Of a stretch of 34,668 nt of DNA, positions 1 through 34,668 are shown piece by piece. Below the pieces are notes generated by a model, which was given only the letters and a program-made list of their open reading frames with translations, did no database searches and was not told where the DNA came from. Position 1 is the first letter of the stretch. Every line of letters starts with the position of its first letter. Made by a program: the position numbers and the translations under genes. The stretch is from NCBI GenBank assembly GCA_026706445.1, contig JAPOYT010000272.1:1-34668 (forward strand), given 5' to 3'. The DNA is from Chloroflexota bacterium. Its GTDB lineage: Bacteria; Chloroflexota; Anaerolineae; Aggregatilineales; Phototrophicaceae.

Positions 1-457
1 AGAGATCGCCATCGGCGTTCTTGAAGTAATCGGCGAAGCTGGTGAAGGCGCTCTCGTCGTAACCTTCATAAGCCAGGTCCGGGTTGTCAGCGGCGAATTG
101 CGTCAGGTTGACCAGGTAATCCTGCGCCAGGTAGGAGTAGATGATATCCTGCTCGATGTAGACGAAGTCATAGATGCCGGTATTGGCTTCCATGTCGTTG
201 ATCGCCTTTGAGTACATCTGGTCCCAGGACGTCGTCTCGAACTCAACATTGATGCCAGTGAGTTCGGTGAATTGAGCAGCCAAAACATCAGCCACATAAT
301 TCGAAGGCGGCGTGCTCTCGGATACGCCGCGGATGGTCGCGCCGGCGTAAGGCGCGGCCGCGTCCGCCCACCAGTCGTGCATGTCGGCCGTAACCAGCGA
401 CATATTCGCCAGCAAGGCAAAGGCGAGCAGCAAAACAATAGTGAAGACTTTCTTCAT
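1..457 (-). CDS. ABC transporter extracellular solute-binding protein (5' part, runs off the window)
   Basis: This is the N-terminal 152 residues of a secreted substrate-binding protein; the gene continues beyond base 1. The ATG at 457 follows a good ribosome site (AAGGAG, 7 bases upstream). Residues 1-24 form a classic signal peptide (MKK, then a leucine/alanine-rich core ending VTA), with no lipobox cysteine. The mature part resembles family 1 sugar-binding proteins: a GATIRGVSE strand, [15 protein letters not shown], then [25 protein letters not shown], the usual layout for binding a sugar or oligosaccharide outside the membrane (the last string is split here as [10 protein letters not shown] and [10 protein letters not shown]). 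The permease and ATPase partners would lie to the left and are not visible. The substrate cannot be read from this fragment. Confidence 0.82.
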
Positions 458-580
458 GTTGGGTCTCCTTGGAGAACTATGGGAATCCGAATGCCGGTCT
501 TCAGCTGAGGGCGCCGCGCATGATGGCAACCAGCATTAGATGCGGCTCGGTTGGCGCACAGCGCTGAATCTCGGCAAGAA

Positions 581-612
581 GGCATTATCTAATGCCGATT
601 TGATTTATTCAA
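581..612 (-). promoter_or_regulatory. Promoter with overlapping palindromic operator for the solute-binding protein gene
   Basis: On the minus strand there is a -35 TTGAAT (607-612), a 17-base spacer and a -10 GATAAT (584-589), about 120 bases before the ATG at 457. The -10 lies inside a perfect inverted repeat, GGCATTA-tc-TAATGCC (581-596). A palindrome over the -10 box suggests a repressor site, but no regulator gene is seen nearby. The rest of 458-676 holds no recognisable gene. Confidence 0.5.
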
Positions 613-676
613 GGCGGAATGATAAGGCCAACACACATGCGGCGCCGTGGGCAAAGAACGCATATGAAGCAGCCGC

Positions 677-1366
677 CTAGCCGCAAACCCCGGCGGTCGT
701 GACATAATCAGCGCTGATCCAGCCGGAAACGCCACGGTAATCCACCTTGAACCAGCCCGACTCGCGCGCGGAAGCGGTCAAAGTCGCATTCGCCGGTACC
801 AAACCGATGCGATTGCCAGCCGGTCCATCGCGAAAGTTGAGGACATGGGTAGTGGTCACCCGGCATGTGCGCGGGTCGGCTGAAGCCGCGACTGAAGCGA
901 GTTGCATTGTACTTGCTTCGCCATATTCGCTGGCGCCGATATCGCAGCCGCCGCCGATCGGACGCGGCTTGCCCGCCTGATCGGTCGCGAGACAAAACTG
1001 CGCGTCAGCGGCATCCACCAGCGGGCTGCCTTCAATTGGCGGGAAGTAACCGGGCGCGCCGGTCATCTCTCCCAGCATTGGATCCTCAGCCGTCAGCGAC
1101 CCGCAGGTGCCGTCCTGGCTGAAGTTTCCGCGGCTCACATCCACATTGCCGTAGCAATCTTGCAACCGGCTCCAGCCGCGACCCACGACGACGCTGTTGC
1201 GCAGAACAGCCGAGCCGTCCCATTGCCGAATCGCAGCCCCTTCGCCATACGAAGGCGAATTGGCCAGCAAAGTCAGGTGCGTCATCGTCAGCGCGCCACG
1301 GCTAATTGAAATGGCGCCGCCACTGCTCGAGCTATTCCTATGGAATGTGCTGTTTTCAATGGTCAT
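677..1366 (-). CDS. Beta-helix repeat protein, C-terminal part with bacterial SH3 domain (frameshifted from the upstream frame)
   Basis: This frame carries the end of the large beta-helix protein. It begins at MTIENSTFHRN, the same helix rung sequence (ISNSTF, VRNSTF) found in every upstream unit, followed by MTHLTLL, ALRNSVVVG-like and GGGCDIGASEY blocks. The last ~60 residues form a bacterial SH3 domain (LNFRDGPAGNRIGLV, then SGWFKVDYRGVSGWISADYV), which often binds cell-wall material. The ATG overlaps the stop of the preceding frame (ATGA). However, homology continues upstream in this frame as GGAIEVSGGQ, so it is the continuation of one gene after a frameshift near 1395-1415, not a separate gene. 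Confidence 0.7.
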   Translation of the reverse strand: MTIENSTFHRNSSSSGGAISISRGALTMTHLTLLANSPSYGEGAAIRQWDGSAVLRNSVVVGRGWSRLQDCYGNVDVSRGNFSQDGTCGSLTAEDPMLGEMTGAPGYFPPIEGSPLVDAADAQFCLATDQAGKPRPIGGGCDIGASEYGEASTMQLASVAASADPRTCRVTTTHVLNFRDGPAGNRIGLVPANATLTASARESGWFKVDYRGVSGWISADYVTTAGVCG

Positions 1367-4300
1367 CTGGCCACCGCTGACCTCGATCGCGCCGCCAATC
1401 CTGATCCTCGATTGGATATGAAGGCGCTGCCGTTGATGTTCGCCGTCCCACCGTTCACATAAATGGCGCCGCCGCCGAATTCCGCCTCATTGTCCTTGAA
1501 TACGCTGTCGTTCACGCTTATTCTGCCGCTGAACCGCTGCGTGCCGAGCGCGCCGCCGTAACCGCCCGTGAACCGGTTTTCGCCAATGTCCACTGACCCG
1601 ATCGAGTTTCCTTCAAAGACGGAATTGTTAACGACCAACTCTGCGTTGTTCCGCACGACTATTGCGCCGCCGGCGCCCTTTGCGCGCCCGCGGGTGAGCG
1701 TCAGGTTGTTGATGGTGAGTTTGCGCCCGACGACGACAAAGATCTGAAATTGATTGTCGCCGCTGATCGTATGCCCATTCCCCTCGATTGTAATGGTGCC
1801 ATTGATATGCGGCAGCGGCGCGCTGAGCGTAATGTCTTCAGTCAAGGTGATGATGTCGTGGCTCGTGCCTGCGGGGCAGCCGCCCACAGCGGTATTCGTG
1901 TTGGCGGACAGGATCTGATTGGACAACGTGCATTCGGTAGGCACCGGCGTTGGCGCGGCCGGCGCTGCCGTCGCCGATTCAAAGGCGCCGATATCGCAAC
2001 CGCCGCCAAGGGGCCGAGCGTTTCCGGCTTGATCCGCCCCCAGGCAAAATTGGCTGTCGGCGGCGTCCACCGCCGGGCTGCCATTCAGCAAGGGAAAATA
2101 ACTGGGCGACCCAGTCAAATCGTCAAGCAGGGGATCTCCGCCGGGCAAAAGCGTGCAGGAGCCGTCTTCGCTGAAGTTCCCTGCGCTCTGATCCAGACCG
2201 CCGGTGCATTCCAGCCCATTGCCGTCACCGGCGACGATGCTGTTGCGCAGGTACACCGTTCCACTCCGTTTGTGTATCGCGTCGCCTTCGCCCAAATCGG
2301 ACATATTGTCCACCAGCGTGAGGTGAGTCAGGGTGGTGGTGGCACCGCTGACCAGGATCGCGCCGGCACGGCCCGCTCGATTGCCAGCGAAGGTGCTGTT
2401 GCTGATGCGGACGGTACCGACGAAGGCTTCGACGCCGCCGCCGAAACGCTCGGCTTCATTATCCACAAATGCGCTGCCGGTAATCGTGGTAGTTCCGGTA
2501 TAGGCGAGGACTGCGCCACCGCCGGACCCGGACGAATTGCCAATGAATTGACTGTCGCTAATGGTCAAGCTGATGTTGTTGGGCAAGGTCGAAATCGCGC
2601 CGCCGCCCTTTTCCGATCGGTTATTCGTGAATGTCGCATTCTCGATTATGAGTTCGGCGCCTTGTGCCAGAATCGCGCCGCCATCTTGCGCCGAGTAGCC
2701 GGCGGTAAGGGTCAAATTTCGGATCGTGAATTTGCCGCCGATTATGCTAAAAATCGGGAAGCGATTGCCCCCGCTAATCGTATGTCCATTGCCCTCAATC
2801 GTGATTGTGCCTTTGATCAGCGGCAAGGGCTCGCTCAGGGTGATGTCCTCGGTCAAGCTGATGATGTCGTGGCTCGTTCCCGCCGGGCAGCCGCCAACTG
2901 CCATATTCGTATTGGCGGCGAGGATCTGATCGGATAGCGCGCAGCCCGACTGCTGCTGCGAGGCCGCTACCGCTTCAGCCGGCGCCGCGTTGGCTGATTC
3001 AAAGGCGCCAATATCGCAGCCGCCGCCCAAGGGCCGCGCCTTACCGACTTGATCCGTCTCCAGGCAAAGGTCCGGGTCGGCAGCGTCTACCGCCGGGCTG
3101 CCATCCAAAAGTGGGAAGTAACCGGGAGAACCGGCAACAGCAGCCAGCAAGGGATCGCCGCCAGGCAATGGCGAGCAGGATCCGTCCGCGCTGAAGTTTC
3201 CGCGGCTCTCATCCAAACCGCCGGTACAATTGAATGCGCCGCCCGAACCAACGACGATGCTATTGCGCAGCCGCGCAAAGCCGCCCCGTTTGAATATGCC
3301 ATCCGCTTCGCCTCCACCGGCCAGGTTGTCCACCAGGGTGAGATGCGTCATCGTCATGGTAGCGCCGCTCACCAGGATGCCGGCAGCTGTTGGCGCCTCG
3401 TTGCCGTGGAAGGTGCTGTTGCGCACATCAACCGTGCCGCTCAGCCCTTCCAGCGCGCCGGCATGATACGCCGCCTCATTGTCGCGGAACTCGCTGCCGC
3501 TGATGGCCGCTTCCCCGCCGTTGACAATGATTGCGCCGCCCCCGGCGCCAGCGGAGTTATCGTGGAAGACGCTGTTGCTGATGCTCATCTTGGCGTCGCC
3601 GCCCCTGGTCGCCAGCGCGCCGCCCCCACGCTCTGAACTGTTGTTGTGAAAGGTGACGTTCTCCACGACGAGCTGACCGCTATCCTGGACCATGATGGCG
3701 CCGCCATCTTCCGTTGATCGACCGCGGGTCAGCGTCAGATTGCGCAGGGTGAGCGTTGGCCCAGAGACGACAAATACCCGAAAGCGATCATCTCCGCTAA
3801 TCGTATGACCGTTGCCTTCTACCGTGATGGCGCCGTTGATCAGCGGCAGCGGCGCGCTGAGCGTGATGTCCTCGACCAAATAGATGATGTCGTGGCTCGT
3901 CCCCGGCGGGCAGGCGCCAACCGCCTGATTCGAATTGGCGGCGAGGATCGCATCAACAAAAGTGCAAAGCTCGGGTTCTGGCGTCGCTTCGGGCGGGCTT
4001 GCAGTGGCCGACTCAAAGGCGCCGATGTCGCAGCCGCCGCCCAGCGGACGCGCTTTGCCCGTTTGATCGGTCTCGAGGCAGAATTCGGCGTCGGCGGCAT
4101 CCACCGCCGGGCTGCCATCCAGAAGCGGAAAATAACCCGGCGCGCCGGTCAATTCGCCGAGCAAGGGATCCCCGCCCGGGCGCGGGGCGCAACTCCCGTC
4201 TTGGCTGAAGTTCCCGATGCTCTGATCCAAGCCGCCGGCGCAATCGAGCGCGCCGCCTTCCCCGCCGATGAGGCTGTTGCGCAAGTAGGCATTGCCATCG

Positions 4301-4800
4301 CGCTTCTGTATCGCATCGCCACCGCCCGAGCGGTTATCCACCAGGGTCAAATGGGTCATGGTTGTGGTGGCGCCGCTGACCATGATGCCGCCGCCTGCGC
4401 CGCCATAATTGTCGCTGAAGGTGCTATTGGATATGTTCGCTTCGCCGTTCAGCGTTTCGATGGCGCCGCCCCAATGGGTCGCTTCATTCTTGAGGAATGC
4501 GCTGCCGCTGACATCCAGGCTGCCGCCGCTGAAAAGGATGGCGCCGCCGTGCTGCGCGTGATTGTTGTAGAAGGTGGTTTTCTCAGCGACGAAGTCAGCC
4601 CCGCGCTTGAGCAGAATCGCGCCGCCGTCGGTCTCGCCGCGCGCTTGCGTCAGCGTCAGATTCCGGATCGTCAATTCACCGTCATCAACCACGAAAATCT
4701 GAAAGGCATCGGCGCCGCTGATCGCATAACCATTGCCATCGATTGTGATCGCGCCAGTAATCGATGGCAGCGCCTGGCTGAGAACAATGTCCTCCAACAA
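1363..4800 (-). CDS. Secreted right-handed beta-helix repeat protein, main frame (broken gene)
   Basis: This frame encodes 1145 residues of tandem beta-helix. Each unit of ~335 residues runs: a cysteine block (CTLSNQILSANTN), GGCPAGTSHDII, LTEDITLSAPLP, ITIEGNGHTISG, repeated NSTFxxNxAxxGGGAI rungs, MTHLTLVDN, GNFSxDGSC and GGGCDIGAFESA, then a proline/alanine linker. This matches secreted choice-of-anchor Q or polymorphic-outer-membrane-like helix proteins, probably surface or wall associated; the ligand is unknown. The nominal TTG start at 4800 is not a true start: the real signal peptide lies upstream in another frame (4801-4940), and the protein continues past the stop at 1363 in a third frame (677-1366). 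The whole gene is therefore 677-4940 with two frame breaks. These may be real decay or sequencing error, since ~1 kb repeats are easily misassembled. Confidence 0.75.
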   Translation of the reverse strand: MLEDIVLSQALPSITGAITIDGNGYAISGADAFQIFVVDDGELTIRNLTLTQARGETDGGAILLKRGADFVAEKTTFYNNHAQHGGAILFSGGSLDVSGSAFLKNEATHWGGAIETLNGEANISNSTFSDNYGGAGGGIMVSGATTTMTHLTLVDNRSGGGDAIQKRDGNAYLRNSLIGGEGGALDCAGGLDQSIGNFSQDGSCAPRPGGDPLLGELTGAPGYFPLLDGSPAVDAADAEFCLETDQTGKARPLGGGCDIGAFESATASPPEATPEPELCTFVDAILAANSNQAVGACPPGTSHDIIYLVEDITLSAPLPLINGAITVEGNGHTISGDDRFRVFVVSGPTLTLRNLTLTRGRSTEDGGAIMVQDSGQLVVENVTFHNNSSERGGGALATRGGDAKMSISNSVFHDNSAGAGGGAIIVNGGEAAISGSEFRDNEAAYHAGALEGLSGTVDVRNSTFHGNEAPTAAGILVSGATMTMTHLTLVDNLAGGGEADGIFKRGGFARLRNSIVVGSGGAFNCTGGLDESRGNFSADGSCSPLPGGDPLLAAVAGSPGYFPLLDGSPAVDAADPDLCLETDQVGKARPLGGGCDIGAFESANAAPAEAVAASQQQSGCALSDQILAANTNMAVGGCPAGTSHDIISLTEDITLSEPLPLIKGTITIEGNGHTISGGNRFPIFSIIGGKFTIRNLTLTAGYSAQDGGAILAQGAELIIENATFTNNRSEKGGGAISTLPNNISLTISDSQFIGNSSGSGGGAVLAYTGTTTITGSAFVDNEAERFGGGVEAFVGTVRISNSTFAGNRAGRAGAILVSGATTTLTHLTLVDNMSDLGEGDAIHKRSGTVYLRNSIVAGDGNGLECTGGLDQSAGNFSEDGSCTLLPGGDPLLDDLTGSPSYFPLLNGSPAVDAADSQFCLGADQAGNARPLGGGCDIGAFESATAAPAAPTPVPTECTLSNQILSANTNTAVGGCPAGTSHDIITLTEDITLSAPLPHINGTITIEGNGHTISGDNQFQIFVVVGRKLTINNLTLTRGRAKGAGGAIVVRNNAELVVNNSVFEGNSIGSVDIGENRFTGGYGGALGTQRFSGRISVNDSVFKDNEAEFGGGAIYVNGGTANINGSAFISNRGSGLAARSRSAVAR

Positions 4801-4940
4801 TGAGATATTGCCGCTTCAATGGCTTGGAAAAGCGCCCCATCTTCGCCAGCAGCGCTAAGGCGCAGCGTTGGCAAGAACACGAATGAGAGCATCAGCCCAA
4901 GAAGTATCGCCGTAATGAGACCAGAGCGCTTCAAAACCAT
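4801..4940 (-). pseudogene. Signal-peptide exon-like fragment of the beta-helix gene
   Basis: The ATG at 4940, preceded by GGGAG, opens a signal peptide (MVLKRSGLITAILLG, then LMLSFVFLPTLRLSAA) followed by GEDGALFQAIEAAIS. The last part aligns with the DAILAAN block that begins each helix unit. Instead of the expected ~20 residues (NTAVGGCPAGTSHDII), the sequence jumps straight to the LLEDIVLSQ block in another reading frame near 4797-4812. A small internal deletion therefore removed the rest of the first cysteine block and shifted the frame. This frame itself continues out of register to a stop at 4671. Confidence 0.65.
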
Positions 4941-4984
4941 GTCTTCTCCCGTATACGCTTATTTGATGTTAGGAACATGGCGAC

Positions 4985-5013
4985 AGTATAACGACAAATT
5001 GTATCGTTACCAA
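4985..5013 (-). promoter_or_regulatory. Promoter with operator-like inverted repeat for the beta-helix gene
   Basis: The minus strand has a -35 TTGGTA (5008-5013), a 17-base spacer and a -10 TATACT (4985-4990), about 40 bases upstream of the ATG at 4940. An inverted repeat TAACGA-N9-TCGTTA (4989-5009) fills the spacer and touches both boxes, consistent with repressor binding. Confidence 0.5.
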
Positions 5014-5094
5014 GCTTGCGCAATAGCGGCCAGGTGGAAAGCGATGACTGGCGCGCTGTAGCGCTGTCTAATGCGGGTTTTATCATTTGAGGCG

Positions 5095-5165
5095 AAACTG
5101 TGAGGCTTGCAAGCTCATCCGCTCGCCCGCGTGATGGCATCGCCCATGGTGTTGATGATGAAATC
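5095..5165. repeat. Left copy of 71-bp direct repeat flanking the R-M cassette
   Basis: This 71-base stretch matches 7347-7417 at 70 of 71 positions; the one difference is G at 5148 versus C at 7400. It is a copy of the last 16 codons, the stop and 20 following bases of the class III aminotransferase gene. There is no reason for it here unless the aminotransferase end was duplicated when 5166-7346 was inserted. Confidence 0.9.
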
Positions 5166-5185
5166 AGCGAAAACAAGTAAAACAT

Positions 5186-5214
5186 TTGTTTGCACTAACT
5201 ATATGAACTACAAT
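5186..5214 (+). promoter_or_regulatory. Promoter of the vsr/methyltransferase operon
   Basis: A -35 TTGTTT (5186-5191), a 17-base spacer and a -10 TACAAT (5209-5214) lie ~40 bases before the vsr start and just inside the left edge of the inserted cassette. The element therefore carries its own promoter. Confidence 0.5.
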
Positions 5215-5254
5215 AAGCGGAAGAGGCATTCCGGTTATCAGAGTAGCATAAACA

Positions 5255-5737
5255 TTGACTGACACGGTTAGTCCAGAAAAACGAAGCCAAGTAATGGCGC
5301 TCGTCGGGAGCAAGAATACGAAACCCGAACTGTTGATTCGGAAGCGCCTGCACGCTTTGGGATTTCGCTACCGTCTGCATGTCAAAGACCTGCCCGGCAA
5401 GCCTGATCTCGTATTCCCGCGCTATAAGTCAGTAATTCAGATTAATGGATGTTTCTGGCACGGTCATTCCTGCCCGCGCTGCAGAATGCCAAGTTCCAAC
5501 ACTGAGTATTGGAATCGAAAAGTTGCAAGAAACATGGAGCGTGATGCTGCAAATCGTAGGTTGCTCCTTGATGAAGGATGGCGAGTGCTGACGATATGGG
5601 AATGCGCGCTGACTGGCAAATGGAAACTAGGGTTGAGTGAAGTAATTGCGTTGGCGTCCAAGTGGCTCTTGTCGAAAGAGTCAATTTGTGAAATCAAAGG
5701 CGAAATCGGGATGGTTCAAAATGTTGCGCGCGATTGA
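5255..5737 (+). CDS. vsr: Very short patch repair (Vsr) DNA mismatch endonuclease
   Basis: This 160-residue protein nicks DNA next to T:G mismatches that arise when 5-methylcytosine deaminates, protecting the sites methylated by its partner methyltransferase. It starts with the family signature TDTVSPEKRSxxM. The catalytic aspartate is D51 in GKPDLVF, H69 lies in CFWHGH, and the zinc ligands C66, H71, C73 and C117 fall at the same numbers as in E. coli Vsr. That exact register supports the TTG start at 5255, although its ribosome site is weak. The 3' end overlaps the methyltransferase start by 17 bases. All key residues are present, so it looks functional. Confidence 0.93.
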   Translation: MTDTVSPEKRSQVMALVGSKNTKPELLIRKRLHALGFRYRLHVKDLPGKPDLVFPRYKSVIQINGCFWHGHSCPRCRMPSSNTEYWNRKVARNMERDAANRRLLLDEGWRVLTIWECALTGKWKLGLSEVIALASKWLLSKESICEIKGEIGMVQNVARD

Positions 5738-6701
5738 ATTCTTCGCCGGCATGGGGCTTATGCGGGCTGGTCTTGAGCGCGTCGGAATCGAAACGGTCTT
5801 TGCCAACGACATCGACGAAACCAAAGCAAAGCTGTACGCTGACAACTGGGGGCGTGAAGAGTTGCATGTCGGCGACATCCGGGCGCTCAAAGGCGAGGAT
5901 ATCCCAAACGCAGAACTTGTGACCGCGTCATTCCCATGCACGGACATGTCGCTTGCCGGAAATTACAAAGGGCTGAACGGCGCCCAATCTAGCCTCGTGT
6001 TGGATTTTCTGCGGATTCTTGACGACATGGGAGGGCGCGCGCCGCGAACGCTAATGATCGAAAATGTAATGGGTTTTCTGACGGCAAACGGCGGGCGCGA
6101 TTGGGATACGGTTATCACTGGAATCCAGAAACTAGGTTATCAAGCCGCGCACATAATAGTCGACGCGGGCGCCTTTGTCCCGCAAAGCCGAGCGCGAGTA
6201 TTTTTGTTTGGCCACAAAGGGACCATCAATTTGCCAGATCCGCCCGAAATTCGGAAAGACCCCCGACTGGTTGAAATTGCCGAAGAGGACGGCGACTGGT
6301 GGTCGCCAGAACGCCTGCGCGCATTCCTGGAAACCTTGTCGCCAATACAATCCAAGCGTGTTTCCCTCTATCAGCGACGGTTTTGGCCCGGCTGCTACGG
6401 CGCATTTCGCCGAACCAGAGGCGGAAGGCCAGTATGGGAAGTCCGCGCAGATGAACGCGCGGGCGCCTTGCGCACTACCCGCGGGGGCTCGGCAAAACAG
6501 GCGATAGTTCGAGCTGGGCGTGGCGAAATCGCGGTGCGCTGGATGAGCTTGACTGAATATGCTCGGTTACAAGGCGCGGAGAATCTGCGTTACGAATCGG
6601 TAACGCCTTCACAGGCGATGTTTGCCCTAGGCGATGCTGTATGCGTCCCTGTCATCGAATGGATCGCAACAAATTGCCTAATGCCGCTCTTGCGTAAATG
6701 A
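5721..6701 (+). CDS. DNA (cytosine-5-)-methyltransferase
   Basis: This 326-residue C5 methyltransferase transfers a methyl group from S-adenosylmethionine to cytosine at a specific DNA site. Visible motifs are FAGMG (8-12, motif I), SFPC with catalytic C73 (motif IV), ENV at 114-116 (motif VI), QSRAR at 155-159 (motif VIII) and GDAVCVPV near the C terminus (motif X). The target-recognition region between VIII and IX is short, as in small type II enzymes. The frame stays open upstream to 5646, but the ATG at 5721 directly precedes LRAIEFFAGMG, the usual N terminus. The stop overlaps the next start (ATGA at 6698). The neighbour suggests an Eco29kI-like target such as CCGCGG, which is inferred only from the partner. 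Confidence 0.92.
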   Translation: MLRAIEFFAGMGLMRAGLERVGIETVFANDIDETKAKLYADNWGREELHVGDIRALKGEDIPNAELVTASFPCTDMSLAGNYKGLNGAQSSLVLDFLRILDDMGGRAPRTLMIENVMGFLTANGGRDWDTVITGIQKLGYQAAHIIVDAGAFVPQSRARVFLFGHKGTINLPDPPEIRKDPRLVEIAEEDGDWWSPERLRAFLETLSPIQSKRVSLYQRRFWPGCYGAFRRTRGGRPVWEVRADERAGALRTTRGGSAKQAIVRAGRGEIAVRWMSLTEYARLQGAENLRYESVTPSQAMFALGDAVCVPVIEWIATNCLMPLLRK

Positions 6702-7348
6702 TCCCCAGAAAAGAACCGGAAGAAGTCACAGCCCTTTACGACGGGGTCAAGAATGCGCTTGATACCGACTATGGCGACGGTCGAAAGGTTGGAAGCTGCA
6801 AATGCGGCGTCTAACTTTTCTACGATTATGATGCGGAACCTATCTATGTAGGGCGAACAATAGAGAGTTTGAGGGGGCGCATCGGCCGCCACTTGACCAA
6901 TCAGCGAACCGACGCCGTTGCAATGAGTGTACTCGATCCCTTTGAAGTTGCTGAAATAGAGATATGGCCGTTTTGGGACTTGGCGACAGTCGGAAAACGC
7001 GAAGCGAACGCAGCGCTTGATCGTGCCGAGTACGCTGTTTATCAGAAGGCCTTGCGAGAGTCGAGGTTTTCTGTAGTCCTCAATGAGAAAGATATAAAGC
7101 CCGCGGAAAACATTGTCCTGCCGAAGTCGGTTCGCGTGTCAATTTTACCCGCCAGGTTGAGAGAATCTCGAGAACATCCTGATATTCGATTGGCGAGACG
7201 AGCGCGAACAATTGCCAATCTGGCGCGCGTTATCAGTGAGCGCAAAGTAACGCCAGGCATTAGACACAGCCTTTGGGCCCAGGCGCGACGACTCGAGCGC
7301 CTAGCTAAGACTCGGCTGGAAGAGTTTGAGCAACGAGACGATAAGTAA
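6698..7348 (+). pseudogene. Eco29kI-like GIY-YIG restriction endonuclease, interrupted by a stop at the GIY tyrosine
   Basis: The ATG at 6698 overlaps the methyltransferase stop. The frame reads 38 residues ending KCGV, meets TAA (6812-6814), then continues in the same frame as LFYDYDAEPIYVGRT, RHLTNQRTDAVAMSVLDPFE and REHPDIRLARRARTIA to 7348. These are strong Eco29kI-family blocks. In the GIY-YIG fold GV should be followed by tyrosine (GIY), with YVG 11 residues later as the YIG half, so the stop replaces the catalytic Tyr codon (one base change from TAC or TAT). Total length of 216 codons equals an intact family member, with no frameshift. A TTG at 6869 could give a 159-residue remnant lacking the active site. 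Either a real inactivating mutation or a base-calling error. Confidence 0.8.
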
Positions 7349-7417
7349 ACTGTGAGGCTTGCAAGCTCATCCGCTCGCCCGCGTGATGGCATCGCCCATC
7401 GTGTTGATGATGAAATC
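7347..7417. repeat. Right copy of 71-bp direct repeat (original aminotransferase 3' end)
   Basis: This is the resident copy. It spans the last 16 codons and stop of the aminotransferase (7367-7417) and 20 bases beyond it. It pairs with 5095-5165 with one mismatch, and its first two bases complete the stop codon of the inserted endonuclease gene. Confidence 0.9.
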
Positions 7418-8710
7418 GACCTCATCAGCCGTGATGCAGAGCGGCGGCGCAAAGGCGATCGCCCCGCCAATCGGGCGCGCCCGCAAGCCCATCTCCAGCG
7501 CCGCGCCGCTGATCTTTTCCGCCATATCGGCATCGGATTCGCGGCTCTCCTTGCTCTTCACCACATCAATCCCCGCCATCAAGCCCAAGCCGCGCGCATT
7601 GTCAATAGTGGGGAATTCAGCGACGAGCGCCTCCAATCCGTTCAGCAGCCGCTCGCCCATGGCACGGCTGTTTTCCAGCAAGCCATCGCGCTCGATGATG
7701 TCGATATTGGCGATGGCCACCGCGCAGGCGGTCGCGTGTCCGGAATAGGTATAGCCGTGCATCCAGCTCTGATCTTCCGGCGCGCTATTGATCACATCAC
7801 GGATCTCATCAGTCACTTGAATGCCGCCCAGGGGCATATAGCCGCTGGTCACGCCCTTGGCGAATTGCATGATATCGGGGTTGATGTCGAAGGCGTCGCA
7901 GCCGAACCAGTTGCCGGTGCGTCCAAAGCCACAGATCACCTCATCGGCGATGAATAAGACCTCGTATTTCTTGCAGATGGCTTGAACCAGATCGAAATAG
8001 CCGTCATCGGCGATCATGACGCCGCCCGCGCCCTGAATCGGCTCGCTGATGAAAGCGGCAACCGTCTCCGGTCCCTCGCGCAATATCGCCTCTTCCAGTT
8101 CGCGCGCCGCCGCCTGCGCCACGCTTTCGCCATTGCGTAGCTCGCCCTCGTAGCGATAGGCATTGGGATTCGCCACATGCACGAAGCCGGGCAGGACGCC
8201 GCCGAACATCGTATGAAACTTGCTCATGCCGGTGGCGCTGGTCGCCGCCAGCGTCATGCCGTGGTAGCCAATCAAGCGCGAAATGATCTTTTTCTTCTTC
8301 ACTTTGCCCAGCTGATACCAATAGAAGCGCGCTGTCTTGAAAGAGGTATCGCTGGATTCGGAGCCGCCCGAGGTGAAATTGGTGAAGTTCATGTTCGGGC
8401 GGAAGAAACCGGCCAGCTTATCAGCCAGCTGCGCCGATGGCGGATTGGTCATGCCAGCGAAACCGGAACTGTAGGCGATGTCGAGCATTTGCTCATAGGC
8501 GACTTGCGCCAACTCGCGGTTGCCATAGCCGATATTTACATTCCAGAGGCTAGCCATAGAATCGAGAATTTTGCGGCCATCGGTGGTGTAGAGCCAGACG
8601 CCATCGCCCTTCTCCACCATGACGGCGTTCTCGGTGCGCGTGGGGTGGTACATCGGATGCAGTTGCCGCTCGTCTTGCTGAACCAGTGTGGCGTGATTGT
8701 TTGCGATCAT
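7367..8710 (-). CDS. Class III PLP-dependent aminotransferase (omega-aminotransferase)
   Basis: This 447-residue cytoplasmic enzyme moves an amino group from an omega-amino compound (such as a diamine, beta-alanine or taurine) to a keto acid. Family features in order: GVWLYTTDGRKILD, NFTSGGSESSDTSFK, YHGMTLAATSATG, the cofactor aspartate in FIADEVICGFGRTG, and the PLP-binding lysine in MQFAKGVTSGYMPLGG, then YSGHATACAVA. Length is normal for the family. The ATG at 8710 has a modest purine-rich site upstream. The exact substrate cannot be told from sequence. Its 3' end is the site of the downstream R-M insertion, which left the reading frame and stop intact. Confidence 0.9.
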   Translation of the reverse strand: MIANNHATLVQQDERQLHPMYHPTRTENAVMVEKGDGVWLYTTDGRKILDSMASLWNVNIGYGNRELAQVAYEQMLDIAYSSGFAGMTNPPSAQLADKLAGFFRPNMNFTNFTSGGSESSDTSFKTARFYWYQLGKVKKKKIISRLIGYHGMTLAATSATGMSKFHTMFGGVLPGFVHVANPNAYRYEGELRNGESVAQAAARELEEAILREGPETVAAFISEPIQGAGGVMIADDGYFDLVQAICKKYEVLFIADEVICGFGRTGNWFGCDAFDINPDIMQFAKGVTSGYMPLGGIQVTDEIRDVINSAPEDQSWMHGYTYSGHATACAVAIANIDIIERDGLLENSRAMGERLLNGLEALVAEFPTIDNARGLGLMAGIDVVKSKESRESDADMAEKISGAALEMGLRARPIGGAIAFAPPLCITADEVDFIINTMGDAITRASG

Positions 8711-9195
8711 TCGGTTTTACTCTTCTCTCGGCAAATGGGCTTATTGCTAGCATAGCGTAGAATCGGCCGATTTTCGACTGGCGGACCGGATGGGGGATGG
8801 TGAATTTGTTGGATATAACGCAATGCCGAGAACCACAAATTTTTCGCCACAGAGGAACGGAGGCAACACAGAGAGCACAGAGGAAAGCCTTCTATTGGAA
8901 AATGTCGGTCCCTTCTTTTCCAATAACTAGATCCAGCGACGGTTGAATTCCACTTGTCAGCTCGTTGCGGACGTAAAGAGCCCTTGCAAACGTAAACTTT
9001 GTGTTCTTCGTATCTCTTTTTTTGAAACCGGTCCAATTCCCGCTCACATACTTGTCGACAACCGTAGGGGCGAGCCTTGGCTCGCCCGCACGCACACGAC
9101 TTTGCGTCTCATATTATGTGTGAGCCGAGTCGAGATTTGTGAAGAACTATGGCGAAGCATGTGTCAGGCGCTAGTCCGCTGGATAAGCACGACCC
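8711..9195. other. 485-base gene-free region with promoter, repeat fragments and a GC hairpin
   Basis: No convincing gene is seen. On the minus strand a weak promoter for the aminotransferase (TCGAAA at 8772-8777, 17 bases, TATGCT at 8749-8754) has a perfect 12-bp palindrome, AATCGGCCGATT (8761-8772), in its spacer. At 8799-8816 lies a copy of the end of the 24.6-kb element. From 8840 to 8885 is a purine-rich stretch with repeated CACAGAG words. A 9-bp-arm hairpin, GGGCGAGCC-tt-GGCTCGCCC, lies at 9068-9087. Confidence 0.5.
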
Positions 9196-10431
9196 TCAGA
9201 CTTCGCTCAGCGATTTATAGAGGTGGATGTAGCGCTCGCTGATTTGCTTGACGCCGTATCGCTGCACAATCCGCCGCTGCAATTCTTCCCGCGACCACCC
9301 TCGCGCCAGCGTCCATTTGATGCCGGCGGCCAAGTCGGCGCTGTCTTTCATGCGCGCGAGGTAGCCATCCACTTGATGCGCGACCAAGTCCTTCGGTCCG
9401 GTGCCTTCGAATGTGACGCAGGGCGTCCCGCAAGCCAGCGCTTCCATCAGCGTTTTGCCCAGCGCCTCCTGGGTTGTCGGCAGCACGTACACATCGCAGG
9501 CGGAGTATAGCATCGACAGACTCACCTCATCATGCAAACGCCCAAGCTGATGCGCCGGCCGGTCAACATCTAACGCTTCCTTTCGCGCCGATCCGAATAC
9601 CACCAGCTCGACAGAATCAGCGTTGTTCAGTTTGCCGAGCGCTTCCGCCAGGTAGCGAAATCCCTTTCGCCTATCACTCGTGCCACCGATGGCGCCAAAG
9701 AGTATCAGCTGCTTGCCCAAGGGGAGATTGAAGGCTTGTCGAGCGGTCCTGCGATTCAGCGGTTTGAAGACGGTCGGATCAATCGGATTGCCGATGACTT
9801 CAATCCGTTTCTCTCCCAAAACCGAGCTGTTCCGCGCGCATTCCGCCAGCCATTCGCTGATCGGCGCCACGGTCAGCGGCAGCTTCGCCCAGGCGCGGCG
9901 CTTCGCTGCATGTGTTTTGGCGCTTAGATCGTCTTCAGCGCGATTGACCAGTTGCGGGCAGTTGCCGCAAGCAGCCTGATAGTTGAAGCAATCGCCCGCA
10001 TAATGGCAGCCGCCGCTGAAAGCCCACATATCGCGCAGCGTCCAGACGATGGGCGCCCGAATCTTTTCCAGCTGCCCTATCGGCGCAAAGTTATCGCCCA
10101 CCCAGTGAAGATGCACGACATCGGACCCAAATGAATTGATGGCGGAAGCGATTGGGTAATTGAAAAGATTCAAGCTCCAGTGACCGCTGCCCGGGGCGCG
10201 CGGATTGTCGCCCAGCCGCCGCTGATGTCGACCTTCAGCCAGCCGCCGCCGAGCGCGCCCCCAGCGCTTGAGCCGCGACGAGAGCCGATGCACCGAGGGG
10301 TCCTCGGTGACCTTGCGCAGCACCAGCATCTCGCTTTGCACGCCGGACCCACGCAAGCCCCGATGCAGGCGATAGGCGCCCAGCGCCGCGCCACCGCCAC
10401 CATCGCTGATCGAAACGTGAAGAACCTTCAC
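9196..10431 (-). CDS. Glycosyltransferase family 4 (group 1) protein
   Basis: This GT-B enzyme of ~411 residues transfers a sugar from a nucleotide-sugar donor, probably into a surface polysaccharide or glycolipid. The N-terminal Rossmann domain starts MKVLHVS with GGGGAALGAYRLHRGL. A cysteine cluster, GGCHYAGDC then CGNCPQL, is typical of a GT4 subgroup. The donor-site E-x7-E motif sits in QEALGKTLMEALACGTP. I prefer the GTG at 10431, which has GAGG six bases upstream and gives the usual MKVLHVS start; an upstream TTG at 10443 is possible. It stands alone, divergent from the prenyltransferase gene, so the acceptor is unknown. Confidence 0.85.
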   Translation of the reverse strand: MKVLHVSISDGGGGAALGAYRLHRGLRGSGVQSEMLVLRKVTEDPSVHRLSSRLKRWGRARRRLAEGRHQRRLGDNPRAPGSGHWSLNLFNYPIASAINSFGSDVVHLHWVGDNFAPIGQLEKIRAPIVWTLRDMWAFSGGCHYAGDCFNYQAACGNCPQLVNRAEDDLSAKTHAAKRRAWAKLPLTVAPISEWLAECARNSSVLGEKRIEVIGNPIDPTVFKPLNRRTARQAFNLPLGKQLILFGAIGGTSDRRKGFRYLAEALGKLNNADSVELVVFGSARKEALDVDRPAHQLGRLHDEVSLSMLYSACDVYVLPTTQEALGKTLMEALACGTPCVTFEGTGPKDLVAHQVDGYLARMKDSADLAAGIKWTLARGWSREELQRRIVQRYGVKQISERYIHLYKSLSEV

Positions 10432-10511
10432 TGAACGCCTCAACTCGAACCGTACTTGCGATTATACACAGGCGGAGCGTCTTTCAGTGTCGGTGGCAGT
10501 CCACTATATCT

Positions 10512-10548
10512 GGTATATTGATTGGGGGAAATGACATCTGTCTACTGA
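10512..10548 (+). promoter_or_regulatory. Extended -10 promoter and five-codon leader before menA-like gene
   Basis: TGGTATATT (extended -10, TATATT at 10514-10519) precedes a strong ribosome site GGGGGAA and an ATG at 10531. That ATG reads only five codons (MTSVY) to TGA at 10546-10548, in a different frame from the gene starting at 10562. It could be a leader, or could mark a sequence error at the true start. Confidence 0.35.
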
Positions 10549-10561
10549 GAGATTACGCCTC

Positions 10562-11491
10562 TTGGCTGCAAGATCGCCTCAATCCAAAGTCCGCGCCTGG
10601 TATCAAGCGCTGCGTCCGCGCGTTTTTACCGCCACCTACGTACCGATGGGCTTGGCCGGCATCGTCGCCCTCGCTGACGGTGTTTTTGAGGCTGGCGCCT
10701 TCCTGCTGGCGCTGATCGGTACGCTCTTCCTGCAAAGCGCAGCCAATCTGATCAACGAATACGCCGATTACCGCCGCGGCGCCGATCGTCTCAAAGAAGC
10801 CGGTCAAGGCATGATCATCAAACACAAGATCCTCGAACCGGCGATCGTTTGCGCGGGCGCCATCCTGACGACGCTCGCCGGCTGTCTCATCGGGCTCTAC
10901 CTCCTGGCGCACAGCGGGCCCCTGCTCTGGCTCATCGGCATCGGCGGCGTGCTCGTCGCTATCACTTACACCGCCGGTCCCTTTCCGCTCGCCTACAACG
11001 GACTGGGCGAAATCGCGGTTGCTGTATTCATGGGTCCGGCGATCGTCGTCGGCGCCTACTACGTCATGGCGCCAGCGGTCAGCGACGCGCGCATCGCCGA
11101 GCTCTGTTTGATCTCGCTGCCGGTCGCCTTCATGGTTTCGGCGATACTGCACGCCAATAATATCCGCGACATGGAAGCCGACCGCGCGGTCAACAAACGC
11201 ACCCTGGCGGTCATCTTCGGCATCCGTTTCGCCCGCGCCGAGTTCATCTTCCTGGTAATCGGCGCTTATGTCGCGCAAGTTCTGGTGGTCGCCGCCGGTC
11301 TCATGCCGCCGCTCACGCTGCTGACGCTGATCACCTTGCCCGAGGCGCTGCGCCTCATACGCATATTCAATACCAGCGCCGCGGTCCCGCTGATGCATCA
11401 AGCCCAGGGGCGCATCGCCAAACTGCACGGGCAGCTCGGCTTGCTGATGGTTGTGGGCTGGTCGCTGTCGCTGGTATTGCCCGCCGCTTGA
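10562..11491 (+). CDS. menA: UbiA-family prenyltransferase, 1,4-dihydroxy-2-naphthoate prenyltransferase (MenA)-like
   Basis: This 309-residue membrane enzyme probably attaches a polyprenyl chain to 1,4-dihydroxy-2-naphthoate, the membrane-bound step of menaquinone synthesis. About eight or nine hydrophobic helices are visible. The two Mg/diphosphate-binding motifs are NLINEYADYRRGAD (about residues 63-76) and NNIRDMEADRAVNKRTLAV (about 198-216), the latter characteristic of MenA. The start is uncertain: TTG at 10562 opens the frame, while the better ribosome site belongs to an out-of-frame ATG at 10531. No other menaquinone gene is nearby, so the assignment rests on the motifs. Confidence 0.85.
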   Translation: MAARSPQSKVRAWYQALRPRVFTATYVPMGLAGIVALADGVFEAGAFLLALIGTLFLQSAANLINEYADYRRGADRLKEAGQGMIIKHKILEPAIVCAGAILTTLAGCLIGLYLLAHSGPLLWLIGIGGVLVAITYTAGPFPLAYNGLGEIAVAVFMGPAIVVGAYYVMAPAVSDARIAELCLISLPVAFMVSAILHANNIRDMEADRAVNKRTLAVIFGIRFARAEFIFLVIGAYVAQVLVVAAGLMPPLTLLTLITLPEALRLIRIFNTSAAVPLMHQAQGRIAKLHGQLGLLMVVGWSLSLVLPAA

Positions 11492-11570
11492 TTGCGCCGA
11501 TGTTGTCAGCGCTCGCATTTGCCCGTAGTATTATTCGCGGACATCACCGCCATCCGAAGCAGACTGCCCT

Positions 11571-12596
11571 ATGACTTCCGACGACCGCGCTGTCAGCTCA
11601 GACGAAACCCCGCAAGCGGAGAAGGCGACTCTTTCTCCCGATCAGATTAAAGGGGCAGCCGCCCAATTCGGCGATGCGCTCGGCGAGACTTCCCCCAAGC
11701 CAGTCGCGCAAATCGGGCAGTTGATCGAAAAATGCGGCTTGCCCTTCGTCGAAAAGATCATGGCGGAGACGGAGGCAATCGAAGCGGAAGGCGGCTTGCT
11801 CACGCACGATCGGAAGCGCCGGCGATCCAAGGGCGGCGTCTTCTTTTATTTGGCGAAAGGGCAGATGGACGCGGGGCTGCGCGCGCAGATCTTCCCCAAT
11901 TTCGGCAAAGGCGGCGATGGCACGATCGCGCCGCCGGGCATCGAGTGGGACAAACGCATCGAACCGATGAATACGCTGCGTCGCGATGCCGGCCAAATCA
12001 GCGGGCTGACTGTGACGCTGAGCGGGCGGCCCGGCAAACTGCATATCGATGGCAGCAGTGTTATGACCGTCATTGAACAGCGGCAAGTCAAGGCGCCACC
12101 CTACCCCAAAGGCGTACCCCACTTCGATACTGTAGACGGCGTCACAAGCTACTATATCTTCATGAGCCTGCGCCACTGGAAGCGGGTGGAAAAGGCGCTG
12201 GAAGACGAATCCGACTTGCTCGTGGTCGAAGGCAGCGCCGTGTATGATGCCAAGCTGGAAGGCATCACCGTACTGTCAACGCGCGTTTCCACCAAGAAGC
12301 TCGATTATCAAAAGCGCAAAGCCAAGACGCTGGGCGCGCAAAGCAGCGCTACGCCGACTGCTAAAGACGAATCGGTGGAACGAGAGGCATCTGCAACCGA
12401 CGAGCGCGAACTGTCCGGTCTGCCGCCGGAAGAAGCCGAAAAACTACAGCAGCTTCAAAAAGCCGCTGACAATCTGCGCCAAAAGCTGGCCGCGATGGAA
12501 GAAGGCGGTCAAGAGTCGGGACAGAAAATGACGCGCCGCTTGCTCAAGCAAACCGAGAAGCAGATCGCCACGCTAAAGCACCGATATAACCGCTAG
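11571..12596 (+). CDS. PHAX-type RNA-binding domain protein with C-terminal coiled coil
   Basis: This 341-residue protein probably binds RNA. Residues ~25-105 resemble the RNA-binding domain of the eukaryotic phosphorylated adaptor for RNA export: IGQLIEKCGLPFVEKIMAET, EAIEAEGGLL, then RKRRRSKGGVFFYLAK, comparable with the GGL-x-GSRRRTPGGVF core of PHAX. A central domain (~120-235) contains YYIFMSLRHWKRVEKALE and VVEGSAVYDAKLEGITVLST. The C terminus (~275-341) is a charged heptad-like coiled coil ending KQIATLKHRYNR. There is no signal peptide or membrane segment. I believe this domain occurs in some Chloroflexota, but its role in bacteria is not established. Located alone between menA and a small membrane protein. 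Confidence 0.75.
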   Translation: MTSDDRAVSSDETPQAEKATLSPDQIKGAAAQFGDALGETSPKPVAQIGQLIEKCGLPFVEKIMAETEAIEAEGGLLTHDRKRRRSKGGVFFYLAKGQMDAGLRAQIFPNFGKGGDGTIAPPGIEWDKRIEPMNTLRRDAGQISGLTVTLSGRPGKLHIDGSSVMTVIEQRQVKAPPYPKGVPHFDTVDGVTSYYIFMSLRHWKRVEKALEDESDLLVVEGSAVYDAKLEGITVLSTRVSTKKLDYQKRKAKTLGAQSSATPTAKDESVEREASATDERELSGLPPEEAEKLQQLQKAADNLRQKLAAMEEGGQESGQKMTRRLLKQTEKQIATLKHRYNR

Positions 12597-12687
12597 TCTG
12601 CCTTAAACCGCTTTATGAAACGCGCCAACCCAATGAGTGAGATGCGGCTCACATATCTGTCAGCCGAAAGTACTATATCGACAACAG

Positions 12688-12846
12688 TTACTTTTCTGCT
12701 GCTTTCTTTGGCGCCTCTTTTACACTTCTCCGGTATGGGTCTTTCCGCGTAGGTTTGCTATTTGCGCTATTGTTCGTATTGTTTTGCGCCGTCGTTCCAT
12801 TGTTTTGAGGGCTTGACTGGGAATCATTACGTCGATTGGAGAACAT
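12688..12846 (-). CDS. Possible small Asn/Lys-rich protein (52 aa)
   Basis: An ATG at 12846, with AGAGG eight bases upstream, opens 52 codons of low-complexity protein rich in asparagine, serine and lysine (NNGTTAQNNTNNSANSK, ending KEAPKKAAEK). Its start sits back to back with that of the plus-strand gene at 12847 in the shared CATATG. No domain is recognised; this could be a chance frame. Confidence 0.35.
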   Translation of the reverse strand: MFSNRRNDSQSSPQNNGTTAQNNTNNSANSKPTRKDPYRRSVKEAPKKAAEK

Positions 12847-13389
12847 ATGAATACCTCTCGCAGAATAAAAGTAAGAGCTAGAGAAACGCCGAATCTTACC
12901 GATCAAGAGAAAACCATCTTTTCGCTATTGGATGCCAACATAAATGACACTGTTGATATTTTAGCGTCGTTGGAAAGGAAAGCGCAATACAACTTCGTCG
13001 TCACCAGTAGTATGGCTGCGGTCGTCGTTTTGGTAAACATTGAATTATATAAACTCGAGAAAGTGACTGACGAGATGCAGTTCGCATTGATAGCGTTCGG
13101 TGTGCTGTATTTCGCAGTTGCAGTCTGTTCTATTCTAAGCCTGCGACCAAGAGTAGTGGGTATTCGCCCACTAGATCCAACTTGGGAAACTGTGTCGAAT
13201 TTCCGCAACTATAATTGGAGTGAGTTTCGCAACCAGCTCATTCTTCATTATGTTGACATTCATGAAGAAAACGATTCAATAATCAGGCAGAAGAATAGAT
13301 GGATCGTAATCTCGTATCTGTTTGTTGCCGGGGCGATGCTAGCGATCTTAGCGGAAGCTGCGCTTTTCTTGATATACCCTCCCTCATAA
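12847..13389 (+). CDS. Small membrane protein with three predicted helices, unknown function
   Basis: This 180-residue protein has hydrophobic segments at about 50-70 (VVTSSMAAVVVLVNIELY), 78-99 and 151-177, a soluble N-terminal ~45 residues and a soluble loop of ~50 residues between helices 2 and 3 that ends HEENDSIIRQKNRW. The layout (two close helices, a cytoplasmic linker, a third helix) is reminiscent of SLATT or Pycsar-effector (PycTM) membrane proteins, but I cannot establish homology and there is no cyclase or other defence gene beside it. The ATG has GGAG five bases upstream. Base composition is more AT-rich than the flanking metabolic genes, which hints at transfer. Confidence 0.6.
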   Translation: MNTSRRIKVRARETPNLTDQEKTIFSLLDANINDTVDILASLERKAQYNFVVTSSMAAVVVLVNIELYKLEKVTDEMQFALIAFGVLYFAVAVCSILSLRPRVVGIRPLDPTWETVSNFRNYNWSEFRNQLILHYVDIHEENDSIIRQKNRWIVISYLFVAGAMLAILAEAALFLIYPPS

Positions 13390-13434
13390 GTAGCTTGTGA
13401 TGTCTCTACCGCAAGCATACAACATGAATAATTC

Positions 13435-14256
13435 TCAAACCGTCCAGCGCCAGATTTGATCCCAGGCGGCCATCCAGCTATCCGCGCGGCTAAACACTCG
13501 CTGCGCCGCCCGGTCGAGTTCGACGCCGGGCTTCCCTTTGAAGTCATCCATCATCTCGACTTTGTCGACTTCTATGCTGATCGTCACCGGCGACGCCGGC
13601 GCATAAGGCGCCACCGCCGTCAGATCTTGCAGGGCTTGAAAAGCGCCTTCTTCAATCATCTCGCGCGCCCGCTTTGGCGGAATCTGCCGCGCCGAGTAAC
13701 GCGACAGCCCACGCTTTACAGCGACAGTCTTCAGTCCCGATCCCAGCAGTTCAGTCACTTCCCGGCAGACGGCCTCATCGCCGGTGACCAAAAGCACCGG
13801 GCAGCCGTAATGCCCGCAGAGCGCCGCATTGATACCCGACTCGCCTACCAAGTCGTCATTGAACCAGAGATTGTGCCATTTCACCGTCGAAATGGTATGG
13901 GAAAGCACACCATCGGCGGTGTTATTGCGCGCGTGCATGCCGACCAGCAGGCAGGCGTCCGCGACCTGCTCCAGCAGCTCGGTATAGCGCGACCAGGGAT
14001 GATGCGCCACCCAAGTGCAATTCACATCAAGGTCTTCGGGAATAAATGAGTTAAAGGTCCAATCACCGCCGGCGCCATGGCAATCCACCACCACGATTTC
14101 GTCGGCGCCCGCCCGCTTCGCGCCGCGCACAGCCGCGTTGATCTCCGCGGTGTAAAGCTTGCGCCTCTCTTCATACATCGGCGCGCCACCGCTTACCTGG
14201 CTCCAAGTCACAATCCCGCTCACGCCTTCCATATCCGCCATAATCAGGACTTTCAT
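13435..14256 (-). CDS. M55 family D-aminopeptidase (DppA-like)
   Basis: This zinc metallopeptidase of 273 residues removes N-terminal D-amino acids such as D-Ala from short peptides. The zinc and catalytic residues are visible at positions close to Bacillus DppA: D8 and E10 in MADMEG, H60 in VVDCHGAGG, H108 in VGMHARN, H120 in VLSHTIS and E139 in LVGESGINA. The frame stays open upstream to 14400, but the ATG at 14256 has GGGAG at good spacing and gives the standard MKVLIMADMEG start. It follows, on the same strand, a dipeptide-epimerase-like gene ~210 bases upstream. Together they suggest processing of peptidoglycan-derived or other D-amino-acid peptides. Confidence 0.9.
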   Translation of the reverse strand: MKVLIMADMEGVSGIVTWSQVSGGAPMYEERRKLYTAEINAAVRGAKRAGADEIVVVDCHGAGGDWTFNSFIPEDLDVNCTWVAHHPWSRYTELLEQVADACLLVGMHARNNTADGVLSHTISTVKWHNLWFNDDLVGESGINAALCGHYGCPVLLVTGDEAVCREVTELLGSGLKTVAVKRGLSRYSARQIPPKRAREMIEEGAFQALQDLTAVAPYAPASPVTISIEVDKVEMMDDFKGKPGVELDRAAQRVFSRADSWMAAWDQIWRWTV

Positions 14257-14360
14257 ATTGCTCCCTTTCTCTATAGCGCAACTTCGCGTCAGTAGGGCGA
14301 TTTTATCACCTTCTGTTGGAAGTTTGCGTTTGTGCCGAAGCCACAATGAATCTTCCGAAT

Positions 14361-14385
14361 GTAGGGGCGACCTAGTAGGTCGCCC
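14361..14385. repeat. GC-rich intergenic hairpin (9-bp perfect arms)
   Basis: GGGCGACCT-agt-AGGTCGCCC (14365-14385) follows GTAG, as in the hairpin at 9068-9087 and in partial copies near 19159-19179 and 26670-26686. Outer bases are conserved and inner bases co-vary as pairs, so it is a short dispersed hairpin family. Confidence 0.6.
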
Positions 14386-14467
14386 GCATGACAACGACAA
14401 TACATCAACCCACCGGCTCGCCCCTACACACAGTTCGTATATACGCGGCCGCGCAGTTACTATCTGA

Positions 14468-15556
14468 CTATGCGAAATCGACCAGTGATCCTTGTACTTG
14501 CGTCAGCGACCACTCAACGTCGGGCATCTGCAGGAAACCGTCGACGATCGGCGGCGCGAAACGCAAGTCGTCGTCCGCCTTCAAGTAAAAGCTGCACTCA
14601 CTGGCGCAGTTCACCGCCGCCTGCCCAGCGAAAACCGCCGCCTGCATACAACCCAGCAGCGAGCTCGCCTGCGAACCAATCATCGCATCTTTGTCCGCGT
14701 CAAGGCACATTTCCAGCATTCGCCGCGACTGCGAGTAACCGCTGCGCGCCGTCTTGATATTGAGAATGTCGAAGCTGTCGAAAGTGATCTCGCGCTCCAG
14801 ATCGCTAAGGGTGAAGGCTGAGTCATCGGCGATGATCGGCATCCGGCAATCCCGCCGCAGCTGCCGCCGTTCTCGCAAGAGGTGCGTCGGCAGCGCTTCT
14901 TCGCAATGCATCACGCCCAAGTCATGCAGCTCGTTCAAAACCGACGCGGCGCTTTCGGCAGCGAGCGTCTCGTTGGCGTCAACATAGAATCGCGCCGCCG
15001 GATAGGCTTCTATCAAGCGCCCTATCGTCTCAATCTCGCCGTCGATGTCGCGCCCGAACTTGACCTTGAAAACGCGCAAGCCGGCTTCGTAGGCAGCGCT
15101 CACATCAGCAGCCACCGCAGCTGACGATCCGGCGCTCACGATTGTGCTGACTTGAATCCGCTCCCGCGTCGCCCCAAGGTAATCCGCGAGTCTTTCACCG
15201 CGACTGTTCGCCAGCGCCTGATGCAGCGCCATATCCAGCGCGCCCTTGGCCGTGTTGTTGTTCTTGAAAAGCGCCAGCCGCGCGGAAAGCGCTGCGACGG
15301 ATTCGAAGCCGTCTACCTCGGCGCCAAGCAGCGGTGGCGCCAGATGCTCGGCGACAATATGCAGGATGGAGGCTTGCGTCTCGCCATAGATGCTCGGTCG
15401 CGGAGTCGCCTCGGCGATGCCGACCGCGCCATCAGCCAGCTCAACCCGAATCAGCACATGCCTCAGGCGTCGCAGTTCATGGCCGCTGCCCCAGGTCAAG
15501 CCGCCCCTCAGCGGAAGGTCATAAGGCGCCGCGTTAATCCGCGTTATCGCTGGCAT
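14468..15556 (-). CDS. Enolase-superfamily enzyme, dipeptide epimerase/muconate cycloisomerase-like
   Basis: This enzyme of 362 residues abstracts a proton next to a carboxylate using paired lysines. Active-site features in order: the KxK motif in FKVKFG (~residue 167), metal ligands D in FYVDANE, E in HCEEALP and D in IIADDSAF, and the second lysine in LNIKTARSG. The order and spacing match the MLE subgroup that includes L-Ala-D/L-Glu epimerases. Next to an M55 D-aminopeptidase, an epimerase acting on dipeptides is the best guess, though muconate-type or N-acyl-amino-acid activity cannot be excluded. Its ATG lies 13 bases inside the end of the upstream P-loop gene, so the two are likely co-translated. 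Confidence 0.82.
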   Translation of the reverse strand: MPAITRINAAPYDLPLRGGLTWGSGHELRRLRHVLIRVELADGAVGIAEATPRPSIYGETQASILHIVAEHLAPPLLGAEVDGFESVAALSARLALFKNNNTAKGALDMALHQALANSRGERLADYLGATRERIQVSTIVSAGSSAAVAADVSAAYEAGLRVFKVKFGRDIDGEIETIGRLIEAYPAARFYVDANETLAAESAASVLNELHDLGVMHCEEALPTHLLRERRQLRRDCRMPIIADDSAFTLSDLEREITFDSFDILNIKTARSGYSQSRRMLEMCLDADKDAMIGSQASSLLGCMQAAVFAGQAAVNCASECSFYLKADDDLRFAPPIVDGFLQMPDVEWSLTQVQGSLVDFA

Positions 15557-16371
15557 GTTGTCCTCTCGCGACCAGCTTCGTTACTCGCGACCATTATGCC
15601 GCGCGCCGCATCCGCCACACCCGCCGGCGACAGACCGTCGACATCAATATGATGATAGTTGGCACAACCGCGCCCGTCGGCAAAGGGGTCGAACCCATAA
15701 TTGACCGACTCGGCTTGGACGATGGCAAGCGCTTCCCCCGTGATCTCGCCCGCTTTGAAGAGCGCAAGCGCTTCCCGCTGCAATCCGCTTGGCAAGAACG
15801 AAATATCCGCGCTGCCGCCCGCTCGGTCAAACTCGTCTCGCCGTCCGCTCAATCGGCGCAGGCGCGTCAAGGGGTTCAGCGACAGCTCGACAATTTGCCA
15901 GCGCGGGAAATGCCGCAGCGCGTATCGAATCTCGTTTTCACCGCGGATGCCCTCACTGAGCAAAACCTGGTGGCGGTCATCAGCGAGGTAGAGCCAGGAG
16001 AAAGCCGCCGCCATCCCGCCCGGCACATGCTCGGCGAATTTGCCGGTATAAGCAAAGCGCAGCCTGCGGTCCGGCGCCGGAACAATCGGCTCGCCCGCCA
16101 GCGTCTGCGCGGTCGGGATCGCGATCCAATCGGCGATTTCGCGCCGCGACGGGATTACACTTGCGCTGCCGCCGCTCATGCGCCCACGCAGCAGTTTCAA
16201 GGTCGTCGACTTGCCCGTGCCCGTCAACGCGACCAGCATCAGCAGCGCCTGATCGCCGAGCGGACGAAATCCCGCGCGCGGCAAGAGGCTCGTCAAGGGG
16301 TACTTCTCCGCCAATGGGATGTCCAGCCTTGGGTAAACCTCCCGCAGGTAATACTCGCGCCAATCCATCAT
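15544..16371 (-). CDS. P-loop NTPase/kinase-like protein of unknown substrate
   Basis: This protein of 275 residues has a Walker A motif ALTGTGKSTT near residue 50 and otherwise kinase-like features: LAGEPIVPAPDRRLRF, SEGIRGENEIRYAL, and a C-terminal HIDVDGLSPAGVADAARGIM that resembles the end of several nucleotide or sugar kinases. No ABC signature is present, so it is not a transporter ATPase. It heads an operon with the epimerase-like gene (13-base overlap), which suggests a phosphorylation step or regulation linked to that substrate. The start MMDWREYYL at 16371 may be the second ATG. Confidence 0.6.
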   Translation of the reverse strand: MMDWREYYLREVYPRLDIPLAEKYPLTSLLPRAGFRPLGDQALLMLVALTGTGKSTTLKLLRGRMSGGSASVIPSRREIADWIAIPTAQTLAGEPIVPAPDRRLRFAYTGKFAEHVPGGMAAAFSWLYLADDRHQVLLSEGIRGENEIRYALRHFPRWQIVELSLNPLTRLRRLSGRRDEFDRAGGSADISFLPSGLQREALALFKAGEITGEALAIVQAESVNYGFDPFADGRGCANYHHIDVDGLSPAGVADAARGIMVASNEAGRERTTCQR

Positions 16372-16538
16372 GCCATCACCGTTTTCCTAAATCGCAACCA
16401 TCTTACTCGCATCGGAGGGCGCAACAAGTCCTACCCCTACGAATACGCCATCGGATCGAGCATTAGGGCGAGACAAGGGGCGCGTTGACACTGCCCGTCT
16501 CTCGCCTCTACAATTTCCGCTCTGGGTGACCACCTTAG

Positions 16539-16576
16539 GACCAGTTGACGCTATGGACTGGTCATAGGGGTATAAT
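16539..16576 (+). promoter_or_regulatory. Promoter and palindromic operator upstream of the CE7 esterase operon
   Basis: TTGACG (16545-16550) and TATAAT (16571-16576) are separated by 20 bases, longer than ideal. A perfect inverted repeat GACCAGT-N11-ACTGGTC (16539-16563) covers the -35 region. The long spacer plus a palindrome resembles MerR-type or repressor-controlled promoters. No regulator is adjacent. Confidence 0.45.
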
Positions 16577-16615
16577 TGAGCCATCAATAAGCAGCCCAGC
16601 GGAAGGAGAGGCGCC

Positions 16616-17587
16616 ATGCCCCTGTTTGACATGCCTTTGGAAGAATTGCGCGAATACAAACCAGCCCGCGCTGAACCGAGCGATTTCGACCAATTCTGGG
16701 CTGCAACCTTGGCCGAGGCGCGCGCGCATGACCTTGATGCCGTCTTTGAGCCGACCGATTTCGGCTTGGCGACCCTTGATGTCTACGATGTGACCTTCTC
16801 CGGCTTCAATGGCGACCGCATCAAAGGCTGGTATATGCGTCCGCGCGCGAGCGAAGGTCCGCTGCCGGCATTGGTCGAATATATCGGTTATGGCGGCGGA
16901 CGCGGCTATCCCCATGAATGGCTGGCATTCCCAGCGGCCGGCTTCGCTTATCTGGTGATGGACACGCGCGGCCAAGGCAGCGTCTGGAGCCGCGGCGATA
17001 CGCCCGATATCGGGAGCGGCGCCAACCCGGCGGCGCCTGGCTTCATGACACAAGGCATCCTCAATCGCGACAGCTATTATTATCGCCGTCTCTACACCGA
17101 TGCCGTTCGCGCGGTCGAGGCGATCAGGGAGCGCGCCGAGGTCGATGCGACGCGGATTGCGGTCACCGGCAGCAGCCAGGGCGGCGGCTTGTCGATTGCG
17201 GTCGCCGGTTTGCTGCCCGAGGTCAAAGTTTGCCTGGCTGATGTGCCATTCCTTTCGCACTTTCGCCGCGCCATCGATATCACGCCCCGCGACCCCTACC
17301 CGGAGATCGCGCGCTACCTCCAAATACACCGTGACAAGATCGACGCCGTTTTCCAGACGCTCAGTTATTTCGATGGCATGAATTTCGCCGCCCGCATGAA
17401 GGCGCGCGCGCTCTTCTCAGTCGGCATCATGGACACCATTTGCCCGCCATCGACCGTCTACGCATCCTATAACCACGTGACAAGCGAGAAAGAGATCAGA
17501 GAATACTACTTCAACGATCACGAAGGCGGCGGCGTTCAACATATAGCCGAGAAGATCCGCTATCTGCGAAAGCGCTGGCTGGCATGA
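16616..17587 (+). CDS. Acetyl xylan esterase / cephalosporin-C deacetylase family (CE7) hydrolase
   Basis: This alpha/beta hydrolase of 323 residues probably removes acetyl groups from sugars or similar small esters in the cytoplasm. The N terminus MPLFDMPLEELREYKP and the motifs FSGFNGDRIKGWYMRP, YGGGRGYPHEW and DTRGQGS are those of the CE7 family. The nucleophile serine is in TGSSQGGGLS (~residue 186), the aspartate in MDTICPPSTVYASYNH and the histidine in NDHEGGG. No signal peptide is present. The ATG has a strong AAGGAG site. The stop overlaps the next gene's ATG, so it is coupled to the MBL-fold hydrolase. Confidence 0.9.
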   Translation: MPLFDMPLEELREYKPARAEPSDFDQFWAATLAEARAHDLDAVFEPTDFGLATLDVYDVTFSGFNGDRIKGWYMRPRASEGPLPALVEYIGYGGGRGYPHEWLAFPAAGFAYLVMDTRGQGSVWSRGDTPDIGSGANPAAPGFMTQGILNRDSYYYRRLYTDAVRAVEAIRERAEVDATRIAVTGSSQGGGLSIAVAGLLPEVKVCLADVPFLSHFRRAIDITPRDPYPEIARYLQIHRDKIDAVFQTLSYFDGMNFAARMKARALFSVGIMDTICPPSTVYASYNHVTSEKEIREYYFNDHEGGGVQHIAEKIRYLRKRWLA

Positions 17588-18420
17588 GCCGGGCGCAGGT
17601 CGTCATCCTCGGCAGCGGCACGCCGAATGCCGAAGCCGATCGCGTCAGCGCCGGCGTGGCGGTCGCTGTCGATGATCAGCCTTATCTCTTCGATTGCGGC
17701 CATGGCGTCGTCCAGCGCGTTGTGCAAGCGCATAAGTCGGGCAAAATCGCCTGGGACACGACCGCGCTGACACGTCTATTCGTCACCCACCTGCACGCCG
17801 ATCACAGCGTCGGCTTGCCCGATCTGCTTTTCACGCCCTGGATTCACGGACGTGAAGAAGCCCTCCTCGCCGTCGGTCCGCCCGGGTTCAAGCGCATGGC
17901 GCGGCACATTCTCTTGGCTTATGAGGAGAATATCCGCGAGCACCGCGCCGCCCACCCCAGCAGCGAGCAGGGCTACAAGATCGATGCGCGCGAGATACAG
18001 GACGGGCTCTGCTACCAGGATGAGCGCATTGAAGCGCACAGCCTGCCCGCCGATCATGGCGGTCTCGCCGCATTCAGCTATAAGGTCGTCACGCCCGTCG
18101 GAACTGTCGTCATCTCGGGCGATACCAAACCGGTGGCCGCTTTCGCCGACTGGGCGCGCGGCTGCGATATTTTGATCCACGAAGTTTATTCCTCAGCGCA
18201 ATTCGCGAACCTTCCGCGGGATTGGCAGCGTTATCATTCACGCGTTCATACGTCCGCCGCCGAACTCGCCGCCCTGGCGCAAGTAATACGCCCCCGTTTG
18301 CTCCTGCTTTATCATCAGCTCTTCTGGGGGCTTAGGCCCGACGAACTGGTCGCCGAGGTTGCGGACGGCTATGACGGGCGCGTCGTCAGCGCAAATGACC
18401 TGGATGTTTTCGATCTGTAG
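17584..18420 (+). CDS. MBL-fold metallo-hydrolase (RNase Z/arylsulfatase-like)
   Basis: This metal-dependent hydrolase of 278 residues starts VVILGSGTPN, like RNase Z and AtsA-type enzymes. Zinc ligands are in THLHADHSVGLPDL (~residues 62-75), H in LPADHGG, D in VISGDTKP and the late histidine in LYHQLFWG. The RNase Z exosite arm is not evident, so a small-molecule ester or sulfate hydrolase is more likely than tRNA processing. It overlaps the upstream esterase by four bases (ATGA) and is followed 24 bases later by a nitroreductase-family gene, forming a three-gene operon. Confidence 0.82.
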   Translation: MSRAQVVILGSGTPNAEADRVSAGVAVAVDDQPYLFDCGHGVVQRVVQAHKSGKIAWDTTALTRLFVTHLHADHSVGLPDLLFTPWIHGREEALLAVGPPGFKRMARHILLAYEENIREHRAAHPSSEQGYKIDAREIQDGLCYQDERIEAHSLPADHGGLAAFSYKVVTPVGTVVISGDTKPVAAFADWARGCDILIHEVYSSAQFANLPRDWQRYHSRVHTSAAELAALAQVIRPRLLLLYHQLFWGLRPDELVAEVADGYDGRVVSANDLDVFDL

Positions 18421-18444
18421 CAACACGCAAGAGAGGCGGCGCCG

Positions 18445-19128
18445 ATGCCAAGCAATCCCGTTTTCGAGCCACTGAACTTTGCGCGTCTCGGCGAGACCGA
18501 GCAAAGCCGGCGCTCCGAGGAATTCGCCGGGCGCATGCTCAGGCGGCGCAGCGTCCGCCATTTCTCACGCGAGCCCGTGCCGATCGGCTTGATTGAGAAT
18601 GCCATCCGCGTCGCCGGTTCCGCCCCATCGGGCGCCAACCAGCAGCCCTGGACCTTCGTCATCGTCAGCGACGCGGGCTTGAAACGGAAGATTCGCATCG
18701 CTGCTGAAGCCGAAGAGAAGGAGAGCTACCAGCGGCGTATGAGCCAGGAGTGGCTGGACGCGCTGACGCCGCTTGGCACCGATTGGCGCAAACCCCATAT
18801 CGAGGACGCGCCCTACGTCATCGTTGTTTTCCGCCAGGCTTACGGCCTCCGGCTCGATGCCAACACCGGCGAAGAAAGGCGCTATCGACATTATTACAGC
18901 GAGGAGTCTGTCGGCATCGCTGTCGGCTTCTTGCTCGCTGCCCTGCATATCTCGGGCTTGGCCGCCTTAACGCACACGCCCAGCCCGATGAAGTTCCTGA
19001 GCGAGATACTCGACCGACCCGCCAACGAACGCGCCTTCGTCTTAATTCCCGTGGGCTATCCCGCTGCTGAGGCCGAGGCGCCCGCCATTCGCAAGAAACC
19101 GCTGGAAGACATCATGGTCCGGCGCTGA
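18445..19128 (+). CDS. Nitroreductase-family FMN enzyme, iodotyrosine deiodinase-like
   Basis: This protein of 227 residues belongs to the FMN-dependent nitroreductase fold and is most like iodotyrosine deiodinase, which removes halogen reductively from halotyrosines. FMN-binding motifs are RRRSVRHFS (33-41) and APSGANQQPWTF (60-71), with LTHTPSP near 191. The residues that close over the zwitterion of halotyrosine in the human enzyme (E157, Y161, K182) appear as E91, Y95 and K116 with identical spacing (4 and 21). Flanking blocks YQRRMSQEW, RYRHYYSEESVGIA and VLIPVGYPAAEAE also match. The physiological substrate in this bacterium is unknown. It is last in the esterase/MBL operon, followed by a terminator. 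Confidence 0.88.
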   Translation: MPSNPVFEPLNFARLGETEQSRRSEEFAGRMLRRRSVRHFSREPVPIGLIENAIRVAGSAPSGANQQPWTFVIVSDAGLKRKIRIAAEAEEKESYQRRMSQEWLDALTPLGTDWRKPHIEDAPYVIVVFRQAYGLRLDANTGEERRYRHYYSEESVGIAVGFLLAALHISGLAALTHTPSPMKFLSEILDRPANERAFVLIPVGYPAAEAEAPAIRKKPLEDIMVRR

Positions 19129-19158
19129 TTACGGCTGATTGGAGTGCATGACATGAGC

Positions 19159-19360
19159 GGGCGAGCCACCGTCTCGCCCCTGTTTACGATGCGAGCGGCA
19201 AACCCCCACCCCCGAAGGTCTATGTCTACGTGACCCGGCCCCTTCTCGCCATCTCTATGGCGAGCATCCCATAAAGAGGAAGGGGCTTTTTCATACGCAG
19301 ATCCGGTGTTGTAGCTCCCCTTCCCTCTCTGTGGGGGAAGGGGCTGGGGGATGGGGGGGT
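19159..19360 (+). repeat. Dispersed hairpin repeat, copy 1
   Basis: This gene-free stretch contains GGGCGA...TCGCCC, GCGAGCGGCAAACCCC (19191-19206), a GAAGGTC...GTCTACG segment, the CTCGCCAT/ATGGCGAG stem, and a second hairpin of CCCCTTCC/GGGAAGGGG type (~19317-19345). The same blocks recur in other arrangements at 26488-26712 and 34127-34262. Confidence 0.7.
19238..19291 (+). terminator. Rho-independent-type terminator after the deiodinase-like gene
   Basis: An outer stem GCCCCTT/AAGGGGC (19238-19244 with 19280-19286) is followed by five T residues. Inside it an 8-bp stem CTCGCCAT/ATGGCGAG (19245-19252 with 19257-19264) closes a CTCT loop. The inner hairpin is part of the dispersed repeat family described below. 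Confidence 0.6.
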
Positions 19361-19372
19361 TGAGATTCCCTC

Positions 19373-20083
19373 CTAAAACTTTGTCCCATACGCGGGGATC
19401 AGCGCGCCTTGGATGACGGCGCCCTCGTCGGAACAGAGGAAGGCAATCACGCGGCCCAGCTGCTCCGGCGTCACACCGGAATGCGGATCTTCGGCATATT
19501 GCTCGGCACTGGCAATCGCAGATGGCAAGACGGCGTTTGCGCGAATCCCGCGCCGCTTGTACTCTTCCGACAGGCTCTCGGTCAAGCGCAGCGCCGCCGC
19601 CTTGGACGCCGCGTAAGCCGCGTCATTGCCGCTCGAGCGCAAGCCGGGCCGCGCGCCGATATTGACAATCGCCCCGCCCCCGCCCTCGAGCATCGCCGGA
19701 ATCACCGCCCGGCACATCAAGAATGTGATGGTCGAATTCAGCCGAATCATCGTCTCCCAGGTGTCGACTGTCATTTCATGCACCGGCGCCCCCGCGTCCC
19801 AACCGCCGACGATATTGACCAAGATGTCGATCCGCCCCCACTCCGCCAGCACGCGGGCGACCAGGTCGTCAACCACCGCCGGCTGCGAGAGATCGGTGCT
19901 TTGCAAGCAGAGATGATCGGGGTCGTCTCGCAGGTCCGGCATGCGCTCATAAAGACGATCATCGCCGCAGGTCAACGCCAGCTTCGCGCCGCCCGCTCGG
20001 AATACGGGGATCACGCCCGACGCCAGCAAACCAGACGCGCCCGTGATAATCGCCACTTGTCCGCTGAATTGAGTCATTGGCAT
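19373..20083 (-). CDS. Short-chain dehydrogenase/reductase (SDR) family protein
   Basis: This 236-residue Rossmann-fold oxidoreductase has a dinucleotide motif ITGASGLLASGV (degenerate: the usual last glycine is alanine), NIVGG after the fourth strand, and YAASK with the catalytic tyrosine and lysine. The residue 13 positions before the tyrosine, normally serine, is alanine (NIGARPG). That substitution is known in a subgroup related to dihydropteridine-reductase-like SDRs, so it may not mean loss of function. The substrate is unknown. The ATG at 20083 has CGGAG upstream; a second in-frame ATG follows two codons later. It stands alone next to the BstYI-like R-M genes. Confidence 0.82.
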   Translation of the reverse strand: MPMTQFSGQVAIITGASGLLASGVIPVFRAGGAKLALTCGDDRLYERMPDLRDDPDHLCLQSTDLSQPAVVDDLVARVLAEWGRIDILVNIVGGWDAGAPVHEMTVDTWETMIRLNSTITFLMCRAVIPAMLEGGGGAIVNIGARPGLRSSGNDAAYAASKAAALRLTESLSEEYKRRGIRANAVLPSAIASAEQYAEDPHSGVTPEQLGRVIAFLCSDEGAVIQGALIPAYGTKF

Positions 20084-20166
20084 AGCTCCGTCAACGTTTT
20101 CATGTAACCCAAAGATACCATACTACCGCTTCAATTCTCACAAGATTGGCGGATTCGAGTCAAGCG

Positions 20167-20191
20167 CAAACGTTTGTTCGCATTTGCAAAT
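20167..20191. promoter_or_regulatory. Pair of perfect palindromes upstream of the BstYI-like methyltransferase
   Basis: CAAACGTTTG (20167-20176) and ATTTGCAAAT (20182-20191) are both perfect 10-bp palindromes, spaced one and a half helical turns apart centre to centre and ~50 bases before the methyltransferase start. They could be operator sites that time R-M expression, but no controller (C) gene is seen. Confidence 0.35.
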
Positions 20192-20236
20192 CGGTTGCGT
20201 AACGAGTAAATTATAGGCATCTCGACTGACGAGGGT

Positions 20237-21226
20237 ATGATGAACGAACGCGACCAATTGGTCGAGCCGGACACTTTGGAAACCATCACTGCGTCCCTAC
20301 CCGATCGCCAGCGACCACTATTCGAAACTCAATTAGACGGCGACGAAGAACCGCGCCAACAGTGGCTTGGCTTGCGCCAAGATTCAGACAGTTCCCGCAA
20401 CGACGCTGTCCTCGAATGCCGTGACAACCTAGAGTTTTTGCGAGAGCAGCCGAACAATAAATTCAAGCTTGTCGTTACTTCGCCGCCCTATAATATCGGC
20501 AAGAGCTATGAATCGCGCTCGCCGATGGATCAATACTTGGCAGACCAGGAAGAGGTTATCCGCGAATGCGTTCGGGTATTGCATCCAAAAGGCTCGATCT
20601 GCTGGCAAGTGGGCAATTTCACGGACAAAGGAGAGATCTTGCCCTTGGATTGTTTGCTCTTCCCGATATTTCGCGGGTTCGGCTTGAAGCTCCGCAATCG
20701 TATCATTTGGCATTTCGGTCACGGCTTGCACTCAAGTAAGCGGCTATCAGGTCGCTACGAGACCATCAATTGGTGGACCAAAGGTGATGACTATACCTGG
20801 CATTTGGATCCGATCCGCGTGCCGTCGAAATATCCCGGCAAACGACACTTCAAAGGACCGCGCAAGGGAGAATTGTCTGGTAATCCAAAGGGAAAGAACC
20901 CAAGCGATGTTTGGGAATTTCCAAACGTCAAGAACAACCATCCGGAGAAAACCAATCATCCCTGCCAGTTTCCGGTAGAACTGGTTGAGCGCCTGGTGCT
21001 ATCGATGACTGATGAAAACGACGATGTGCTGGATCCCTACGTCGGCGTCGGCTCTTCTGTCATCGCCGCGATAATGCACAATCGCAACGGCTACGGCTGT
21101 GACATAGTCGAAGAATACATCTCGATCGCCCGCCAGCGAGTCCGTGACTTGCAGGGGGGCCGCCTCAAAACGCGACCGATGGGCAAACCCGTCTACGACC
21201 CAATGCTGCCCAATGGCGGACATTGA
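20237..21226 (+). CDS. Type II DNA methyltransferase (beta-class, probably N4-cytosine) of a BglII/BstYI-type system
   Basis: This 329-residue enzyme methylates an exocyclic amino group in DNA using S-adenosylmethionine. The catalytic motif IV TSPPYNIGKSYE lies near residues 81-92 and precedes motif I (DPYVGVGSSVIAA, ~267-279), the beta-class order. SPPY fits an N4-cytosine enzyme, but adenine cannot be ruled out. The N-terminal ~55 residues are acidic and outside the catalytic core. The stop overlaps the next start by one base (TGATG); that gene is a BstYI-like endonuclease, so the expected target is RGATCY. Start at 20237 or the adjacent ATG at 20240. Confidence 0.88.
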   Translation: MMNERDQLVEPDTLETITASLPDRQRPLFETQLDGDEEPRQQWLGLRQDSDSSRNDAVLECRDNLEFLREQPNNKFKLVVTSPPYNIGKSYESRSPMDQYLADQEEVIRECVRVLHPKGSICWQVGNFTDKGEILPLDCLLFPIFRGFGLKLRNRIIWHFGHGLHSSKRLSGRYETINWWTKGDDYTWHLDPIRVPSKYPGKRHFKGPRKGELSGNPKGKNPSDVWEFPNVKNNHPEKTNHPCQFPVELVERLVLSMTDENDDVLDPYVGVGSSVIAAIMHNRNGYGCDIVEEYISIARQRVRDLQGGRLKTRPMGKPVYDPMLPNGGH

Positions 21227-21837
21227 TGCGGATCGCAGCACAATACTCCCACCTCAACGGCTTGGAATACATGCTCGTTCACCACAACGACTTGTGGGAA
21301 GAGATTCAGTTGGTCATTGCCAATGTTGATGCCGAAGCCTGCAAGACAAAGGAGTCCAAAGAAAAGACAATGCCGGGCAGGATGCTGTATTCGCCCAAAG
21401 ACATGAACGATGAGTTCAAGCTCAGCTTTGAGAGCTTAGGATGGAAGCAGCGGAGGCAGACCTTTTACGTAACAGACGACGAACGTCTAATGCGAAGCAT
21501 TTACAGCCGGCCAGATGATGTTCAGAAACGCGAAATCGAAGCGGCCGGTCGTGAGCCAATTATGTCCTACAATCAGACCGACTTTGTCAAGAACCGGCTT
21601 GCCGTCGAGGTGCAGTTCGGCAAGTATTCTTTTGTAGCGCACGACTTATTTGTGAAACATCTCAGTTTCTTCGTCGCCGATATCATCGACGTCGGTATAG
21701 AAATCCTGCCGATGAAGCAAATGGAGCGAGATATGTCGTCTGGCGTTCCGTATTACGAACGGGATCTTGTCAACGTAATTCGACAGGGTCGCGGTGTTCC
21801 TGCCGTTCCCCTGATCTTGCTTGGCGTCGTTCCCTAG
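21226..21837 (+). CDS. BglII/BstYI-family type II restriction endonuclease
   Basis: This 203-residue endonuclease is strikingly close to BstYI throughout: MRIAAQYSHLNGLEY, DAEACKTKESKEKT, SYNQTDFVK, AVEVQFGKYSFVAHDLFVKH, DVGIEILPMK and NVIRQGRGVPAVPL. The catalytic residues of the family fall at D119, E128 and Q130 with the D-x8-E-x-Q spacing. It should cut unmethylated RGATCY as a dimer; that specificity is inferred from similarity. The ATG at 21226 overlaps the methyltransferase stop and is preferred over the TTG one codon upstream. No frame break is visible, so the system looks intact. Confidence 0.93.
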   Translation: MRIAAQYSHLNGLEYMLVHHNDLWEEIQLVIANVDAEACKTKESKEKTMPGRMLYSPKDMNDEFKLSFESLGWKQRRQTFYVTDDERLMRSIYSRPDDVQKREIEAAGREPIMSYNQTDFVKNRLAVEVQFGKYSFVAHDLFVKHLSFFVADIIDVGIEILPMKQMERDMSSGVPYYERDLVNVIRQGRGVPAVPLILLGVVP

Positions 21838-21897
21838 CCCGAGACACTATCAACTTATAGGACTTGTAAACGTCCGCATTTGACGAGGCAACCGCCA

Positions 21898-23118
21898 ATG
21901 ACCCAATACGATTACCTGCTCAAAGGCGGCCGCGTCATCGACCCGGCCAACAACATCGACGCGCCGATGGACCTGGCGATTAAACGAGATCGGATCGCCG
22001 CCGTCGCGCCCGTCATCCCCTCGGCGCAGGCGGCGCAAACGATCGATGTGTCGGGCTTGCTCGTCACACCCGGGCTGATTGACATCCATGTGCATGTCTA
22101 CCACACGCGCGAGCCGGAGACGCTAAGCGTCATCGCCGATCATCACACTTTCCGCTCCGGCGTCACCACCGTCGTCGATACCGGCACCGCTGGCGCCAAG
22201 CACTTTCTTCATTTCAAGCGCACCGTCATCGACCGCTGGAAGACGCGCATCTTCGCTTTCATCAATATCGTCAAATCGGGCATGAGCGGTCCCTTCGAGC
22301 AGGACGTCAGCGAGATGGATCCGGCGCTTGCCGCTTCTATCGCGCTTGCTTACCCCGAAGACTGCGTCGGCATCAAGACCGCCCATTACTGGGTCAGCCA
22401 ACCCTTTGACAAGGCGCATCCGCCCTGGGCCGCGGTCGATCGCGCGCTGGAAGCCTCCGAGATCTGTGGAAAGCCGCTGATGGTTGATTTTTGGCATCGC
22501 GAGGGAAGAACTTATCAGGAGCTGCTGGGTAAGATGAAGCCGGGCGACATTCACACACACGTCTACGCCCAGCAATTCCCGATTCTGGACGCCGACAACA
22601 AACCAGCCGACTTCATGTTTGAAGCGCGTGAACGCGGCGTAATCTTTGACCTCGGGCATGGCGCCGGCAGCTTCTGGTTCCGCCAGGCGATCCCCGCCTA
22701 CGAGGGCGGCTTCGCTCCCGATTCGATCAGCACCGATCTGCACATTGGCAATGTCAACGGCGTGGTTCACGATATGCTCAATACAATGTCCAAGCTGCTT
22801 TGCATGGGCATGCCGCTGGGCGAAGTCATCTATCGCTCCACCGTCACGCCGGCGCAGGAAATCGGACACCCCGAGCTGGGCGCGCTGAGCATCGGCGCCG
22901 AAGCCGATATCGCTGTGCTGCGGCAGGAAAGGGGCGAATTCGGCTTTGTTGATTGTGGTTACGCGCGCATGAATGGCGATCGCAAGCTGAGCTGTGAAAT
23001 GACGATCCGCGCCGGCGAAATCGTTTACGACCTCAACGGCCGCTCAAGGCCGCCTTGGGAAGAGGCGCCGCCGGACTATTGGCGGATCCGCTACCCGACA
23101 GGAGCTATTGAACCATGA
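21898..23118 (+). CDS. Amidohydrolase/deacetylase-family metallohydrolase
   Basis: This protein of 406 residues belongs to the amidohydrolase superfamily and hydrolyses C-N bonds (N-acyl or cyclic amide). Motifs: the N-terminal beta-sandwich YDYLLKGGRVIDP, metal ligands in LIDIHVHVY (~residue 65), H in THVYAQ and H in DLGHGAGSFWF, a conserved lysine in VGIKTAHY, and the late aspartate in ISTDLHIGN. The frame opens earlier, but the ATG at 21898 follows a GAGG site. It overlaps the following SelA-like gene by four bases. In other bacteria similar pairs act on N-acetylated or aminated acids, but the exact substrate is not readable here. Confidence 0.85.
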   Translation: MTQYDYLLKGGRVIDPANNIDAPMDLAIKRDRIAAVAPVIPSAQAAQTIDVSGLLVTPGLIDIHVHVYHTREPETLSVIADHHTFRSGVTTVVDTGTAGAKHFLHFKRTVIDRWKTRIFAFINIVKSGMSGPFEQDVSEMDPALAASIALAYPEDCVGIKTAHYWVSQPFDKAHPPWAAVDRALEASEICGKPLMVDFWHREGRTYQELLGKMKPGDIHTHVYAQQFPILDADNKPADFMFEARERGVIFDLGHGAGSFWFRQAIPAYEGGFAPDSISTDLHIGNVNGVVHDMLNTMSKLLCMGMPLGEVIYRSTVTPAQEIGHPELGALSIGAEADIAVLRQERGEFGFVDCGYARMNGDRKLSCEMTIRAGEIVYDLNGRSRPPWEEAPPDYWRIRYPTGAIEP

Positions 23119-24218
23119 CCAATTATGAAGCCCTTGGCCTCCGCCCGGTCATCAACGCCTTCGCCACCGTCACCAAATACGGGGGATCGCTCATGCCGCC
23201 GGCGGTCATCGCGGCGATGAATGAAGCCGCCGGCGCCTTTGTCGATCTCCAGCAATTGCAACGTGCGGTTGGCGAGCGCATCGCCGAACTGACGCGCAAC
23301 GAAGCCGCTTACGTTACCTCGGGCGCGGCCGCCGGCATCGTGCTGGCTTCCGCCGCTGCTGTCCTTAATAAGTATCCCGACGCGCTCAAGCGCTTCCCAA
23401 ACCTCGGCGCATTCAACAATGAAGCCATCATCTTCCGCAGTCAGCGCAATCCTTACGACTACAGCATAAAGCAGACCGGCTTGACCTACATCGAAATCGA
23501 GGGCGCGTCCGCCGTCATGCGCGCTGCTATCACGGCTCGTACTGCCTGCGTCTTCTGGTTTCCGCGCGGTGACTGCAGCGCCGATGAGATCACGCTAGCC
23601 GAAGTAATCGCGATTGCCAACGAGCGCGACATCCCCGTCATTGTCGACGCGGCCGCCCAGCTGCCGCCCGTGGAAAACCTGTGGCGCTTCAGCGAGATGG
23701 GCGCCGCCCTCGCCCTTTTCAGCGGCGGCAAAGACTTGCGCGGTCCGCAATCCAGCGGGCTGATGCTCGGCCGCCGCGATTTCATTGAGTCCATCCGTCC
23801 GATCAGCAATCCCAATCATGGCTTGGGCCGCCCTTTCAAGGTCGGCAAAGAAGAAATGATGGGCGCCCTCGCCGCCGTCGAGCGCTATCTCAAGCTTGAC
23901 CACGCCGCCCGCGAGCGCTATTGCGAAGAATCGATGCGGCTATTCTGTGCCGCCATGAATCCGCTGGCGGGCGTCCAAGCCGAGCGCGCCTTCCCCAACG
24001 AAGCCGGTCAGCCCCTGCCCCGCTGCCGCGTGACGATTGATCCAGGCCTACTCGGCAAATCAGCCGATGTTCTCGTGGCCGACTTTCTCAATCACGAGCC
24101 CGCCATCGCCGTCGCGCCCGACAGCGATACGAGCTTCTACTTGAATCCGATGACGCTGGAGCCGGGCGAGGAGATCATCGTCCGCGATGCTTGCCTGAAA
24201 TTGCTGAGCGCGCTATGA
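23115..24218 (+). CDS. SelA-like PLP-dependent enzyme (DgaE/YhfS-type ammonia-lyase or transferase)
   Basis: This protein of 367 residues is a fold-type I pyridoxal-phosphate enzyme of the selenocysteine-synthase-like group. It begins NYEALGLRPVINAFATVTKYGGSLMPP, a typical start, with a cofactor site in AYVTSGAAAGIVLA, an aspartate in VIVDAAAQLPP and the Schiff-base lysine in FSGGKDLRGPQSSGLMLG (~residue 208). Members near amidohydrolases act as ammonia-lyases or racemases on amino acids or amino-sugar acids. No selenocysteine genes are nearby, so a SelA role is unlikely. It is coupled to both neighbours by four-base ATGA overlaps, so the three products probably form one pathway. Confidence 0.82.
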   Translation: MTNYEALGLRPVINAFATVTKYGGSLMPPAVIAAMNEAAGAFVDLQQLQRAVGERIAELTRNEAAYVTSGAAAGIVLASAAAVLNKYPDALKRFPNLGAFNNEAIIFRSQRNPYDYSIKQTGLTYIEIEGASAVMRAAITARTACVFWFPRGDCSADEITLAEVIAIANERDIPVIVDAAAQLPPVENLWRFSEMGAALALFSGGKDLRGPQSSGLMLGRRDFIESIRPISNPNHGLGRPFKVGKEEMMGALAAVERYLKLDHAARERYCEESMRLFCAAMNPLAGVQAERAFPNEAGQPLPRCRVTIDPGLLGKSADVLVADFLNHEPAIAVAPDSDTSFYLNPMTLEPGEEIIVRDACLKLLSAL

Positions 24219-24532
24219 ACCGTCCCTTTGAACTCTACGACCTGCGCGTCACCGTCGAGCGCATTGAGGGCCGCTCCGTCTGCGGGCTGGAACCCGGCGA
24301 TTACTTCGAATTGACCGAAAGCGCCAAACTGCGCATCCCCGCTGGCAAGCATTTCTGCATCTACGCGCTCTCCGCTGTGCTGCCCCTGCTGGCAGCCAAA
24401 CAGCGCGAACTCAGCGAGAACGACTGGATGACCCGCGATACCGTCGCCGCTTGCCCCGATGTCGACGAGCGCCTCATCATGCGTATCGAACGCATTCACA
24501 AGCGCCGAATGGACAGCGACGAGCTCACCTGA
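24215..24532 (+). CDS. TIGR04076-family small protein
   Basis: This 105-residue protein has the TIGR04076 pattern: LRVTVERIEGRSVCGLEPGD, a middle FCIYALSAVLPLLAAKQREL segment, and a closing WMTRDTVAACPDVDERLIMR. Two conserved cysteines are present (in RSVCGLE and AACPDVD). The family has no settled function; it is often placed beside metabolic enzymes. Its ATG overlaps the SelA-like stop, making it the third gene of the amidohydrolase operon. Confidence 0.75.
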   Translation: MNRPFELYDLRVTVERIEGRSVCGLEPGDYFELTESAKLRIPAGKHFCIYALSAVLPLLAAKQRELSENDWMTRDTVAACPDVDERLIMRIERIHKRRMDSDELT

Positions 24533-24558
24533 TCCTTCACTGTTCAATCGGCAGGAGT

Positions 24559-24789
24559 GGTGAATTTAGTGGATATGCGCTTCTTCCCTTCCCTCGTTCC
24601 GAGCTGCGAACAGGACAGGTTCGCATCAACCAAGAATTTCGGCAACGGGTCAGCCACCGGCTCGCCCGAAAATGACCAAAAGGTCGCGCGAATGTCGCTC
24701 AACCCTGGCCTAATGAAAAACTGTCCGCTCCTCAGTCGTCCAGGGGGCAAGGGAATAGGGGCTGAGATATGACATACAGGAAATTCACC
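24559..24789. repeat. Candidate miniature element in a 352-base gene-free gap
   Basis: The gap 24533-24884 has no gene. It contains GGTGAATTTAGTGGATAT (24559-24576) and an inverted 9-base match AAATTCACC at 24781-24789, like short terminal inverted repeats around ~230 bases. The left end is matched at 16 of 18 bases by 8799-8816. It might be a miniature transposable element or its remnant; no coding capacity is seen. Confidence 0.35.
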
Positions 24790-24884
24790 TCTTCCCAATC
24801 GGCCAAGTCAGGCCTATTCAGCATAGTAATCGAGTAAAATAAAGATCCACAGCAACAGTAAAGCGAGTTTCGCAAGAGGAGATC

Positions 24885-26477
24885 ATGAGCAAACAGCGAA
24901 AACACATTAAGGTCACCTACTCCACCCTAGGCAGCCCCGATCCGCTGCTGCATGAATATTTCGAAGAGGATGTCACCGAGCTGAAGAACAACCTCGGCCA
25001 GCGCTACCGGATGCTTATCAATGGCGAGTGGGTCGAGGGCGAAGCGACATTTGAGAATCGCTCGCCTATCAACACCGATTGGCTGCTGGGGGTCTTCGCG
25101 CAGGCATCGACTAATCACGTGGATCAAGCGGTAGCGGCCGCGGCCGCCGCTTTCCCCGCCTGGCGCGATACGCCTTGGAGCGAACGCTGCGACCTGATCA
25201 ACAGATTCGCCGATTTAATCAGCGAGCGCCTCTTCGAAATCTCAGCCGCCGTCAGCATGGAAATCGGCAAGAACCGCCTCGAAGCCATCGGCGATGTCGA
25301 AGAAGCGGCCGACCTCATCCGCTACTGCGTTGACGCCATGCGCGACAATCAAGGCTTCGATCGGCAGCTGCTCAGCGAATCCGACCAGCACTTCAATCGC
25401 AGCGTGCTCAAGCCTTACGGCGTTTGGGGCGTCATCGGTCCATTCAATTTTCCGGCGGCGCTCACCGGCGGACCCACCGGCGCCGCGCTCGTCGCCGGCA
25501 ATACGGTTGTGCTGAAACCAGCGGCTGAAGGTTCGCTCACCGCCTCCATGATCGCGCAATGCGTCGTTGACGCGGGCCTGCCGGCCGGCGTCTTCAATAT
25601 GGTGCTGGGCGGGGACGAGCCGGGCATGGCGCTGACAGCGAACCCCGAGCTCGCGGGCTTGACCTTCACCGGCAGCTACCAGGTCGGCATGAGCATCATC
25701 AAGTCTTTCACTACGGCCACCGGTTACTTTCGCCCGGTCATCGCCGAAATGGGCGGCAAGAACCCGGCCATCGTCAGCGCCAATGCCGATCTCGATAAAG
25801 CGGCTCTCGGCGTCATGCGCTCCGCTTTCGGCTTGACGGGCCAGAAATGCTCAGCCTGCTCGCGCGTTTATGTCGATGCGGCGGTCAAAGACGAATTCGT
25901 CGATAAGCTGGTTGCCCTGGCGGACGATGTCAAGGTCGGCGACCCCACCGATGCCGATACCTATATGGGGCCGATCATCGGCGAGAGCGCCTACCAAGCC
26001 TATCAGCGCTATATCGCTGAGTTGGGCGCGGGCAATATCCGCAGCGGCGGCGAAACGCTTGCTGTTGGCTGTGGCGTAGACACTCACCGTTCCAACGGCT
26101 ATTTTGTCGCGCCCACCGTGGTGACCGACCTGCCCGATGACCATCGTCTCTGGCAGCACGAAATGTTCGCGCCCATCGTCGCCGTGCGCGGCGTCGATAG
26201 CCCCGACGAGGCGATGCGGCTGGCGAACGGCGTCGCCCTCGGCTTGACCGCCGGCTTCTACAGCGAAGACCCGGCTGAGGTCGAATGGTTCCTGGACAAC
26301 ATCGAAGCGGGCGTGCTCTACGTCAATCGGGCGACCGGCGCGACCACCGGCGCCTGGCCCGGTTATCAGTCATTCGGCGGCTGGAAAGGCAGCACCGGCA
26401 GCAATAAAGCGTCCGGCAGCTGGTACTACCTGCAGCAATACATGCGCGAGCAGTCGCATACGATTGTGGCGGGCTGA
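24885..26477 (+). CDS. NAD(P)-dependent aldehyde dehydrogenase family protein
   Basis: This protein of 530 residues oxidises an aldehyde to a carboxylic acid. Motifs: VWGVIGPFNFPAALTGGP (cofactor site), VVLKPAAEGS, the glutamate in EMGGKNPAIV, the nucleophilic cysteine in GLTGQKCSACS (~residue 322) and EMFAPIVAV. The wording and length resemble 1-pyrroline-5-carboxylate dehydrogenase-like members, with a ~50-residue N-terminal extension. The gene stands alone with a good AGGAG site before ATG 24885, so the aldehyde is uncertain; glutamate semialdehyde is only a suggestion. Confidence 0.9.
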   Translation: MSKQRKHIKVTYSTLGSPDPLLHEYFEEDVTELKNNLGQRYRMLINGEWVEGEATFENRSPINTDWLLGVFAQASTNHVDQAVAAAAAAFPAWRDTPWSERCDLINRFADLISERLFEISAAVSMEIGKNRLEAIGDVEEAADLIRYCVDAMRDNQGFDRQLLSESDQHFNRSVLKPYGVWGVIGPFNFPAALTGGPTGAALVAGNTVVLKPAAEGSLTASMIAQCVVDAGLPAGVFNMVLGGDEPGMALTANPELAGLTFTGSYQVGMSIIKSFTTATGYFRPVIAEMGGKNPAIVSANADLDKAALGVMRSAFGLTGQKCSACSRVYVDAAVKDEFVDKLVALADDVKVGDPTDADTYMGPIIGESAYQAYQRYIAELGAGNIRSGGETLAVGCGVDTHRSNGYFVAPTVVTDLPDDHRLWQHEMFAPIVAVRGVDSPDEAMRLANGVALGLTAGFYSEDPAEVEWFLDNIEAGVLYVNRATGATTGAWPGYQSFGGWKGSTGSNKASGSWYYLQQYMREQSHTIVAG

Positions 26478-26487
26478 TTCATCTTCG

Positions 26488-26712
26488 TCTGAATCTGTAG
26501 ACACACGCGCTGCATGGCAGGGGCTCACGCAAAATACCTTGCGTCCTGCAGCGTATAGCTCCCCCTCCGAAGGTCAGTGTCTACGCGACCCACTTTATGG
26601 GATGCTCGCCATAGAGATGGCGAGAGGGGGCCGGGGGGTGGGGGTTTGCCGCTCGCAACGTAAACAGGAGCGACCCATTGGGTCGCCCGCTGAACCATCG
26701 AATTTTGTAGGG
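26488..26712 (-). repeat. Dispersed hairpin repeat, copy 2 (opposite orientation, partly inverted)
   Basis: Read on the minus strand, this copy shares GCGAGCGGCAAACCCC (26641-26656) and the CTCGCCAT/ATGGCGAG stem with copy 1, and GACGCAAGGTATTTTGCGT (26527-26545) plus GTGTGTCTACA with copy 3. Relative to copy 1, the GAAGGTC...GTCTACG segment lies on the other side of the stem and in the opposite orientation. The remaining gap to 26868 contains no gene. Confidence 0.7.
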
Positions 26713-26817
26713 GCGATTCTGTGAATTGACCTCTTTGTTGAGCTACCTTGATCGCCATCCATGTAAATTGCGCCATCAGTATCCCGTCGTCTAATGCAAG
26801 TTTAATAGTGTGCTTGA

Positions 26818-26823
26818 TATAAT
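26818..26823 (+). promoter_or_regulatory. -10 box upstream of the HEPN-like gene
   Basis: A perfect TATAAT lies 45 bases before the TTG start at 26869, without a good -35. Its position argues against an upstream ATG at 26828 (other frame, 22 codons or so) being the start and supports a short leader before 26869. Confidence 0.4.
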
Positions 26824-26868
26824 CCTCATGTCAAACAATCTTGCGCAATCGAAGCGAAAGACAGCACA

Positions 26869-27651
26869 TTGGTTCCGTACAAATTACTCCCGGGCTCGCC
26901 GATACTCAGAACGCTAACGATAGATCAGCAGATATATTGGTTTGAGGAGAGTTTGCAGAAGTGGATATTCGAGCCTGCGAAACTTCTTTTGGATACCGGC
27001 AACGAGAGCGTAGATTTCGCTGTATTGGGGATTCTTAACGCTGTACCGGAAATGTTGGCTAAGTGCCAAGGTCACGAGCAAACGTTTCAGCAAGGTCTGG
27101 CCCAGTGGAACGCGAACAGACAATCAGCCAAGTCGACATCGAATCCTCAATTGCAAAAACAGAAGAAACCACAGCTAAGTTCCTATCTCTACAGAAAAGG
27201 AATCGAATTCGTATTCCCCGACCATGACGACAATATCTTCGACGAAGATGAACTTATGGACGATCTCCTCTATGGAAAGCTGCGTTGCGGTCTTGCGCAC
27301 TTCGCATTCGTTGGCGAGAGAATCCTGCTAACCCGCGGACAGGGAAATCTGTGTTCAATCCTTATCGACGCGGTGAACATGGGCCACATGCCGGGATGGA
27401 CTTATTTTCCGCCATCATCCTGCTTGCTCTCAGTTGATGTGCTTGTTTGGTACGAGCAGATGGAAAAGCGCATAAGTGACTATATCTGTGACCTGCGGGA
27501 CTCAACCAACACCAACATGCGAAGTGCATTCAGCGAGCGGATCACTCGAAGTGATGTGCCTAGCAAGTACATGCCGACCGACTGCATGTGCAGCAGTAAG
27601 CGATTGTGCGAGCGCTGTGCTGATCTCAAGTTCCCCGCCACACATGTGTAG
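26869..27651 (+). CDS. Hypothetical protein with HEPN-like Rx4H motif and C-terminal cysteine cluster
   Basis: This protein of 260 residues is of no family I can name with certainty. Around 134-150 it reads LYGKLRCGLAHFAFVGE, with R139 and H144 in the Rx4H arrangement of HEPN RNase/toxin domains, preceded by an acidic helix (NIFDEDELMDD). Many HEPN proteins have RCGLLHE-like text at this point. The end, DCMCSSKRLCERCADL, has four close cysteines that could bind zinc. It has lower GC and different codon use from the metabolic genes and no obvious partner, as expected for an accessory gene. The TTG start is uncertain. Confidence 0.55.
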   Translation: MVPYKLLPGSPILRTLTIDQQIYWFEESLQKWIFEPAKLLLDTGNESVDFAVLGILNAVPEMLAKCQGHEQTFQQGLAQWNANRQSAKSTSNPQLQKQKKPQLSSYLYRKGIEFVFPDHDDNIFDEDELMDDLLYGKLRCGLAHFAFVGERILLTRGQGNLCSILIDAVNMGHMPGWTYFPPSSCLLSVDVLVWYEQMEKRISDYICDLRDSTNTNMRSAFSERITRSDVPSKYMPTDCMCSSKRLCERCADLKFPATHV

Positions 27652-27845
27652 AGAGATTGCGTAGCTATTCCAGTTCGATCAAATACTTTCGATCAGTCGT
27701 CACGGTTTTCCCAAATCGGCTTTCGCTCAACCAAACTCAGTGTACCGGGTGGTGAAAAAAGAAATCCGCGCGACCATCCAGTCCCCACCCCGCTCCCCTA
27801 CCCTGCTACCCTGCCCCTAAAATCCAACCACACCGAAGGACCCCC

Positions 27846-28508
27846 ATGCCCAAACGCGCCTACACGCCCGACGAAAAGAAACTCGTCCGCCGCCTGCTGC
27901 TCCTCCACCAGGGCAACGTGCCCATCGTGCAACACCTGACCGGTTATCCCAGACGCACAATCGAACACTGGCGCGCCAAATGGGACGACGACTACGAACT
28001 CTATACCGACGCATTTGCGCAAAATTTACTTGCTCGCGCAAACACAAATGGGACCGCCCTGGCCCCCTCCAGCGCCGATGAAGACTCGGATTCAGCCATT
28101 GCGCAAGCCCCAGATCCCTTTGCGCAATACGCGCAATTGCGCGCAAAACTGATGGAGCACACCATGACCCTCGCCGACAATCTCATGCTCGGCGACGGCT
28201 TCCTCAACCAGCGCGTTCATGCCCTCACGCGCTTGCTCGATCGCCTCCTCACCCTCGACGGAACTCTGCCCGACAAACAACCTGAACAGACTGTACGCTT
28301 CGAGTTCCATTACGACGACGCCGTCCAGGACAAACCGCCATGGGATGGGGCAAGCACCTACGACGGCGCGAAACAGTACAACGAACGCCATTTACGGGAA
28401 ATGAAGAAACGTATGGACGAAAGCCTCGCCAATGACTTTCCCGATGAATACGCGAGCGATTCCGCATTCCGCCACAGCGCGGAACCGAAACCGTCAGAGA
28501 TTGACTAA
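27846..28508 (+). CDS. HTH-type DNA-binding protein, possibly phage terminase small subunit-like
   Basis: This protein of 220 residues opens with a predicted helix-turn-helix (residues ~5-45: YTPDEKKLVRRLLLLHQGNV, IVQHLTGYPRRTIEHWRAKW), resembling homeodomain-like repeats found in terminase small subunits and transposase N termini. The rest is helical, then an acidic, low-complexity C terminus. A good AAGGA site precedes the ATG. The nearby HNH nuclease gene would fit a phage remnant, but no other phage genes are present. Three perfect TTGCGCAA octamers lie within the gene (28015, 28099, 28120), encoding repeated AQ dipeptides. Confidence 0.55.
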   Translation: MPKRAYTPDEKKLVRRLLLLHQGNVPIVQHLTGYPRRTIEHWRAKWDDDYELYTDAFAQNLLARANTNGTALAPSSADEDSDSAIAQAPDPFAQYAQLRAKLMEHTMTLADNLMLGDGFLNQRVHALTRLLDRLLTLDGTLPDKQPEQTVRFEFHYDDAVQDKPPWDGASTYDGAKQYNERHLREMKKRMDESLANDFPDEYASDSAFRHSAEPKPSEID

Positions 28509-28667
28509 TGCGCCCGTCTTCCGATGTAATCGACAGTGAAAACAATAAGAGCGATCAACGTCTCGCCCTTACGAATCCTGAGAATCTACCATCACCTTCA
28601 CTGCGCCGAAGATACGCGCGCGATAGTGCGCCGCGCAATCAGCGACAGATTCACCAGGAAAATCGTT

Positions 28668-29060
28668 TCATTCTCGGCGCGTGAAGGCGCGGCAATCGAT
28701 CATGAGCTTGCCCTTGATCCGATTGCATTCGGCGCAGAGGAGCTGGAGATTGTCAAGCTGTGACAAGCCGCCCCTTGCGATGGGAATCACATGATCCAGC
28801 ACCAGCTTTTCCCCCGCCCCGCAATTGGCGCAGCGCTCGCCCCCATCGGCCGCAAGCCGCCGAAACCAATCGCGAGAATGCCGCCGCAGCGTCGCCCGTT
28901 CGCGCCGCTTAATTTGGGGCGGAACCGCCCATTTAGGCGGTCGCGCCAGAATCAAGGGGGCGTATCGCCGGCCCGCGCGCGCGAAAAAGCGGCGGATGTC
29001 GCTTTCCGGCGCCCCGCAGGCGCAGCGATGGCTCAGTCGTCCGCAATAGCTGCAGTACAT
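28668..29060 (-). CDS. HNH endonuclease
   Basis: This small nuclease of 130 residues has an N-terminal zinc-ribbon-like stretch (MYCSYCGRLSHRCACG) and a complete HNH domain near the C terminus: RCANCGAGEKLVLDHVIPIA (split from the following RGGLSQLDNLQLLCAECN), with the DH of the metal site, the central asparagine and the second CxxC. It probably nicks or cuts DNA; the target is unknown. The frame is open further upstream, but ATG 29060 gives the natural MYCSYC start, overlapping the 3' end of nagA by 28 bases, so it may be translated from the nagA message. Confidence 0.8.
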   Translation of the reverse strand: MYCSYCGRLSHRCACGAPESDIRRFFARAGRRYAPLILARPPKWAVPPQIKRRERATLRRHSRDWFRRLAADGGERCANCGAGEKLVLDHVIPIARGGLSQLDNLQLLCAECNRIKGKLMIDCRAFTRRE

Positions 29061-30217
29061 CTTGCCTGCGCCTGGTAGACCAATTCGCCGCCGATGAGGG
29101 TCGCTTGCACACCCAGCGCTTCGTCCCAGAGGATGACATCGGCATCGGCGCCGACCGCCAGCGAACCCTTCTGCGGATACATACCAATCGAACGCGCCGG
29201 GGCGCGCGTCAGCATCGGCAGCGCTTCTTCCAGTGTCAAATCGCAAAAGCGCATCATATTCTTCAGCGCCTCTACCATCGTCAGCGTGCTGCCGGCCAGC
29301 CCGCCGTCGGATGTTCGGGCTTCGCCGTTCGTCACCGTGACGAATCCATCGACCGCGGCATATTCGCCATCGCCCAGCCCGGCCGCGCGCATCGCATCGG
29401 TGATCACGACGACGCGCTCAATGCCGACGAGTCGCGCCAACATGCGGATCACAGCCGGATGTACATGGATGCCATCGGGAATGAGCTGGAAGGTGACGTC
29501 GGGGTTTTCGAGCGCGGCGACGAAAAGACCGGGCTGCCGGTGGTGGATGCCGGGCATGCCATTGAAGGTATGCGTCACCTGGCTGGCGCCCGCAGCAAAA
29601 TAGCGCCCCGCCGCTTCATATTCGGCGCCGCTATGCCCAATAGACACGGTCGCGCCATGCGCCAGCGCGTCGCGCATCAAGCTTTCGCCACCGGCGATTT
29701 CCGGCGCCAAGGTGATCAGCTTGACCAGCCCGCTCTCGAGCCAGGGCCGGTATTCTGCGGCTTGAGGCTCGCGCAAGTGCGCCGCTGGTTGCGAACCGCG
29801 GTAATCGCGATTGAGGTAGGGTCCTTCGATATGAAGGCCGACTAAGGGCCTGTGCGCTCGTTTGGCGAACTTCTCTACCGCCTTCAGCGCCGTATGGATG
29901 CGTTCGGCCGAATCGGTCATGGTGGTGGCCAGAAAACTGGTCACGCCGCCGCGCGCCAGAAAATCACAGAGACCAGTCAAGGACGCCGGCGACGCATCCA
30001 TCACATCAAAGCCCATGCTGCCATGGATATGCAGGTCGACGAAACCTGGCAGCGTGTAAGCGCCGCGCCCGTCTATCCGCCGGTCGCCAGGCTGAGGCGC
30101 GACATCCGCTTCTGGCAGCAGACCGTCAATCACACCGTCGCAAAGGACGAGCGTGCGCCCGGCGACGAATCCGTCCTCCTGCCAAACGCGGCTGTTCTCA
30201 ATCAGAATTCGGGACAC
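29033..30217 (-). CDS. nagA: N-acetylglucosamine-6-phosphate deacetylase
   Basis: NagA removes the acetyl group from GlcNAc-6-phosphate, giving glucosamine-6-phosphate. The 394-residue sequence has the full signature: FVDLHIHGSMGFD (metal histidines), GLHIEGPYLNRDYRGSQPA (metal glutamate), SIGHSGA, VTHTFNGMPGIHHRQPG, IPDGIHVHP, the catalytic aspartate in VITDAMRAAG, and LAGSTLTM. The start is GTG at 30217 (weak ribosome site). It is divergent from a SIS-domain/GH20/SIS operon, which would supply substrate and use the product. The 3' end overlaps the HNH gene. Confidence 0.95.
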   Translation of the reverse strand: MSRILIENSRVWQEDGFVAGRTLVLCDGVIDGLLPEADVAPQPGDRRIDGRGAYTLPGFVDLHIHGSMGFDVMDASPASLTGLCDFLARGGVTSFLATTMTDSAERIHTALKAVEKFAKRAHRPLVGLHIEGPYLNRDYRGSQPAAHLREPQAAEYRPWLESGLVKLITLAPEIAGGESLMRDALAHGATVSIGHSGAEYEAAGRYFAAGASQVTHTFNGMPGIHHRQPGLFVAALENPDVTFQLIPDGIHVHPAVIRMLARLVGIERVVVITDAMRAAGLGDGEYAAVDGFVTVTNGEARTSDGGLAGSTLTMVEALKNMMRFCDLTLEEALPMLTRAPARSIGMYPQKGSLAVGADADVILWDEALGVQATLIGGELVYQAQARCTAAIADD

Positions 30218-30223
30218 CAGATA

Positions 30224-30268
30224 TTCACCGGTGAAATTCCAAGTCTGCGCAACACGCGTGCCAGTATA
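30224..30268 (-). promoter_or_regulatory. Promoter and 12-bp palindrome in the divergent nagA/SIS region
   Basis: The minus strand carries an extended -10 TGTTATACT (TATACT at 30263-30268) ~45 bases before nagA. A perfect palindrome TTCACCGGTGAA (30224-30235) lies between it and the GTG start, well placed for a repressor to block nagA. It may also serve the divergent operon starting at 30386. Confidence 0.45.
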
Positions 30269-30385
30269 ACACTGATATTCAGCGCGTTGGCGACCGAAGC
30301 GCCGAGCGCCAAGACCTCGCCAATCGGCAAGCAGTGAAACTCTCTGTTAGAATGGCTGGGAGTCAAGCATATTCGGGGGCAGGTC

Positions 30386-31426
30386 ATGCCCGGCGGGCAG
30401 CATACATGGCAAGAAATCATGAGCCAGCCGGCGGTCTGGCAGGACGCCCTGGGCGCCTTTCGCGCGCTGCGGGAAAAGTTCGCCGCCTTCTGGATGGAGG
30501 CCGCCCCGGACCAAGTCATCGTCACCGGCTGCGGCTCGACCTATTATCTGGCGCTGACCGCCGCCCGCCTGTTGCGTCGCAGCGGCGTCGATGCCAGCGC
30601 TTGCCCGGCGTCGGAGCTTTTGCTGAATACTGACGCAATTTGCGCCCCGGGCCGGCGATACCTGCTGCTTACGCTTTCGCGCTCCGGCACAACCAGCGAG
30701 ACTGTCCGCGCGCAGGAGCGGTTCAAGTCGCGCATCGGCGCTTCGGTCATCACCCTAACCTGCGCTAGCAGCAGCCCGCTGGCGGGCGGCGCCGACCTCG
30801 CTTTCGCCATCGATGCCGCGCAAGAGAAGAGTGTGGCCCAAACGCGTTCCTTCAGCAGCATGGCGGTCATCGTTCAGCAGATGGCGGCGCAACTAGCCGG
30901 AAGGAGAGTGACAGACAGCAGCCAGTTGCCCGCCGTCTGTACTCAACTGCTTGAATCTCATGCTGGTTTGGCGCGTGCGCTGGCGGAAAACGCCGCAATC
31001 GAGAAGTTCTTTTTCCTGGGCATGGACGCGCTTTATGGCATCGCCTGCGAGGCAATGCTCAAGATGAAAGAGATGTCCCTCTCCTACAGCGAAGCCTATC
31101 ACACGCTGGAATTCCGTCACGGACCGATGTCGATGGTCGGCGAAGACAGCCTGGTCATCGGCTTGATCTCGCCCGAAGCGGCCAGGCACGAAATCCGCGT
31201 GCTGAACGAAATGGCTGATATGGGCGCCACCGTATTGGCAATCGCGCAGACTCGCATCGAGAATCACCAGACTGTCAGGCTGCCGGCGGATCTTCCAGGC
31301 TGGTGTACGCCCGTCTTATACCTTCCCGTCCTGCAGCTGCTCGCCTACCATCGCGCCCTGGTCAAGGGCTGTGACCCCGATAAACCGCATAATCTGAGCG
31401 CCGTCGTGTCGCTTGACGATATTTGA
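30386..31426 (+). CDS. SIS-domain sugar isomerase/deaminase (first copy)
   Basis: This protein of 346 residues consists of two SIS domains, like the isomerase half of glucosamine-6-phosphate synthase, with no glutaminase domain. Phosphosugar-binding blocks include VTGCGSTYYLALTAARLL, LTLSRSGTTSETVRA and, in the second domain, MLKMKEMSLSYSEAYHTLEFRHGPMS (shown in parts: MLKMKEMSLSYSEA, FRHGPMS). The ATG at 30386 follows GGGGGCAGG. It heads an operon with a GH20 hexosaminidase and a second SIS protein; a role in amino-sugar phosphate deamination or isomerisation (AgaS/FrlB-like) is likely. It shares only motif-level similarity with the second copy, so they probably differ in substrate. Confidence 0.82.
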   Translation: MPGGQHTWQEIMSQPAVWQDALGAFRALREKFAAFWMEAAPDQVIVTGCGSTYYLALTAARLLRRSGVDASACPASELLLNTDAICAPGRRYLLLTLSRSGTTSETVRAQERFKSRIGASVITLTCASSSPLAGGADLAFAIDAAQEKSVAQTRSFSSMAVIVQQMAAQLAGRRVTDSSQLPAVCTQLLESHAGLARALAENAAIEKFFFLGMDALYGIACEAMLKMKEMSLSYSEAYHTLEFRHGPMSMVGEDSLVIGLISPEAARHEIRVLNEMADMGATVLAIAQTRIENHQTVRLPADLPGWCTPVLYLPVLQLLAYHRALVKGCDPDKPHNLSAVVSLDDI

Positions 31427-31457
31427 TGGCGCCAGCCAGAGACAGGATGAATGCCCT

Positions 31458-33008
31458 ATGTCAGATATCACACTCTTTCCCCAACCGCAGCAACCGGAAC
31501 GCAAGCCCGGCCGCTTCACGCTCAACGCGCATACGCGCATTTTCGCCGGCGACGGCGCGCCAGGCGAGATGCTGGCGAACTATCTACGTCCGGCTACCGG
31601 CTTTGATCTTCCCGTGCAGCCGCTTGACGACGACATACTAGCGGACGCAACGAACGCGATCTTGCTGGTTCCGTCGGCTGACCCCCTTGCCGCCGAAGCG
31701 TACAAGCTGGATGTCAAGCGCGAGCGAGTTACTTTGCGCGCTGGCGGACGGAAGGGCTTTCTCCATGCAAGCCAGACCTTGCGTCAACTGTTGCCGCCGC
31801 AGATACTGGCCGATTCGCCGCAAGACGACGTCGCCTGGGAGGTTCCGGCTCTGAGCATCAGCGACGCGCCGGCTTTCGGCTGGCGCGGCTTGCACCTGGA
31901 TGTTGGGCGGCACATGTTTCCCGTCGACTTCATCAAGAAGTTCATCGATACGATGGCGTTTTACAAATTCAATACCTTCCATTGGCATCTCACGGAGGAC
32001 CAGGGCTGGCGCCTCGAAATCAAGAAATATCCGCGCCTGACCGAGGTTGGCGCTTATCGCGCGCAAACGCAGATTCCGACTGATCCGAATCAATGGGATG
32101 GCAAGCCCTACGGCGGCTATTACACGCAGGATGAGGCGCGCGAAATCGTCGCCTATGCCGCAGAGCGAGGCATCACCGTTATGCCGGAGATTGAACTGCC
32201 GGGCCACAGCCTGGCTGCCCTCACGGCCTATCCCGAACTTGGCTGCGTCGGAAGCGATTATCAAGTGCGCACGACCTGGGGCATCGACCCGAACATCTAT
32301 TGCGCCGGCAACGATGCCGTCTTCACATTCTTGCAAGACGTCTTCGAGGAAGCGCTGGCGATCTTTCCGTCAAGGTACATTCACATCGGCGGCGACGAGG
32401 CGCCAAAGGAACGCTGGGCCGCCTGCCCCAAATGTCAAGCGCGCATCAAAGCCGAAGGGCTGGCTGATGAGCATGAACTGCAGAGCTGGTTCATTCGTCA
32501 GATCGAAAGCTGGCTCAATGAACGGGGACGCCGCCTGGTCGGCTGGGATGAGATTCTGGAGGGCGGGCTGGCGCCGAACGCGACCGTGATGAGCTGGCGT
32601 GGCAGCGTTGGCGGCATCGCCGCCGCCAACGCCGGGCATGATGTGGTCATGACGCCGACAACTTACTGCTACCTGGATTATTACCAGCACGAAGACTGGA
32701 CGCGCGAGCCGCCGGCGATCGCTCGCACCTTGACGCTGGACCAAGTATGGCAATTCGTGGTCGCGCCCGAAGAAATCGCGCCGGACAAACAGCATCACAT
32801 TCTCGGCGGGCAGGGCAATATCTGGACGGAGTATATTCCCGACGCCGATCAAGTAGAATACATGGCATATCCGCGCGCCATCGCCATCGCCGACATCTTG
32901 TGGAATCATCCGAAAGAGCGAAGTGACGAGGCACTGGTGGAACGGCTGCGAGCGCATCTGCCCGGCCTCGATATGATGGGCGTAAATTATCGCCGGCTAG
33001 ATGAGTAG
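31458..33008 (+). CDS. Family 20 beta-N-acetylhexosaminidase
   Basis: This protein of 516 residues releases terminal beta-linked GlcNAc (or GalNAc) from oligosaccharides. The GH20 catalytic barrel shows GWRGLHLDVGRHMF, NTFHWHLTEDQGWRLEIKKY, MPEIELPGHS and the catalytic D-E pair in IHIGGDEAPKERW, then VGWDEILEGG and GGQGNIWTEYI. The GH20b-type N-terminal domain precedes it. There is no signal peptide, so it probably acts in the cytoplasm on imported chito-oligosaccharides or muropeptides. The frame is open from 31413, but ATG 31458 (MSDITLFPQP) fits the family and lies 31 bases after the SIS gene. Confidence 0.93.
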   Translation: MSDITLFPQPQQPERKPGRFTLNAHTRIFAGDGAPGEMLANYLRPATGFDLPVQPLDDDILADATNAILLVPSADPLAAEAYKLDVKRERVTLRAGGRKGFLHASQTLRQLLPPQILADSPQDDVAWEVPALSISDAPAFGWRGLHLDVGRHMFPVDFIKKFIDTMAFYKFNTFHWHLTEDQGWRLEIKKYPRLTEVGAYRAQTQIPTDPNQWDGKPYGGYYTQDEAREIVAYAAERGITVMPEIELPGHSLAALTAYPELGCVGSDYQVRTTWGIDPNIYCAGNDAVFTFLQDVFEEALAIFPSRYIHIGGDEAPKERWAACPKCQARIKAEGLADEHELQSWFIRQIESWLNERGRRLVGWDEILEGGLAPNATVMSWRGSVGGIAAANAGHDVVMTPTTYCYLDYYQHEDWTREPPAIARTLTLDQVWQFVVAPEEIAPDKQHHILGGQGNIWTEYIPDADQVEYMAYPRAIAIADILWNHPKERSDEALVERLRAHLPGLDMMGVNYRRLDE

Positions 33009-33022
33009 AGGTATGGAGTGAT

Positions 33023-34054
33023 ATGCACCTGCAAAAGGAAATCGCGCAGCAACCGGCCGTCATTGAACAGCTGCTGAACGATGGCCGGGCTTTGACCGAC
33101 GCCGTCGCCGCCGCCATCCGCGACTTCAATCCGGTATTCGTTTGCATCGCCGCGCGCGGCACTTCGGATAATGCCGCTCATTACGCCCAATATATGTTCG
33201 GCGGGTTGCTGCGCACACCGGTGATGCTGGCGACACCCTCGCTGCACACCGTTTACGAGACTGCGCCTGACCTTTCGCGGGCGCTGGTCATCGGCATCTC
33301 GCAATCGGGGCAGGCGGAGGATGTGCGGACGGTTTTAAGCGACGCGAACCAGCAAGGCGCCCTCACGCTGGCGATCACCAATTTTGAGGACTCGCCGCTG
33401 GCGCATACGGCGAAATACCATTTGCCGCTGCTGGCCGAGCGAGAGTTAAGCGTAGCAGCCACCAAGACCTACACCGCGCAACTGACCGTCATCGCCATGT
33501 TGACAAGCGCGCTGGCGGATAGCGACGCGATGCGGAAGGATCAGAGCGCCCTGCCCCGGCTTTCAGCGCAGGCGCTTCGCCTCGGCGAAGGGATTGCCGC
33601 CTGGGCGCAGCGCTATCGGTACATTGATCGCCTGGTCACATTAGGGCGCGGTTTCAATTACGCAACCGCCTGCGAGATCAGCCTCAAAGTTAAGGAGCTA
33701 GCTTACATCGCCAGCGAAGGCTACAGCGAAGCCAATTTCCGCCACGGTCCCATCGCCGCCATTGACCGTGGACATCCGGTCATCCTGGTGTCGCCACATG
33801 GCAAAAACCTCGCGGGGATGGTGGATATGTGCCAGCGGCTCAACGAGTTGGGCGCCGAAACCTTGGTCATCAGCAACAACAGCGACCTGCTTGGCCAAGG
33901 CCGGCAAGCCATGACGATACCATCGACGCCGGAATGGCTCAGCCCGATCCTGGCGGTGATGCCCGGTCAGATCTTCGCCATGCAGCAGGCGCTGGTCCGC
34001 GGCTACGAAGTCGATAAACCGCGAGGCTTGTCAAAAGTGACGATTACGGAATAG
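33023..34054 (+). CDS. SIS-domain glucosamine-6-phosphate deaminase (NagB-II)-like
   Basis: This protein of 343 residues has two SIS domains: CIAARGTSDNAAHYAQYMF and IGISQSGQAEDVRTV in the first, and GRGFNYATACEISLKVKELA followed by EANFRHGPIAAI in the second, ending YEVDKPRGLSKVT as in GlmS C termini. This matches NagB-II enzymes, which convert glucosamine-6-phosphate to fructose-6-phosphate and ammonia in bacteria that lack classic NagB. It would complete the pathway after NagA. It lies 14 bases downstream of the hexosaminidase with GGAG at good spacing. Assignment to deaminase rather than another aminosugar isomerase is inferred from context. Confidence 0.85.
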   Translation: MHLQKEIAQQPAVIEQLLNDGRALTDAVAAAIRDFNPVFVCIAARGTSDNAAHYAQYMFGGLLRTPVMLATPSLHTVYETAPDLSRALVIGISQSGQAEDVRTVLSDANQQGALTLAITNFEDSPLAHTAKYHLPLLAERELSVAATKTYTAQLTVIAMLTSALADSDAMRKDQSALPRLSAQALRLGEGIAAWAQRYRYIDRLVTLGRGFNYATACEISLKVKELAYIASEGYSEANFRHGPIAAIDRGHPVILVSPHGKNLAGMVDMCQRLNELGAETLVISNNSDLLGQGRQAMTIPSTPEWLSPILAVMPGQIFAMQQALVRGYEVDKPRGLSKVTITE

Positions 34055-34126
34055 CAGATCTAACACCAAGAAAGTAATGAGAATGATTACAGCATCAAAG
34101 AAATCGCCAAAATAATCGAATCTTCG

Positions 34127-34262
34127 TGGGGGCGAGCGGCAAACCCCATCCCCCGGCCCCTTCCCCAGCAAGCTAGAGAAGGGGAGCTTAGCGCAGCGGG
34201 ACGCAAGGTATTTTGCGTAGGCGGCGGCATTGTTGCGCGTGTGTCTACAATTTCTAAGTATT
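34127..34262 (+). repeat. Dispersed hairpin repeat, copy 3
   Basis: It has GCGAGCGGCAAACCCC (34132-34147), a CCCCTTC...GAAGGGG stem, GACGCAAGGTATTTTGCGT (34200-34218, itself a 6-bp-arm hairpin) and GTGTGTCTACA. It lies between the SIS operon and the converging HAD gene and may act as a two-way terminator. The rest of 34055-34292 shows no gene. Confidence 0.65.
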
Positions 34263-34292
34263 TTGTAGGAACTACTGAGATTCCAGCGTGAG

Positions 34293-34668
34293 CTAAGCTT
34301 CCGGCGAAAGCAGATTCGTCAACTCATCCAGGCGGTTGATGCGGAATTTGACCGACGGCAATTCTGCGTCTTCCCGCGGCGGCGGACAATAGTGGCAAAA
34401 GTCTATACCGGCGGCTTGGCAGCCATGATAATCGTGCTTAATCGAATCGCCGACGTAAAGCAGGTCGTCGGCCGTCAAGCCCAACATGGACAGCGCCATT
34501 TCAAATATCCGGGGGTCCGGCTTGGCGACGCCGACCTCCTCAGAGATCAGAACGACCTCCAGCATTGACAGCAAGCGCGCCGCATTGAGCCGTCCGCGTT
34601 GAGAATCGCTATGGCCGTTGGTGACGATTCCAAGCCTATAGGACAGCGACAAGCGCCGAAGCGTTTCC
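34293..34668 (-). CDS. HAD-family hydrolase (C-terminal part, runs off the window)
   Basis: This is the last ~124 residues of a haloacid-dehalogenase-type phosphatase; the frame is open to the right edge, so the start lies outside. Visible motifs are LGIVTNG (motif II threonine), the lysine of motif III in VGVAKPDPRIF, and the acidic motif IV VGDSIKHDYHGCQAAG. The cap type and nucleophile motif DxD are outside the window. It resembles YjjG/HAD-IA phosphatases acting on small phosphorylated metabolites. A following CHYCPPPRED insertion has two cysteines. Confidence 0.85.
   Translation of the reverse strand, partial: ETLRRLSLSYRLGIVTNGHSDSQRGRLNAARLLSMLEVVLISEEVGVAKPDPRIFEMALSMLGLTADDLLYVGDSIKHDYHGCQAAGIDFCHYCPPPREDAELPSVKFRINRLDELTNLLSPEA

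Follow-up and report, generated by a model that had tools for sequence, protein, structure and literature searches.

A PHAX RNA-binding domain in a Chloroflexota protein with a predicted OB fold and a C-terminal helical hairpin

Background

In animals, PHAX helps to move small RNAs out of the nucleus. The human protein, the phosphorylated adapter for RNA export, has 394 residues that are mostly disordered outside the RNA-binding domain, and its cap-binding-complex, exportin and phosphorylation segments lie upstream of that domain, at residues 55-162 (PMC12350170). The domain itself binds single-stranded RNA (ssRNA), and PDB entry 2xc7 is its complex with ssRNA. A PHAX-type domain from Cryptosporidium is represented by 2w4s. 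Among bacterial proteins, those with an RRM or a cold-shock domain (CSD) are small stand-alone RNA binders, and SSB and PriB share the OB fold.

Here, we analysed a gene of a Chloroflexota bacterium whose product joins a PHAX domain to a predicted OB fold and a helical hairpin (the PHAX-OB gene). It lies in a stretch of 34,668 nucleotides, which we call the window. A preliminary description had presented the protein as carrying a eukaryotic-style RNA-binding domain, followed by an unknown middle domain and a C-terminal coiled coil.

Results

The gene, its neighbours and the parts of the protein are listed in Table 1. The window protein was modelled with AlphaFold2 (mean pLDDT 81.7), and a second, independent bacterial family member was also modelled (mean pLDDT 92.4).

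Table 1. Positions in the window of the PHAX-OB gene, the parts of its product and the flanking genes
Feature	Positions	Strand	Basis or remark
UbiA-family (MenA-like) prenyltransferase, upstream neighbour	10562..11491	+	PF01040, 108 bits
PHAX-OB-hairpin protein gene	11571..12596	+	Intact ORF, ATG to stop, 341 aa
N-terminal tail, disordered, residues 1-22	11571..11636	+	pLDDT <50 at residues 1-18; poorly conserved
PHAX RNA-binding domain, residues 23-109	11637..11897	+	PF10258 match; model alignment to 2w4s, 2xc7
Predicted SSB/PriB-type OB fold, residues 142-250	11994..12320	+	Five-strand model; PriB/SSB structural matches; without Pfam family
Low-complexity linker, residues 251-285	12321..12425	+	pLDDT <50 at 259-279; among the fastest-changing parts
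C-terminal helical hairpin, residues 286-340	12426..12590	+	Model helices 286-312 and 318-340; cross-family profile
M55 D-aminopeptidase, downstream flank	13435..14400	-	PF04951, 237 bits

At the sequence level, PF10258 (PHAX_RNA-bd) scored 47.8 bits (E=1.4e-12) over residues 45-106, where the curated cut-off is 25 bits. The two motifs quoted in the preliminary description, ETEAIEAEGGLL and RRRSKGGVFFYLAK, were located within the intact ORF at residues 66-77 and 83-96. When the window protein alone was searched against the PDB with phmmer, the top two matches were PHAX-domain entries, both weak (2w4s, E=0.003; 2xc7, 0.0095). A profile built only from 16 bacterial copies recovered human PHAX from the PDB (2xc7, E=1.8e-19; 8pnt, 1.7e-18), with the match starting at residue 226 of the human protein, as well as the Cryptosporidium domain (2w4s, 5.4e-16); the remaining matches were only de novo repeat proteins, at 2e-7 or worse.

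At the structural level, residues 23-107 of the window model form five helices. The best structural match of both bacterial models was 2w4s (Z 11.4, rmsd 1.7 over 81 residues for the window protein; Z 13.2, rmsd 1.5 over 81 for the independent member), and 2xc7 was matched at Z 8.2 and 9.3, respectively. The Cryptosporidium domain is eukaryotic, and the protein that surrounds it differs from the bacterial one.

Ten positions are invariant or nearly so among the bacterial copies (L37, E39, G56, G74, G75, R83, R85, G88, G89, and L94 in window numbering), and human PHAX has them too. They include the conserved GG ... R-x-R ... GG core that is common to human PHAX and present in the window protein as G74 G75, R83-R85, and G88 G89. 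By profile and predicted fold, the bacterial domain is the same as that of eukaryotic PHAX (2xc7, 8pnt), with glycines and arginines conserved in both. Thus, the bacterial PHAX fold reported earlier is borne out by the profile, the reciprocal profile, and the fold match: the region is a true PHAX RNA-binding domain, with RNA binding itself predicted. We also considered a chance motif, which is ruled out by the same two profiles and by the predicted fold in two models.

The resemblance is confined to the domain. The N-terminal export segments of PHAX are absent from the window protein, which, in contrast to human PHAX, has only 22 residues before the domain and carries the OB fold and the hairpin. 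Because the part of PHAX that performs export is missing, an snRNA-export role is inapplicable, in agreement with the earlier remark that a bacterium has no such need. The window protein belongs to the PHAX RNA-binding domain family but is neither a PHAX protein nor an RNA-export adaptor.

The middle domain, first described as unknown, is not named by Pfam. Sequence searches place it in no Pfam family and give no usable PDB match, the SSB family PF00436 does not match the window protein at E up to 1, and a profile of the domain found no SSB chain in the PDB. In the window model, it is a five-strand domain with PriB/SSB chains as structural neighbours (Z 7.2-8.5), and SSB/PriB chains were consistently matched in both models at Z 7-8.6, a range that the tool rates middling. 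Across 16 copies, a tryptophan, an E-G pair, and a P-x-G-x-P loop are found in the invariant columns. We refer to the domain as a predicted OB fold of the SSB/PriB type, keeping the qualifier because it lacks a sequence family match. The putative OB fold would be what the protein has in common with bacterial SSB and PriB, from which it differs by sequence family, by its fusion to RNA-binding modules, and by the separate SSB that the genome keeps.

The C-terminus is conserved and, as had been proposed, helical, but is better termed a helical hairpin than a coiled coil. A hairpin profile from 21 PHAX-OB proteins scored 36 to 23 bits on the C-termini of five of seven RRM-PHAX proteins, in the same order, whereas the maximum was 14.5 bits in 2064 shuffles and 17.4 bits in 700 block shuffles. 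Since those five lie above all shuffles, the hairpin seems to be shared as a module, and it may be a separate, undescribed one common to PHAX-OB and RRM-PHAX proteins.

Comparison with an 86%-identical ortholog indicated purifying selection (dN 0.088 and dS 0.309 over the whole gene). The PHAX part had the lowest dN of this ortholog pair (0.024), and the constraint was strongest on the PHAX and OB parts.

Within the collection of named genomes, the host is related to Anaerolineae and Chloroflexi MAGs. We counted the genomes with PF10258 above its cut-off. The domain occurred in 16 of 301 genomes from a phylum-wide sample of Chloroflexota, 38 of 158 in the class holding Herpetosiphon-type genomes, 68 of 154 in the window's order, and 12 of 34 in its genus; none of 14 named control genomes had it. 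In the sequences that we read, the fusion partner of PHAX was an RRM, one or several cold-shock domains, one OB domain, or two OB domains, and some bacterial PHAX domains were unfused, with a short basic tail. Among 63 family members, PHAX was matched in all 63, RRM_1 in 12, and CSD in four; the window protein itself has neither RRM nor CSD, unlike the bacterial RRM and cold-shock proteins. The OB domain was found in 55 of 87 distinct proteins and, within the 301-genome sample, only in PHAX-bearing genomes (13 of 13 genomes with OB). There is a cultured relative: Haur_5073 of Herpetosiphon aurantiacus DSM 785, which is encoded on plasmid pHAU01 and has two OB domains.

Two single proteins extend this range of architectures. 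One (L145) apparently combines RRM, PHAX, and OB in one chain, with the RRM judged by eye, and in the other (L050) PHAX is followed by a C-terminal domain of a different kind.

As judged from sequence, the PHAX domain is a widespread, freely recombined module of Chloroflexota proteins with predicted RNA binding rather than an isolated eukaryotic oddity. The direction of transfer implied by the label 'eukaryotic-style' is not apparent. In a short unrooted alignment with two eukaryotic sequences, the human and Cryptosporidium domains fell within the bacterial spread (median identity of 39% between bacterial pairs and 36% between human and bacterial domains); with two such sequences and no root, the alignment says nothing on the direction.

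Eukaryotic contamination of the assembly was considered and rejected: the neighbours are bacterial, the same gene occupies the same site in the window and in 10 congeners, and the domain occurs in other families of the phylum.

The PHAX-OB gene lies between the UbiA-family prenyltransferase and the M55 peptidase in the window and in all 10 examined congener loci that have the gene. The prenyltransferase and the peptidase adjoin in 15 congeners without it, one of which has a small membrane-protein gene between them. In a tree of the flanking genes, the PHAX-OB gene occurred in two clades, with absences within or beside them. As the site is the same throughout, an ancestral gain with later losses would be the simpler reading, and the patchy presence in the genus indicates that the gene is dispensable.

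Next to it, positions 12847-13389 encode a protein of 180 aa that has hydrophobic stretches but matches no Pfam family. A congener locus where the PHAX gene is absent (L105) has a copy at the same site.

In the window and the 10 congener loci, the PHAX-OB gene immediately follows the UbiA-family gene in the same orientation, which could suggest a regulator dedicated to a single transcript or a few, for example the prenyltransferase mRNA or its own, instead of a general RNA binder. We regard this as very unlikely: the prenyltransferase is kept in the 15 congeners without the PHAX gene, a member from a neighbouring genus and its prenyltransferase homologues are on separate contigs, and no Rfam element was found near the gene. 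Promoter and terminator scans at the gene gave no excess over shuffles.

In 20 loci from across the phylum, the only neighbours to recur were those of closely related pairs and some generic regulators. The latter were common to two later members of the survey, and we treated this as chance. A conserved operon partner was thus rejected, as none recurs across the 20 loci.

Regarding mobile elements, the phage search gave no match to the window protein, and the viral scans were empty or without a relative on viral contigs. The plasmid search returned pHAU01 of Herpetosiphon as the sole plasmid with a relative; a short PHAX query gave no match, and among the matches listed for an RRM-PHAX protein only the RRM half was covered. 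We therefore rejected a phage, virus, or plasmid origin, with no phage match, no viral relative, and one plasmid only.

Other genes in the window and around the cultured relative are of note on their own. A Vsr mismatch endonuclease gene overlaps a C5 cytosine DNA methylase gene at 5255-6701, and some congeners have related genes close to this place. At 20237-21837, the gene for a DNA methylase (PF01555) precedes that for a BglII-like restriction endonuclease (PF09195). On pHAU01, some 2 kb separate Haur_5073 (L121) from CRISPR-Cas genes (cst1, devR family, cas5, and cas3).

A role as a component of a mobile or defence element could draw on the patchy presence, on the plasmid-borne relative near CRISPR-Cas genes, and on the restriction-modification genes in the window. 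Nevertheless, the chromosomal site is fixed and flanked by conserved metabolic genes, phage matches and viral-contig relatives are lacking, and the neighbours do not recur, so that we consider such a role extremely improbable.

Discussion

We propose that the PHAX-OB protein is a stand-alone, modular single-stranded-nucleic-acid-binding protein whose likely target is RNA and which would serve as a chaperone or regulate RNAs post-transcriptionally. RNA is favoured over DNA, and such a role over others, because the family partners of PHAX are RRM and cold-shock domains, neither Hfq nor an RRM protein was found in the host genome, and a canonical SSB is encoded elsewhere in it.

By analogy with human PHAX, the PHAX domain would grip a few nucleotides of ssRNA through the conserved GG...R-x-R-(S/T)-x-GG-V-F segment, in which the actual RNA-contact residues are presumably conserved. 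The OB fold, in which a P-x-G-x-P loop is conserved, may hold a further stretch of the same strand, and the hairpin may dimerise or contact a partner, which would multiply or localise the binding and give avidity on flexible RNA. The protein would then stabilise, remodel, or sequester RNAs in a genome where Hfq was not detected.

DNA is the usual ligand of SSB/PriB folds, which makes a DNA role conceivable for the PHAX-OB protein, and DNA binding through the OB fold is the strongest rival to our proposal. The protein would then belong to DNA metabolism, for example replication restart or recombination, with the OB fold binding ssDNA and PHAX adding affinity. The nearest folds of the middle domain in the models are indeed SSB and PriB, and the hairpin could recruit other proteins. 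However, the other partner domains in the family (RRM and cold-shock) are RNA-type modules, the host has its own canonical SSB, replication or recombination neighbours do not recur in the 20 loci, and the sequence does not match the SSB family. On balance, we find a function in DNA metabolism unlikely.

We offer a broader hypothesis as doubtful: PHAX would be a general RNA-chaperone module in Chloroflexota that replaces Hfq or ProQ, and the domain would also have been exchanged with early eukaryotes, where the snRNA-export adaptor adopted a pre-existing bacterial grip on ssRNA.

The preliminary description had also suggested an undescribed RNA-handling system. Our search of the open-access literature returned no paper on PHAX domains in bacteria; the Pfam model evidently already recognises bacterial PHAX sequences. 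There is no sign of a multi-gene system: neighbours do not recur across the phylum, and the PHAX-OB protein has no obligatory partner gene. Overall, the first reading was right about a genuine bacterial PHAX domain, a middle domain unnamed by Pfam, and a C-terminus made of helices; a single oddity and a multi-gene system are not indicated, and the direction of transfer implied by 'eukaryotic-style' is not shown by the data.

Conclusions

The PHAX domain, familiar from nuclear RNA export in eukaryotes, is a common module in a bacterial phylum. If the bacterial PHAX proteins bind RNA, they would constitute an unstudied class of bacterial RNA-binding proteins, and the origin of the eukaryotic domain would be reopened.

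Follow-up and report, generated by a model that had tools for sequence, protein, structure and literature searches.

The stretch of DNA analysed here, which comprises 34,668 nucleotides and is referred to as the window, contains on its forward strand (positions 18445 to 19128) an open reading frame with an ATG start, the translation of which is a 227-residue homologue of iodotyrosine deiodinase (IYD) with the fold of FMN-dependent nitroreductases, the residue triad E91/Y95/K116 and, on the side of the flavin, T178. Two genes on the same strand precede it. The first (16616–17587; ‘AXE1’) encodes a protein of the CE7 acetyl xylan esterase/cephalosporin-C deacetylase family, as is evident from a PF05448 score of 393.4 bits (cut-off 21), an E-value of 4e-124 for acetyl xylan esterase 1vlq, and the presence of RGQ at residue 118, GSSQGG at 185 and HE at 302, corresponding to what we take to be the CE7 motifs (RGQ, GXSQG and HE). 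The second (17584–18420) encodes an MBL-fold hydrolase of the RNase Z/PNGM-1-like type with an HLHADH motif at residue 69, its nearest relatives being PNGM-1 and RNase Z. The reading frames of AXE1 and MBL overlap by 4 bases, and 24 bases separate the MBL stop codon from the IYD start, so that the close neighbourhood with a CE7 esterase and an MBL hydrolase described in a first-pass annotation of the locus is confirmed. A promoter-like site (TTGACA-18-TACAAT, 11 of 12 positions; 16485–16514, forward strand) ends 101 bases upstream of the AXE1 start; it is a consensus match only, and two such sites were found between positions 16300 and 19500 when 0.8 are expected in shuffled sequences.

When the translated protein was compared with PDB chains using phmmer, the IYD of Haliscomenobacter hydrossis emerged as the best match (5ko7_A, E 2.5e-71), followed by the human and mouse enzymes (E 3.8e-54 for human 4ttb_A to 4.6e-53) and, in third place, by 6pz0 (E 1.6e-29), after which the next proteins drop to E 4.5e-14. 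With the values obtained for 5ko7_A and 4ttb_A, the resemblance to IYD is not due to chance. In Pfam the broad nitroreductase family PF00881 alone exceeds its cut-off, no NCBIfam model does so for this protein, and the BluB model TIGR02476 yields 58.6 bits where its cut-off is 150, so that the protein does not qualify as a BluB. Since Pfam thus provides only the broad family, and NCBIfam nothing, ‘nitroreductase’ is probably the label that automatic annotation would assign.

The IYD of H. hydrossis (5ko7, 5ko8, 5krd), an enzyme with known dehalogenase activity from what is presumably a member of the Bacteroidota, and thus of another phylum than that of the window, exhibits 56.0% identity over 216 residues, is similar in length, and shares both the E/Y/K triad and a THTPSPM segment with the window protein, which is longer by five residues located within 139–147. 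For human and mouse IYD/DEHAL1 (4ttb, 4ttc, 5yak, 3gfd, 3tnz; structural Z-scores up to 28.6), residues E157, Y161, K182 and T239 are all matched, and the aligned human stretch displays 47.1% identity over 210 residues. Mammalian IYD possesses an N-terminal membrane anchor, whereas the alignment to the human enzyme begins at residue 9 of the window protein and leaves no space for one; we infer that the enzyme is soluble and cytosolic. Structure 6pz0, which we take to be the IYD of Thermotoga neapolitana, has the IYD fold and name in common with the window protein (35% identity, 183 residues aligned, Z-score 24.4), and its alignment starts only at residue 25 of the latter. BluB and other PF00881 nitroreductases likewise share fold and family, but BluB (2isj) lies far from the structural model described below (Z-score 19.0, r.m.s.d. 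3.2; VIA-align). As passages of a review put it, IYD is present from mammals to bacteria (PMC13078365), and the window protein is an IYD of the already known bacterial kind.

The printed phmmer alignment places human E157, Y161 and K182 at E91, Y95 and K116 with both identity and spacing retained, exactly as had been claimed for this gene. T178 aligns with human T239, which we take to be the Thr (or Ser) near N5 of the flavin in IYD, and R34, R35, S36 and R38 as well as P61, S62 and G63 are likewise identical between the two proteins; the functions considered here for the E/Y/K/T residues are those of the IYD literature. Translation, alignment and model together locate the segment with the lid residues at codons 91–116 (18715–18792, forward strand), where the model exhibits helices at 77–97 and 101–110, with K116 immediately ahead of a further helix at 117–121. 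In an alignment of 74 rows, which comprises the window protein and 73 of 80 loci with relatives (left out were L038, L040, L042, L045, L046, L048 and L059), E91, K116 and T178 are invariant, as are E88, W103, T176 and H177, while position 95 is Tyr in 73 rows and Trp in one. The quartet E/Y/K/T is therefore complete in 73 of the 74 rows, that is, in 72 of the 73 loci besides the window protein. The Tyr to Trp replacement, found in a Myxococcaceae relative (L075, 8001–8645), represents a natural lid variant.

At the four positions, two PF00881 paralogues of the same genome, encoded on contigs C241 and C61, carry R/I/R/C and P/M/A/T, with the alignment there being unsure for proteins so remote; the PF00881 loci on contigs C193, C163 and C192 were left out of this comparison. 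The two paralogues are in line with the earlier remark that bacterial nitroreductases usually lack the lid, but the remark is misleading if bacterial IYDs are thereby implied to be rare, because one scan yielded at least 583 relatives at E ≤ 1e-3 and, among those loci of the best 80 whose residues were compared, nearly all retain the complete quartet.

The AlphaFold2 model of the monomer, calculated with the 74-row alignment as input, has a mean pLDDT of 92.6 and a pTM of 0.89. In VIA-align the best 12 rows are all IYD entries, headed by human 5yak (Z-score 28.6, r.m.s.d. 1.1, 218 residues aligned), with 4ttc (Z-score 28.5) and H. hydrossis 5ko8 (Z-score 28.3, r.m.s.d. 1.1), both containing iodotyrosine, close behind; a gap separates the lowest IYD row (Z-score 23.9) from the first non-IYD row (19.1). 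Foldseek returned IYD chains only in its 25 best rows, 5ko8 being first. The recognition of the gene as that of an IYD homologue is thus borne out by phmmer, by the alignment of the triad and by the modelled fold. According to VIA-align, the ligand-free model aligns over 217–219 residues with human, mouse and H. hydrossis chains that contain iodotyrosine or fluorotyrosine, over 187 residues with ligand-free 4ttb, and over 200 with ligand-free 5ko7; the longer fit to the ligand-bound chains would fit a lid that is ordered in those chains. IYD is a domain-swapped homodimer with FMN bound at the interface.

Taken with the family's known chemistry, these comparisons make it very likely that the window protein uses FMN to dehalogenate free halotyrosines reductively, like the IYDs of H. 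hydrossis and mammals. In the IYD mechanism described by Rokita and co-workers, which involves the lid, FMN and one-electron steps, E91, Y95 and K116 would shut the lid on the zwitterion of the substrate, whether iodo-, bromo- or chlorotyrosine, and keep its phenol above FMN, and the reduced flavin, tuned by T178, would then pass electrons singly to yield tyrosine and halide. One may ask instead whether the protein shares fold and appearance with IYD but is a general reductase of nitro compounds or quinones, acting on other substrates. Membership in PF00881 and the lack of any NCBIfam model above its cut-off would agree with such an assignment, and a single residue can reportedly switch between dehalogenase and nitroreductase, as the title of a 2015 paper by Mukherjee and Rokita is said to convey. 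Moreover, the nitroreductase family catalyses mixed reactions, according to parts of a published account (PMC7538488). The triad together with the T239 equivalent in 73 of 74 rows, and a model that is nearest to IYD by a wide margin in both VIA-align and Foldseek, nevertheless render a general reductase quite unlikely.

Judged by record titles, the relatives of the halotyrosine dehalogenase candidate come from groundwater and from many phyla, and the closest named ones are Chloroflexota MAGs, both statements referring to the matches listed. A tree computed by a quick method, with SH-aLRT support only and very long branches for the human protein and the paralogue, groups the window protein with members of its genus among Chloroflexota; no starred set of this tree holds the window protein. 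At E ≤ 1e-30, every one of the 34 genus genomes carries the IYD gene; elsewhere in the family it is present in 15 of 27 genomes, and in the remainder of the order in 10 of 40. When genomes were drawn evenly from the class, at least 94 of 396 possessed it at E ≤ 1e-40, or at least 83 of 385 once the 11 genus members are set aside, these counts being lower bounds with at most seven candidates scored per genome. The gene is thus common in the group as a whole, with a patchy occurrence beyond the genus and a complete one within it. The genus is a single lineage, and its 34 genomes do not represent 34 independent events; Fisher tests for the gene in the genus (1e-5 versus the family, 3e-21 versus the class sample) ignore kinship and are not relied on.

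Within the genus, the MBL gene adjoins the IYD gene in 32 of 34 genomes, with 23–347 bases between the matched stretches, while in the other two (G014, G015) the two genes lie on separate contigs and AXE1 is still found beside MBL (L137, L121). Relatives of both MBL and IYD occur in 7 of the 67 genomes searched outside the genus and share a contig in none of the seven, which are draft assemblies with MBL relatives of only 43–50% identity. Near IYD, relatives of AXE1 or MBL were detected in none of the 58 named loci outside the genus, seven of which are shorter than 6 kb. Clustering of open reading frames for 65 of the 80 loci (left out were L036, L043, L051, L054, L064, L071, L072, L073, L078, L082, L091, L092, L095, L107 and L108) revealed small sets of genes shared by close relatives, common families in a scattered distribution, and no shared partner gene of IYD outside the genus. 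Because no linkage outside the genus was detected in the genomes searched, and because it is broken in G014 and G015, we do not regard gene order as strong functional evidence: the AXE1-MBL-IYD order looks like a genus-level arrangement with little bearing on the function of the enzyme.

These data bear directly on the pathway proposed in the first-pass annotation, in which esterase, MBL hydrolase and IYD would jointly degrade one acetylated or halogenated aromatic compound. The tight gene order, with its short overlap and short gap downstream of a promoter-like site, and its conservation in nearly the entire genus speak for such a pathway. On the other hand, IYD parts from the pair in two genomes in which AXE1 and MBL remain together, MBL and IYD share no contig outside the genus, and the two neighbours belong to the CE7 and RNase Z/PNGM-1-like types. 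Furthermore, homogentisate dioxygenase (TIGR01015) was found in 0 of 34 genus genomes and 1 of 14 controls, and 4-hydroxyphenylpyruvate dioxygenase (TIGR01263) exceeded its cut-off in 0 of 34 genus genomes, all 34 of which exhibit weak matches, and in 1 of 14 controls; ring breakdown via homogentisate is therefore not supported. A joint pathway of the three proteins is thus very unlikely, and of the aromatic breakdown deduced from the operon, only the use of a halogenated compound is retained, which is favoured by a reductive-dehalogenase-family protein encoded elsewhere in the genome.

This protein of 405 residues is encoded on the reverse strand of another contig of the same genome, outside the window (contig C133; L141:1117-2334). 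With the reductive dehalogenase model TIGR02486 it scores 192.3 bits, above the cut-off of 160.35, whereas with the QueG model it remains below the cut-off (70.3 bits, cut-off 200). Among solved structures, tetrachloroethene reductive dehalogenases come closest (8q4h, E 4.1e-56; 4uqu, E 1.1e-51), followed by 4ras (E 2.8e-31). Two 4Fe-4S motifs are present in the sequence, the first 60 residues of which lack an RR pair. An assignment as the ferredoxin-like part of some other protein, based on Pfam (31.5 versus 24.3, profile positions 206–306), was overturned by TIGR02486. Scores above the cut-off of TIGR02486 were obtained for 31 of the 34 genus genomes, which here, too, count as one lineage, and for 6 of the 67 relatives from elsewhere; G008 and G018 have no match above the cut-off, and G014 has a partial one just below it (160.0 bits). 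Outside the genus, IYD is present in 5 of the 6 genomes with a TIGR02486 protein and in 20 of the 61 without (p 0.024), a comparison that ignores kinship and in which two of the genomes share one genus. We consider the reductive-dehalogenase-family protein, as assigned from its profile match, to support an organohalogen niche, short of proof.

Which organohalogens might be encountered is suggested by the provenance of the genus. Twenty-two loci (L029–L049 and L055) were assigned to genus genomes via contig coordinates, by eye, and among these named members a sponge origin could be traced through papers for 8 and suggested by the prefix only for 7, the remaining 7 (CO3638x, SB066x, 277c and UBA6055) being traced by neither route. 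Seven loci carry the isolate prefix ‘jk18x’, which is that of MAGs in a Caribbean Ircinia study (PMC9531527), bin20/MPMG00000000 appears in a table of Aplysina aerophoba symbionts (PMC5649159, table), and the prefixes RHO, COS and CAR fit sponge names as given in sections of a further study (PMC8163846). Spongin tyrosine is mostly (>90%) halogenated, according to portions of one report (PMC11906918), and excerpts of another describe halotyrosines in the skeletons of Ianthella, Aplysina, Hippospongia and Spongia, with nine halogenated tyrosines in those of Ianthella basta (PMC5334614). Because sponge skeletons are rich in halotyrosines, the removal of bromine or iodine from free tyrosine fits a sponge niche.

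Whether tyrosine itself might be the purpose of such a reaction can be judged from the biosynthetic capacity of the genus. PDH_N, indicative of tyrosine biosynthesis, exceeds its cut-off in all 34 genomes, strongly so in 32, so that salvage is needless for tyrosine supply, and tyrosine auxotrophy is not supported as a reason for it. With PDH_N present and homogentisate dioxygenase not found in any of the 34 genomes, we infer detoxification, with the tyrosine going back into the pool of amino acids, in preference to ring cleavage; the freed tyrosine would, without the homogentisate route, enter protein synthesis or another pathway. On balance, we consider the chances about even that the organism is a sponge symbiont in which the enzyme detoxifies bromo- and iodotyrosines of the host, derived from spongin or alkaloids, and recycles the tyrosine. 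It counts against this role that skeletal halotyrosine, bound in protein or in dityrosine cross-links, would need proteolysis first, and the wide occurrence of IYD (outside the genus, at least 83 of 385 genomes in the class and 15 of 27 in the family) counts against a sponge-specific gene.

Indeed, the same chemistry might serve a general cleanup of halogenated or otherwise oxidised tyrosines, independent of any sponge host. Relatives across many phyla and throughout the class, and the failure to find a common partner gene outside the genus in the 65 loci that were clustered, are what such a function would predict, and a general cleanup role remains likely because the distribution of IYD is so wide. 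As the account of the present gene it is a serious if somewhat doubtful contender: it does not match the completeness of IYD in the genus and its patchiness elsewhere, and it leaves the reductive-dehalogenase-family protein of 31 genomes unexplained. It was this protein that raised our estimate for host halotyrosine detoxification from slightly below even to even, and lowered that for general cleanup by a similar small step to its present tentative level. Combining the two candidate dehalogenases, it is tempting, though with somewhat less than even confidence (slightly raised, again, by the second candidate), to suggest that a Chloroflexota genus inhabiting sponges keeps an animal-type IYD as a core gene along with, in most members, a reductive-dehalogenase-family protein, and strips bromide and iodide from the tyrosines of the halogenated skeleton and alkaloids of its host.

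If this is true, the halogen cycle of sponges would have a flavin-based branch alongside the organohalide respiration of Desulfoluna. A study of sponge debromination covers organohalide-respiring Desulfoluna, and the words iodotyrosine and nitroreductase do not occur in the accessible parts of its text (PMC12203066). Among the papers listed in searches limited to the open literature, none has a title on IYD in sponge symbionts. It is thus the sponge context that is new here, since bacterial IYD and its structures are already known. To our knowledge, the physiological role of bacterial IYDs has not been settled. The present analysis adds one well-supported member to them and, if the ecological reading is true, would name a gene for halotyrosine turnover within sponges and provide bacterial IYDs with a natural substrate.

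Several other features of the window deserve mention. Downstream of the IYD gene, at 20237–21837 on the forward strand, an N4/N6 DNA methylase is followed by a BglII-type restriction endonuclease (PF01555, PF09195). Relatives of the two genes occur in L036, and of the methylase in L015 and L038 as well, while in the closest relative, L029, neither was found and its flanking genes are closer together; as judged from these sequences, the restriction system appears to come and go at one site. A second DNA-methylation locus on the contig (5255–6701, forward strand) consists of a Vsr mismatch endonuclease and an overlapping C5 cytosine methylase. The forward-strand gene at 11571–12596 encodes a bacterial protein matching the PHAX RNA-binding domain PF10258 (47.8 bits, cut-off 25), a domain that takes its name from a eukaryotic adaptor of RNA export, and relatives of it are found in the same region of L029, L031, L032, L042 and L043. 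On the reverse strand, a probable P-loop protein (15544–16371; GTGKST, by eye) with no match in Pfam or NCBIfam overlaps an enolase-superfamily gene, dipeptide-epimerase-like, after which comes an M55 D-aminopeptidase, and the same arrangement is seen again in loci of the genus, L029 and L031 among them. A large repeat protein (1363–4800, reverse strand) matches Chlamydia polymorphic-membrane-protein repeats and a pectate-lyase-like adhesive domain. Rfam has no match within the window at gathering scores. Finally, the region 29033–34054 encodes an amidohydrolase (NagA-like by eye), two SIS-domain proteins and a GH20 hexosaminidase, probably constituting a cluster for the use of N-acetylglucosamine, which would suit a chitin-bearing sponge host.
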